A stretch of DNA of 64,000 nt from Termitomyces sp. T153 (Eukaryota; Basidiomycota; Agaricomycetes; Agaricales; Lyophyllaceae): positions 124,001-188,000 of the forward strand of contig JACKQL020000047.1 in assembly GCA_018296165.2 (NCBI GenBank). The letters run 5' to 3'. Below the pieces are notes generated by a model. It saw only the letters and a program-made list of their open reading frames with translations. It had not been told where the DNA came from and did no database searches. The position numbers were made by a program, and so were the translations under genes. Shown here one piece after another: positions 1 to 64,000 of the stretch. Position 1 is the first letter of the stretch, and the number at the start of each line of letters is the position of its first letter.

Positions 1-112
1 CCATCTACTTTGTATACCAAAAATTCATGTCTCAGAAAGAAGCCTCAGGGAAATTGTGATAGCTGAGGCCCATTCAGTCCTAGCTCACCTGGGTGCCAGT
101 AAAACTTTGGCT

Positions 113-685
113 TACTTTCATGAACAAGTCTGGTGGAAGGAAATGCACTGAGATGTACAGACCTACTGCAGATCCTGCTCTACATGTAGTCACACTAAGC
201 CTACCAATCAGAAGCCATATGGCCTATTACACCCACTCTCTGTACCCACCCAACCATAGGAAGTGATTGGGATAGATTCTGTGGGACTTCTGCCAAAATC
301 TAAAAACCATGATGCTGTCTTTGATTCCGTCACAGTGGTTATTGATCACTTGACAAGAATGGTACACCTCATACCTAGCCAAACTATGTATGCTGCAAAA
401 GATGTAGCTGAAATGATATTCACAGAAATATACAAATGCCATGGACTGCCAAAAGCCATAATCAGTGACTATGATAGTTATTACACCAGCACTTTTTGGA
501 CTCACCTCCATTTCCTCATTGGAACTCATCTGAAAATGTCAAGTTCATACCATCCCCAAACTGATGGAGCTACAGAATGTGCCAATCACACTGTGACTCA
601 AATGATAATGCAAAGCATTAGTCCAGCTCAAACAGATTGGGTGACAAGACTTCCTGCTGTTGAATTTGCCATTAATTTAGCTTGA
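113..685 (+). pseudogene. Gypsy integrase core (broken)
   Basis: The segment 263-685 reads through the rve integrase core. The first acidic residue is in a GIDSVGLLP stretch, the second in ISDYDSYYTS, and the glutamate in a PQTDGATECANH stretch, so a D-D-E series is still visible. Upstream, after in-frame stops near 149, is a Cys-x2-Cys remnant of the HHCC zinc finger. The frame ends in a TGA just after AINLA and continues degraded. Established family knowledge: this domain joins retrotransposon cDNA to host DNA. Inference: no longer functional. Confidence 0.75.
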
Positions 686-1025
686 TCTGACAGCACAGGG
701 TACTCACCTTTTTTCCTGAACCACAGAAGAATGCCACATTCCATGATATGGAATAATGCAGCCCCAGACAAGTACATGGGAGTTTGTGTATATGCACAAT
801 GACTCAGATCTGCCATAATAGCAGCCTATGACAGTATCTTGGCAGCATGCATCAAACAGACTAGGTTGGCAAACTGGTAACACCAGGCTGCACCCTTCAG
901 CAAGGGAGACTTAGTATATGTGTCCACAAAAAACCTGACTTACCCAGAAGGTTTGGCATGCAACTAATACCCAATTTTGTGGGCCCTTACTTGATCATGT
1001 GTGACTATGGAAACCACTCTTTCAT

Positions 1026-1274
1026 GTGAATTTACCTGCTTCCATGCATTGTAGAGGCATTCATGACATACTTCATGCATCTTTGCTCCACATACACCAC
1101 CCAAACAACAACAGGTTGTTTCCAGGACATTTGGATGAGCAGATCATAGAGCCCAAGCAACACCCAGTGGAGTGGGCTGCTGACAAAATCATAGGTCATG
1201 CTGACTCCCTAGACCACAAACTGTTTCAGGTCTTATGGAAATCCAGAGACAGAATTTGGTTAATGGAAAACTAA
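1026..1274 (+). pseudogene. Gypsy integrase C-terminal / chromodomain-like tail
   Basis: An 82-codon stretch with the pattern HDILHASLLHIH, then a VEWAADKIIGH motif and an LFQVLWK segment. This matches the chromodomain-side end of fungal Gypsy integrases, where the E-W-x-V/A-x-x-I region begins the chromo fold. It follows the integrase core in the same element but is separated from it by stops. Confidence 0.6.
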
Positions 1275-1328
1275 GCAGAGGACTTAGAACTACTCAAGCT
1301 GTATCTAGAGGCTGACAGCATAAAAAGT

Positions 1329-2108
1329 GTGGCAGAGCTACCAATTGGGAATGACATCCTGCCACCACACAATCCTCAAATTTTCTTTGAGTCAGCACCC
1401 TCAAAAATTTCAACTCTCAGTAGTATAAAAGGACCACTCCCCAGCAAACTTATGCCTGCAATTGTGGTTTCTTGCTTGAGCCTACTTGCTTGCATAACTG
1501 CATCCTCCTTTTACCTCCCAGGTCACCTATCTTACCTCCCAATGGAGTGCTCAAACAAGCACCCAGTGAGCCCTGCAGCCAAAAACCTTCCTAATGGTCC
1601 TCAAGCCCACACATGTCCACTTCATCATTATGCCACTCCCAGCACTGTCAAGTTCCAGCCTGACACTGGGATGATAACCCTGATGGATCCTGGCAGTTGT
1701 AAGCCTGGATTAGCAATCTCCACCACACAGTTCCAGGCCTACCACAATTGGGATGCCAACTGCTGCAAGGACCCTTACCACACTGATCACAACCCTATGC
1801 CAGCCAATTATCCCAACATTGCTCACAGCTTCAACCATCACCCTACCTACCTTTGCAAGCTTGTTGAATGGAATCAGGGATGCCAGGGCTTCTTCTTCTC
1901 CTCCTACTCCATCCCCCCTACTGCCATGCAATTTAGATTGGTCAACCCTTGCTACAAGTCATTCATGGAAGTAGGACTCCTCAGGCTTAATGGCAATGTG
2001 GACCTGGTCCACTGGAAAACTGTCCTTTCTGCCATTATGCAGCTTCATGTTCAGTCCAAGCACAATTGTGAGCATGGAGAAGAGAAGAGACTTCAAAAGG
2101 AGCTTTAG
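1329..2108 (+). pseudogene. Extra ORF downstream of Gypsy integrase, part 1
   Basis: A 259-codon open frame directly after the integrase tail. I do not recognise a domain. It has a short hydrophobic run near residues 43-62 (SCLSLLACITASSF), a His/Asn/Cys-rich middle and a charged C-terminus. Its position between integrase and the putative 3' LTR suggests an accessory or env-position ORF of the element. It could instead be a neighbouring captured sequence. No function is assigned. Confidence 0.4.
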
Positions 2109-2199
2109 TGCACTTGCCAAGAAGACACCCTTCCATGCCTCATGTGCTCCTCCCAAAAAATGAGGACACAAATGCCACTGACAGTGGTCCTACTCCCTG

Positions 2200-2661
2200 A
2201 TGGACATCTGCAGTCCACCCACTTTCTTTTCTTGCTGGCACTTCTTGCCCAGCCCCTTGTACACTCACAATAGCCATGGCCATCCTTCTGCACCCTGCCA
2301 CAGTAACCAAAGTCACAATCCCACTACTCCTGCTCCAAAGCCTGTGATTGTTGCATCCACTGCTATCTCTATTCCCCTTAGCAACACTGATGGTGATCCA
2401 TCCAATGCCTCAGTCACTCTCAAGGTTCCCATGGTGCCCCCTGGCAAGCCCCATGTTCCAGTACCCACTGTCACCAAGCAGGCTCTCCCTGTGCTGGCTT
2501 TCCCTATCAAAGTCTCAATCCCCTCTCAGGGAACCTCCAGCCCTACTAGTGGGACACTTGATCTGATGTTGACTTCCATTATAAGTGCTTCTACTAAGAG
2601 GCAGGATTCCAAGAATTCTGAGTCTGTTGAAGGAGACAAGGCTAACAATTCTGCAGACTAG
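2200..2661 (+). pseudogene. Extra ORF downstream of Gypsy integrase, part 2 (Pro/Ser/Thr-rich)
   Basis: A 153-codon frame rich in Pro, Ser, Thr and Val, without recognisable domains. It lies after the preceding ORF and before the polypurine stretch. It is probably a low-complexity continuation of the same accessory ORF after a frame break. Low-complexity composition makes any homology claim unsafe. Confidence 0.3.
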
Positions 2662-2896
2662 AAGATGTATGACCCCAACCAGGACTCTGATCTCTCAAGG
2701 CTTGTTCCTTCAGTCTGATGTAACCTATCCCCATTCCATTCACTCATTGCTCTTATCCACTGTCTTTACATGAAAAGGAGAAAAAAACCCTCACACTCAT
2801 TATTTGACCTTACTGACATCTCTGTCCTTACTTGGTCTCTACCCTGTCTGTTTTGACCACCATGTTCAGAGCCATCTTAATACTGTTTAGGATGTC

Positions 2897-2920
2897 TGGA
2901 GGGCATATGTAATGACATGT
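2897..2920 (+). repeat. Polypurine tract and putative 3' LTR start
   Basis: A purine-rich run (GGAGGG, 2898-2903) followed by a TGTAATGACATG start at 2908 has the form of a PPT/3' LTR junction. The LTR end cannot be placed because no second copy lies in the window; several TTACA candidates exist between 2,990 and 3,075. Confidence 0.35.
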
Positions 2921-4044
2921 TGCTAAGACTTCACCATGTGGCCTCTGTACATTGGCCCCTCTGATCTATCCTTTCTGCTAGACTCTTACAACATTGACAT
3001 TACACATACAGTTCTATGATATATAAAGAGTTTGCTATGTATTGTATCAGTAGTTCTTTCAATTCTAGGACTTACAACTGTTCTTTGAAAGACTCTAAGT
3101 TTACTCTCATGCAACATTACTGTGTCTCACATGCTACCATCACACAGAGATTCTGGATAATGGAAACTGATTATTCCAGTCCAGGTCACCAATACTTGCA
3201 CAACATGTCTCCATTCAATATTTTAACCATTCAGAGAGCCCTCTCAGCCACAATGCCTGCTACTCAATCATACTAAGTAAAGGCTGCAATTTTTAATTGA
3301 ATACAAAATTTTGTAACTATATCTTAGTCTATGTCCATCAGTTCTATATGATGCAGACCCCTGAAACACAAGTCCATAATAATGTACAGTATGCCAGTCT
3401 GCCACTCTGCATACCAAAAGTATGATGTGGTCTTCCTGATGTTAATATATCTGTTTGGTCAGGGGAGGGTGTTGGCAATATTCTTGCTACTCTGTAGTAG
3501 TTCTTGTCAGCTCTATTCAAAAAAATGTTCAAGGTTGATTCAGTTGAAAAGTCACATTTTCTGGACTGCTGATCTGGTAGGCCTGTTCTTCCCTCATTGC
3601 CCTCATTCACCCTATGTTGGTTCCAGTTTTTCATCCTCTGTTTTTGTTTTGCACCTGCAACACCATATCTTGACCAGTCCCTGCAGCAGCTATTTTATTC
3701 TACCAGGTTTGCATTCTATTTCCAATTGCCCTCTCAATTACTTGAAATATATCATTGTTCTTCATTTACATGTGATGTTCCATATGCCCCTTTTCCATCT
3801 GCATTTTGATTGGACATTCAACTGTTCAAACATCCTTGTCTCTTTACTGCAATGTCTCTTTTTCCTTTACCTGCATGTTATCTCCCTCTGTGCACCAACC
3901 CAATGCTATCTACACACACTAACTGGGAAAGATTTCACCATGTCCAACTATCCCCTAAATGCAAGAAACATGAGCCCACAATTGGTCCTTGAATAGACAT
4001 AGACACACACATATATTTATAGTGGGAGGCAGTTATAAAGTACA
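2921..4044. other. CpG-poor non-coding stretch with LTR-like and dispersed repeat
   Basis: No gene is supported. It contains the presumed 3' LTR body and, at about 3,440-3,660, one copy of a dispersed repeat also found in inverse orientation at about 4,200-4,330 and 14,036-14,125. Short T-rich open frames here have no coding character. Confidence 0.4.
3440..3660 (+). repeat. Dispersed repeat family copy 1
   Basis: Shares the string GGTTGATTCAGTTGAAAAGT and flanking TTGTCAG...CAAAAAAATGTTCAA with the reverse complements of 4,200-4,330 and 14,036-14,125. Similarity extends at low level into a TTTTTGTTTTG stretch downstream. Possibly an LTR piece of an unseen element. Confidence 0.55.
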
Positions 4045-4412
4045 TGTCAAATCACAAGAGTTTAATTACAAACATTGTATGCAAGGGGACCAACAAGTAG
4101 TGGCCAGTGTGGCTGGAGAGGGCACCCTTCATGAATGAAATAAACAAATAGCAGGATAAAAATGACTGAACACAAAACAAGCATGCAAACACATAAGTAG
4201 TGATTCAAGTCTAGGCCAACTGGATGAGTGGACTGGAAAACATGACTTTTCAACTGAATCAACCTGAAATGGTTTTTTAGATGGGGCTGACAAGAATTTT
4301 TTATAGAGTAGCAGGAATATCATCTGTGAAGGGTGCCCTTTCTGGCCACACTGCCTGCTACTTGTTGGTTTCCCTTGCATACAATGCCTGTAACTACACT
4401 CTTCTGATTTGT
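4045..4412. repeat. Foldback/MITE-like inverted repeat
   Basis: Two arms of about 90 bp (about 4,045-4,137 and 4,322-4,412) are imperfect reverse complements, sharing CATTGTATGCAAGG, CCAACAAGTAG and GGGCACCCTTCA. The 185-bp centre carries a minus-oriented copy of the dispersed repeat seen at 3,440-3,660. No target-site duplication was clear. Confidence 0.6.
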
Positions 4413-5141
4413 TACCCATCCTATCCTCTGCCCTGCCATTCTAAATATATGCATTAAAATGAACCCAGGGACATTCTATCTGTGAAACCTTGACATCTTC
4501 TGTCCACTCAGTCAATGTGCTGCTGTTGTGAGTACATTGTTAAAGATGCACAACCTAACAGTAGCAACAAAATCACTGGTTATAAGGGCACAGTTTCCAG
4601 GGATGTTGAATGTTGGAACAATCAAAGTATTGCAGTGCAGTCATGTTGAAGTAAATGTATTTAAATCAACAATAATAAATCCATCTCCAATCCATGCAAC
4701 ACATTGCACAGCCACTTCAAATATTGTGACTTGTCAGTGCCAATTTTATCTAAACCCAAACAAGAACAGTACAATTTCAAGTCTACCAAAGACACTCAAG
4801 CACAAGACACAATACCATCCAGAAGCCAATGCCAAATCTGCAAGGATGTGGCATCTCCAGCCAGATCTCTACATGTATCTGTTGCACCATTGGAGCAGAG
4901 ACCATTTAATAAATAGTGAGTCAACAAAGTGATGCTTTTGATATCTGAAGTGCAACATGTCAAGACATTGTCACCAAGCATATGATATATAAAGGCTTTA
5001 TCTACAGAAAGAATTGCATGAAAGCAAAAAACTCAGCAGAGCATTGATCTTGAGCTCATTGAATGAAGATGATGATGATGTATTGGAATAGACATGTGCA
5101 GATTCAGATCTCAGAACATTTGAGCTACCTATGGGAACACA
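4413..5141. other. CpG-poor non-coding stretch upstream of LINE insertion
   Basis: No domain-bearing frame is visible. The longest open frame (about 134 codons, 4,528-4,932) has no recognisable motif. The right end is the LINE target site. Confidence 0.35.
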
Positions 5142-5156
5142 GGGCACAAGTCCTTT
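5142..5156. repeat. LINE target-site duplication, 3' side
   Basis: GGGCACAAGTCCTTT, repeated exactly at 12,515-12,529. The last three T's overlap the poly(T) tract, so the duplication is 12-15 bp. Confidence 0.9.
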
Positions 5157-5184
5157 TTTTTTTTTTTTTTTTTTGGAGTAGTGT

Positions 5185-8100
5185 TTACAGTGAGAGGGCA
5201 GGTGCCCTGGGCGCCCCTCTCCCACCCGCTCAACATGGCACCTGGGATTAAAAAAGCATTTTGTTAGGGCAGCAATAGTTACTTTCAATCTTGTTGCTAT
5301 TTCAAGAGGGTTCCCCAGGCCCCAGCACAGTGATGCTAGGAGAATAGCAAGAAGAGGACTGTTATCAATGGGGACCCTGTCATTGCACACCCATTTTGCA
5401 CCTTTGTTGAGGTCTGGCCAACCTTCAAAACAAACCCCCACTCCTAGCAACTTCTCACCTTGGCATGAGCCTGACACATGCATTACGTGGGCAGACAGGG
5501 GGGTTTGTGTTTGACCTCCTTGCCTAGAAATGAAAACCCGATCATATCTAGGGCCCATTGTGAAGACCCTAAAAATGTCTGCGAGGCTTTCTGACTCGAG
5601 GTGTGGGGCAAACACACTTGCATTGCTGTCTGATACCAATGCCCCAGTAGCAGGAAAGGGTACCCCCAGGTCCTCTGGTTGTTCCAATAAGGGGTTTCAT
5701 TTGCTGGGGAGAGTTGCCATCATCTCTCTTGCCCTTTCCACACATGAGTGAGGGTGGAGGCATCCAACCTCATTTTTGAGTGCCATGCACCCCTCACACT
5801 TGCAATCATCTGTTCCTAAGTGATCATTGTTTATGAGCAATCCCGTCATCTGTTCAGCATCCCCTACTAGGATCATACTATGCTTTGTTTTCAAACACTC
5901 AGCTACTTTTCCATGATTCATCCTCCAGATTCTTGGGAGCGCTGCAAAATAGTACCATAGGGGGAGGCTTCTAAGTGTCTCTCTGTGAAAAGCGAGACCT
6001 TTGGGCCTGACCCTGAATTCCTCCACGGTTTTCAGTAGGGACCTGATGTCTGGGCATACTCCTCCCCTGGTTGACGTCCTGGTCTTCCACATCTGGAGGA
6101 AGGGGGAGACTCTGATTTGTTCATCAACACCTTCTTCCGTCTTTGGCAGGTTCATTGCCATTAACACGTCTGCTAGGGAGGCCCACAGGGGTCTGTTAGG
6201 TCCCATGCTCAAGTAGGCTTTCAGCCACATCACGTTTATTGCTTTATTTCTTGATTTAATATTCACCAAGGCTCTTCCACCTTCCGCAATGGGTTTATAG
6301 AGGGTTTGCTCATTCACCAAGGGGCTTTCCCTGCCCACATAAACTTGACTGCCCTTCATGTTAGCAGTTTCTCCACATGGGGTGGCATGTCTTGGACCTG
6401 TGTGAGGTATTGTGTCATCCCAGCAATGACCATCTGAGCAATGAGGCGCCTTCCTTCCAGAGTGGGATTGCTACCTTCCCAGGTCTTTAAGCATTTATCT
6501 ACTTTTTCCAGGACATTGGTCCATGGAGCGCTCAGATCCGCCTCATTTCCAAACCAAGCACTGAGAATCCTAATCACTGTGCCTTCATCTACAATGTGGA
6601 TGCTGTCTGGGAATCTATATCCCTCAGGGCACATCCTCCTCTTATTAATTAGCTTTAAGTGGAACTCCTTGGACCCTATTAGGAGAACTTCTATTTTGGA
6701 CACATTGAAATTTGCCCTGGCTGCAATACTCCAGTCATCAAGGATACAGTTCAGAGTTACTGGGTCATCTTCTTCAGACAAGAAAGATGTGGTATCATCT
6801 GCAAACAGGTTGGCAATCAGTTTTTCCTTGTGTCCTGGAATCTTGAAACCTTTCAGGTCAGAGTCTTGAAGCATTGCTGCTAGAGGCTCAATTGCCAAAT
6901 CAAAAAGCAGGCAGGACAGGGGGTCCCCTTGATGCACACCTCATGTCACTTGCCATGGGGAGCTCATAACACCATTTACCATAATTCTTGTCATGGCCTT
7001 GCTGTATAGGGCTTTCACTATGTTCGTAAACTCTGTGGGGATGCCAAACTTCCTCATGGTTCTCCACAGATACTCATGGTCCACCTTATCATAGGCCTTC
7101 TCCTAGTCGAGAGCGATAATTGCTCCGTTGCTCTCTGTTGCCTCAGCATAATGCATCATCATACGAATTAATTTAGTCTGCTCAAAAATACTCCTCCCTT
7201 TGATGAAACCTGCTTGGCTAGGGTGGATTAGGGTTGTGATGGCTCCAGCCAGGCAAGTGGCTAGAGCTTTTGTGAATAGCTTATAGTCTGTATTCAGGCA
7301 GGTGATTGGCCTATAGTTTGCGATGTCCATTCTCTCATTTTTCTTATACAGGGGGCACATCTAGCCCTCTGCGAAAGATGTATTTTCCTCAATGCCATAG
7401 TTCTGGATGTCATTGTATACATGTAAGAGCATTCCTACTAAGTCACAGGGGTGCTTTGGCTCACCTCCACCTTCATTGTGCTTTAGGTCATTTTCAAACT
7501 GTCCATTAAACGACTTCCAGAACTCATAGAATACCCCATCAGGGCCTGGGGCTGAGCTATTCTTTGAGCTCCTCAATGCTTCCAGCAGTTCTTCCCTGTC
7601 CAACGCTTTGTTGAGGTCCCTCCTCTGAGTGTCAGTGGTGTGGGTGCATATTGCATTTAGAGCCTTGATTATCTTTGACTCCCTCACTTCTTCTGGGGTA
7701 TCTCTGAACTGGTATTGCAGGCTGTCATGGTAATTCCTTGCCAGCTCTGCCATTTTGTGGGAGTCGGTTTTGTAGAGGTGTTCTTGTCTGATATCCCCAT
7801 GTTTTCTCAGTGTGTATATCAAGTCCCTTGGGCTTGCTTGCTTACCTGATTTTGTCCAGTATTTGCACGTTGTTTCACCCTCAAGTCTATTTTTAATCAC
7901 TATGCGTTCCCTGTTCTCCATATGGCACCTTATTTCTAGATGATCAAGGTCTTTTTTCACTTCATACACCTCTTCTTGGAGCTCCTCTTCATCACAGTCC
8001 TCTCTTGCAGAGGCTGACTCAAGGCGAGCCTCTAGTACCATTCTTTCCATCCTGTATTTTGGTACAATCCTTTTGTCATGTTCCCTCGCAAACTTGAGTA

Positions 8101-9397
8101 TCTCCTCTTTCCAGTTTGAGTATATCCTTTGGGGATTAAAGAAAGGGGACCTATTTTGGGCAGATCTCACTATGTCTTCAAGTGCTCTTAACCCTAGCAT
8201 TGTGACTGTTTCTCTAAATTTTTGGTCTTTGATTACATGTGTCTTGAGGTTCCATCTCCCCCTGCCTATTACAGAGGTGTTTGCATGTGCAACTTGGACC
8301 GAGGTTAAGTGGTGATCTGTACCAGGAATTCCAGATGGGGTGATGCTCCATTCTCATGAGAAGACTGCCAGTTGGTCCACCATGTAGATCCAATCTATCC
8401 TGGACATTGACATGGTTGCATCCTGTACAAAGGAGAACACTCTCTTGGAAGGGAAGGTATTCCTCCAAGTGTCTTTTACTTGCAATGAGTGCTCCAGGGC
8501 ATCCAGAGCCTCTATTGCTTCTCTAGGGCTATTTCTTGTAGGCATCCTGTCTAGAGCATCTTCTGTTATATTAAGGTCTCCAGCTAGGATGTCAACTTTC
8601 ACATGAGGATGGCTGAGGAAATAGGCATTTAGTTCCCACCAGAATTCACTATTTTCAGTCCTGTCAGAGCTCATTGTGTTGGGTGCATAGATATTGAGTA
8701 TATTAATGACTTCATCTCTGTGCCAGTTAGTTGTGACTAGTATCGCTCTCCTAGGGATGATAATGGTAGCTATCGTCCCTTGAGTATTTATGAGGTTCTT
8801 GTTTAGGACAACGGCTACTCCTCCCTTGCCAGATGGGTTTATTGGGTCTGGTGAGTGGAATAGCTTTAGTCTCTTGCTAAAGAGTGTTTCTACTTTGTTC
8901 TTGCAATCATCTGTTAGGTGAGCCTCTTGTATTAGGAGGATACTAATTCTCTTTTCCCTAATAATCTGATTTACATGGTTCCATTTTGTTTCCAACCCCT
9001 GTGCTCCTGCATGCTGGTACCCTCTTATATTCAAGGTGGCTACCCACAGGGCCACCTTAGTGTTTTTCTTTGAGGTTGAGTTGGGATAAAGAGGTCTCAC
9101 TCCTGACACCTGATTTTGGGGGCCCTCTGGACATTGGATATTAGAATCCACTTGCAAGTTGCCACTTACACCTGCTGCCTGGCTAGTGTCCAGGCTAGCT
9201 GTATGATCACTTTGGTCAACTCCTTGCCTCAGGGGGGATCTGTGCTGGGGAACTGTTGCTAGGTGACCTGTGTTAGGGGTCAAGGGCAAGGGAAGGGGTG
9301 AACCACCTCCAAACTCCCTGCTCCCAGTGTTTGTGGTCTGAGTGGTGGCAGACTCAACTGACCCACCAGTTGCCAGGAGGCACAAATCAAAAGCCAT
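5185..9397 (-). pseudogene. LINE ORF2: endonuclease, reverse transcriptase, RNase H (broken)
   Basis: Minus-strand coding region reading 9397 to about 5185. Residues encoded at 9,100-8,354 form an exonuclease-endonuclease-phosphatase domain (ATLNIRGY, LLIQEAHLTD, GGVAVVLN, LAGDLNITED). A linker follows, then the reverse transcriptase with NSSAPGPDG (about 7,530), NYRPITCLN (about 7,310), HQGDPLSCLLFD (about 6,910) and the catalytic LFADDT (about 6,800). Downstream are a Cys/His cluster (CKCEGC...HPHSC, about 5,810) and a decayed RNase H fold (GVGVCFEG, AILLAS, PLEIAT) that runs into the poly(A). One break is a TGA in the conserved Thr-Arg-Gly preceding the HQGDP block, as expected from a CGA-to-TGA change. 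Confidence 0.85.
5192..5221. repeat. Hairpin in LINE 3' end
   Basis: GAGAGGG at 5192-5198 pairs with CCCTCTC at 5215-5221, with a G+C-rich loop, only 17 bp from the poly(A). Such 3' hairpins can be the site recognised by the LINE's own reverse transcriptase (inference). It overlaps the end of the RNase H-like reading frame. Confidence 0.5.
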
Positions 9398-9689
9398 TGG
9401 AAATAGACCTGTGTTGGTAGAGTTGTTAGATTGAGTGGTTGGTAAGACTTACTAAGTAGCCAACCATGCTATCTCGGAGTGAGCACATTTCCTAAGTGCT
9501 CAGGGGGGACGTTGCCTCGACATCACTCAGTGCAAAATGGGATCAGCACTGAGGTAGTCTCAGCTTAAGCAGGACTGCTGCATGGCACCTTCCTCTACTT
9601 TTTATAGACTGCCATTTTTTGGGCCTGAGCCCTGGCTTTAGACTTACATGTACCACTTGTGGCCAATATATTTCAGTCATCCACCCTAT

Positions 9690-11929
9690 CTACAGCCCAA
9701 AAAAGACATCCAGTGGTTCCAAAAACCCACTCCATTTCCACTGGTAGTGCACAAAAAGATTGGTCACATTGTTTCTACATACAGACAGGCTGGTGTGATC
9801 AGTACATGGCCTGCAGCAGGCAACTTCTTTAGAAACCCCTGCCACCATGCTTATACCCCAGGCAGGCTCTGCCTTCAAAGCCCCTACTCCTGCCCCTACT
9901 CCTTGGTAGAGCTTGGTAAGGGTTAATGGTACCCTGGACATCAGAGTAGGACTCTGTAAACACCGTAGTCAATGGAGTGGGGGGTTTGTGCCCAAGCCAG
10001 CCTGGAAGGTTGGGGAATGGGCAGTTAGGAGTATCGTGGTCAATTGACTTACAGCTGATGCATGACAGGGTGTCTTTACCCTTGAGTGGGATACCAAAGC
10101 CAAAGGTTGCTATTGGAAAGTTGCATGCTCTCATGAGTTGGATGAGTTGGATGTGGTTATTGTCATTGAGGCTAGACTTGTGGAGATACACGTTCCAACT
10201 GCAGAAGTTTCCTCCATTTGCTGGACTTCTTTTTACTTCAATAAACTTGACCAATAAGTTGTCTAGGATTTCGGACATGGCCCTATTGTGCGGGAGGGGG
10301 GAAGTCTCAGTGACATGGAGGACGATCACTTTAGAGTCACAGAAGCACTTCTTGATGAGGTCCATCACCACTGGTGGGGCCTCTGGGGAGTTCTGAAAGG
10401 TAAGGCTGCAGATGGTCGCTACAAACTCTGGGTGCTGGTCTTCAAAAGCTTTAAGAATGATGGTCAGCTCTGGTGTTGAGACTACTCCCAGGCCAGTGAT
10501 GTAGTCTGCTTGGGCAAAAATGAGCATGTTATAGGGAGAGGGGAAACAGTCTGAGTCAATCTTTTGCTTCTGGAGGGGGAAGGAAATGCCCATAGATATG
10601 TTGCTCTCAATGTGGATTAGCTTCTTAATGATATCCCTGGTTTTGTCCACTGTCATGAGACTATTAGGCTCATATTTTCCTCTAAAGACTCAAACCTACA
10701 GCTTGGGGGATGTAACTTCACCCCAAGCCTCCACCTGAGCATCAGCAACATTCTCCCATGGAGAGGATAAGAGGTGGATTTTTGGCCACCCACCATTAGG
10801 AACAGCTGTCCTTTGTAGGCCCTTGCTATTAGTTGTAATGTGGTTCTCAGTGACTTCCTGGAAGTGCTGTGAGTTTGCCTTTTGTGCTACTCTGTCTAGA
10901 GTGTAACCATTGCATGGGGTGGGGGTGCTTTTGAAAGACCCTGGGAAAGAGATCCTTATCTGACTCAAGGGGTGGGGCAGAGGTCAGTAGCTCTGTCAAG
11001 TTTGAGTATTCTTCTCCAATCAGGGAGGTTTCCACAGGGCTCTGTGGGGGGGTGTCCACTAAAATGGAGTCCCAGACTGCACTAGGGTGCTCAGCAACAT
11101 TCCCCCTGAAGGGGTCCTCATCCTCTTCCATCCATGTTTTGTTAGCCGCTAGTTTAGAATTCTCTGGAGTAGGTAGGATGGGGGGAGTGCCAGTGGGCTG
11201 GTTGTCCTCTTGCTCCTGCACAGTCCTGTTTTGTTGAGGTTGGCCCATGCTAGAAAGGAGGGGCAAGGAGATGGTTCCCTCATGTTCCAGCACAGGCTGG
11301 ACTGGGATAAACATTGGCAGCAGTTCCATGATGTTGGGGAGGTTGTGAGGTGGCTGAGGGGAAGGGGATTCCACACCTTTTGAGCACATTGATTGCAAGC
11401 AGGACTTGGTGGTCCCATAGGGGGGGTTAGTCAATGAGGTGTGTCTTTTAGGTGTCCTCTCATTTTGGGTGGAAGGAGGAGGGTGATGTTTAGTACTATC
11501 CGTTTCCTTCTAGAGGTAGCACTCATAAGTAAACCTATAACTCCTGTCATTACTCATAGTGCCTGGTTATGGAGGTTGGGCCAAGGTCTCTGGGGTAGGC
11601 ATGCTCTTCTTTGTGGGTTGATTTGCCTTACGGTTCAATTTGATCAGGAGTTTAGCTGGTTTGGCACTCTGGGGCACTCTGAGCAGCGGGAAAGATTTGT
11701 TGTACTGGTTCACCACCTGGCTATTCTGGTTGTTGTCTACAGAGCCAGCCAGGGGGTCTGTAATGCCTTCCACTTCCTCAGGGGCTTTAGTTTGGGAGGT
11801 GATGCATTCCACTACGGTTTCAGAGGTGTCTACCCTGTGAGTTTGCATGTTGAGAGACATGGTTAGGATCAGAGTTTTGTGCATGAAGTGCAGGATTGAG
11901 ATACTTAGTGGAGGCCCCATTACCTGCAC
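9690..11929 (-). pseudogene. LINE ORF1 (gag-like, CCHC zinc knuckle), fragmented
   Basis: Minus-strand frames 11,929-11,567, 11,434-10,847, 10,968-10,696 and 10,656-9,829 together represent ORF1, split by stops and shifts. The N-terminal two-thirds are Pro/Ser/Gln-rich. The last segment contains a clean Cys-x2-Cys-x4-His-x4-Cys knuckle (CISCKSIDHDTPNC, about 10,040) and ends in an Arg/Gly-rich tail. This is the RNA-binding protein expected before ORF2 in Tad1/I-like LINEs. Confidence 0.75.
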
Positions 11930-12514
11930 CCTCTACTTAAGGCCAGGGCATTCAGCCTCATGTCCTTTGTGCATGAAAGATCATTGACACCTGTCAAGTT
12001 GTTGCGTTGCTTGGGGACACCTCTCATGTTGTAGGTCCCTCTTAGAGTGGACTGAGGTGTGAGTTTACGGTGTACACTGCTTGGAAAACGCTCCATTGGT
12101 TCAGGAAAATGTTGGCCTATGGAGAGGTAGAGCTTTTGCCATTGAGGGGTAGCGGAGGAGAATTCTGCTCCATCCTCAGCCTGCTGTTTGTGTGTCCTGA
12201 CTCATTGGTTAGGGTTGGGTTTGCAGTTTTTAACTGATTGCTGTTATAGGGCCGGAGAGTAACAAGGCAATTTCTGCCATGTTACACAGGGGGGGTAACT
12301 CTCCAATACAGCGGGTTGCCTGGCCTCCTCCACACCCATCTCTGGGGTAGGCTGTGGTTGAGGCCTTGGTGATATTTTTTCACTGGGGGGGTATGATCAT
12401 GTACACCTTTCGGTGAGGCTCTTGTTAGGGAGCAGCAGAGCAGAGTTAGCTGCCAAGCTTGAGAAAATTTCTGTGTGAGTGGTAGCCACATGGTGGTTCC
12501 AGATCAACCCCCCT
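11930..12514 (-). other. LINE 5' region
   Basis: Sequence between the LINE 5' end and the first ORF1 frame. The first bases on the minus strand are a G-run next to the target duplication. A short open frame (12,491-12,282) has no recognised domain. It probably acts as 5' UTR and internal promoter of the element. Confidence 0.5.
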
Positions 12515-12529
12515 GGGCACAAGTCCTTT
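12515..12529. repeat. LINE target-site duplication, 5' side
   Basis: GGGCACAAGTCCTTT, identical to 5142-5156. Joining the outer flanks restores a single uninterrupted target. Confidence 0.9.
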
Positions 12530-13148
12530 GAAGGTATGAATAAACAAATCATTAGAAAGATAGTAGCAGTACTTCATGTTGAATGGCAGTTCAAATTGAA
12601 GCCAAGCAAAAATTTTCTGCTGAAGGGGCGAATGGCCCTGATGGCTGTAAGGGAATGAGCATTCCATGGATAAACCCAACAGAAGGCAAGCAGACACAAG
12701 CAACAGGTGAGAGTTAAAGGAGCACAGAGTGGCTAAGAGTTGGGCAAGGGGCAAGTGTAGCAAGCCAAACATGAGTAATGACACTGAAGTTCTTACAGTT
12801 GGATTAATGGATAGGCCAGGATAACACTGCTATTGTTTGGTCAGAGGATATTCTATCCTGCTGACTGGCTTATATACTACATCCATGGCTATGCTATGAC
12901 TAATGCTATATGTGGTAAGCAGCCCAGGTATGCTAAGCAGTAATTACTAACAATATGTCAAAAGGAGAAATAGTGTCTGATGACTGTGAAGGGCTAACTA
13001 ATGCTGACAGAAGGGTGTAGGGCTTGGTGGCCAGTTGATTGGATGTGCTAGAGATGATGCTACACTTATGACTAAGGCTGGATAAAGTTGGAGTTACTCA
13101 TCAGAGTTACCTAATGGGGTCATCCCCTTACAATAGCAGGTGATGTTC

Positions 13149-13469
13149 TCAAAAAAGTGCAAAACAATTAAGGCCCAAAACAATATCAGGCACATCTGCA
13201 ACACAGAAGGACAACATAGTAGAGAACCCTATCCCTTTGGCATTTAGAGACACAGGCAAATGAAGTGTCTGAGAGAGCATTGACACAGAGGATTCAAACA
13301 GGCATTGAAGCAGCTGGCTAATAGCTATGCTGGGATTAAAAGAAGCATCAAAGGACATATCACCAAGTAAGATCACTATAGAGGGTGGAATGGTCATCAA
13401 TAACAAAAGGCAGAAACAGAGGTCTTGCATGCTTTGAAAGCAGGTGCACTTAATTTTATAATGTCTCAT
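13149..13469 (-). pseudogene. Possible retropepsin-like domain fragment
   Basis: A 106-codon minus frame with LLGDMSFDASFN near the start and DIVLGLNCFALF near the end. The second motif resembles the hydrophobic Asp-Val-Leu-Gly-Leu-x-Trp motif that closes retropepsin-like domains in fungal Gypsy elements and related basidiomycete proteins. The expected Asp-Ser/Thr-Gly is absent, so this is an uncertain relic. Confidence 0.3.
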
Positions 13470-14035
13470 GAAATCACAAGGAAATCACAACATCTCACAT
13501 TTAGAAATAGGAATGATAATGAAATTACCATATATCTAACTAAAAATATGGAAATCATTTATAATCCCTTTGAAGAGTATTCCATTGCTACAGTGGGGGT
13601 AGATCATAGATGCTGAACAAAATGGACAAGTTGGAAAAGGATAAAAGATTAAAATTCAATCATTCCAATCTTCCAGGGTGTACTTTTATTAACTCTCCCC
13701 TGGGTGCAATGACCATGTTCTCCAAACACATCTGCAATGCAAAAATTGAAGGTGTGAGGATCATTGAAGGTACAGACTGTAATGGGACAGTTCTCTTCAA
13801 TGCATGTAAATGTCAAAGAGGAATGTAATATATACAATTTCAAGGGATCAAAGTGGGGAGGGTCAAATGCAAATAGTATGCAAAACTCAATGCTAGATGG
13901 GATAACTTCTGCAGGGAGATGAACTGTTTGAGGAGTGGAGTTTCAGGGACTAAACCAACTGAAAACAAAACCAAAAGATGAAAACAAAATCAAAAGAGGG
14001 GTGAACAAAAGCACTGAGGAAAGTCTGGCCCAAAT

Positions 14036-14125
14036 GGATTAGTCAGGCTGGAAAATGTGACTTTTCAACTGAATCAACCTTGAACATTTTTTTGGATAGA
14101 GCTGACAAGAACCCTCCACATGGGA
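14036..14125 (-). repeat. Dispersed repeat family copy 3
   Basis: Reverse complement matches 3,480-3,590, including TTGTCAGCTCTAT and GGTTGATTCAGTTGAAAAGT. Third copy of this unnamed family in the left repeat block. Confidence 0.6.
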
Positions 14126-14794
14126 ATTTTTGAGTCTAAAACTAGTAATTGTCTTGACTGTCTACTGGAAGTCACAGGTCTTGTAGCCTACTTACCAAGG
14201 TGTCTGAACTGATAGAAGTTTGTGATGGAGCACTGTCATTTACCAGTCCTGGCAGTCCAATGAAACAAGTAGCTGCAGTGAGCTATTTTTTTTACTTATC
14301 TGTGTCTGACATGACATTGCCTCAGGAATTTACTATTGGGCACACCAGATGTATATGATATGTATGGTTATAATTTGTTGCAGGTGGGACTGTCAAATAG
14401 AAGTCACCAGTTGTTGCTGGTATGTATGCCACTATGTGTGCCTAATTTATGATATCACAGATCACATTCCATTGTCATACCTCAAACAATGGAACTAGAA
14501 TACTTTTATATTATCACATGGACTTGGCACCCTCAGTCAATTCTATGCTACAGACTGAGGGTGAGCCCCAGATACTTACTGAACTATCAACCTTTTTTGA
14601 CTTACTGGACCATAGATAGACTTACAAGTTTGTTTGTGATACAGATACAGAATATATTCAATTCCATGCTACAGACTGGGAATATAGACTTATGAGTCTG
14701 TTTGTGATATAGATGTCTATACAGTTCAGATATCAACATCAGTACCTGAAGTGATCCTCCACTTCCATCACCTGAATATGCTTGTTATATTGCT

Positions 14795-14799
14795 TGCTG
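14795..14799. repeat. Copia target-site duplication (left)
   Basis: TGCTG, exactly repeated at 19,567-19,571 beyond the other LTR. Confidence 0.9.
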
Positions 14800-15152
14800 T
14801 GTTAGAATCCAAACCAGAGGGACCTAGATTAATTAGACACCATAAGTGTTAATTCTCAGTCTGCAGTAGAATCAACTGTATTTTGTACCTAGATTAATAG
14901 ACACTGTAAGTGTCAATCTAGTGTACATCAGTAAGTATGATGTCCAAATATTTAGTTACTATGTTACTCACCCTCAGTCTGCAGTGGATCAACTGAGGGT
15001 GCTTGTCCATACATGTGTTGTATATATATGTTGTTGTATGCATTGTTGATAGGGGTGGCCATGATGGTGGCTACAGTAACAAAGAAGATGTGAAATGTGT
15101 GATATCATAAAGTGGTGGCATGCTTTTGGTGATTATATGTCAGATCTCAACA
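14800..15152 (-). repeat. Copia 3' LTR (CpG-depleted copy)
   Basis: 353 bp, beginning TGTTAGAATCC and ending TCAACA on the plus strand. Aligned to the right LTR, all eight CpGs of that copy are TpG or CpA here. It borders the left repeat block. Confidence 0.92.
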
Positions 15153-15161
15153 CTCCTTCTC
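15153..15161 (-). other. Copia polypurine tract
   Basis: On the minus strand a GAGAAGGAG run lies immediately inside the 3' LTR, the normal position for plus-strand DNA priming. Confidence 0.65.
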
Positions 15162-15197
15162 ACTGTATGCACTGCTTCTCCTTGTGTGGAATCCCTG

Positions 15198-15560
15198 CTA
15201 ATGTAGACCCACAATGCTCCAAAGGTGCATGAACTGGGGGGTAGGCAGGGCCTTAGTGAAAATGTCAGCAACATTATCCTTTGTATTGACATAGCACATT
15301 ATAATTTCCTTTGTTGCCACATGTTCACACAGGAATTGGTACTTAATGTCAACATGTTTTACTTGTGAGTGTAAGAGAGGGTCCTCCAGGAGGTTTATTA
15401 CCAAGTTGTTGTTGCAAAGGAATGGTTGTGGCCTTCTCTGCAGTATGTCCCAGAGAATCCATTACCATCCACAGCCATATACCTTCCTGTGTTGCCTCAA
15501 ATGTAGCCATGTACTCTGCCTAACAAGAAGATGCTGCCACAGTTTTCTGCCTCCTGGTCA
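15198..15560 (-). pseudogene. Copia RNase H tail (frameshifted)
   Basis: A minus frame ending with YVNTKDNVADIFTKALP, the typical C-terminus of Copia pol. The preceding AEYMATFEATQE segment (about 15,515) is the conserved RNase H Ala-Glu-Tyr region in another frame. A frameshift separates them. Confidence 0.8.
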
Positions 15561-15605
15561 CTCATGAAACCAGTTGTTGTCATCATGCTTGATGGTGAAA
15601 ACTGG

Positions 15606-15950
15606 TCATCCTTTGAAGATCTTGTGACCTGGCAGTATTGTTTCATGTGGAACCCATTCCCATGCTCCCATCTGTTCCAAAGAATTCAGTTCATCATGGT
15701 CAGAGTCTCTCCATGTCACCCAGTCCACTGAGTTATGAGCTTCTTCCAGTGTATTTGGAGTGTCCAGATCTACTCCTGGGCCCACACCAGGTATGTCCCT
15801 AATTGCATTAAATGCTGTCATAATATGATTGAGATTACTATCATTGCCCACATTGACATCACTCCTGGCTGGTGATATATTGCATTGGAGGTCCTCTAGG
15901 GCCCTGCAATGTTTGGCTGCCTCCTTTGACTCCCTCACAGCTTTTTCCAT
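15606..15950 (-). pseudogene. Copia reverse transcriptase N-terminal stub
   Basis: Carries the start of the RVT_2 domain (EAHNSVDWVTWRDSDHDELN, then a WEWV and a GHKIFKG). The fingers and palm that should follow are gone: the RNase H segment begins within about 80 bp. The deletion has removed the polymerase active site. Confidence 0.75.
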
Positions 15951-16130
15951 ACATGTCTTGCTTTAGTCGGGTGTGGCCTTTGCTGTCAGAGTAGGTTTTC
16001 AGCTTGATTGTCATGATTGTGCTTCCTCTGGTATGAGTTGAGGTTGTGCATGTGGAAGTCTATCATCATGTGGGGGTTGTCCTGGGAGGTTGTTGGTTTG
16101 TTTGTTCACAATCCCAGAGATTTGGATAGG

Positions 16131-16740
16131 TTAGTTGTCCTCAGATTGTGGGATTGGATTAGGTAATGACCCCCTTTCTATTGAGTCAATAGTCTGGAGT
16201 TCAACACTGGAGGCTTCATCTTGAGGTGCTGGTGGTATTGCTACTTGAGTCTGGTTGTGACACTTGATAAAATTGACATGGAAAGAACTGTAGACTCTGT
16301 TCCTCAATTTGACATAGCAGCAATACACTTGATAATCTGAATTGTAACCAATTAGCATGCACTCAATTGATTGCTCAAGGATCTTTGGATTGTTCTTGCC
16401 AACAATTAAGACAAAGACCCAGCATCTGATTTCACAAATATATGAATAGTCCAGTTTTTTTCCATACCAGAGTCCAATGGGTGTTACATTCTCGGTAGCA
16501 ACAGTTTTAGTCATCCCATGAAGATGTGTTGTGGTAAGATAGAACTCATCCCACATGAATGGTAGACATCCTGCAGCAAGTCTCATTGATTGTGCCTTCC
16601 TCATAATTGTTTGATGCATGTGTTCAACTCATCTTATATGGGCCAAAGTGTGGGGAGCACCAACCTCTAATATGATTCCTTTTGACTTGTACCAATTTTT
16701 ATGAGCATCTCCATTGAACTCATCATCGCTTCTGAGTTCC
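16131..16740 (-). pseudogene. Copia integrase, C-terminal part
   Basis: Minus-strand coding with a relic of the second catalytic region (LRSDDEFNG, about 16,715), the GAPHT...EHMHQTIM region carrying the third acidic residue, and the downstream LWYGKKLDYSYICEIRCWVF and NRVYSSFHVNF blocks typical of Copia integrase. One stop lies between HIR and VEH. The 5' side abuts the nested repeat fragment. Confidence 0.75.
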
Positions 16741-17177
16741 CTTTATTGTTACTTAAGCTCCTTTCCACTTTAACTCTGTTATGAACTCTGATCTTACTTT
16801 TGTGACCTCATAAATTCATAATTAACTCCAGACCTCACCCTACACTCAGCATCAGAACCCATCAATACTAGTTGATCCCCCATCAATCTCTGGCCCCACT
16901 CCCATCACTTGCATGGCCTCTGCTTGCCCTACACCCTCCATATTTGCCTCCAGACTTGTACCTGAGTCTTCCCAAGCCCAACCCTTCTTTGCACCTTGTC
17001 TTAGACATCCATGGACTATCCCAGACTTGTTTGTACCACTCCCCTTAGCTCATCCTCACAAGTATTTGAAGTCCAGACCTCCCCAGAATGCTAGGTTATA
17101 AGTGCAGGACATTGTGTCTGCCTAGTAAGGCCTTGCCCAGTTAAGCTGAGCCCCTGTGGTCAGCAGAACCTGACATC
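16736..17177 (-). repeat. LTR-like fragment nested in the Copia integrase
   Basis: About 440 bp matching 46,440-46,882, including GTTAAGCTGAGCCCC, GGTCAGCAGAACCTGACA and CCCATCACTTGCAT. On the minus strand it begins TGTCAGG, an LTR-like end. It replaces roughly 270 bp of Copia integrase between the catalytic regions. No clear target duplication, so it arrived by insertion plus deletion or by recombination. Confidence 0.7.
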
Positions 17178-17534
17178 TGCCTGTCAAGCCTACCCATATT
17201 TTCTCTAGTTTCCTTGTTGCCCTATGCCTGATCCCCTCTTCCCTCCCCTTTGGTAATGGCATTTGTGCCTGTTTACTGAGGATGCAATGTTCACATTTAG
17301 GAGGCTTTGAGGGAAAAGTTTGGGGCATACCTTCTATCATCCCAGCCTGGGTCATTTGCATGAGGGACTGCCATATTTTTTGATGTTGGGGGATGTGTGC
17401 ACAGCAAGGGCCTGATTAGTATAGGGGTTGAGAGCATAGAGATCTTTGTGGGGAATTAGGGTTCCTGTTGCAATGGGCATGTTTGTGGTTCTCTTTATGA
17501 GTGTTGCTCCAAGGTTGTTGAAGGTCCTTCTCAT
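17178..17534 (-). pseudogene. Copia gag-pre-integrase and integrase start
   Basis: Minus-strand pieces include CEHCILSKQAQMPLP, the Cys-x2-Cys end of the integrase zinc finger, and RKLEKIWVGLTG, where the catalytic core begins. The upstream NMPIATGTLIPHKDLYAL segment is the pre-integrase region. Frames are interrupted between 17,352 and 17,361. Confidence 0.75.
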
Positions 17535-17711
17535 TCCTGCATATTTTGTGAGCTTACTGATGGAGAGTAGTTCACTGGTGATTTTGGTATGTGTAGGATG
17601 TTTTCAAGTACCAATCATTTCTTCCTTCTAATTGCAGGTGAATGTTGCCAATGCCTGTTGCTGCAATCACTGATCCTCCTACCCCTTGATTTGAACATTC
17701 AGGAATTGGGT

Positions 17712-18260
17712 TTAATACAGTGAAGTCAGGGGATCAGGGGAGATATGCACTGTCATGCCAGAATCAAGGTAGAATGAGGAGCTTTCAAACAACATGGTTG
17801 AACTGGATAGTGCCATTTCTCCAGTTTGCTTGAGGTTTTTGTCATTGTGCCAGTCAATGCCCACCTTTAGCTCCTCCTCAAACACAAGCAAGGTATCAAA
17901 TTCTAATGTTTCAACATGTGCCAAAGAATTGGTAGTGGGGAGTGGATCAGATACCAATTCAGGAAGCTCAGCCTTTGGAGCACCCCTCTGTGCTGTGATG
18001 TAGGCAGCAATTGCATTGGGGTCACCTTCTACAGTGAAGGCAGATCCACTGGATGGCATTATGGTCACCTTAGACATTGTTTTCTTCTTGTCCTTTGCTT
18101 GATGCTGAGCTTGATAGTGAGCATTTCAGGCCAAGTGCAACTCCACTGTCTTCCCAGCTATACTGTTACCCTACAAGATGCACCACTGCAATGTATGTCC
18201 CAGGAAATTTGAACAATTCCTGGACTTACACCCATTCCAGATCAGTCTGTCATACTTTCA
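17712..18260 (-). pseudogene. Copia gag end, zinc knuckle and protease
   Basis: A 121-codon minus frame ends with FYLDSGMTVHISPDP, the Copia protease Asp-Ser-Gly-x-Thr-x-His motif. Just upstream (about 18,260-18,170) a Cys-rich CSNFLGHTLQWC remnant marks the former zinc knuckle in gag. Confidence 0.8.
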
Positions 18261-18530
18261 TGTCCTTGCTGCAAAGGCACTTGGTGTGGCATCTGCAGGC
18301 TTGGTGTTGGCTCTATCAGCATCAATGAGCATCTGCTCCCCCTCTAAGAATCTTCAAATGTCCTGAGGCCCATATCTCCCCATGTCACCTGCTGTAATGA
18401 GGTCCTGTGATATAATGGATTGAATGTGGGCATATGCCTTATCCAAGAGTGCTGAAAGGATTGCAATGGATTTTGATAGCTCCTTCATAACCTCTCCAGC
18501 CATTGGAGGCATGGTCAATCTTCTTGAAAA

Positions 18531-19153
18531 TCAAGTCAGTCTTTGTGAGAGATTCTGATGGGGAACAATTGGTAGTGAGAGCTTCCTGTAGTAACCAAAC
18601 CTGTTGTACTGGGATGGCCTTGCCATGTTACTCTTTAAGATACCTCCAGAGCACCATAGGGTCCCACTGCTCCATGCATAGCTTCTGCTCTGGACTTGAC
18701 AATGCCCATTTGATGAAGGAACATGCAAGGCAGTTATTGATGGTTCATACATGGTGTGTGGGGTGGGGGGTGGGCTTAAAACATATTCCCATAGCTGCGC
18801 TATAGTGAGTTCAAGGTCCATATTATAAGACCACTCCAAATATTTCCTGTCATCCTTGTCCAGGATATGTCTGGTCCAAGTTGTGGTTACTTTCCCCACT
18901 AGCAGGACAGTGGGACAGTGGGGTTCAAGGATGTATCCACCCTCTGCATTTCAGTGGTCTGATTGGTGGTCAGTGACATTGTGGGTTTAGTGGATTCAGT
19001 GGCTAAAGCCATGGTGTAAGTAGAGTGTGATAGTGACACAGCACAGAGACAAAGAGATCTTTTTATGCAAGTTGCGCATATCCTAGTCCCGCAATTTCCA
19101 GGTGATTGGTTAATAAAACAAGAGAACAACAATCTTGTTAGGTCATCAGGCAC
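18531..19153 (-). pseudogene. Copia gag N-terminal region
   Basis: Two adjoining minus frames, 19,153-18,899 and 18,899-18,531. The segment MALATESTKPTMSLTT is a likely gag start; WTRHILDKDDRKYLEW and EGTLWCSG-type strings fit the UBN2/gag domain of fungal Copia elements. The stop at the junction disrupts the polyprotein. Confidence 0.65.
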
Positions 19154-19192
19154 AGATTCAGTGTTTGGTCATACTCTTCACTGTACATCACA

Positions 19193-19208
19193 GCACAAAC
19201 CCATAACC
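19193..19208 (-). other. Copia primer binding site (putative)
   Basis: Next to the 5' LTR the minus strand reads GGTTATGGGTTTGTG. This resembles the complement of the initiator-Met tRNA anticodon stem-loop (GGTTATGAGCCC), the half-tRNA primer type known from Copia elements. The mismatches are mostly C-to-T, as expected from the decay seen elsewhere. Confidence 0.5.
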
Positions 19209-19566
19209 TGTTAGAATCTGAACCAGAGGGACCTATATTGATAGACACCATAAGTGTTAATCCTCAGTCTGCAGTAGAATCAACTGTATTTTGTACCTAG
19301 ATTAATAGACACTGTAAGTGTTAATCTAGTGTACATTAGTAAGTATTATGTCCAAATATTTAGTTACTATGTTACTCGCCCTCAGTCTGCAGTGAAATCG
19401 ACTGAGGGTGCTTGTCCATACGTGTGTTGTATATATATATATGTTGTTGTATGCATTGTTCATAGGGGTGGCCACGATGGTGGCCACGGTAACCAAAGGA
19501 GATGTGAAATGTGTGATATCGTAAAGTGGTGGCGTGCTTACGGTGCTTATATGTCAGAGCTCAACA
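19209..19566 (-). repeat. Copia 5' LTR (CpG-retaining copy)
   Basis: 358 bp, partner of 14,800-15,152. It keeps eight CpGs, all within its right-hand ~190 bp (from about 19,377). It borders the gene block. Confidence 0.92.
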
Positions 19567-19571
19567 TGCTG
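19567..19571. repeat. Copia target-site duplication (right)
   Basis: TGCTG, matching 14,795-14,799. Confidence 0.9.
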
Positions 19572-20407
19572 CCGTGTCGTACACATGTCCGGGGCGGTGG
19601 TCTCTATGGATAAGTATTAGGAGCTTTCCCCCCCAAGATGGGACATCGGCGGATCTTCAGATCATCTTCTCACATATTCCCTTGTACCATCTAGTCATTT
19701 GGTCAGCAGATTCGTTTGTTTGCTTATATCACTTGCTCTATTTAGCTAGATCCTGAAGAAAGTGCAATGCAGTATTACGTGATATTATCAGGAGACGAAG
19801 CCAAAGGTGAGCAAGGCATTGAAATATTCATGGTGCTGCAGTTAATTAGTAAGTGGAAGAATGGATTCCACTGCGAACCGAGACGATTCTAAATCATGAT
19901 CACCGTCAGTCGCAAAAGATGTAAAGACTAAACTCATTCCACAAGGCAGCCACTAGGAGCCACTAGATTGTTGGAAGCATACTTATTCCCTTTTCGGTAT
20001 TTATATTTCGATCTAATGTCAAGTAAATGAATTCTGTCTATCTAAGAACCTTTTGAATTGATGGCAGTTCTCGTCATTTTCGTTCTGATTGACTAGGCCT
20101 CTAGTTCGCGCATTATGTCAGCTGTTATACTTAGTGGCTAAGTATATATCTAGAGTACCTCATTGCCCATGTCAGCAGCACTTATTCTTGTCTAAGACCG
20201 TGATTCTGCAGGCCCTACTTCTCGTATTGACTACGTCGCCTTCCTTGACCCTACCACTCTTTTCCTTTCAGTGGTCTTTAACGAGTACCCTGACACGTTC
20301 ATTCACAAACGAGCCTAATCACTCTGGATTCAATATATTTTTTGAGTGAGTTGCGACGTAGTTTCGTGAAGGAATGAATTTCACGAAAGCACTTCAAGTA
20401 CATACAC
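19572..20407. other. Intergenic or 5' exons of the membrane-protein gene
   Basis: CpG-normal DNA. A frame at about 20,230-20,345 ending at a strong GTGAGT could be an upstream exon of the next gene, but no splice choice was decisive. The Copia insertion at 19,567 may have cut the promoter or 5' end. Confidence 0.35.
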
Positions 20408-21071
20408 ATGTCGACTCACTATTCTGCTACGTCAAGTGCCTCTTCGCGCGTGGCTACGACATCAACTCAACCCACACACCCAGTTGACAACCGTCTTCGT
20501 CTTATGATTGCCGGAATCGTTTTAGGCATAATTGGACTACTATGCGTCGCTGGTATCATCTTTGCAACGTTGCGGATGAAGCGTACAGATAGAAAATTAT
20601 TTGACGATTCCGAGTCCTTTACGTCGCCATTACAAGACATGAGACTGGATCATCATCACCCTGCAGCACAGATCACACCGTTTGGGTCAGTCGGCGATGA
20701 GACTGAGGGTCCTCGATTCAGTGTGTTTTCCTTTGTGTTCCAGACTGATACTCTAATTTGATATAGAACATATCCCTGGCTCAAACATGCGAATGGCAAC
20801 ACGAAGATCCGACGGTGTATGGCAATTCCATGACACAAAAGATCTCTTCACTCCTGCAGGTGTTTCCGAGATCGATGTCATTCCGCCAGCCAAAGAAAGA
20901 AATCCTCGTGTGCACCCTAGAACAACGGACTCGAAATCCTCTTGGAACCTTTCTGTTCATTATGACCGTCATTATCAATCTAGTAATGATATCAGTCTTC
21001 CCCCGCCCGTTTATGGATATAATTATAGCGGTTATATTCCGCCTCACAAGGTCCGACATTGCAGTTCATGA
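20408..21071 (+). CDS. Single-pass membrane protein, unknown function (partial model)
   Basis: Model: exons 20408-20720 and 20767-21071 with a 46-nt GTGTGT...ATAG intron that keeps frame, giving about 206 residues. The N-terminus is Ser/Thr-rich, followed by one hydrophobic segment at about residues 31-57 (MIAGIVLGIIGLLCVAGIIF), a positive stop-transfer (RMKRTDRK) and a polar cytoplasmic tail with a Pro/Tyr-rich end (PPPVYGYNYSG). This is the layout of fungal cell-surface sensor or wall-associated proteins, but no family was recognised. The true N-terminus, with signal peptide and ectodomain, probably lies in unresolved exons upstream, or was lost near the Copia insertion 840 bp away. Confidence 0.5.
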
Positions 21072-22384
21072 GATCGATCGCATACTAGCTATAGGACTAT
21101 TTTCAATCATGTTTCCTTTCACGATTAACTTTACACGGTGTCCTTGAAGTCACTGTCCGTGGATGTACATATATCACTTTACTATATCGCTTCTTATTAA
21201 TAATGATTTTCCAGTTCTAGGGCTATTTCTTCGCAGTCGAAACAAGAAAGTCACATCAATCCCCCATCGTTTTCCTTGTCAAGAACTTGAAGCTCATCAG
21301 ACAGTCTCATGATCCGGTATGCAGCTGTCTGGACACTGCGTTGAGGGCTACTTACATACTCATTTACTTCTTCCGTCCGACAACATACCGATCGAATAAG
21401 AAGACGCACCGTTCTTGTGTTTTTGGGTCTGGATCGCTGCGAAGACACGATTATCCGCGTTCTGGTGTTACCAATCATCTGGTGGAATTAAGTATCATAA
21501 TTCTACATATTCATAAAATGTCAAGATGTAACTCGTGACACCGTTTCCCGCGAGATTCAAAGGTTTGTAATAATCATAAAAAAAAATTAAAAAAATCAAT
21601 AGGGCATATGTTCAAATTGCGGATTCAAAGGCTAGATTGAGCCTTGATGCATGATGGTTGAGGGTTGAGACGCTTGATAGTCGGCCGCCAGTCGGCCTTC
21701 AGCGAGGTAGTATAGTGGTGGTATATGTAAGTATCGCCGTCGAGAAAGTTTGATCTTGCTTGATTCAAAAATATCCATCACCCAGAAGAATCGTTCTTGG
21801 TGGTATGACATGATTTGACTCAAGGTTGTATTTGCTCATGTGGTCCTGTGTACATCTGAATCAAGGATGTACTTTCTGAGGTTGATCATGGATTGATTCA
21901 TCTGGTCAAATTGGCATAGAGGAGGTTGAGAGGAACATACAACAAACACGAATTGTACTTGTACAGGCTAAAGACTGAGGCACAACATTCGCGGCAAGGG
22001 CCGATCAAAAACGACTCTTCCCACACTCGACAAACCTAACAAACCTAATTACCTACAACGTCTATTATTGGGGTCCAACTTTGCTTGTAACGACGGAAGG
22101 ATCAATATTTTCAATAACAATCCCTTCCCGATATCTTCCCTTCACTGTTTTTGTCTCATCATGGACCGTGTAATCGTGCAATGTCTACTGGGGAAAAGCC
22201 TAACGAGAAACGTTAAATTATGGATGGCCTGCGGACAGAATTCGGTATTGAGAGGCCTTATGACCTAATTACAGTACAAGAACTGCAGCCCGTCGACAGT
22301 AGGCGAAGATGCTGACATGTCATTGTGTCCTGTCGGACAAAGCTAAATCTTGAAGGAGTCCCGGTTATTCTCCGCTCTCGTTAG
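21072..22384. other. Intergenic region upstream of GH7 gene 1
   Basis: CpG-normal, no gene supported. Contains an A-rich run at about 21,575-21,600 and AT-rich stretches. The last several hundred bases form the promoter of the next gene. Confidence 0.5.
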
Positions 22385-22392
22385 TATAAAAG
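22385..22392 (+). promoter_or_regulatory. TATA box of GH7 gene 1
   Basis: TATAAAAG, 64 bp upstream of the chosen ATG at 22,456, a normal spacing for a highly expressed secreted-enzyme gene. Confidence 0.65.
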
Positions 22393-22455
22393 GTCGTTAT
22401 TATGATAAAGTATTACCAACCAGTGAACCAACTTACTAGAACTAGGCTTTTCTTG

Positions 22456-24100
22456 ATGTTCCCGAAGCTCGCTCTCATCTCACTCGCCTATCTCGCCGTC
22501 GTGCATGCTCAACAAGTAGGCACCAATACGGCAGAGACGCATCCATCGCTCTCATGGCAGAAGTGCACAACTGGTGGCGGCTGTACCACCTCGTCCGGTT
22601 CTGTCGTAATCGATGCCAACTGGCGTTGGGTGCATAATGTTGGTGGCTACACAAACTGCTACACTGGCAATACATGGGACGCTACGTTGTGTCCCGACGA
22701 CGAGACTTGTGCTGCTAATTGTGCTTTGGACGGTGCCGACTACTCTGGTACCTACGGTGTCACCACCAGTGGCAACGCTCTCACCCTCAAATTCGTCACC
22801 AATGGCGCTCAAAAGAATATCGGCTCTCGTCTCTATCTCATGGCTAGCGACACCCAGTACCAGTTATTCAAGCTACTGAACCAAGAGTTCACCTTCGACG
22901 TTGACGTTTCTCAGCTCCCATGTGGTCTCAATGGCGCGCTCTACTTCTCCGAGATGGACGCCGACGGTGGTATGGCGAAATATCCCACCAACAAGGCTGG
23001 AGCGAAATATGGGACAGGTTACTGCGATTCTCAGTGCCCGCAAGACCTTAAATTCATTGCCGGAGAGGTATGCCTATCTTAGTGTCGTGCTACCATTCCA
23101 AGATTGACTTAGGGTTCAGGCAAATGTTGAGGGCTGGAAACCCTCTTCCAACGATGTCAATGCTGGTACTGGTACTAACGGTGCCTGCTGTAACGAGATG
23201 GACGTTTGGGAGGCAAATTCCGTTTCTGCCGCGTACACTCCTCATCCTTGCACCTCTACCGGCCTAACAAGCTGCTCCGGGTCCTCTTGTGGTGGAACCT
23301 CAAACCCCGATAGTAGATACGATTCCGTGTGCGATCCCGATGGTTGTGATTTCAACTCATACCGTATGGGTAACACGACCTTCTACGGCCAGGGCTCCGG
23401 ATTCGCCGTCGACACTTCCCGGAAATTCACCGTTGTCACCCAATTCATCACTAACTCCGGCTCGGCATCTGGCACGCTGAGCGAGATTCGTCGCCTCTAC
23501 GTCCAGAATGGCAAGGTCATTCAAAACTCTAAGGTCAATATCCCCGGCATGTCGTCCGACCTTAACTCTATCACCGCCGACTTCTGCTCGACACAGAAGA
23601 CTGCATTCGGCGATACCGACAGCTTCGGCTCGAAGGGAGGACTTCCGAATATGAGTAAGGCTATGGCCAATGGCATGGTCCTTGTCTTGAGCGTCTGGGA
23701 CGATCACGCAGCCAATATGCTCTGGCTCGACAGTAGCTACCCCACCGATGCTGATCCAAGCACGCCAGGTGTTAAGCGTGGAACTTGTGCCACGTCCTCT
23801 GGCGTTCCCGCGCAGGTCGAGAGCAACTCCCCGAATGCTCAAGTTATCTACTCGAATATCAGGTTTGGCGACATCGGTTCGACCTACACTAACACTGGCA
23901 ACACCCCCACAACGTCAAATCCTCCTTCTGGCGCTACGCAGGTGAAGTACGGTCAATGGTAAGTTGTTCAAATTGACATTTTGATTATAACGGCTCTAAT
24001 GCATTTAAAAAGTGGCGGTACGGGATGGACCGGACCTACGGTTTGCGTGTCTGGAACAACTTGCACCGTCTTAAACCAGTACTACTCACAGTGTATCTGA
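22456..24100 (+). CDS. GH7 cellobiohydrolase with C-terminal CBM1
   Basis: Model: exons 22456-23067, 23120-23958, 24013-24100 (introns 52 and 54 nt), 512 residues. It hydrolyses cellulose chains, releasing cellobiose outside the cell. Residues 1-18 form a signal peptide (cleavage before QQVGTN). The GH7 domain has the catalytic Glu-x-Asp-x-x-Glu as EMDVWE (E230, D232, E235) and many conserved cysteines. A short Thr/Ser/Pro linker leads to a CBM1 at about 478-512 with four cysteines ([13 protein letters not shown]...YYSQC). The second intron splits the first CBM1 cysteine codon, so reading through it would lose the binding module. The ATG at 22,456 was preferred over an upstream in-frame ATG because it begins the signal peptide and matches the paralog's start. 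The gene points tail-to-tail at the second GH7 gene. Confidence 0.95.
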
Positions 24101-24778
24101 TCTCGAGGATTTCATATAGTGAGTGCAGTGGCAGGCGTTCATTCAACAATTCATAGCAATTTTATTCCACTACATATGTACAAATCTCGTCATGTCTGAA
24201 CTAGCAGCGATCGCCTTCCTGATTCTCTTTCTTTTTCAAAATCATATCTATAATTACTACTTGTCACCATGTGAATGCGGATTGTCTAGGCCTTCAGAAA
24301 TCTCGTTGTTTCGACAGAATAAGCTCCCTTTTGTCTAAAGACTCGGCCAGTTTTTGGTCGAAAGAAATTGGCCATCTAATCAGTACTGAGAAATAATGGC
24401 TGACCTATTAAAGAGGAAAATCTCAACTCTCAATTGAAATCAGACGGATGTAGCAGTAAATGGCCATCACTTATAACTCATCAATTATACGACCTTTCCA
24501 ATTCTACAAAGAAATTGCCTCGAGCATGTTGACAGTAAAAGATGGCAATATTGATCGTCACCTTATAACGGGAGACTCAGTCGTTACGTCTGCAAACGAA
24601 GAAAGTAATTCATGCTGTACAATGAATTGATATTTAGATCGGCATATATATATTTGTGAATCAAGTGCATATAAACAAGACAGAAAAGGTTACTGCTTGT
24701 CAATTCTATGAGGTGTCATTAATATTCATCAAGATGAAGTCGCGAAAATTCAACTCACTACTGAACAATTTTGCGGAC
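24101..24778. other. Convergent intergenic region between the GH7 genes
   Basis: 678 bp, AT-rich, holding both 3' ends. No CBM1-like coding was seen on the minus strand downstream of the second gene's stop, so the lack of CBM1 there is not a simple late frameshift. Confidence 0.5.
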
Positions 24779-26212
24779 TCAATGGGAATAAGTGGAATCA
24801 AGATCTCCGAACTTGATGTTAGAATAGATAACGTAGGCAGAGGCATCCTGATTTTCAACCACGCTGGGAACACCCGAATCGGTGGGGCAACTTCCACGTG
24901 CGATACCTGGCTTGTTTGGGTCTGCATCGACAGGATAGGAGCTGTCGAGCCAGAGCATATTGGCTGCGTGATCGTCCCAGAGACTCATGACCAGAACCAT
25001 GCCATTGCGAGCTGCAGCGCCCATACCTCCCATACCTCCCTTGCGGCTGAAATCGTTTTGGTCTCCAAAGGCAGTCTTCTGCGCATCGCAGAATGCGGAG
25101 GTGACGGAATTGGAAGACGGCATACCAGAGATGTTGGTGTTAGAGTTCTGGATGACAACACCGTCCTGAACGTAGAGGCGGCGGATTTCGCTGAGGGTTC
25201 CGGAAGAAGTGCCATCGTTGGTGATGAATTGAGTGACGACTGTGAATGGGCGAGAGGTGTCAACGGTCAATCCCTTGCCGTAGAAAGTCTTGTTGCCCAT
25301 GCGGTACGAGTTAAAGTCACACCCGTCAGGATCGCAAATGGAGCCGTAGCGGTTGTCTGGGGTATAGGTACCTCCGCAGGACTCCGTCGTGCAAACAACG
25401 AGACCTGTCTGTGTGCAGGGGTGAGGAGTGTACGCGGAGGATACGGAGTTGGCCTCCCAGACGTCCATTTCATTGCAGCATGCACCGTGATTACCAAGAC
25501 CGGTGTTGACATCGTTGGAGGAAGGTGTCCAACCTTCAACGTTGGCCTGCGAGGATGATTGTTAGAAATGATATACTTATAAGAGTCAATAAGAACCCAC
25601 CTGTCCTGCAATGAACTTAAGGTCTCTGGGGCACTGAGAGTCACAGTAACCTGTCCCATATTTCGCTCCAGCCTTGTTGGTGGGGTATTTGGCCATGCCA
25701 CCGTCGGCATCCATCTCAGAGAAGTAGAGAGCACCATTGAGACCACATGGCAGCTGAGAAACGTCAACGTCGAAGGTGAACTCTTGGTTCAGCAACTTGA
25801 ATAACTGGTACTGGGTATCGCTAGCCATGAGATAGAGACGCGAGCCGATATTCTTTTGAGCGCCATTGGTGATGAAGTTCAGTCTGAGCGAGTTGCCGCT
25901 AGTGGTGACGCCATAGGTGCCAGGGTAGTCGGCGCCGTCCAAGGCGCAGTTAGCAGCACAGGTCACGTCATCAGGGCACAACGTAGCGTCCCATGTATTG
26001 CCAGTGTAGCAGTTTGTGTAACCACCAACATTATGTACCCAACGCCAGTTAGCATCGATTACGACGGAACCGGAGGTGGTGGTGCAGCTGCCGCCAGCTG
26101 TGCATTTCTGCCATGAAAGCGTTGGATGAGTCTCAGCAGTGTTGGTGCCAACCTGCTGAGCCCCGACGATGGCGACGAACGAGAGTGCAGTAAGAACGAC
26201 TTTGGGGAACAT
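24779..26212 (-). CDS. GH7 cellobiohydrolase, catalytic domain only
   Basis: Model: complement of exons 26212-25601 and 25546-24779 with one 54-nt intron at exactly the position of intron 1 in the paralog; 459 residues. Signal peptide at 1-18 (cleaved before QQVGTN). Catalytic EMDVWE is intact (E230, D232, E235), as is the ANMLWLDS product-side block. The protein ends at [10 protein letters not shown] with no linker or CBM1, so it should act on more accessible or soluble cellulose, possibly with looser surface attachment. From about residue 125 to 195 it is identical to its neighbour, while exon 2 differs at many places. This suggests gene conversion in exon 1. Confidence 0.95.
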
Positions 26213-26260
26213 TGTACAAAGTTCTCAAGTTGTTGAGACGACACCTGAAGCTGAAAGTCC

Positions 26261-26269
26261 ATTTTATAT
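26261..26269 (-). promoter_or_regulatory. TATA box of GH7 gene 2
   Basis: ATATAAAAT on the minus strand, about 50 bp upstream of the ATG at 26,212. Confidence 0.6.
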
Positions 26270-27543
26270 GTGGTGGGTGGAAAAAGTCCGGTTGAAGTTT
26301 GTGTACAGACGTCTAGCAGTTGCTCCGCAAGCCGAAAACCGAACGAGAGAGAACGGTTCACCATCAAGCTATACTTGGAGATCAAGACATAATGCACTGA
26401 GAGGCGTCAGACGATGTTGGGGCATGTACCGAGAACTATCCGTTTAGCATACTTTGAAAGTTCGGCATTTCTTGATAAACGCTAGATTAGAAACTGCGGC
26501 GCTCCATGAACATTGTAGTATTACAATGATTCAGATAATCCTCACAAAACTTGAGTGTGCCAGTGGCAAAATTTAGCCCTAGCGAGTTGCAGTAGGATAA
26601 GAATTTGTATTCGGTTCTGGAGAACGAGACAAAAACTAATCAGCTGAGAGCACATATGTTTTGATAAAAGAGGAGCTTTTCGATATCACGACATATAAAT
26701 GGCATTTGGCTGTGGAGCGCATATCCTTCACATGCTCTGAGTTCGGACAAACTCATCAGTGCTTTCCGAGATATTCAATAATAGAGCAAAGCTAGCAAGT
26801 AGGCTATCGAGGACTCAGACCATTGAAGCACGTGCCGTCGGAGAAGGTTCTGTTGTTAGGGTTCTTGTTGCAGGTTCCACTGATTTTGGGATAGGCTTGA
26901 GCTCAGAGTTCCAGAGATATTCATCAAGGAGAGTTTGCCTCCCAATACTGATAGCATTTTGTTCAAGCCTATGGTTGATAATGTCGTATATAATGATTTT
27001 TGTGGTACCGGAGACATCCGACGGCATGCCGTCCGATCGAATTCCATATCAAGAGTTCGAATGGAGTTAGGTATCACTGTCCCCATAAGTACATGTAGAT
27101 CGACCTGATCCGGCAGGAGCCCGGTGACTGAGCTGGAATTTCTGCTTTCTTCTTATACTATCTATTCGATAAGTAGTCGTCAGATTCTCCTCAAAAGTAC
27201 AAGAACTCGAAGTTTGAACCTATCAGTTACTCTGACCGCGACTTGACGGCAAGGCACGTAGAATTCCGAGTCGCCACTCGGATGTTCTGCTTTGTTCTCG
27301 TGCTGCCCTTCACGAGGTTGATTGGGATCAAGAAGTTATTATCATTTACACAGCCTCGCTTTGTGTGGTCAAATAAGCGTTCATTACATTGGGGATTCAT
27401 TATTAACTCTTCTCCCACCTTCAATTGCATCTTACGCAAGCTTCAACAGAGTTGAGGGCCCAGCTTGAGGAATACCGTGAGTACATACCGATCAATCATG
27501 TCCACCTCCTTGTAGGTACTGATGTCCGCATGCAGTACCGCGA
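26270..27543. other. Intergenic, upstream of GH7 gene 2
   Basis: CpG-normal. Open frames here (up to about 100 codons) lack coding character. Holds the GH7 gene 2 promoter and presumably the 5' region of the next ORF. Confidence 0.45.
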
Positions 27544-27972
27544 ATGCATTCGTCTGTCTCTTCTGCTCAGCAAAGCTCTCCGTCTACGACGACTGAGACT
27601 CGGAACGACATAGTCATGAACTCAGAAGCCTATTCTGCATTCCTAGCACCTCCAACGAAACTAGACAAAGCGACACCCGCAGAACCGTCTAACATACGCC
27701 AGTATTATTCCCCTACCCATCCAACGACGTCAATTGCCGATCTTGTCCTTGACAACATCACGTATGACAAGATCCTCAGCTCCTCCGCGAAAGACCTCAG
27801 CCTCACTCCTCACTACGAACAATCAACCCCAACCCTTCCCTTTGACAACACCCGGACTCCTCCCAACTCACCAACCGACGTCCTTTCAAATCAGAGTTTG
27901 ATGGCAGCATCTTTCAATATCATGGCACCAGAGACCGAGGCAAGATCAGAGATCGACAAAACAGACTTTTGA
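27544..27972 (+). CDS. Small Ser/Thr/Pro-rich hypothetical protein
   Basis: An uninterrupted 142-codon frame. The product is rich in Ser, Thr and Pro, has no signal peptide or membrane segment, and contains SP/TP motifs (SPTHP, TPPNSPTD) of the kind used as proline-directed phosphorylation sites. A more ordered stretch lies at IADLVLDNITYDKIL (about 63-78). I recognise no family. Composition and codon use look more gene-like than the surrounding frames, but expression is unproven, and an upstream exon is possible. Confidence 0.4.
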   Translation: MHSSVSSAQQSSPSTTTETRNDIVMNSEAYSAFLAPPTKLDKATPAEPSNIRQYYSPTHPTTSIADLVLDNITYDKILSSSAKDLSLTPHYEQSTPTLPFDNTRTPPNSPTDVLSNQSLMAASFNIMAPETEARSEIDKTDF

Positions 27973-28662
27973 TCAGTTCCTTGACTCCTTCTCATTAAAC
28001 ATTCAAATTTAGGACCTAGGTCTCTCCTGGTTCGCCGCCCGAGGGTGTCCAAATTGGAAGGAAAATAATTCCAATTTGTTCTTCTGTGTCTCAAACATGT
28101 AATTTGTAGTGAATGAATATCTCGTAGCATGTATCGCGTTATTGTATGGGCATAAGTGGAGAATGTGGGTGTTCTTTTGTTCCCGAATTAGCGAATTGAC
28201 GATCAAGATCTAATCTTATCTCCGTAATTCGCCTTGAGATATATTGACCCAAATCACAGTCTCATTACAATCCAATTTGACTCAGTCGTCTTTTCTATCA
28301 GTGGGCTTTCTCATTGTTTCCTCAGAAATTGTTGACAACAAGAAATTATAGGTGGATTTCGAGATACAAGGTCAAGAGAAAACCGAACGTATATACAACA
28401 TGGTGAAAGACTCGAGATAATTCGGAAGTTTTATATCTTCCCGCCCGTGCCAGGCCACGAGAAACGCGCTGATACAAAATCGTTGGAGGGAATATGAAAG
28501 AGGCAGAGCTGTCGTTTGTTTATGGGTACTCCCTGGCAGGCTGGGATGACATCGGAACACATGCTCCTAATCTGTTCGGAATCCAAAGCTGCTTTGTCTG
28601 GGACAGCACGTCAACATGTTCGGCCTCTCATGCTCTACGTATGATTCTTCTCAATGGTGAGA
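27973..28662. other. Intergenic
   Basis: AT-rich 3' flanks of the two surrounding ORFs, which point toward each other. No gene is supported. Confidence 0.45.
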
Positions 28663-30167
28663 TTACTTGTATGAAAACGGATTGAATGGGTCATCCTCGC
28701 CAATGGTATGAGAATAGGTACTGCGAGCAGGGGGCGCTGCTTTTTCGCTGGTAGACATCGAGAGCTCTTTCTCGGGCACGCCTTCACCTCCAGGTAATGT
28801 GGCCGCAAGGGCTATGGCCTCGAAACGTTCGAGTGCGGCAGCGGTCGGAACCTGCGGAACAGGCGCGAAGATCCTCCCATTGGGTGTGTCGATGCTCCGT
28901 GGAGTTTCATCCTTAAAAATCACGGGATCGTATGCAAACGGATTGAAGGGGTCTTCCTCGCCGATGATATGGGGAATGATTCTGGGGGCAGCGGAGGGAG
29001 CTATTGGCTGGACAACCGAATAGCTCTGATCAGAACGAGACGATGGGTCGGAAAAGTCTTGAAGAGGCGTTTGGTTGCGCGACGTTGTCGGGGTTACACC
29101 GGGGTAGACGTCGCAATCCATCGAATCGGAAAGCTCTTCCTCCATCATGTCTTCGACTGCAGGTACTGTCGACGCAAGGGCTATGGCCTCGAAGTATTCA
29201 AGGGCGGCAGCAGTTGGAACTTGCGGAACAGGTGCGAAGATCCTCCCGTTGGGTGTGTCGATGCTCCGTGCATTTCTATCCTCAAAAGCGGCGTCACAGG
29301 AAAACGGATCAAAAGAATTATTTCCATTAATGATATGGGGAATGACCCTGGGGGAAGAGTCATATTGAAGGAGAGCAGGAGGGTAGGTGGGGGGCCATGG
29401 AAGCGGAGGGGAGCTCAATTCCTCGCTATAGCAATCGACATAGAGGTTGGATTGAAGGGGAGCAGCAGGGTAAATGGGGGGCCATGGAAGTGGAGGGGAG
29501 TTCAATTCCTCGCTATTGTGATCGACATGACTGCCGGATTGAAGGGGAGCAGGAGGATAGATGGGAGGCCATGGAAGCGGAGGGGAGCTTGATTCCTCGC
29601 TACAACGATCAACATAGAGGTTGGATTGAAGGGTAGCAGGAGGGTAAATGGGAGGCCATGGAAGTGGAGGGGAGTTCAACTCCTCGCTATTGCGATCGAC
29701 ACGAGGGCCAGATTGAAGGGGAGCAGGAGGATAGATGGGAGGGTGTGGAAGCGAAGGAGAATTCGATTCCTCGCTATAGCGATCGGCATAAAAATCGTGT
29801 CGAAGGGGAGCAGGAGGGTAGATGGGAGGCCAAAGAAGCGAAGTCCCAGAAAAAGGACACCTTAACCGGTATCGGCCTTCTTCAGCAGGGTCACGACCGA
29901 AGATGGTGGTATTCGCTCTTATTTCTGCGAGATCGTTAATGAGCTGCTGGTTCAGCATTCTCGAAGGACTGTCCTGGTAAGGCATGGAGTTGCCATGAGG
30001 CATCCCGAGGTCATTTTGGTTATAATTATACTTGATGGATACCAGTAAGTACCAGCGGGATCGTAAATTGATAATGATAATGCACTCACTGAGGCTCCTC
30101 TAGTCACCGCCCCTCTCATCGTTCCCAAAGTTTGACCTTGAGAAAGTCGTCTAATTCCGTTCAGCAT
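28663..30167 (-). CDS. Tandem-repeat protein with two nested repeat systems, unknown function
   Basis: Model: complement of exons 30167-30090 and 30030-28663 with a 59-nt GTGAGT...CAAG intron, phase 0, giving 481 residues. The N-terminus (about 1-93) is unique. Residues about 94-240 hold five 29-residue repeats plus part of a sixth, each starting PPIYPPAPLQ and ending with an acidic SEELNSPPLPW-type block. Units 2 and 4, and units 3 and 5, are most alike, giving a 58-residue higher-order period. Residues about 250-481 hold two full copies and one cut copy of a different ~75-residue block (PHIIGEEDPFNPF, then SIDTPNGRIFAPVPQ). No signal peptide or membrane segment. Tyr/Pro-rich repeats suggest a scaffold or disordered binding protein (inference). 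No family recognised. Confidence 0.7.
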
Positions 30168-30212
30168 TGTATAAGTGGATTTCTTGGTATGGATTTTGGA
30201 GTAGGGTGTCAG

Positions 30213-30560
30213 CTATGTACAAGAAGTGTGCAGCTCAAGATCAGAAGATTTGAGTGAGTAGCTGCAAAATACTGTTGTTGTTTGATAGGGTGGGGGTGTC
30301 TCCAGAAAGACAGTCGGTGTCTTGGGGATGATATGAGCCCTTTCTACTAGTCTTTCTGAATCTGTGCCAAAGCACAACCGTACGGCCTCATGTGGTTGTG
30401 TTGGCTCTTTGTCAAGGCTGGACACCCTCTTGCGCCACCTGATTATAACAATGTGTGCTGAGGCTCTTTTCGGGAGTTTCCTTGATAACGCCATGCATTG
30501 GGTGGCCGGGCCTACGTAATCATCTAGCAGATTAGGACATGGATTCGGGACACTGGCCAC
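30213..30560 (-). CDS. Possible small ORF upstream of the repeat protein
   Basis: A 115-codon minus frame (start MASVPNPCPNLL) without recognisable domains. It may be a chance frame in the repeat-protein promoter. Included with low confidence because it is uninterrupted and in CpG-normal DNA. Confidence 0.2.
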   Translation of the reverse strand: MASVPNPCPNLLDDYVGPATQCMALSRKLPKRASAHIVIIRWRKRVSSLDKEPTQPHEAVRLCFGTDSERLVERAHIIPKTPTVFLETPPPYQTTTVFCSYSLKSSDLELHTSCT

Positions 30561-30892
30561 TGCCTACGTACCCTCGTTCTTCTGGCCAGGACCTTGTCTG
30601 AAAGGCCAGTGAACAGAAATTCTTCGATACGTCGATTTATCAAGGTTCCACTGTCGATTGCGTGATGCTCCACCCTGACTTCAAATAGTCTCTACGAAAA
30701 TGCTGGTCCGCATGAAAGCTGGGTTTACTCCGTCTAACATAATTTGGAAACTTAGTGTTTTTCGAGCTACTACTATAGTACGTTTGTCAAGTCGCATCCG
30801 GTCACCTATGTGTGATTATTCAAAATGTTGAGATAAGATTGGTAGATGTGATTACACTGGCCACAATCCTAAATATCGTCGCTGGCTATATG
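30561..30892. other. Intergenic flank of LTR element
   Basis: CpG-normal, no gene seen. Ends at the ATAGA target duplication. Confidence 0.5.
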
Positions 30893-30897
30893 ATAGA
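30893..30897. repeat. Target-site duplication of 2.6-kb LTR element (left)
   Basis: ATAGA, repeated at 33,495-33,499. Confidence 0.88.
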
Positions 30898-31151
30898 TGT
30901 AACGGTAGACCACCGATTAGGTAGCGTACGGTCACAATAGCTTAGAGTCTCGATGAAGGAACTGGTTTAAGTCCTCTTTTGTTAAGACTGCCCCTCTACA
31001 ACTAATTCTAGCTTCTTTTATATCTAGAGAAAGTCGGGGAAAATCGGGAATGAACTGAATAGGATGACGACAGTAAAGTAAGTTTTCTGGGTAGAGCTTT
31101 CTGGCTATCATCAAGCCCGGAGAATGACGTAGAGGTCACGCGAGCGCTACA
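30898..31151 (-). repeat. LTR (CpG-retaining copy)
   Basis: Carries 13 CpGs, all of which are TpG or CpA in the partner LTR. It faces the gene block. Confidence 0.9.
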
Positions 31152-31247
31152 TACGCCCTCCAAGTCGGATAGCAAGAGGCATACGGCTTTTATGAGTGGT
31201 AAGTTAGAGTGTAAATGAAAGTAAACTCTGAAGTGGAACGACGTTCA

Positions 31248-31862
31248 TTAAGCGGAGGGATCAGCATCCGACTGGGGCTCGGGTGCGTCGGGGTAATCCT
31301 CAAACTCGTCCCCCGCATCGTCTCCAGGGAGTGGAACGTACTCAGGATCCACCACCATCTCTTCTTCTTCTTCTTCTTCTTCTTCTTCTCGGGCTTTCCC
31401 TTTTCCTTTGGTGTCTGAGTCTCGGATCATGATCCCTTTTGAAGTAACAGTGGTGCTGGCAGAATGTTGTCGAGCTTGGAGAGGTGCAGTGGAGGTGAGA
31501 GTCGGTTGACTATCAGGGTGACTGGTAGAAGTAGAGGCGGTGGATTACTTTAGTAATCTAGTAATCATATCCTGTAACTCATTGGATATAGGCTCAGATC
31601 CTGCGCGCTTACTTCGCTTAGATCTTTTCTCTTTCAATTCCTTTTCCATCTGTCGAATTTCCTTTTCAAACTTCCGTTTCATATGTAATTTCTTACGGAG
31701 TTCTTCACGAGTTGAATGATTCGAAGCCTCTTCTTCGGAATCGTTTTCTTCTGATTCCAGGTCCCCAGTTCCGGCTGCCTCGTCAACCTCAGTGATTAAC
31801 CTATCCCGGTCAGCATAACATTCGTCCAAAATGCACCTGATGCTGGCAGGATGATATAACAT
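31248..31862 (-). pseudogene. Gag-like ORF of the 2.6-kb element, 3' part
   Basis: One minus frame from 31,862 to 31,248 with a single TAA after MITRLLK. The first part has an acidic stretch and then a basic coiled-coil-like segment (KKLHMKRKFEKEIRQMEKEL). The end has ten consecutive Glu residues and an acidic tail. The GAA/GAG run gives the TTC repeat on the plus strand at 31,361-31,389. No enzyme motif. Confidence 0.5.
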
Positions 31863-32283
31863 CCCCTGTCATGACAGGATAAGCCTGATATAACCACAGT
31901 TGTAATTACAGCGCTGCTTGTTACATCAATCACGTGTGATAATTGTCAACAGCATCAAATGTTGAACCGGACAAAAAGAAATCAACCAAAGAGAATTGAA
32001 CCAACAACCTTAATACTAATGCACATAATTGGAAGGAAGACACAATACAACCATTGAACTAACAGGCTCAATAATAATCTCAACACATTAAGGCCTATGT
32101 ACCCATGAGGCCTGCCTGTTGAGCACATGGTTAGCCTGGTTAGAGTTCAGTTAGAGTTATGGTTAGGGAGTTAGTGGTTTGGTTAGGTTCTGTTAAGGTT
32201 TTGTCAACATGCTTAGGGTTCCAAGGATATTTTGAAGGGGAGCTTTCTCCTCTTATCACAACAAGTTTGTATTGTAATTAAGG

Positions 32284-32360
32284 CTCTGTGGTCAACTGGT
32301 TATGGTTGTATCAATTGTTGTTTTTGGGATAGTGGTCACAGGTTCAATTCTCCCAATTGG
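32284..32360 (+). repeat. Possible tRNA-derived (SINE-like) fragment
   Basis: TGGTCAACTGGTTA resembles a pol III A box, and GGTTCAATTCT a B box with CpG lost. The acceptor ends do not pair, so this is not a tRNA gene. Weak. Confidence 0.25.
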
Positions 32361-33134
32361 CAAAATATTTGACTGAAAATTGGTGATGCTGTAGTTACAA
32401 TGCTGGTTATATTACGACTATGCTGTAAGTACAGGCTGTTGTTATAATAAATGGACGGTATAGCCTGCAAAATGTGACATTGCACTTCTGGTTCTAAATC
32501 TTCCCTTGATTCTGCATTCCCCCAATTACCAGGGTCAGTTCCTTTGGCTTTCTTGGTCAATGTCCTGTTATCCATCATGGCTCATGCTGTCACCATGCTT
32601 AGATTCTGATTGCATGTGTCTATGAGTTCTTGTTGGGAGGGAGTCATGTTGTTACAAGCCAGGTTTATAGTATCTGCCTGCTCCCTGGTTAGGTCCACTG
32701 TATTTCTCTTATTCTGGTTTGTGTTTTCAATTCTTGCCTGTTGATGAGGCTCATCAAACCTTATATTGGTGTTTTCCTGCAGGTTTTTGTTATCAATATG
32801 GGGAGTAGCAAATATATTAGCTACTGAAGTTTCTTCAGTATCAGTACTGGTGCTAGGATTATCTTCTATTTTGTCTAAAACTTTTTCTGAAGTCAGTTTT
32901 GTCTCTTCATCTGAAAGTGATTCCGTTAGAGGGGATTCTGCCGGGGCAGAATCCCTGACATCCACCAAAGCTGTCGACAAAGAGTCCACTGCCAGAGCAG
33001 TGGATGTAAGATGAGGGGGAGCAGCTTGATACATGCTGCCCACCACTTCTTCTGCCCTTGAGACCTGCCCTGTGTGGCACACAGCAGTGGGTTTTCAAGC
33101 AGAAATTGTATCTAGATTCTGTATTAGTAGACAT
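32336..33134 (-). pseudogene. Gag-like ORF of the 2.6-kb element, 5' part
   Basis: Minus frames 33,134-32,907 and 33,082-32,582 overlap in different phases and are followed by 32,578-32,336. The first begins MSTNTESRYNF just inside the 5' LTR, as a gag start should. The main frame is acidic with Asn/Gln-rich stretches (NLQENTNIRF). Frame breaks show decay. No zinc knuckle seen. Confidence 0.45.
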
Positions 33135-33240
33135 TTTAAAACTATAGGACTCATGACTAGGATGAGCATGGTTGATCAGACTGTGGGGTAGCCCACTGTA
33201 TGGGAGTTGAGATAATTAAGGACTTGTAAAGTTCAAAATA

Positions 33241-33494
33241 TGTAATGGTAGACCACTGATTAGGTAGCATACAGTCACAATAGCTTAGAGTCTCAATGAA
33301 GGAACTGGTTTGAGTCCTCTTTTGTTAAGACTGCCCCTCTACAACTAATTCTAGCTTCTTTTATATCTAGAGAAAGTCAGAGAAAATCAGGAATGAACTA
33401 AATAGGATGATGACAGTAAAGTAAGTTTTCTGGGTAGAGCTTTCTGGCTATCATAAAGCCTGGAAGGTGATGTAGAGGTCATGCAAGCACTACA
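33241..33494 (-). repeat. LTR (CpG-depleted copy)
   Basis: 254 bp, no CpG left. Outside CpG sites only a handful of differences from its partner are seen. Confidence 0.9.
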
Positions 33495-33499
33495 ATAGA
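33495..33499. repeat. Target-site duplication of 2.6-kb LTR element (right)
   Basis: ATAGA, matching 30,893-30,897. Confidence 0.88.
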
Positions 33500-36400
33500 C
33501 ATTGCCTGAATGCCTGAACCCACCAATAGTGCAGCAAAAATTCAGCTTCTCTGGATTATGATTGACATTTTAAATCACTCTCATACTAAGTATGTCAAGG
33601 CAATGAAGAGTTTACCAGCTTGTCCACATTTGTGACCAGTTGTTTGGAGCTGAAACACATACAATACACACCACCAAAAACTCTGGTAATTCAGGCACTG
33701 ATACTCATGCACTGAGTGAATATGTTTGCTGAATTTGCAAATGTCATAATACTGCCAAGTGTGAAAGGTCAATATTTGTTAACATGTCTCTCCAACCACT
33801 CATGAAGGTTTGGATCTGCTACTAACCATCTCAGATGATGTAACATGTCAGAAACATATCTTTGTTTAGGGCTAGCTTAATTCAGTATTATCCTGTCCAT
33901 GCATCATGCATCAAGGTAAAATTGTGTCATAGACAGATAGCATTTGCCAAAAAACAGCAACACCTGTTTTTCAAAACACAAGTAATGCTTCACAGCAAAC
34001 CAAACACTCACTTGTGCAGAGGGCTGGAAACAACTTTTTATGCAGGTGATCGGATAAATGTACATGGCCAAGGATGCCCATATGACATCTTAAATCCTGC
34101 TGTACTGCAGAAGAATCCTGTGCAGTAATAACCTACTGTTATATGGAATTTTCATTGCAAGATTTGATATTGAATTTTGAGCATGTAGCTCCGATGCCCT
34201 GACCCCTTGTGATGCAACTAGCTATCAACCATATTATACAGAAGGGATAGTGTTAGAGCACATATGACTATAATGCAGGTAAGCCTATATAACTCATGAG
34301 ATGATAGTAATCAAGAAAGAAAAGATCACTGAATACTGCAAACAATGATTTGGATAAGGGGGAGTACTGACTGTGAAAGATGGTAGACTGTTGGTAGCTG
34401 GGTGTTTAGGATTCAAAGAATATGGCCTGGGGAGTAGGTAATCAAATCTATGTCTTCATGCAAAACCAGCTTTTGTAAATAAGCTAGATTACTGTGTACA
34501 TTGAGAGGAACTTCTGCAGACTTAGGAGCAACTTTCATGACAATGTTGTTATTGAATGTTGTGAAAATAATGATTGAGAAAGAATACATACTTTTTGCTT
34601 TGGGATATCACAAAAGAGATTTGACCCTGTCTGGTGCCACTGTGCCAGAGTTGATAATATATGCCAAAACCTTTCTACTCTTGCTAGACATGATCAAGTG
34701 ATCATAGACCAGTTTACCATGCATAATAGTCACAAATCAAAGTTGCTAGTAGATAAGAATGTTGACAGGTGGGCCACAACAAGCATGCAAAAGTTGTGAG
34801 CAAATCTGAGTTGGAATGCTTAGACATAAACCATTTAAATTGAGGCCCACTCTCATTGGCTGAGCTGCAGAATCCATAGTTTGAGATATTCAGGCATCTC
34901 ACTAGTATGATGGTTGCAACACTAAAATTTGGAGCTCAATCACAAGATAAATGTCCACCTCACCCTCAAGAAATTGCTTGAGCTTGAGAAGATTGGAATG
35001 CAGCAGCTTGTATGGCCACCAGTCTGCCACTGCACATTGACTACTAATCAATAAAAAACATCATGGCTTTGTAGTCTTTGCTAGTATATCAGTTAGTACA
35101 TGCACCTGTCATTTGCAACATTGGGTGTTGAAGGATTGTTCACGTAAAAGCTGGGTTTGACTCCCAGGCAAAGAGATCTTTTATTTGCAAACCTGGTTTT
35201 GTTTTCTTTCATGATTGAATAGTCTTTTTGTGGAGTTTTTACCCTGTGAAAATGTCAACTTTTTTCTGATCTCATCCTTATGCTTCTTCAATAGCTCCAT
35301 TGCCTTGGATTCCTGGTATTTTCCACTGTACATGTAACAGAATCATTGACTCTAGAATTCCTTGCACTGATTTATATGTCAACCACAATTTCCAATTCCC
35401 TCCATCATCCTTGCCACAAAAGATAATTGCCAAAGATGTGTAGTTTTTTTGATATTGACAAACTGCTCCAAGCTGAATGCAAGGATGCTCTAGATATTCT
35501 AGCTATTTTAAACATGGCTCTTTAAAGAGTTAAATTCTAATCTCATTCTGGATTTCTCTGAGGACATCACTCTGGTCAAGCTTGACCCTCATGCTGGCAT
35601 CACTGACTTTGACACAGCCATCATTGGTCTACATCCTGGCCAGGGTCTGCTTGTTATGTCTCCTAGTTGCTGTTCTCCTTTTTCAGTACACATTTCTTTT
35701 ACTTTCCACTTTTATGCTGCTCAACTTCTGCTTTCTAGCTAATGGCCACTGCACAGTTTGGAACTTCTCACACCAAGGTCTATTGTCTAAACTAGATAGC
35801 TCTGGTGCTGGAAGTCATTGATCTTACTCAGAACAACAGTGCCAAGGCCTAGCTGAATTAAAGAGCCATGTTTCTTTTGTTTCTTTTATGCAAACTATTA
35901 CAATGTGTTCCTGTAGTAGTTTCATGATGTTTTCTATCATGATGCCAATTTCTGAAATTACCTTATGTTATTTCAATGTGCTTGCCATTCTTGTATGACC
36001 TGAGTCAATTTCCAGTGTGATCTTAAGTAGACTAGTCTAAAATAGGTGAATGTCATCATACTTTCTCCCTACTTGGTAACTCTGATCATTGTATTCTGAT
36101 ATGCTTTCTAGAAAAACATGGGCTTACTCCCCCTCCTTTCTTAATATCAGCACTGTCTTGAGTTTCATATGTCATGTAGAGTACTTCCCAATTGATAAAA
36201 TTGATTTTACCTGGGCCAACCAGTTATGCCTTCCTGAGTTTGTCTTGTGCTATGTAATTCCTTAGGCTCCTGCACAATGTGCTTCATAGCCAACCCAGTC
36301 AGCCTTCTGCTGCAAAGCTGGGCCATGCTTTTCTCTTATTCCTTCTTTATGTTTGCTCCTGTTGATCCTCCTGCACTTGCAAACTTCAAGTCTGTCATTA

Positions 36401-36686
36401 GTACTGGCCTCAAGAACTACAGTTAGATTCCCTTGCAGGAATATGGTCATCATCATCATCATTACTGTGTCTAGTTGTAAACTGTAACAGAGCATCCTAC
36501 TGACCACCAGATTACAGTACACAGTATATTGATTTATACTACTTATTTATTATTCATTAGCAGCATCATGTGATGCTGCTTTTTATTAATACTATTTTTT
36601 ATTATATAAGGCATTGTCTTACTTGCATACTCATTATCCCCATCCTGCCATCTTTTGGCCACAAGTGTTTTCAATCTGGGGCTATC
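33500..36686. other. CpG-poor unclassified DNA
   Basis: Over 3 kb without recognisable coding. Short open frames (60-90 codons) have no motif. The only specific feature found is the Asp-tRNA-like sequence at 35,075-35,175. Probably old repeat relics. Confidence 0.4.
35075..35175 (+). pseudogene. tRNA-Asp(GTC)-like pseudogene with insertion
   Basis: TCTTTGC (35,075-35,081) pairs 7/7 with GCAAAGA (35,168-35,174). The D arm is GTAT-ATCAGTTA-GTAC. The anticodon arm TGCAC-CTGTCAT-TTGCA has a 7-nt loop with anticodon GTC. The T arm is CTGGG-TTTGACT-CCCAG. Compared with the T-loop consensus, C is T at a CpG position, as expected from decay. About 30 nt are inserted between the anticodon arm and T arm, so a mature tRNA is unlikely. 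Confidence 0.7.
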
Positions 36687-37015
36687 TGATGGCACTACTG
36701 TGGTAGCATCATGTGATTTGTGGCACAAGATTGAGGCCTTTTATGGTGGATTTCCATTTTGGGTTATGTGACTTCAATTATGATGTTGGGCTCTGCACAT
36801 GCACAGAATTCAACTCATGTTTCCCACAGTACTTCCCACCATTCATCTCTGTAAATTTGTGGCCCTGGAAACAGGAATCCTTAGACTTGTTCTTTTTGGA
36901 TTTCCCTTTGCCAGGTATGCAGTTAGTTTCTGCTGTGCAGCTACTATTGATAGACTTTGAATTTTCCTCTGCCAGGTATGTAACTGAACCATAGCCTCCA
37001 GAGGTCACCCTTACA
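36687..37015 (+). repeat. Old solo LTR of the 40.3-kb Gypsy family
   Basis: Aligns over its length with the LTRs at 40,303-40,609 and 46,079-46,339 (GATCCTTAGACTTGTTCT-type block, GCCTCCAGAGGT, ending CCCTTACA). Much more diverged than those two, and no matching duplication remains, so it is an older insertion. Confidence 0.65.
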
Positions 37016-37107
37016 TCTCAACACTGTTCCTGACCCCAGCATATGTCACTGACCTGCTACTATGGCTTACCTAATTGAGTCTGGAACATCATGCCAACCC
37101 TGGGGTG

Positions 37108-37112
37108 GCCCA
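37108..37112. repeat. TRIM-like element target-site duplication (left)
   Basis: GCCCA, repeated at 38,926-38,930. Confidence 0.88.
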
Positions 37113-37802
37113 TGTCATGACCCATTCCATTCCCCCCTTTCCTTCACCATTATCCAACCTCAGATTCTACACAGTCCCTCTCTAGATCTCAGCCACACCC
37201 CCAGATCTTAGCCACAGTCCTGTTTCAGCCACATCCAGGTTTTAGCCACCTCTAGGACCGCTTTTCCTATTCCAGATCATTCCCACAGGCACAGATCACT
37301 TCCACAGGTTCCAGATCACTTCCACAGGTTCCAGATCACTTCCACAGGTTCCAGATCACTTCCATGGGTTCCAGATCACTTCCACAGGTTCCAGATCACT
37401 TCCACAGATTCCAGATCACTTCCACAGGTTCCAGATCACTTCCACAGGTTCCAGATCACTTCCACAGGTTCCAGATCACTTCCACCTGTCCAAGATCACT
37501 TCCAGGATTGCTTCCCTTGTTCCAGATTGCTTTCCCATGACTTAGATCACTTCCATCTTCTCCTTTTGGCAGTGTTCTACAGCTATATAAGGTCCCTTAG
37601 TCTGTAGCTACACCCCAGCCTTGACATTACCTGATATCTTGTTTGTGTTCTGTTGTTATCTGATCTTCTCTCCATTCATTACTCGCTCTCATTTCTTAGT
37701 TTCTTGGTTTCTTTCCCTATCTACATACTTGCTGTTGGCATCACCTCCCCAAGGTAGTTTTGGCTCCTGTAAGAGTCCTCCTCCAGGACTGTGGTCCTGA
37801 CA
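37113..37802 (+). repeat. TRIM-like left LTR
   Basis: Contains about 12 copies of a 20-bp unit and CTATATAAGG at about 37,583. 41 bp longer than its partner, mainly through two extra units. Confidence 0.88.
37270..37505 (+). repeat. 20-bp minisatellite in left LTR
   Basis: About 12 tandem copies of TTCCAGATCACTTCCACAGG with few substitutions. The edges are more diverged than the centre. Confidence 0.9.
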
Positions 37803-38276
37803 AATGTCAAGGCTGCACCACCCCCCAGGTTGTGATGGCAGCTTGTATGTCTTACCCACTCTATTTCTATCCCTCCTCCACTTTAGCCTTCATTGGGGAG
37901 TTTGAGGATGGCACCAGTAATCCCATAGAGTTGGCTCCCCCATTTCTATTCCCCCCACACCTCTATCTAGGCTCAGAGTTACTGGGGTGGCACTGGTATT
38001 TCATGGGGTTGATTTTGGATGCATTCACATGCTCCAGCACTGTCCACCCTTTGCTTCAGCCTTAGTTGGGAAGTAATAGGATGGCTCCAGTACCTGTGGA
38101 GTTGACTCTTGCACCTTCTTCACAGTGGTTATTGCAAGTACAGATTGGCACTCGCTTTGGACACCCTCCTGGTCTTTCTCCATGCTTCTTCCCTTCCCAA
38201 CACTCTTTTACACTCCTCAGAATCTTAGAATCACAGCACACACATCTTGAGGGCTCAATGCTTGAAGAGGGAGTAC
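37803..38276 (+). other. TRIM-like interior (474 bp)
   Basis: No long frame with domain content. It seems to contain degenerate copies of a ~110-150-bp segment with a GATGGC(A/T)CCAGTA core (about 37,900 and 38,080), suggesting it too arose by internal duplication. Confidence 0.5.
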
Positions 38277-38925
38277 TGTCATGACCCATTCCATTCCCCC
38301 CTTCTCTTCACCATTATCCAACCTCAGATTCTACACAGTCCCTCTCTAGATCTCAGCCACACCCCCAGATCTTAGCCACAGTCCTGTTTCAGCCACATCC
38401 AGGTTTTAGCCACCTCTAGGACCACTTTTCCTATTCTAGATCATTCCCACAGGTTCCAGATCACTTCCACAGGTTCCAGATCACTTCCATGGGTTCCAGA
38501 TCACTTCCACAGGTTCCAGATCACTTCCATGGGTTCCAGATCACTTCCACAGGTTCCAGATCACTTCCACAGGTTCCAGATCACTTCCACAGGTTCCAGA
38601 TCACTTCTACCTGTTCAAGATCACTTCCAGGATTGCTTTCCTTGTTCCAGATTGCTTTCCCATGACTTAGATCACTTCCATCTTCTCCTTTTGGCAGTGT
38701 TCTACAGCTATAAGGTCCCTTAGTCTGTAGCTACACCCCAGCCTTGACATTACCTGATATCTTGTTTGTGTTCTGTTGTTATCTGATCTTCTCTCCATTC
38801 ATTACTCGCTCTCATTTCTTAGTTTCTTGGTTTCTTTCCCTATCTACATACTTGCTGTTGGCATCACCTCCCCAAGGTAGTTTTGGCTCCTGTAAGAGTC
38901 CTCCTCCAGGACTGTGGTCCTGACA
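38277..38925 (+). repeat. TRIM-like right LTR
   Basis: About 10 copies of the 20-bp unit. The TATA-like site is shortened to CTATAAGG, 2 bp less than in the left LTR. Confidence 0.88.
38435..38635 (+). repeat. 20-bp minisatellite in right LTR
   Basis: About 10 copies of the same unit as at 37,270-37,505; variant CCATGGG units sit at different positions in the two arrays. Confidence 0.9.
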
Positions 38926-38930
38926 GCCCA
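38926..38930. repeat. TRIM-like element target-site duplication (right)
   Basis: GCCCA, matching 37,108-37,112. Confidence 0.88.
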
Positions 38931-40159
38931 TGCTCCCATCTGATCCCATTAGTATATTACCATGGCCTGCCAACCAATTGTAACAACACCCATCAACTCT
39001 GCATGGCCCCAACAAACTCTGCCATCAGACCTATGATGTGCTCCCATGCCACCTAGTGCCATGCAGGAAACCTAAAAAGAGGACCTAACATTAGTACTAG
39101 ATAGGGTAGCTAGCAATAGGAAGTTAATAGTGAGGATGAGTTAGTAACTGTCCCAGAGAACAAGAGCAAATGAGGTGCAAAGTGGATGAAAAGTGAAAAT
39201 AGTTGCTATTGTTAGCCTAAGTTGCTAAACAGTAACAAAAGGTCACTAAACAAAAGAAAGGGAAAAGAATAAAGGCAAAAGAGTTGCTAAGGGAGGAGGA
39301 ACTAAGTGGTGAAAGGAGTGTTGGGAAACAAAGGAGAAAGTGATGGTAAAAAAACTAGGAGGATGAATGCAAAACTAGTCACTAGCCATAGTTGCTAGTG
39401 TTGCTAAGTCAAAATAACAATAAGGGCACCTGCAGTTGGTACCACACAAAGTCAAAATCAAGGTTGGCAAGACTGTTGCTAAGTCATTGTTGATGATGAA
39501 TGAAGGAGCAAAATGAAATCTTAAGATGGTAAGCTTAGAGAGAGAGGGGAAAATGGTACTCTGTTCATTGTCTTTAGTCTCTATGTACAGGCAGTATTTA
39601 TACTGTTTGTAAGTATAGTAGAAGAAAGGAGATAGTAGTCACCACCAGCAATGGTGTCTGCTAAAGTGTCTATGATACATACCAGATGTCAGTCTGTTAA
39701 CCAAGTAAAAAGTAAGTGAAGTTGATGTGATGTATAAAAATTACAAATTGCAAGAAAAGAACATGTCTGATGTCAATATCTGAAGTGTAAATGCTGTTCA
39801 AGTATGTTTGTAAGCTTGACAAGAAAAAAATAATAAGAAATCGCATGACTGTCAATATATCCATTTTTAGAGGGAAGGCTGTGTTGTTGCCAGGAAAGTC
39901 ACTAGTGATCATTGCTAAGAAAGGTCTCAGCCTTGTCATTCTAGACCCAGAGTCCAGACTCCACATGATGTGGCTTGTAATTGACAAGTTTTGTGGTCAC
40001 TAAAATCCCATGCAAAGGCTACATTGTTCTAGACCTCAGGGCTAGCCCTCACATGCTGAGTATTGTGACTTGTGCCATGTCAATATAATCAGCTGCTGTC
40101 CAATCATAAATGCTGAAAAATGGTGCTCAGCAACAAATGGGTCTTATTACCTGCTATCC
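38931..40159. other. CpG-poor unclassified DNA
   Basis: Purine-rich, with several GTTGCTA-type short repeats around 39,180-39,480. No coding signal. May belong to the element whose LTR continues at 40,160. Confidence 0.35.
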
Positions 40160-40302
40160 CTAGGAGAGTTCCAGTAGTTGCTATATAAGTTGTAGAGTAG
40201 CATCCCATACCTAGTCTTGATATTACCTATGTTCTGATTGATTGTTTCTATGTGCTTTGTATTTCTATGTTATGTTTCCTCTTATCTCAGTCTCCCAGTC
40301 TT
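40160..40302 (+). repeat. Left half of an older LTR split by Gypsy insertion
   Basis: GCTATATAAG (about 40,178) followed by a CCTAGTCTTGATATTACCT-type stretch resembles the promoter and leader part of the TRIM LTRs (GCTATATAAGG...CCAGCCTTGACATTACCT). It should join 46,345 across the Gypsy element. Confidence 0.5.
40298..40302. repeat. Gypsy target-site duplication (left)
   Basis: GTCTT, repeated at 46,340-46,344. Confidence 0.88.
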
Positions 40303-40609
40303 TGTCAAGGAACCACTATAACTAGACCCATGATCATGTGACATGCCAACCTGTTGCTTAGTCATGTGATCTGCCAACCTGTCACTTAGTCATGTGATCT
40401 GCCAACCTGTCAATGCATGTGACTTGGTCATGTGACTTCAAGTAAATTTTCTGAACACTGGCATTGGGGATCCTTAGACTTGTTCTCTTTGGATCTCCCT
40501 TGATCAGGTGTGTAGTTAGTTTGTAGACACTGCACTATGCTGAATAAACTTTGAATCTCCCTTTGCCAGTTGTGTGATTGAGCCACAGCCTCTAGAGGTT
40601 GCCCTTACA
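40303..40609 (+). repeat. Gypsy 5' LTR
   Basis: 307 bp, with extra tandem copies of a ~29-bp unit (CATGTGATCTGCCAACCTGT) not present in the 3' LTR, explaining most of the length difference. Confidence 0.9.
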
Positions 40610-40727
40610 GCAGAACAAGTCTCTAGATTTGGTCTGGAAGCTCTCTTTTTTGATTGCCTGAGTTTCTACTTGGTTCCTCAAAAGGTTTCTCCCCCATCAG
40701 TGTCTTAGTGTCCCCTGTGCACCTCCT

Positions 40728-41975
40728 ATGACACAACCAACCCCTCCAGCACCTCCCCCTGATGCTTCAAGCCCCCAAGATGATGCCTGGAGGTGTTTTT
40801 TGTCTCTGTAGATACAGGTTCAACTCACTCAAGCCTCCCTTACCTCCCACACCACTAAACTCACTGGGCTCCATCAAACCACTGAAGCAGCATCTCTTTT
40901 CCTCCAGGCCCTCCTAGAACATCTTCCCCTTACTCCTACTCCTCTTCCTGGACTCCCAGCAGCTGCAGCAAGGTTCTTTTCTGCACTTAGCTTGGAGGCT
41001 TCAGTACTCTACTCTAAACTTCCTTGTCCTGCACTCCCTGACATATTTGATGGAGACCATAGAGTTGGGGTACATTTCCTCTAGTCTTGCATCACCTATA
41101 TCCAGTTGAGCAGTGAAGCCTTCATCTCTAATGCCTTGAGAATTGCCTGGATTCTCTCCTATATAAAGGCTGGCCAAGCCTCAACCTACACACTGCACAT
41201 TTTTTGACACCCAGAAGGAGTTGAGAGTTTTTCTGGCTGGATGGAGTTTGAGAAGGAGTTCTGAGCTGAATTCTTTCCCCTTGACCCTGCCAAGACTGCA
41301 GCTCTTTCTCTTCAAGACCAAACCCAGTATGGTCAAGAAAAGCAGTCACTTGATGAGTACATTGACTCTTTCTGTACCTTAGTTGAACAGGCTGGCCATC
41401 CTGATGGTCTGCAACTCTGTCTCACCTTTTATAATGGACTCTACCCCTCTCTCATGGATTGTATTGATAGTATGGCTGAGGGGCACCCAGATGATGAACA
41501 TGTCAATACCTGGTACAAGGTAGCATATGAGCAGTGGCAGTTGATGGAACTGCAACACAAGCTGCAGTGGACACAACTCTCAACATTTCTCTTCTCTTAT
41601 AGTGGGTTCACCCCCTGAGTTCTCCCTTCCATGCTGGCTCTAGCCACCCCATGAGCAGGTGCAACTCTTCTCCTTCTATCTCACATTGCCCTCTTGCACT
41701 CTCTACTCCAAGGAGTCCCAATGGACAGATAGCAATCCTCTACTCCCCTGTTATACCAATACTGTAGAAAGGCAGGTCACTTTGCCTGCTACTGTCCTTA
41801 AGGGCTAGAAATCTGCTACATGTCTGCATCAGAGCAGAAAAAGCTGCTCATCCAACTCCTAGCAGCAAAGGATGCAACAGGAGCTCCCTCTCCTGATGCA
41901 CCTATAGCCATCCACTCTAATGAGGCAGCCAATGTATTGGAGGAGGTTCCTGCAGAATTGGAGAATTTTTAAAAG
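40728..41975 (+). pseudogene. Gypsy gag with zinc knuckle relic
   Basis: One consistent frame from the ATG at 40,728. It has a Pro-rich start (TQPTPPAPPPDA), a capsid-like region (PDIFDGDHRVGVHF, EYIDSFCTLVEQAG, LYPSLMDCI) and a CCHC-knuckle relic (about 41,757-41,800, first Cys replaced by Tyr). In-frame stops are TAG where Gln is expected and TGA where Arg is expected, consistent with CAG-to-TAG and CGA-to-TGA changes. Confidence 0.8.
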
Positions 41976-41983
41976 GGCAATGG

Positions 41984-43276
41984 ATGAACTGTATGCCACC
42001 ATTGCCTAGCACTAATTGTTTTGCTCCTCTGTTTATAGAATCAAATATATCTGTTGCTGCTTTTGATACTATGCCTGAAGTGATAAGCTACTCCTTAGAC
42101 ATACAAACCCCCTCCCCATCTAAAGTCTCTGCTGAAAACACACTTCCTAACCCACACTTCCAGATTCCTGCCTGGAAATGCCATCTCCTCCATTGTTACA
42201 TTGTCACTTCCACCCCTTCTGTGAACTCTCTAAAGCTACAGGTAGAAATTGAGACAACAGACACCCAGCTGACCCAAAGTGTGGTTGCTCTGCTTGACAG
42301 TGGCACAACAAGTCTCTTTCTTAATGCATACTATGTGCAACAACATTGCCTCACCACTCACCCCCTATCTCATTCTATCCCTGTGTACAATGTTGATGGC
42401 ACACTCAATGAAGCTGGCTCTATTTGCTTGGTGATGGACATGGTCCTATGTTACAAAAACTACTCCAAGCAAGCTACCTTTGCTATCACTAGTCTGGAGA
42501 AACAAGACATGATCTTTGGGTTCACTTGGCTATGTGAACACAACCCTGAGATTGACTGGACAAAGAGCAAGGTGAAGATGAGCTGCTGCCCTTATTGTTG
42601 CATGACTTGTGCTGAAGAAGCCTATAAGGAACATAGAGCAAAGGTTTATGAGCATGCTGCTATACATGCCTGTTGTATAGAGCATCTCTCTTATGTTGAT
42701 CTCAACTTCCTGAATCCCCCTCCTCTGACATTCCCTTTTAGAGAGGCTCTCTATAAGGATGTCCAAGGCATTGGGTGTGAACCTCAAGAGGAAGAGAAAG
42801 GCAAAGGAGAATCCACCAGTGCTCTGGACTCAGAGTCTCCAGACAAAACCATTGAGGTAGGTGATAGGATCTATGCTACAACCCTCTGCCCCCCCCCTAC
42901 ATTAGCAGAAATTTGGGCCAGTCAGACCACTTCTCAACATCTGGCCAAGGCATTTGCAGCAAACTCTCAGCCCAAGCTCTTTTGTAGCACAGTTCCTGAT
43001 CACCTCCACAATTTTGAGGATGTATTCTCCAAGGTATCCTTTGACTCACTCCTAGTGCATAAGCAGTGGGATCATGCAATTGAGCTGATACCAGATGTAG
43101 AACCCTCCAGTTGCAAAGTCTATCCTCTTGTGCCTCATGAGCAGAATGAGCTGGATGCATTCCTACAGAAAAATCTTAGCTCTGGGCAGATACAACCCTC
43201 TAAGTCTCCAATGGAATCCCTAATCTTTTTCATTAAGAAGAAGGATGGGTCTCTTTGTCTGGTTCAGGACTATTGA
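41984..43276 (+). pseudogene. Gypsy protease and start of reverse transcriptase
   Basis: A 430-codon frame. Retropepsin motif ALLDSGTTSLF at about 42,285-42,317 and the closing IFGFTWL at about 42,513. A linker with many acidic residues precedes the reverse transcriptase start (WDHAIELIPD, SPMESLIFFIKKKDGSL). It ends in a TGA after QDY, where the family continues. Confidence 0.85.
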
Positions 43277-43288
43277 GTCTTAAATGCA

Positions 43289-43780
43289 ATGACAGTAAAG
43301 AATTGCTATCCTCTACCACTCATCTCAGAACTCATCAACAACCTTCAAGGTGCATGCTACTTCACCAAGTTGGATGTCTGTTGGGGCTACAACAATGTGC
43401 ACACCAAAGAGGGAGATGAGTTGAAGGCAGCATTTCAAACCAATTTTGGACTCTTTGAACCTCTGGTGATGTTCATTGGCCTCACAAACAGCACAGTCAC
43501 TTTCCAGACTATGATGAATGACATTTTCCATGACCTGATTGTGGAAGGTGTTGTTTGCATGTATCTTGATGATATCTTCATCTACACTAGAATCTTGGAG
43601 AAGCATTGCCAGGTCATGTGCATTATCTTGGAATGCCTCCACCAACACCAGCTTTATTTAAAGCCTGAGAAATGTAAATTCAAGCAGACTAAGGTGGAGT
43701 ACCTAAGATTGATCATCTCACATGAAATGGCTGAGATGGACTCCATGGATCCCATTAAAGTAGCCAGTGTAGTAGAGTAG
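43289..43780 (+). pseudogene. Gypsy reverse transcriptase core
   Basis: Same domain as the preceding frame after one stop. Contains YPLPLISELIN, FTKLDVCWGYNN and the catalytic YLDDIFIYT (43,562-43,588). The frame stops after VASVVE, where a Trp codon is expected, consistent with a G-to-A change. Confidence 0.85.
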
Positions 43781-44009
43781 CCTGAGCCAAGGAACAAGAA
43801 GGAAGCACAAGCCTTTCTTAGGTTTGTCAACTTCTACCAGAGGTTCATACAGAATTTCTCCCACTACACACATCCCCTCTTTGACCTCACAGGCAGGAAT
43901 GCAGCATAGCAGTGGGAGCCCCCATAGCAAGCTGCCTTCAATGCCCTCAAGCAAGCTGTTACCTCAAAACCTGTCCTCCTGTTTTCAGATGATGACTCTC
44001 TCTTCTGGG

Positions 44010-44660
44010 TTGAAGCAGATAGCTTGGACTTTGCCATGGGAGCAGTCCTCTTTCAGCAGTCAAAGGAGGATGGCAAGTGGCATCCAGTAGCCTTTTACTC
44101 CAAAAGCCTGAATGCAGTAGAACAGAACTATGAGATCCACAACAAGGAGATGCTTGCCATTATTAGGTCCTTCAAAGAATGGCAGCATTTTCTTGAGAAT
44201 GGCAGCATTTTCTTGAGAATGGCAGCATTTTCTTGAGGATGCATGGTATAAGTTTGAAGTCTGGACAGACTACAAGAACCTTGAGAACTTCCACATGGCT
44301 AAGAAGCTAAATCAATGCCAAGCTCAGTAGTCCCTGTATCTGGACAACTTTGACTTTTCACTGCATCACAAGCCTAAATGGAGCATGGGCAAACTGGATG
44401 CATTATCCAGGTGGGCTGACCATGGCATGGGGACAGAGGATAATGACAACATTGTTCTCCTCAAGCCAGAGCTCTTTGCTATCCATGCTTCAGAAGGGAT
44501 TGTGGTCCAAGGGAATGAGGCAAACATTCTCAGAGACATTCAAAGAAGGGTGTGCAAGAGGATGCTATGGCCTAGGCTGTATAAGCCCTATGAGCTTGAC
44601 AAGCAAGCAGAGTTAAGTCTGTGCATGCAGATGAGTGGGGTCTTCAGGATGGACTTTTGA
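44010..44660 (+). pseudogene. Gypsy RNase H region with frameshifting triplication
   Basis: DFAMGAVLFQQ and HPVAFYSKSLN show the RNase H fold, followed by NKEMLAIIRSFKEWQHFLE. At 44,177-44,236 a 20-bp unit (GAATGGCAGCATTTTCTTGA) is present three times. The two extra copies add 40 bp and shift the frame. Coding continues in another frame (MGKLDALSRWADHG). Confidence 0.85.
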
Positions 44661-44678
44661 CCTTCTGAGGACACATTT

Positions 44679-45608
44679 ATGTGCCCAATATTCCAGAACT
44701 TTGCTGATGCATTGTGGAGCAACATCAGACTCTTGAGTAGCCAGACATTCTGGAAAGTGGAAGATGTTGTAGCTAGTATCCCAGAATTACTGGTGGCTTC
44801 AAATCTCCCAATATATAGGCACCCCACCAGCACCTGTGATCTCTGCCTCCACACCAAGCCTCACTGCCAAGCACCCATGGGTCAGCTCCACTCTCTCCCT
44901 ATTCCAGCTGCTTGTTGGAGTGTTATATTAGTGAATTTCATTGTGGAACTCTCAGATGCTTATGGGTATGATGCTGTGATGGTAGTAGTAAACCTCTACA
45001 GCAAATGGGCTCACTTCATCCCTACCCACACCATATGCTCTGCTTTGAGAGCAGCAAGCCTGTATCAGAAGAATGTCTAGAAGCTCCATGGTTTGTCTGA
45101 TGGGTATGTCTCTGACCAATGCCCCCAGTTTGTGGCAGAATTCACTTGGAAACTGTATTGCCTGCTGGGAGTGAAGCTCCATACCACCACAGCCTATCAC
45201 TCTCAGTCAAATGGGCAGACAGAACATGTTAACCTGGAACTGGAACAGTATCTCCACTTGTTTTGTAATGAAAGGCAGGATGCCTGGAATGAGCTGCTGC
45301 CAGATGCAGAATTCCAATACAACAACCATGTTTACTCTTCCATGCAGATGACTCTATTCTTCCTGGACACTGGCAAGCATCCTTGCATGGGATTTGCACC
45401 TTGGGCACACTCCTCTGAGAATGACTCCATCAATGAGTTTGTAGACTGGATGAAAAGGGCACAGGAGGATGCAAAAGCTGCATTGGTAAAGGCTAAGAAG
45501 GATATGGCATGGTACTATGGTCACAGACCCACACCCACCCCAATTTGCAAGCCCAGAGATTATGTGTACTTGGATAGCTCAGACATTAAAACAACAAGGC
45601 CATCTTAG
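44679..45608 (+). pseudogene. Gypsy integrase (catalytic Asp lost)
   Basis: Zinc-finger end CDLCLHTKPHCQ, then the core. The first catalytic Asp is Asn (VNFIVEL, codon 44,934-44,936). The second Asp (SDQCPQFVAEF) and the Glu (NGQTEHVNLELEQYL) remain. A stop follows SLYQKNV. Ends with a WNELLPDAEFQYNN block typical of the family. Confidence 0.88.
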
Positions 45609-45719
45609 AAGCTGGCACATCATCATCTTAGCCCCTTTATAGTGGAGAAGAAAGTAGGGCCTTTGGCATACCAACTTAAACTCCCAGCAGGCCTATGCTG
45701 ACTGCATCCAGTCTTCAAT

Positions 45720-46067
45720 ATGGTCAAGCTATTTCCAGCCCCAGAGGATCCAATCTCAGGCCATTGCTCTAAGCCACCCCCACCACCATTCTTGGTCAAC
45801 AATGAAGAGGAGTATGAAGTGGAGGAAATCTTGGATAGCAGGATATTCCAAGGGAAGTTGCAGTTCAAGGTGAAATGGAAGGAATATGGCATTGAGAACA
45901 TCACTTGGGAACTGCAAGCTAACATATGTGCACTAGCCCAGGTTTGGGACTTCTATCATAGGCATCCCAATGCCCCAAAAGCCATTTGGAGCATCTACCC
46001 CATTTCAGCAGCTGACCAGGCAATTCAGGACTTCTTCTACCCAGTACATCAGGACACCACATGCTAG
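45720..46067 (+). pseudogene. Gypsy chromodomain
   Basis: A 115-codon frame with EEYEVEEILDSRIFQGKLQF, KVKWKEYG and NITWEL, the three conserved chromo blocks. In chromoviruses this module guides integration to marked chromatin, often histone H3K9 methylation. It is intact here, just before the polypurine tract. Confidence 0.88.
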
Positions 46068-46078
46068 AGGGGGGGTGA

Positions 46079-46339
46079 TGTCAAGGGACCACTGTGACCA
46101 GACCCCTGATCATGTAATGTGCCAACCTGTTGCTTGGTTATGTGACTTGGTCATGTGACTTGGTCATGTAGTAAATTTTCTAAACACTGGCATTGGAGAT
46201 CCTCAGACTTGTTCTCTTTGGATCTCTCTTTGCTAGGTGTGTAGTTATGCTTGTAGACACTGCACTATGCTGAATAAACTTTGGATCTCCCTTTGCCAGT
46301 TGTGTGATTGAGCCACAGCCTCCAGAGGTTGGCCTTACA
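46079..46339 (+). repeat. Gypsy 3' LTR
   Basis: 261 bp; a TGGTCATGTGACT-type short tandem replaces the 29-bp repeats of the 5' LTR. Confidence 0.9.
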
Positions 46340-46344
46340 GTCTT
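46340..46344. repeat. Gypsy target-site duplication (right)
   Basis: GTCTT, matching 40,298-40,302. Confidence 0.88.
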
Positions 46345-46882
46345 GTCTCATTTCTATTTCCATCTATCATCTCATTACTGTCTTCTATCTCTATTTTTGT
46401 TCTTATCTCCATCTCACCTCAACTCCATCTTGTCTCACTTTTCTCTATTTTCTTTATCATGCCTAAGTCCCTTTCAACTCTAATGCTGTTATAAACTCTG
46501 TGCTTATAATCATGACTCCCAAACATTCATAACCAACTCTGGACCTTGCTTTATGCTTGGCTCCAAAACCCATCAACATCCATTGATCCCCCATCAAAGT
46601 CTGGCCCCACTCCCATCACTTGCATAGCCTCCATTTGCCCCACACCTTCGATACTTGCCTTCAGAATTGTACCTCCCCAAGCCTGACCCTTCCCTGTACC
46701 TTGTCTTAGACTTCTCCAGACCACTTTGGACTTGCTCAGACCACTTTTCTTGGCTTACTGTGACAAGTATCTGAAGTCCAGACCTCTCCAAAGTGCTAGG
46801 TTATCAGTGCAGGACATTGCATCCACTTAGTAAGGACTTGCCCAGTTAAGCTGAGCCCCCATGGTCAGCAGAACCTGACAAC
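46345..46882 (+). repeat. Right half of older LTR split by Gypsy
   Basis: T/C-rich leader then about 440 bp shared with the fragment nested in the Copia integrase (16,736-17,177). Ends with GGTCAGCAGAACCTGACA. The pair shows one repeat family present in both repeat blocks. Confidence 0.7.
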
Positions 46883-47980
46883 AGCCATGTCACCTTATGA
46901 CATGGGTAGAGAGTGTGGTGATGCTAGAAGGGCTGCCAACAGCTACTCCTATCAGACCAGCTGTTAGCTGGTCTAGGAGGCATTGCTACCAGAGGCACAA
47001 GTGTGCCCTCTGCAAGGCTATACCTGAGGACAGAATCTGACAAAGGAAAAAACATTTTGTATGCATCTATGCTAGTGCAAGTGGAAGAGCTTAGATAGGA
47101 GAACCCAAGAATCTCCCACCATGACTACTCCATTATGAAGTATGGGTGGAGACCTACAAGAGTATGGCCAATGTGTGAGTGTGATTTGGACCTGCCCCAA
47201 GCTCTCAAAGAGCTAGATCATCCATATTCATAGGTAGTAGCATACTTCCAGAGGAAAAAACTGCAAGGATCTTAAGCATCCTCAGCATTACCATCACTAT
47301 TTGCAGGGCTTACACTGCTAACCCTTCCTTCTCTAGTCAATGAAGCATTGACCTTACTACAAGTACCCTAGCAACTTAAAGCATTGAATATACTACAAGC
47401 ACTTCAACAACCTGGAAAGATGCCATGTGAATATGTGGCATGCCAGGCAACAGTAGCTCTGCCAGAGATGGGCTATGCTAGGAACACTGACAGTGCCTAA
47501 CTTAACATTAACTAATGCTGAGTCTGTCATATTGTGAGCAGCTAGCTGTACAATGTAGACCAACTGGGTCTACATGGATTAGAAGGACAAAATTGCATTC
47601 CAGCATTACAAAATAGTGATATGGAGGACTTTAGTCAGTTCTTCATTGACAACCAAGGTGTGGTGTTTTGAAGGGACACTCCATATGACATTTGGCCAGA
47701 TGGATATATTCCACCAGAATCTACATGGCCAGTGAAAACTAAGCAGCATGATGATTGCTCCCTAATAGATGATCAGCATGCTTGAAGTGTACATAGCCCT
47801 GCTGTGCAATCTGGGCAGTCAGGTCAAGGAGTGAATTGATTTCCTTTATAGTGCAACCAGCCTGGAAAAGGTGGAAAAGATCTGAGTAGAGAACCCCTTG
47901 ATGGTGATCCTAATCTCACACCACCTTCAATGCCTCATCAAGGACCACCATTTCCTGGTGGAGGAGGTGAAGGATATAGA
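46883..47980. other. CpG-poor unclassified DNA
   Basis: Many short broken frames on the plus strand, no recognisable domain. Probably decayed transposon. Confidence 0.35.
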
Positions 47981-49050
47981 AGGGAACTATCCTATCTGGA
48001 TTGAAAACCACCCCCACCATTAGGAGGAGGCCCCAAATTCAGGAGGACCAAGCAGTCCTCCTTATAATGATGCAGACAATGATAAAGACCTAGTAAATGC
48101 AGGATGGACATTGAGATATGCCAGCACTGGAGATCATTGGAGAAAGGTTCAGTATCTGTGAGGCAGGACTTGATACACATATTGTAAACAATAGGAGGGA
48201 TACCAGTAAGCTGTTGTATTCACCATTTGAGCTGATAGTATGATAGGATGGTATTGCTGTCTCCAAACCATTGTTGAATAGCTCCAATTGCTTTGTTATA
48301 CTTATTTGCCAAGTTGCAAGCATTCAAAAAGAGGCAAAGGCACATGAAAAGGTCATTGTCTGAGTCATCCTCTGGATTGAGCTTGATTGAGTACTTTGGG
48401 GGGTCCGAGATTGCAGCAATTGTCTCATCAGAAAGATCACCATTATAAAATTCTGCATTCTCAAGGACTTTGATGAACTGCTGTGTGATCCAAATTTCCT
48501 CAATATTACTATAGCATTCAGATGTGTCATTGTCATGATCATGGTCACTAGGTGTCAGAGTTGGGCCTTGAACAGGTGGTGCTTGATGTTGCTGTTCCTG
48601 CAGGCCTTGATCCTCATCAAAATTAGAAAGGAGAAGGCTGGCAAAGGCCTAGAAAGGTCAATTTGACAAGATTCAGCTAGAGATAAGCAATACTCACTTC
48701 AGAACACCCTTCAGATGGATTTCTCTTGACATTATTACTATCAAACATGTTGTCATGATCTTTATGTATGGTTTGTTCATTACAGCATTAATCTTCAGTC
48801 AAGTTCATAGTGGAGGGCTGCCCTCTACCAGATCTGTCCACTGAAAGTGTCACTGATACTGCCTTTTTTTTGTTGTGTGCATAGAAGGTGGATCTCAATA
48901 CTTTGCAGCAAGTCTTGCAAAATTGTTCAGAGTTACAGAAATATTGCTTTTTGGGGCTAGCAAGTCAAGCCATACTCCTGATACAGACTATATGTAGCTC
49001 AGACCAGCACCAGTTACAGGAAGAACCCAGGTGTTGTGTTGATTGTGGTG
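47981..49050 (-). pseudogene. Possible CACTA-type (Tnp2-like) transposase relic
   Basis: Minus-strand pieces include KKQYFCNSEQFCKTCCKVL (about 48,950-48,890), an acidic linker, and LTGIPPIVYNMCIKSCL (about 48,220-48,160). The last resembles the VISHDMCINSCVAYTG region I remember from basidiomycete Tnp2-like transposases. Frames are broken and downstream catalytic parts are not visible. Confidence 0.4.
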
Positions 49051-49839
49051 CAAGGTAAGTGAAATCACTGTTATTTTGATATATCTAGTAGGTACATGCC
49101 AGATGTGCATGTGTGACTATTTTGATCAAAGTAAAGAGACAAGTTATTCTGGTTCTTGTTAGAAGGGATGCTAGGTAAGGTCAAAGCAACATCAAAGAGC
49201 TAAAAGGTTGTCAACCAAGTTGATGTTGAAGCCATGCTCATGATTTGGCACAATCATGCTCAATTGATATCTATTTGGCAAGATTCAGCTTGATTTGGTG
49301 TGACATAATTTTCACTGGGGTTGATGGGTAGATACACCTCATTTCCTGGCTGGACATCTCTTCTCAACAGTCCATCTGCTGAAAATGTCTTGCCTGGTAC
49401 ATGCCTTAGCATAAACTGATACTGTATTAGTATAGTATCTATTCATTAGTTAATCATAGCATTAGGACCCAGACTAGGATTAGACAAACCCTTGATGTAC
49501 TTGGCATCTGTTTTCACAATCAAGCATCCTATCAGTCAATAACAGCATGCTTCCAATGTCCTATATACTCCAAATGATTCTCTCTTAGCTGTGAAAACCA
49601 GGCTTCTTTTTATATTCAATAAACAAAGTACACAAATAGCTTCATAATTTCTGAGGATGAAACTAAGAAAAGTCATGTATAACAAGGGGTAATCCCGGGG
49701 CAGAAATGATGACAAACAGTTCAATGATTCAAAAGAGCAGAATGGCTAATACAAAATGATAAGATAGCAAAGACAAATATATACATTAATCTATTCTATA
49801 TTTTGGAATGTCAGTATGTATAGTAGACCGAAACATATA
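49051..49839. other. CpG-poor unclassified DNA
   Basis: AT-rich, no coding signal found. Confidence 0.4.
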
Positions 49840-50672
49840 CTGGGTGTAGGAAACAATATTCTGAGTTAAAAGAATTTAATTAAATCCAAAATTCTCTTTG
49901 AGTGGTTCGGATAAAGCCATAAAAAAGGAATATCATGAATTTATTTAAAATGGTATCTTGGTAGCTTATGCAACTATATTTAAATTAAATCAAATCAAGA
50001 AATTATAATACTTGTTAAAAGATTCTTAAGATTTTTATTTAATATTTGAGATCAGCCTATTGAAAGGGAACTTTCAATTAACAGGCTACTTTTGTGATGA
50101 AAATGGAAAGAGTATTTTATCACCCATACAAGATCTTTGTTAAAATATAAGCCCTTTCTCAAATAAAAATTATAATACTTGTTAAAAGATTCTTGAGATT
50201 TTTATTTAATATTTGAGATCAGCCTATTGAAAGGGAACTTTCAATCAACAAGCTACTTTTGTGATGAAAATGGAAAGAGTATTTTATTACCCATACAAGA
50301 TCTTTGTTAAAATATACGCTCTTTCACAAATAAATTTCAAGTAATGTTCTCCATCTGGAACCTATTTGATAAAGATCTTCGATGGCTAATCAAATCCTTC
50401 TCCCATTTTATTCACAACAAAACATTGAGACTTTGCTTCCATAGTCTGATCTTACATCTCAAATGAAAGCTCCTTGAAAAATATTCTGATCACCTTACAT
50501 AACTTTTATCCAATATCATTGCACATGCCACTGAAATACTATTGTAAATAAATTCATGACACTCCTTTTGTAACTTCAGTAAAAACACACAAAGAAAATT
50601 ATGAATTTAATTAAATCATTCTTACTATATGCTCAAATTCTTTCTGTTCAAAGTATTATTTCCTGCACCCAG
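49840..50672. mobile_element. AT-rich terminal-inverted-repeat (MITE-like) element
   Basis: Ends CTGGGTGTAGGAAACAAT (left) and the reverse complement of CTGGGTGCAGGAAATAAT (right), with further similarity to about 40 bp. The interior is very AT-rich and non-coding. The right end coincides with the return to CpG-normal sequence. No exact target duplication was found. A CACTG-type start (right side) hints at CACTA ancestry, with the left first base changed (inference). Confidence 0.6.
49997..50335 (+). repeat. ~168-bp tandem duplication with hairpin
   Basis: Two adjoining copies (about 49,997-50,165 and 50,166-50,335) share AATTATAATACTTGTTAAAA, the hairpin AGCCTATTGAAAG...CTTTCAA...AGGCT or its close variant, and ACCCATACAAGATCTTTG. 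Confidence 0.8.
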
Positions 50673-50674
50673 TG

Positions 50675-51352
50675 ATGCGCCATGAACGCAAGGGTTGCTG
50701 ACTGTCTCCGGATCCATCGAGTTTAACGACTCTTGCCAGCTCTGGATCAAAACCCCCTTGATTTCCGAGTGAGAGGAGAAGCAGGATCATAAGGATTCAA
50801 AAGATCGCCTGGGTTGAACTTGCTTGTCTGAACATGCCATACCATCTGAGAGCGGAAGAAGAGTAGTCGCGACGAGAACGTGGAATGAATCCCTCAGAGC
50901 TTTTGAAGGACGTGGTCGCGCCAACTTACCGTTGATTTTCCCGGAGTGATCACGTGTGCGTCAGCGCGTTCATTCTGGCCCAAGCCGCTCACCGGTCGAA
51001 GGCATTCCATTTAGTCAACTATATTGAGTCACAAGGCACATACTTATATTTGATGATACACACAAGAAGTGTTACTAGGAGTTACATATCAAAACAAATA
51101 GTTTAAAGAATGAAACTGTGAAGTAGGAGTATGCATGGAAAGGAGTCGAAACTTCAAAGGAACCAGCGAAGTTCCAAATCCAAGAAATTCCACAACGGCG
51201 ATTCAAAAAATCGAGAGATGAAAGGAATATGTTATACAGAGCACGTCGATAGGGGTAGGTAATAATGACAACATGGAACACTTTCGATACATTGGGGTAC
51301 TGGAAACACAGAATAGGGGAGTAATAAGAACACATGCCAATCACGCAAAGGC
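50675..51352. other. Gene-block start; 3' flank of F-box gene
   Basis: CpG-normal again from about 50,675. A short minus frame at about 50,740-50,840 containing NPGDLLNPYDPASPLTRKSRG after a possible 3' splice site might be the end of a gene cut by the TIR element, but it is too short to call. Confidence 0.3.
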
Positions 51353-54169
51353 TCATGTATCACTCGTGCGCGTGGAAGTGGATAAAGGCACAGATGATGG
51401 TCGTGATGAAGAAACGTCGCTTAGTGTCGGGGGCGAAGACTCCGACACCAATTCACAGACCGAAGACGGCGTCCCGCTGGAGACCTTTATCTTCTTGCTC
51501 TTACTCGACAACTCGTCCCTGGATGCATCCTCTAGCTCCTCCGAACTACGCTTCCGCAACCGACGGGAGTAGTCTTCCTCCTTTGTGGTAGGAAGCTGAT
51601 GTAGAGATGGATCCCTTTCGTCCGTCCGCGCTCTTTTGGGAGGTGTTTCGGCACGTGATGACCAGACATCCGCTGAATTCAGAGGCGTTTTATCGTTTTC
51701 GTCTTCATCGTGCGTGAAATCAACCTCGAGCTCGTCGCTAGATCGTTTTCTCGCGCGGGGAATGACCACAGTCGGAGGCGTATGGGAAGACAATTCCTCC
51801 GAGGAATCGACCTCCACAACTTCGCTCCCATCCGACGCAGATGTAGACTCAAGTTCCTGGGACCCTTCAGCCTCACGTACTTCTTCCATCAAATCTTCCG
51901 TATTCTCCTCCTCATCTTCGTCATACGTATCCACATCATCCTCGATCTCATCTTCACCTTCCCCATCTACATCGATAATCTCTTCCAGCTTGACCGTCGA
52001 CAGCTCGACGGGCTGTGGTGCTGGAGTTGTTGGTATTTGTGAGGGAACAACTTTCACTCTGGATTGAGGACGGGCATTTGCGTGTGCACGGGCCGCAGCG
52101 CGGAGACATATCGAGCATCTGCAGCGATATAGTGGAGCACAAGCTTCTCTCCATACCTAGGTAAGACAAACAACAAAGTCAGCTTTATTTGGGCAATGTA
52201 GAAAAAAAGGACATACGGATTTTAATGCATCCATTGTATATGGGGGTAAGTGAGCAGCGGTAGTTGGGATATAGGGCACTGTGTGGATAGGCCTCGGCGG
52301 ATCTTCAACAGGATCAATAGAGATCATCACGGGGACCACAAGAGCTGGCGTGCTATCTGAAGCCGCTCTCTCGTCCTTCTTTTCGTCTATCGGCAGGGGA
52401 GGAGGCGATGGCGTTGTCTGCAACGTCGTTGTTGACAACACAGGACTCGTTCCATTTGATGACCGGCTCCCACTTGACGTCGAAGAATCGTCACTATCCG
52501 CCACACTAGCCCCAGTCGTATCTGAATTTCTCCTTTTCTTATCTCGCTCCCTAGTATCGTTCATTTTCCGTTGCACCCAGTCAAATCCGTTGAGCCACAC
52601 GCCCTCCTCGTTCCTCAACTCCGCCAGCACATCTTCCACAGACATTTTCGATGCCCTAACCGCGGGATCCTCTATTCCACGCCCGTACCCCATTCCGGGC
52701 GTCTGACACTCAATAACAATCTTCCGCACGAGATTACGCATAGGCGGTACCAGAATCTCCTTCAGCTGGCGCTGGTGAGCACTAAACGCCTGCTCACAGA
52801 GCCCAAATGTTGGCGGAATCGTCCCTTTGAGTGTTGAAGGCAAGGGATGTGCCCCTGTCTCGTCGTCGTGGCCTGAATCGGAAGACGGGGAGCACGTCCA
52901 AGGACAGGGGTGGACGGCAGCCACGTAATCCTTGTACCCATTCACTGTGTGGTGATACCACGTGTCAGCGGGACTCATCCAGTGTCCATCGAGTATCCGA
53001 GCCCTAGCCCAATCTCCTAGTGCCATATCACGCACATGGGTCTCCTCCATCTGCAGAAGTTCAATGTCGTCCTCGCTATCGCTTGAATCTTCCTCCTCCT
53101 CGTATCGTTCGAGCCCCTCGAGGCCCTCATTATCAACTCTGTTCGTCTTTTTCAACATCTTGAGCATGAAGTCGAGGCGAGTATTCTTCTTCAACCACAG
53201 CTTCTCACGAGCAAGAAGGAGCACATCATTAATGCTTCCTTCTGCGAGGTCAATGAACGAGTCAACGACGTTACGTGTCTCCCAATCACTGGAATCAAAC
53301 CTGTGTCCGCCAATCGCCTCACGGTCTCCCGGAGTCTCGCCTGCACGCTTCCAGAGCCACTCGATACGGCATGACCTACAGGTAGCTTCCACATTCGGAA
53401 AAGATTCCTTATCATCGTTGTCAATGACGCCGACTATATGTTCTTGCTGCGCAGCAGCTGTTTCTTGCGCACCGAGGAGTGCAGCATCGTAAAAAGGTGC
53501 AGCACGCAGACACATCCCGCAGTAGGACGTTGGGTGGCGGTCATGCTCACGACAGAGGGCGATAGTATGGAGGAAATGGTTGCGGCTCAAGCGCTTTGCA
53601 TTCGCAAGGCCTGTGGTAGAGTTGGGCACGTTGACGCGGCAGACGAAGCAGCTGGCGCGTGAAATGTTGCGGAAGTGGTGAAATGGTGAAATTCTGGTAG
53701 GTTGGGCATTGATTACAGAGGAATTGAGGGACCCGTTTCTGGGTGCAATGTATTGGTGATGGCCAAGCGCGTCGGTGGGATCAATCAACGCTATTGCCTG
53801 ATTCCAGAAAAAGTGATGTTGCACTACGAAACGTGAGTGTGGCGCAGCAAATAAGATAGACTACACACAGGCTGCATGCCATTGAGGACAGATGGACATC
53901 ATGTGCCTCTCGAGCTCGTTGGCGTCGCGTAACGCGGTGTAGACCATGCGATGGTGCCAGGCCTCGCGTGACTCCCATGTCTGTGGGCAATAACTAGTAG
54001 AAGAAGCGTCTAGCAGATAAAAAGTGCCGATTGTTCTGCCATCCCCAAGGAATTCAGTGCTCTATATGTGGCGCCAACACTAGTGAACATACCGTAAGAG
54101 CTCTTCGGGCAGCTGTGGCCACGATCGGTGCGTGACCTTGCCCTTGTATACGGTTGTTGTGCTGCTCAT
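51353..54169 (-). CDS. F-box-like protein with Cys-rich domain and acidic tail
   Basis: Model: complement of exons 54169-54093, 54035-53869, 53823-52217, 52156-51353 (introns 57, 45, 60 nt), 884 residues, frame kept at every junction. The N-terminus has an F-box-like WPQLPEELLRTIGTFYLL stretch (about 17-34), so it may be a substrate receptor of an SCF ubiquitin ligase (inference). Residues about 140-233 carry possible zinc ligands: C140xxC143, C172xxH175, C183xxC186, C230xxC233. Exon 4 starts with another cluster (C623, C629, C631, C634), then a very acidic stretch and basic KRSS(D/E)ELE motifs occurring twice, plausible nuclear signals. It resembles basidiomycete proteins of unknown function that I remember, but I cannot name the family. 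Strong coding signal over the whole length. Confidence 0.8.
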
Positions 54170-57100
54170 CGTGTCAGCCAATGAGCTCGTTGTGTCTGGC
54201 GTCGAGCACGGTGGTCAGTGCGCAGATTTTCGGCGGCTACGAGTCACAATCGTGACGCAAGTCCACAGATTTCACAGCTTTGTGTACACAAATCAGTTCC
54301 CACGCACGGACCACCCCGGGACCTCTTTTGTTCTCCTAATCATAACAAGCCCTGAATTTCATAGAGCACTCCGTCCAATACAACAATGGCCAATACGCCG
54401 TGTGCCAACCCATTTTGCTTCGACAAGACTGGATTTTCGCCCAACTCGACTTTCGTAGGATGATCGGAGTCTGATCGCGTCAACGGAACCGGCGGCGATG
54501 TCGACAATGTACACATCGACTTACATTGATGGACTATGTAACAAGGGACGCGTACCCACAGTTCGTTTGTTAACTTCTCCTGGTATCAACCATGACTGAG
54601 GGCAGGACTGGCAACTCTCAAGTCCTTTCAGGGATCGGCCTCCAAAGTATATCTACATTCCATGATCGGTCTTTCCGTGGAACAGGCACGAGGAGCGGAA
54701 TATACAACCCAGCGGACGCAAACCAAACGATTGGCGACCGCGGGGAGATAACAATGACGTATTGTATGCAACGAGGAAATCGAACACGGATGGAAGCTTG
54801 GGAGTTTCTTCAATTCGAAATCTATAGTTCCACCACGAAGTAGCGCCTGTAGCTTATTTTGCTTCCATTTTGGTTAATTTCACAAGATTTTACGGACAAA
54901 CTTAGAGAAAACAGAGCTGGAGAAAGAAGCTAAGGTCTCTCTACAAATAGCACCCGGGAAACAAGATTAAAAATGAGGTAAGCACCTGACTGCACCATCG
55001 CTCGACATGCGGAAAGGCAGGCACGTCGTTGAATGCTGGAGGCAAGATAAGGCCTCTTAGGCTCCGCGACAATATGTGGCAATGCTCGATCGAGCCGCGA
55101 ATTACCATCTAAGTGCATCCGTTCGGCTCATCGGTGACTGCGAACATTCAACAGACATGGATGCAATTCTGAAAAAGGGACAGCACAGTGGTATTGTGGA
55201 GATATCGCATAAATCCGTGGCAAGATTCGCCCTCCCACGGAAGGAAATACATAGTTACTGTCAATGATGTAGACAATGTAGGAAAAGGAACACTGACAAG
55301 AATCAATTGGAGAGCGTTTATTAAGGTCCCATATATAGAACAAGCGAAATAACGGAGTGGACTTCATCTCGGGCCCTACCATGTCAGGTCAAAGTGCATC
55401 ATAGCCTGAAACACGTCTGCAGCAGTATGCAGAGAGTGCTCACGATATCTGCTTTAGTTTTAAAACCATTTAGTAAAGTCAATGCATCTCCAGTCAAAGT
55501 ACATTATCCTCTTGTGTTTGAGCTGAAACGCATTTGTAGTGGCGCGTAGAAGGGTTCTCGATATCTGCTTTATAAAGCAATTGAGTAAAACCAGTCAAGT
55601 GGGGCGAACGCGTAGGTTGAATGAAACGTTAAAATAGTAACAAATGGAGATATCGGTCTGTCCACGAACAAATCCCGAGTGGATCCCAACTTCAGAGTGC
55701 TGCTTCATCCTCCTTTATCCGCGGAGTGAGACGTATTATAGCGATGAACATCGAGTATATGCGCCTGATTGTCTCGATATGATGTGGGACACAGCCGATT
55801 GCACTACCCAGGCCATGCCTGGATATCGATACTCAATTACGTTCTGATGTCTTCGACTTCGGGTGAAAGACCAGTAAGTCAAGCGCACCCGGGTAATCTT
55901 GATGTGGCGATACAAAGACCCAGTGATGTCTTCAACATGTTCATGAGGGATACCGTTCGAAGCCGAGAGGTAAGTAGATGAGACCAGATGTTGTTATGGC
56001 AGAAGTATGGGCCGGAACTGGCCGAAGCACACTGACAGTATATAAGATATGTGACTTCCACCTTTCCCCCGACGCGCTCTCTAACAAAACCACGCACTTC
56101 TGGAAGATCCGAATTATCAACTCTATGAAAACTTGATTGAAATAACAACCTATCAAGGTCAGATTGAAACCATCTATCGAATCCCTCATCTCGCCGAAGA
56201 GTGTATGTACCTCATACAAGCCATAGGCCGACCAAATTCTCGATGCACAGGAATGATTGATCTCCGATTGGCACACCCCTAACCAACGACCATCCTTCAA
56301 GATTGATTTCGGCAGTCTCAGGCACTGAGCAGCCTCTTCGCGGTGATGGACTTTCAATCGCGGTGATGGACTAGATCTGATCTTCGAAGATCTATAACCC
56401 AAGCCTGATTGCTAGGCACAAAACACTGGGTCCGTCCGTTCAGTATAAAATTCATGACCAAAAAATTCTCAGTGGCGTTCAAGTTATATTTTCGGACCTA
56501 TCTACCTTGGTTTTTCTTGTCTGTGATCAGGGTCATGCTCATTCTCTTCCCTCGATTCAAGGCAAGCAGGCTGGATATCCTTCTGACTCTTTCTGCCGCT
56601 GGAACATCGGCGAAAACCACCCCTTTTTTGGGCCTGGTACCTTCCACTATGCATATGATCATCACATTCTGACTTGATCTTCCCCTTTTTTTGTTAGGGT
56701 TTCATTCACAGGAACAGCCGGTCCAGGTTCCAGTAACTGGTCAATACATTATTCGCGAGTATACGCTCTCCTAACAACAATTTCAGAACAGTGCGAAACG
56801 AAGTATATTGATGGAGAAGAAGGACTGCCCAGGGGTACATTTCACTTCCCAGCACGTCAATAGTGGATGATTCTGGTATTTTTTCTATCTATAGACCAAA
56901 TCCGACGACTCCATATTGCATGCAGAATTACGCGTTGTTCGTAGTGATTTGTTAACTTCCTTTGGATAGAGGCTGACTCTAGTCATTCGGATGCAAAGAA
57001 CGCTCATACAACCTTTCACCATTCCAGTAGGGAGAGAGGTCTGACCTTTGTATATTTTCTTCTCTTCGAAGACTATCCCTGGCTGAAATTCTGACAACGG

Positions 57101-58615
57101 GACTGGGCGGTGCCATTTGCATCTGGAACCCTAGTCTGTTTGTGCTGCAATCCCTGGTGAATCGAGCGGGACTAGAATTGCTCTCTTCTAGTATCAGATA
57201 TGCATGCTGTGTTGTGCCCATGTCCAAATTTGTACGGCTCCTGATCAATACTTTCGTCAGTTCGATCACTTCGGAGTCAGCGGAGGATGTTAATCTATGT
57301 ATACAATGATTCAGAACTCCACCATTGCAAAATCGGTTTGTCAATTTGTCAAAGTGTTACATTTGTCAAACAATTGTCGGTTGAAGGCACTGGTTGGTGG
57401 AGCAATGTCACAATATGGCTTCATCAATCAGGTTTTAGAACTTTTCCTTTACGCTAGGAAATAGGTAACGACCGTTCTACAGTACACAGACGTAACCTTG
57501 ACTCCTCAATATGGGAAACCGCCCTTCACTCTAACAGTAAATCATGATCATAACGATTAGTGCCTGGGCTCTGACATAAATTAGGTTGCGCCAGCACTTC
57601 ATCCGCCATACAATATCGCATCTAATACGATGTACCCAATCACTTGGACGTTATCATTGGTAAGTAATCGAATTTGAGTCCGAGGTTCTCATGTCGCTCA
57701 CGAGAATCAGCCATGGGCTCGTTGCAGCAGGTGGCTGCAGTTGGTAGTTCGCTTTCTGGACACTTGTAATCGGAACTATTGTAGCATTGATTTTTCGTCA
57801 GCGAAGGGAAGACGGGCGCGAAGGGGATCCCTTACCTATTCATCGGTTCCGCCCCCAGACCCAGAGTACTCCGGAGATAGTTCACTGCCTCTCGTCCCAC
57901 GAATCTTCCTCACTGTGTCACCCATCGCCTCTGTGTGTGGTTGAAAAAGTGTATTTTGAAAATGGGCAGTCAAGACGTGGTGATGATGGTCTTCAGCTCT
58001 TCACATCTACTAGGCCATGAGCATCTTTGGAACCAAAGACATCTACGCGTTCCATCGTTCCCGCTGAAGTCGTTTGAAGTGATTTCACGAGATCGGCAAG
58101 ATGGGTATTCCGAGTCAACAGTAATCGGATCTGAACCCCCCCCCCCCCATTTACAATTCTAGTTCAAGTTCGAAGCTCACTACCGGTTAATAAAGGCGTG
58201 TTTATTCACTGACCTCCATTGTAGTCATTTCTGTATCAAGCAAAGAGTGTAGTGTATTATTATATAGTAATCACGATCCACCGCTGGTCTTGCAAACGCA
58301 AAGAACGCCCGATGTATCACTTGCTGGCATCAATCTCGGCGTTTCCACTGCGTTCTTTTTAACACCATAGCTTTAAGTTTTCAACTTACGAGTTGCATAC
58401 CGTACACGGAATCAGATACTAGTTCCACTTTCGTAAACCGATCAATGGGTTCACTTATGGTCTGAGCGTGGCGTCAGCTTTGACAAAGTATTTTCAGCGC
58501 TTTGACTGATTTACTTGTGTATTTAATTGAGAACTACCCCTCCCCATAAGTCAAGTTACAATCGCATTCATTGAACAGTCTTCCAACAAGATTTACTCAT
58601 ACATCACGGATCACC
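54170..58615. other. Large intergenic region with no supported gene
   Basis: 4.4 kb of CpG-normal DNA. Open frames (up to about 150 codons) show no domains and no convincing splice partners. Contains a diverged direct repeat (55,385-55,600), a GCGGTGATGGACT doublet near 56,340-56,372 and a C-run at about 58,137-58,149. Holds the F-box gene promoter at its left and the 120-aa gene promoter at its right. Confidence 0.4.
55385..55600 (+). repeat. Diverged ~110-bp direct duplication
   Basis: Two segments share GTCAAAGT(G/A)CAT, CTGAAAC(A/G)C, GTAG or GCAG, and CTC(A/G)CGATATCTGCTTTA-type blocks in the same order (about 55,387-55,485 and 55,494-55,600). Confidence 0.5.
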
Positions 58616-59042
58616 ATGAATAGCAGGGATTCGCTTGAAACAACAAGGAAACCGTATATGGTGGGAAAGGTATGAACATTGGTCAATATTGAATTTGATG
58701 TTAATAGTAATCTTTTGAACGTACTTAACACAGAATCATAACGGCCTTATCAATCTCTATAATACTGTTCCTTGGCAACCCTTTCTTTTGTGCGTACCAC
58801 CAATCGCACCGGATGCTCGTTCATACGATAATCTGGTGAAGGACATGGCTGAACTTCGAAGAGATGCAACTGTCAAAACGGCTCATTCTTTTCGATTTGT
58901 TGTCCGGCCATATGACGAAGTGGCGAAAGATACGGTGGAGCTGAGAGAGGGCTCAGAAATTTTGTCCATACCTCGCTTTGGCCGTTCAAGCGGTCGTACC
59001 ATCGCTGCGCAAGGGGAATGGCCTCCAGTGCATACCACCTAG
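58616..59042 (+). CDS. 120-residue two-exon hypothetical protein with internal repeat
   Basis: Model: exons 58616-58669 and 58734-59042, intron 64 nt (GTATGA...CTTAACACAG) with a good branch site; phase 0. No signal peptide or membrane segment. A 15-residue motif occurs twice, at 47-61 (RSYDNLVKDMAELRR) and 76-90 (RPYDEVAKDTVELRE), separated by 14 residues, which suggests a pair of similar helices. No family is recognised. Support comes from the splice signals, frame continuity and repeat conservation. The large empty region upstream leaves room for its own promoter. Confidence 0.5.
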
Positions 59043-59543
59043 GTCCTCGGCAGCGGAGATTACAACAATTCGCGCAGTCTTATATACTCTTTTGCCACTT
59101 ATGATGATCCAATGCCGATTCCTTCCCCCCGTTGCCCCGCTCCATATTTGGCAAAGGATAAGATGCCGACATGGTCCAAATATCAAATAACACCGGGAAG
59201 AAAAAATATCCGTTCGTCAATCTCAACGGAAAACGTGCGGGCAGTTAACTACAATCGTACCACTGAATAGTAATAAAGTTCACCATGTAGTACTGAGCCT
59301 GCATAGCGATCAACAATTCATCAGAATTATGTTCTTTGAAGTTTGAGTCGAAGAATATTGAGAAAGCACTTGTTATGACAGTGATTGGAGATTGAAAAAA
59401 AGACAGTGTAGGTCACCCGAGGATAGTCATGTATAACATGCTAAAGCAAACACATACCGAATCAACAACAACAATCAGTAAGAGTATGAAACTGTCAGTC
59501 ATTAAAAATCAGAGCCCCCTGAACTCTGGGACGCGACAGGCAT
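59043..59543. other. Intergenic between convergent genes
   Basis: AT-rich 3' flanks; no gene seen. Confidence 0.5.
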
Positions 59544-60838
59544 TTATACCCATTCTGCAATGGCCTTGAGGGTCTCGGTCCTTTCCGGCTCATGCCACTC
59601 AAAAATGAGGTAGTCATGAATACCATCCTTCGCCTCATAATAAGTGACCTGGTCACCCAGATCTTGGATCATCCTGTCTCGAAGAATGATGATCTGGTCA
59701 TATATAATCTCTGCACCACCAGCCACGATGAAGGTGCGAGGAAAACCTTTGAAGTTGATAACGAGAGATGGATTCAAAGAAGCAGGGGAAATGTACGGGT
59801 TGCGTACAGCAGCACCCAAGCCTAGAGGACCCAAGAATGAATCTTTGGCATAGTTGACAGTGCCAACGGTAGGGTGAAGGTAATCTGAATCAACGAAGTT
59901 GTAGCTAGACCCTGGGCTCATGTGCGGCACACCAAGGTCACTCCACGGTGAAAGCAGTATGATACCGCCAGGCGGTGCTGGCAGGTTATCAAAACCTTTG
60001 TACTCGACAAGGTAACGCGTAAGAGCTAGCGCGAGGTTTCCACCTGCAGAATCGCCCGCTATGACTATATCCGTAGGCGCGAATCCAACTTCATTAACGA
60101 GGTAGTTATAACCGGCAAGAGCGTCGATCAGAGCCGCTGGGAAGGGAGCATCGACCTCAAATGGTTTGGAGGACGAAAGGCGATACTCGAGCGCGAATAC
60201 ACGGTAGATTGCTTCAGTGTGCTGAAGGATTCCACGTGAGACTGTGGCTGTCATGTCGGATGGGTGTGCAGAAAGGCGAATGTATGCACCCCCGTGGAGA
60301 TGGTAAAGTACTTTCTCCCCGAGAAGTGGGGTAACCCCGACTTTGATATCGTAACCCTTCTTGTGCGTCCAGTAACCAGGGATGCGGACGGGAGTAACTG
60401 AGGTTGCCTTCATCCACATCTCCAACTTTCCAGTAATCAGCTTGGGAACGGGGTCGACCCAAAGTCCATTGATACCAGGTCCTAGAGTGATGGCTTTATA
60501 GTTGGGAAGATTGATAATTGGTCCAGTCCTTGAACAAAATCTTAGAATGCGTTCGCAGGAAAGGAAAGCTTCTGATATACTTCGCAGATAGTCCCATGAA
60601 GAAACGAACAAATTTGACCAGGACAGCTCTCTTCAAGCTCCATGATTTTCGAGGACGCCAAGACCTGACAAATATTCAAGGAAATTATTGGGAGTAGCTT
60701 GCTCATTGGTATAATATATTACCTAGGGATTGACAGCAAGATCCACAAGGGAATGCGCAGGAGTGTTACGATAAACTGGCCTGTCAGGTAAACGGCCTTG
60801 AGAGGCTGATGGCGGTAACGGTACAACATTACACACAT
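59544..60838 (-). CDS. Alpha/beta-hydrolase-3 family esterase/lipase
   Basis: Model: complement of exons 60838-60723, 60664-60581, 60528-59544 (introns 58 and 52 nt), 394 residues. It probably hydrolyses carboxylic esters; the HSL-like family includes fungal steryl-acetyl hydrolases and other esterases. Visible motifs are the oxyanion-hole HGGAY at about 145-149, the nucleophile GDSAGG with Ser about 227, and a plausible triad completed by Asp about 344 (EIIYDQ) and His about 371 (GIHDY). A hydrophobic N-terminal segment at about residues 17-37 (VYLTGQFIVTLLRIPLWILL) may be a membrane anchor. Skipping the first two introns would lose it. The family GLWVDPVP and RIPGYW blocks are present. Complete and likely functional. 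Confidence 0.88.
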
Positions 60839-62191
60839 CAAGGAGGAGGGAAGTTGGTGATTGGTAAGTACTTCTGACCTTGTGATCTTTGCCTCCGCGT
60901 TGGAAGGTTGGCTTCTCACTGTCCGGAAAAGTGAGCATACCGGCTAAGTACTCGTGCGGTACACTAATCTTCCTTGCTTTCTATCATTGTGTGAATTTTG
61001 TATCATGATCACCGAGTCTACGAATTTGAAGCAGAGGGCAAGCAGAGGGCAAGTACTAGAGGGCTTGACTGTTGGATCTATTAAACTGAATCGGAACACG
61101 CGACAGTTCTGTGACGTGTGACGATGCTCTGGCAACTGCCGGTCTTCAATCTCCGTCCCGACAACGGGACTGTTCTCGCTTATCACTCTCGTATCTCGCA
61201 TTCCACAAGAAATACATACCTTGATACCATGGCTAGCTCTACCGACGACAATCGGCATTTTGACACGCATCGTACAGTAGTCCCTGAGCTCTCTATTGGA
61301 GTTCGTTGTAATCAGATCAAGTCTGTCTATAGGGTGAAGTCCCAGCGTGCATTGTCCATGTTAGGAGACATCATATTCTGGCTGAGTCTCAAGTCCTCAT
61401 ATTCAAAGGAGCGACGCGACTTGTGGGTTGCCTGGAAAGTATCGGCGTGTGCGTAGCGAAGAGATTTGATAACACTCAGCGATTCTATTCGCTCTTAGCT
61501 AACGTGTCCTACAGCAGCTGTTTTCTTTTGGTCACCGATAACGTGTTCCTTTTTTCATTGCTTTCCTAACCGCTTTTCAAGCAGTTGAATTGTACGTTGA
61601 GCCTTCAGACGCTGAAGATCTGTGTTTACAAGCGCGGGTTCATCCCCATCCCCATCCCCATTATGCCCTGCTCAAATTCGTCTTTACGCCTCGTTACTGT
61701 CAGATCTGTTTTCAGGCACCCATGAAACTGACGGCCACGATCCAGTCCAAGATGTCGAGGAGAAATGTATCTTTGGCGACACTCTTGATGAACAGTGTTT
61801 GCACTTGATGATGACAACAGATACGGACTCGAGCTCTGCCGCATGAAGTCCTTAGAAAGCATATGATGAGCAACGCGATCTTGATGAGATCGATACATAG
61901 TGTTGAGGTATGTGTGTATATATTTCCTTACTTTCTGGGGACAAGACAATTCTATTGCTGAATAGATTACGGATGAAAATGTGTGGCGCTTCACCATCCA
62001 GCCTTACTTCTGGTTGTCTGTTGGCCAACAGGACGAACTTTTTACGGTAATCGCATACAACATATGATTCACACATACAATTCTATCTGCAAGTACTCTT
62101 TACTGCGGTAAATGACTTAGTAAAAGCTTCAGGCACAGAAGGTGATGGTAAGGTCAACCTGACAGCTGTTCAGCAAATTCCTGAATCGTGA
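60839..62191. other. Intergenic with weak ORFs
   Basis: Plus-strand frames at 61,231-61,456 (75 codons from ATG, MASSTDDNRHFD) and 61,622-61,846 (ending CLHLMMTTDTDSSSAA) could be exons of one small gene, but no consistent spliced model was found. A CCCCAT microrepeat lies at about 61,642-61,662. Confidence 0.3.
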
Positions 62192-63053
62192 TCAAACAAA
62201 ATCGTGACGAACATTATTGACCTGGCAGGCAACTTGGACGGTGGTGTCATCGGGTTTAAAAAATGCTGTAGGGCAGTTGGGTTTGGTGCCTATGAAATCA
62301 AATTAGAAGAAAAATCCATCTGGGACACGGAGGACAACTCTACAGTCAGCACCAGCACCATCACAACCATTGAAGTAACTTGTGTGTGTGAGTATGTGAG
62401 GCATTTGTGAGACTAGCTTACTCACCTGAATCCACTCGCCACAGAGAATGCGTGACTGGGTGTTCAAAAAGTAAGCAAAGGACGATGTAAATCACTTGGC
62501 GTGTAGACACGCACGGTGGTATCAAGGAAATATCGGTACTCGACCCTGACCCTGGTTTCGAGGGATTCGGATTAACAAGAGTCGTCTCGACAAGTGTGCA
62601 ACTTTCTCCATTAAAGCCGCAAGCTCCTAAGATATTTGTAAGTATTAGCGGAACCTTCAATAGCACGTGTCAATGACCTGTCTGGAGATACCTGCACATA
62701 AGATACATTAGTCAACGCAAAGTCGCACATGCAAATTGATTCTTACGCGATGGCACTAATGAGTGGACCGTTCGATGTGAAATCGGCTCCCGTGGATAGA
62801 ACATTGGGTCCTTGAATAAGAGTAGGCTGGACAAATTTCAGCAACCTTACATACAACGAATTTTTCTGGGAAAAACCCACTGTACCAAATCCGCATCTTC
62901 ATCAATAAATCGATAAGACAACAATGAGGAATTATATCTGAGATAATATGGTCAAAACGCTCACTTGTTCTCGAAATGAACGGTATGCTGCTCAGCCTTG
63001 ACTGCAATGGCGACAGCAGCCAAGAGGGAGATAAAAGTGGCTTTGAACTGCAT
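62192..63053 (-). CDS. Small secreted cysteine-rich protein (basidiomycete 'glycopeptide' type)
   Basis: Model: complement of eight exons 63053-62965, 62896-62881, 62826-62747, 62691-62678, 62626-62515, 62455-62426, 62378-62344, 62289-62192, with seven introns of 47-68 nt; 157 residues. Two exons are only 16 and 14 nt, so automatic tools may miss it. Signal peptide about 1-20 (FISLLAAVAIAVKA), then HTVHFENKCGFGTPTLIQG, GADFTSNGPLISAIAY, CGFNGESCTLVETTL, SSTDISLIPP and NGCDGAGADC. These fit a small secreted family I remember as annotated 'glycopeptide' in basidiomycetes; function unknown. The C-terminus (VACQVNNVRHDFV) looks shorter than the family end, so the last exon may be altered. Confidence 0.75.
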
Positions 63054-63121
63054 TGAAGTGGGATTGAACAACTTAGGGTGAGCTTTCGGAAAACCGATGA
63101 AGAACACCATCCTTTCGAGGT

Positions 63122-63129
63122 CTTTTATA
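63122..63129 (-). promoter_or_regulatory. TATA box of small secreted protein gene
   Basis: TATAAAAG on the minus strand, about 69 bp upstream of the ATG at 63,053. Confidence 0.6.
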
Positions 63130-63142
63130 CACCAGAAATAAG

Positions 63143-63262
63143 TTTAGAAAGTACTAATAAGAGACAACGTAAGATCAGAGTAAAACAGCCTAATCATTAA
63201 TAGTTAGCCTTTCGATATCGTAGATATCCTCCGGACGACAACCCCCCGAGAACTTAATAGAT
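63143..63262 (+). repeat. Promoter-region repeat, copy 1
   Basis: Shares TAGAAAGTA(C/T)TAA, CAACGTAAGAT or AAACGTAAGAT, CAGCC(T/G)AATCATT and TTAGATATCCT-type blocks with 63,868-63,985. Lies directly upstream of the TATA box of the secreted protein gene. Confidence 0.6.
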
Positions 63263-63867
63263 CACTTCGAGGTCCTTCAAGTTGTTGAGAACAAATTCGG
63301 CAACATGATGTTATTTATCGTCTTAGATCGTGAAAAGAAAGCTATTGAGCTGTTTTCAAAGCTATTCTTGCTAATTACACGCTTTTTCTGTTCCAATCGA
63401 AGGAGGCATCTCGATAATGATGTTTGTTGTTTGGTTCATGGTTTGCGAAGTGCTCACAGAGTTCAAGACCATCAATATATTTTGCTGAATAAGTACTAGT
63501 AGTCGGCGAAGAGCCTCCACCGGCAGCGTTTTATTCGATATGGCCCATCGTCGTACTAGCAGAACTACGGATAGATAGGATCATTTCACGTCATGAAGTC
63601 AGCTACCGGAGAAAGGGCAAGAGACTAGGGCGGAGAAGGTGACTTCGTAAATAGCACAAGAGGAACTGGGTACTTGCAAGTCCAAAAAAAGAGACCTGCT
63701 CCGATAATTCCTAATGATTTCGAAAGGTTCTTTCGGGACTTTCGGTATTCAAGTTCTTCTTCTACATGTGAATTATTTAGCAGAGAAAATCAGTATTTCT
63801 CGTCAACGCAGAACATAAGTACTTCGTTATCTGTATAAGTATCCAGCAAGCTTGTTTCATACTAGGC
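63263..63867. other. Non-coding spacer between promoter repeats
   Basis: No gene supported; a 64-codon frame at 63,305-63,499 lacks features. Confidence 0.4.
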
Positions 63868-63985
63868 CTAGAAAGTATTAACAAGAGAAAACGTAAGATG
63901 AGGGTACAGCAGCCGAATCATTGATTGGCTACTAGCCGTTCTATATGTTAGATATCCTTTGGAAAGCCCACAATATCCAAGGACT
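63868..63985 (+). repeat. Promoter-region repeat, copy 2
   Basis: Same orientation as copy 1, 725 bp away. No gene lies between them in the matching position. Confidence 0.6.
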
Positions 63986-64000
63986 TGGGATAATCACTTT

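Follow-up and report, generated by a model that had tools for sequence, protein, structure and literature searches.

The window, the whole stretch of 64,000 nucleotides that was analysed, contains by its composition a CpG-rich island from ~19.4 to 32 kb and another one from ~50.3 kb; the CpG density from 33,001 to 50,000 is 0-3 per kb. Within the first island are two genes of glycosyl hydrolase family 7 [22,402-23,962 and 24,779-26,212 (PF00840)]. These two genes (22402-26212) lie in opposite orientation and are 77% identical at the DNA level. A search with one gene of the window gave, as best hit, a Termitomyces protein of 93% identity. The island is flanked by element 2 (14,800-19,566) on the left and by element 1 on the right. 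The features are listed below; a strand is given where one was assigned.

14795-14799: target-site duplication TGCTG, outer side of element 2
14800-15152: outer (CpG-poor side) LTR of element 2, 0 CpG
15153-19208, minus strand: internal part of element 2, CpG-poor, with a retroviral-polymerase SH3-like fragment (PF25597, 4.4e-11)
19209-19566: gene-side LTR of element 2, 8 CpGs kept (19,377-19,541)
19567-19571: target-site duplication TGCTG, gene side of element 2
19567-30892: CpG-rich gene island by composition, CpG o/e 0.72-1.06 per full kb
30893-30897: target-site duplication ATAGA, gene side of element 1
30898-31151: gene-side LTR of element 1, 13 CpGs (the 3' LTR if oriented by the C70 coding strand)
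31152-31544: internal end of element 1 adjoining the gene-side LTR, CpG-rich
31545-31558: junction of a ~7.35 kb internal deletion relative to the C70 copy
31559-31826: internal part of element 1, CpG intact (13/14 C70 CpGs kept over 31,559-31,833)
31827-31833: 7-bp target duplication CAAAATG, left of the nested insert
31834-32467: nested repeat insert without a long frame
32468-32474: 7-bp target duplication CAAAATG, right of the nested insert
32475-33240: far-side internal part of element 1, CpG-depleted, with CpGs left at 32,924, 32,942 and 32,975
33241-33494: far-side LTR of element 1, 0 CpG
33495-33499: target-site duplication ATAGA, far side of element 1
33500-49835: CpG-poor domain beyond element 1, by composition
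49836-50676: repetitive AT-rich sequence at the third CpG step, with 84 own-genome matches including itself, some in both orientations

Both flanking elements have the structure of LTR retrotransposons, element 1 with paired LTRs, TG...CA ends and a 5-bp target duplication, and element 2 with paired LTRs, a 5-bp duplication and a pol fragment. Element 2 is presumably copia-like, judging from its domain type. Two frames of C70, a full-length relative of element 1, encode Retrotrans_gag and zf-CCHC domains and a Tf2-1-like SH3 domain. Element 1 is presumably gypsy-like, judging from the Tf2-1 match. Relative to C70 it has an internal deletion of ~7.35 kb, seen in the match of query 1-393 to C70:93076-93462 and of query 408-682 to C70:85452-85726.

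Relatives of the AT-rich repeat at 49.8-50.7 kb lie at C198:33,178-33,395 and at C222:12,271-12,487; CpG drops at both places, in C222 at the end of the sequence examined. The CpG-poor domain also contains a direct repeat of ~690 bp (37113-38925; 93% identical), of which the aligned copies hold 2 and 1 CpGs. At the other end of the window (5000-13000), an endonuclease domain (PF03372) lies in DNA of intermediate CpG content (o/e 0.06-0.24); judging from this domain the segment would be LINE-like, and it is perhaps younger than the surrounding CpG-free DNA.

CpG loss in one LTR of element 1

The LTRs of one element are taken as identical at insertion. Those of element 1 (30,898-31,151 and 33,241-33,494, 254 bp each) could be aligned without gaps, and ATAGA is found at both outer borders of the pair. 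The left, gene-side LTR has 13 CpGs and the right one none. All 13 sites are TpG or CpA in the right LTR, as against differences at 7/228 non-CpG sites (Fisher p = 7e-17). An earlier note on this DNA had described precisely this, a 13/13 CpG difference with TpG or CpA throughout on the right, ATAGA duplications bordering both LTRs and only a handful of other differences, and the alignment confirms it on all three points.

CpG was most likely the ancestral state at the 13 sites, because six of the 14 other LTR copies that we compared (C4b, C70a, C70b, C44b, C22a and C23a) carry CpG at 10-11 of them; the remaining eight copies have CpG at 0-3 of the 13 sites. The polarity of the seven non-CpG differences, judged by eye from the table of LTR copies, fits a change in the right LTR for five and in the left LTR for two. 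In the far LTR, all CpGs are gone while ~2% of the other sites have changed, and the ratio of CpG to non-CpG rates is at least ~50-70 (95% lower bounds).

Position of the CpG step

The earlier note had placed the end of CpG at about 31,975. CpGs persist beyond this point, at 32,415, 32,456, 32,924, 32,942 and 32,975. Moreover, 31,834-32,467 is a later repetitive insertion nested in element 1 and flanked by its own 7-bp duplication, CAAAATG. This insert keeps CpG at 31,912, 31,933 and 31,968 on the left and at 32,415 and 32,456 at its right end, and it has TpG or CpA at 32,160, 32,316, 32,345, 32,361 and 32,401, where some relatives have CpG. Because the insert is poor in CpG, the apparent stop at 31,975 is partly its by-product.

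The internal deletion distorts the left profile of element 1 beyond 500 bp; a direct alignment with C70 was therefore used instead. From 31,559 to 31,833, 13/14 CpGs are kept and the other one is not TpG or CpA. From 32,468 to 33,494, the alignment shows 3/58 kept, 50 changed to TpG or CpA and 5 otherwise different. If the insert and the second duplication are disregarded, the distance from the last CpG that the element keeps (31,823) to the first that it has lost (32,478) is 14 bp. Closer to the genes (30,898-31,544), 27/40 CpGs are kept and 10 are TpG or CpA; nine of these 10 lie at 31,416-31,507, where the direction of change is ambiguous.

These results leave one part of the earlier reading standing: the loss is internally controlled, CpG-specific and spares the gene-side LTR, and it recurs in other elements (see below). 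The idea that the decay began within the element is not supported, since element 1 is the edge of a CpG-poor stretch of ~18 kb (32-50 kb) that includes the flank at 33,495-34,800, since the step coincides with the nested insertion and since the five CpGs named above survive. The flank at 33,495-34,800 is emptied of CpG, and a search of its own genome gave no second match (such searches skip very common words). In a search for a second allele of the element 1 flanks, made in the same way, the only hit was a weak match of 68% over 266 bases, with none for the right flank.

Recurrence of the asymmetry in other LTR pairs

Element 2, at the left edge of the island, is a mirror image of element 1. 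All eight CpGs of its gene-side LTR are TpG or CpA in the outer LTR (8/8), the LTRs differ at 15/336 other sites and TGCTG duplications are present on both sides.

We compared 21 LTR pairs from two families (nine including element 1 and 12 including element 2); hits without a partner were left out. A pair was called a step pair if its outer flanks (700 bp) differed by a CpG o/e of at least 0.5, both flanks being known for 18/21 pairs. There were six step pairs (element 1, element 2, C23, C4, C44 and C50). Their one-sided CpGs, that is, those with TpG or CpA in the partner, numbered 57 in the LTR next to the rich flank and 0 in the LTR next to the poor flank (element 1, 13; element 2, 8; C23, 12; C4, 11; C44, 10; C50, 3). 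Excluding element 1 as the original finding, the ratio was 44:0 over five step pairs. One CpG of C4 is kept in both LTRs. Across the 18 pairs with both flanks known, the excess of survivors in one LTR tracked the difference between the flanks (Spearman 0.84, p = 1.4e-5). Matching target duplications were found for element 1, element 2 and C44; the LTR-pair borders of C23 and C4 showed no clear matching duplication.

The 15 pairs without a known step had 28 one-sided CpGs, 20 in the left LTR and 8 in the right. Both LTRs are nearly intact in CpG in C70 and C305; C15, C61, C207, C97, C95 and C1 are partly decayed and C14, C31, C45 and C13 empty of CpG; C30, C94 and C219 have 1-2 one-sided CpGs, in one LTR. 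Three of these pairs do not follow the simple rule. C95 is 4:0 despite CpG-rich flanks on both sides, and in C45 and C13 both LTRs are emptied even though 1.3 kb of outer flank on one side still contain CpG (o/e 0.70 and 0.47, respectively). In C45, a nested repeat adjoins the LTR.

The width of the edge was measured from the outer end of the gene-side LTR. Relative to C70, C4 keeps 46/46 CpGs in the first 700 bp, 20/33 over the next 700 bp and 2/20 beyond 1.4 kb. CpG gives out at ~500-750 bp in C23 and is kept to ~0.8-1.0 kb in C44, where the homology to C70 ends. Element 2 keeps CpG up to ~190-490 bp, the larger figure applying if the two CpGs at 19,075 and 19,090 are included. For element 1, 929 bp separate the outer LTR end from the site at which the nested repeat inserted.

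The nested repeat family

The nested repeat is ~634 bp long, has no long frame and is flanked by 7-bp target duplications. With 31,841-32,480 as query, at least 42 matches were found in the genome (40 scored of 122 first-look candidates). We read 28 loci, the best 20 by match (own locus included) and eight picked by hand blind to CpG state. Of these, 24 were counted: L034 and L036 were taken out for having fallen on a neighbouring copy (so that the insertion C222:2856 is not covered), L033 as the homolog of L032, and L030, the homolog of L031, was left out of the step count. A step (700-bp flanks, difference of at least 0.5) was present at 9/24 loci, compared with 425/6,197 positions of the window (6.9%; binomial p = 1.7e-5), this null being one small window that contains a nested-repeat locus itself. 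Excluding the own locus, 8/23 loci were at a step (p = 9e-5).

In the eight informative step copies (difference of at least 0.4), the sites that kept CpG lie towards the rich side (23 versus 13; lost sites, 8 versus 39; sign-flip 2/256). Site 32,069, at which nearly all copies are without CpG, was left out of this polarity test. Kept sites are nearer to the rich flank in 7/8 copies at the threshold of 0.4 and in 6/7 at 0.5, and L025 is the sole informative copy of opposite polarity. In L026, the 7-bp duplication has CpG on the rich side and TpG on the poor side.

Searches for a tRNA origin of the insert gave no match: ARAGORN detected no tRNA in the window, and Rfam gave no tRNA up to E = 5 in four nested copies. 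By eye, the repeat has some resemblance to a B-box, and 32137-32220 is a stretch of telomere-like GGTTAG words. The contigs of L032 and L033 (C243 and C138) are 99.7% identical over 3.66 kb in opposite orientation; the assembly may therefore contain some duplicate haplotypes.

A possible shift of the edge in two homologous contigs

The collinear contigs C222 and C198 share 95% identity along 8.7 kb and 98% along the 2.7 kb that follow, and represent alleles or a duplication. Each carries two inverted copies of the nested repeat (C222:2856-3501 and 4295-4941). Neither contig has a CpG in C222:1,356-2,555. In C222:2,556-4,295 there are 53 CpGs in C222 and 0 in C198, where 49 are TpG or CpA and four are otherwise changed; the non-CpG difference in the same intervals, inserts apart, is 3.6-4.6%. 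To the right of the second insert both contigs are rich, with 67 shared CpGs, seven lost in C198, two lost in C222 and two other differences. In the simplest history, the domain edge in one copy would have shifted from ~2,556 to the next insert and then stopped. The inserts of the two contigs have one difference in 1,293 sites, whereas their flanks differ by 2-7%. This near-identity may be an effect of conversion or of the assembly, and it weakens any dating of the insertions.

Discussion

CpG loss to TpG or CpA follows domains in this genome, not whole elements. At both edges of the gene island the loss ends inside an insertion, of which the gene-facing ~0.2-1.2 kb are intact and the far end is almost emptied. 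We consider it probable, judging from the sequence, that mobile-element insertions flanking genes in the window preserve a record of where a heterochromatin-like domain with decaying CpG has its edges. The far part of an insertion would be CpG-methylated by DNMT5/DNMT1-type enzymes, and deamination of methyl-cytosine to thymine would then remove its CpGs. Chromatin of the neighbouring gene would keep methylation off the nearest part, and with further insertions the DNA that each of them separates from the gene would be taken into the domain. Gene-side chromatin is the likely reason for the spared ends, because in the truffle measured methylation tends to be lower in repeats close to expressed genes, as the report on its methylome describes (PMC4165359). 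The nested insert is a possible additional stop for the decay. Some observations run against the proposed explanation: five CpGs are left on the far side (32,415-32,975), of which two belong to the far end of the nested insert, the polarity of L025 is reversed, and C45, C13 and C95 are off the rule.

Enzymes that could place such a mark are predicted from three PF00145 methyltransferase loci in the genome, which are domain fragments and not gene models. One fragment matches PDB 7r76 at 1.7e-81 (file title 'DNA repair protein Rad8'), which we take to be the DNMT5 of Cryptococcus. Another matches DNMT1 chains (best 2.2e-8), and the third (C4:1,004,558) was classed to the PF00145 level. CpG methyltransferases thus appear to be encoded in the genome, as sequence fragments. 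DNMT5 and DNMT1-RFD are described as the CpG enzymes of Basidiomycota in a review (PMC13297926).

Two other explanations are compatible with the proposed one and concern the insertions themselves. The repeats may land at pre-existing domain edges, in open chromatin beside silent DNA, and both the LTR elements and the short repeat do show steps in a good share of the loci examined. We regard such an insertion preference as a possibility worth keeping, though short of probable. Elements 1 and 2 have their steps within the insertions, so that the present edge is younger than the insertion. C222 and C198 likewise suggest insertion first and decay later, subject to the caveat on insert age. Alternatively, the short nested repeat family could act as a barrier to a spreading mark, so that the insert, and not the gene alone, sets the step. 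With the insert disregarded, the step of element 1 is within 14 bp of the insertion point, and at C4, where no repeat copy is seen at the edge, CpG falls over ~700 bp. The excess of steps at insert loci (9/24 versus 6.9% of window positions) also speaks for a barrier, as does the decay in C198 that ended at an insert also present in its homolog C222. Against it, 15/24 nested-repeat loci are away from any step, a C222 insert has CpG-rich DNA on both sides, the null was drawn from one window and an insertion preference for gene edges might account for the excess. Moreover, the homologous inserts are nearly identical (1/1,293 sites), so that their age is unsure, and no known barrier motif was found in the repeat, Rfam giving no tRNA in four copies. 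On this evidence a barrier is rather unlikely. We think it unlikely, too, that the ~634 bp repeat is a portable chromatin barrier inside which, wherever it inserts between a gene and silent DNA, mark and decay stop, with successive insertions ratcheting the silent edge toward genes.

A further alternative is repeat-induced point mutation (RIP), a homology-triggered meiotic process with a CpG preference; the loss can be total, as in the 53/53 sites of C198, and CpG-type C-to-T mutation of repeats is reported for basidiomycetes in part of PMC4352252. Yet both LTRs of a pair are equally repeated and one keeps its CpGs in each of the six step pairs, and the flank without a second match (33,495-34,800) is emptied as well. 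The basidiomycetes studied in PMC4352252 had, in the part of that report concerned, no RID/Masc1 gene. With transitions on both strands, the signature is 13/13 versus 7/228 in element 1 and, in C198, 53/53 with 49 transitions versus 3.6-4.6% at non-CpG sites. Methylation followed by deamination fits better than RIP, because the excess at CpG on both strands follows position and not repetitiveness. RIP was rejected as the main cause, the mutations not being confined to and common to the repeated copies, and we judge it improbable. A chimeric assembly, an allelic crossover or gene conversion could have joined CpG-rich and CpG-poor copies, and homologous contigs with different CpG states do occur in the assembly. 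The target duplications of elements 1 and 2, C44 and the nested insert match, though, and the pattern recurs at six elements. Conversion of the spared element 1 LTR was rejected, as no donor is seen: the closest other LTR is only 82% identical. An artificial or recombinant junction of this kind is very improbable.

The ingredients of the proposed explanation are known. Heterochromatin boundaries at tRNA or TFIIIC sites are known from yeasts. A report on maize describes RdDM at gene-TE boundaries (PMC8224964). The edges described here resemble both in being defined edges between silent repeats and genes; unlike the yeast tRNA boundaries, the nested insert is without a tRNA match (ARAGORN, Rfam on four copies). 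The methylome of the black truffle Tuber melanosporum, as far as presented in the relevant part of PMC4165359, shows a tendency of TEs within 1 kb of expressed genes to be hypomethylated and a CpG preference, which agrees with the spared gene-near TE ends and the CpG preference in our data. That report concerns an ascomycete and measured methylation, whereas ours is a mutational record inside single elements of an agaric, controlled by the paired LTRs. For basidiomycetes, CpG-type mutation of TEs has been attributed, in part of PMC4352252, to methylation and deamination by a Masc2-like DNMT1, and the CpG-only C-to-T signature in some TE copies is common to both studies. There, TE copies are scored against a consensus or reference, and an edge within an element with a spared LTR is not described in the section in question. 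The fragment matching PDB 7r76 gives this genome a predicted counterpart of the maintenance methylation by DNMT5 of Cryptococcus, as covered in part by PMC13297926. As far as the literature was searched, what is new is the record of domain edges in paired LTRs, together with the presence of the insert family at some of these edges. The searches gave no title or abstract opening that describes paired-LTR CpG asymmetry at domain edges, which does not prove that none has been published.

Since LTR pairs start identical, each step pair would be a controlled, sequence-only record of where the silencing mark has lain since insertion. A genome with many of them would allow one to measure, without chromatin data, where heterochromatin edges lie, how wide they are and how they move over evolutionary time, and to test whether particular insertions act as stops.
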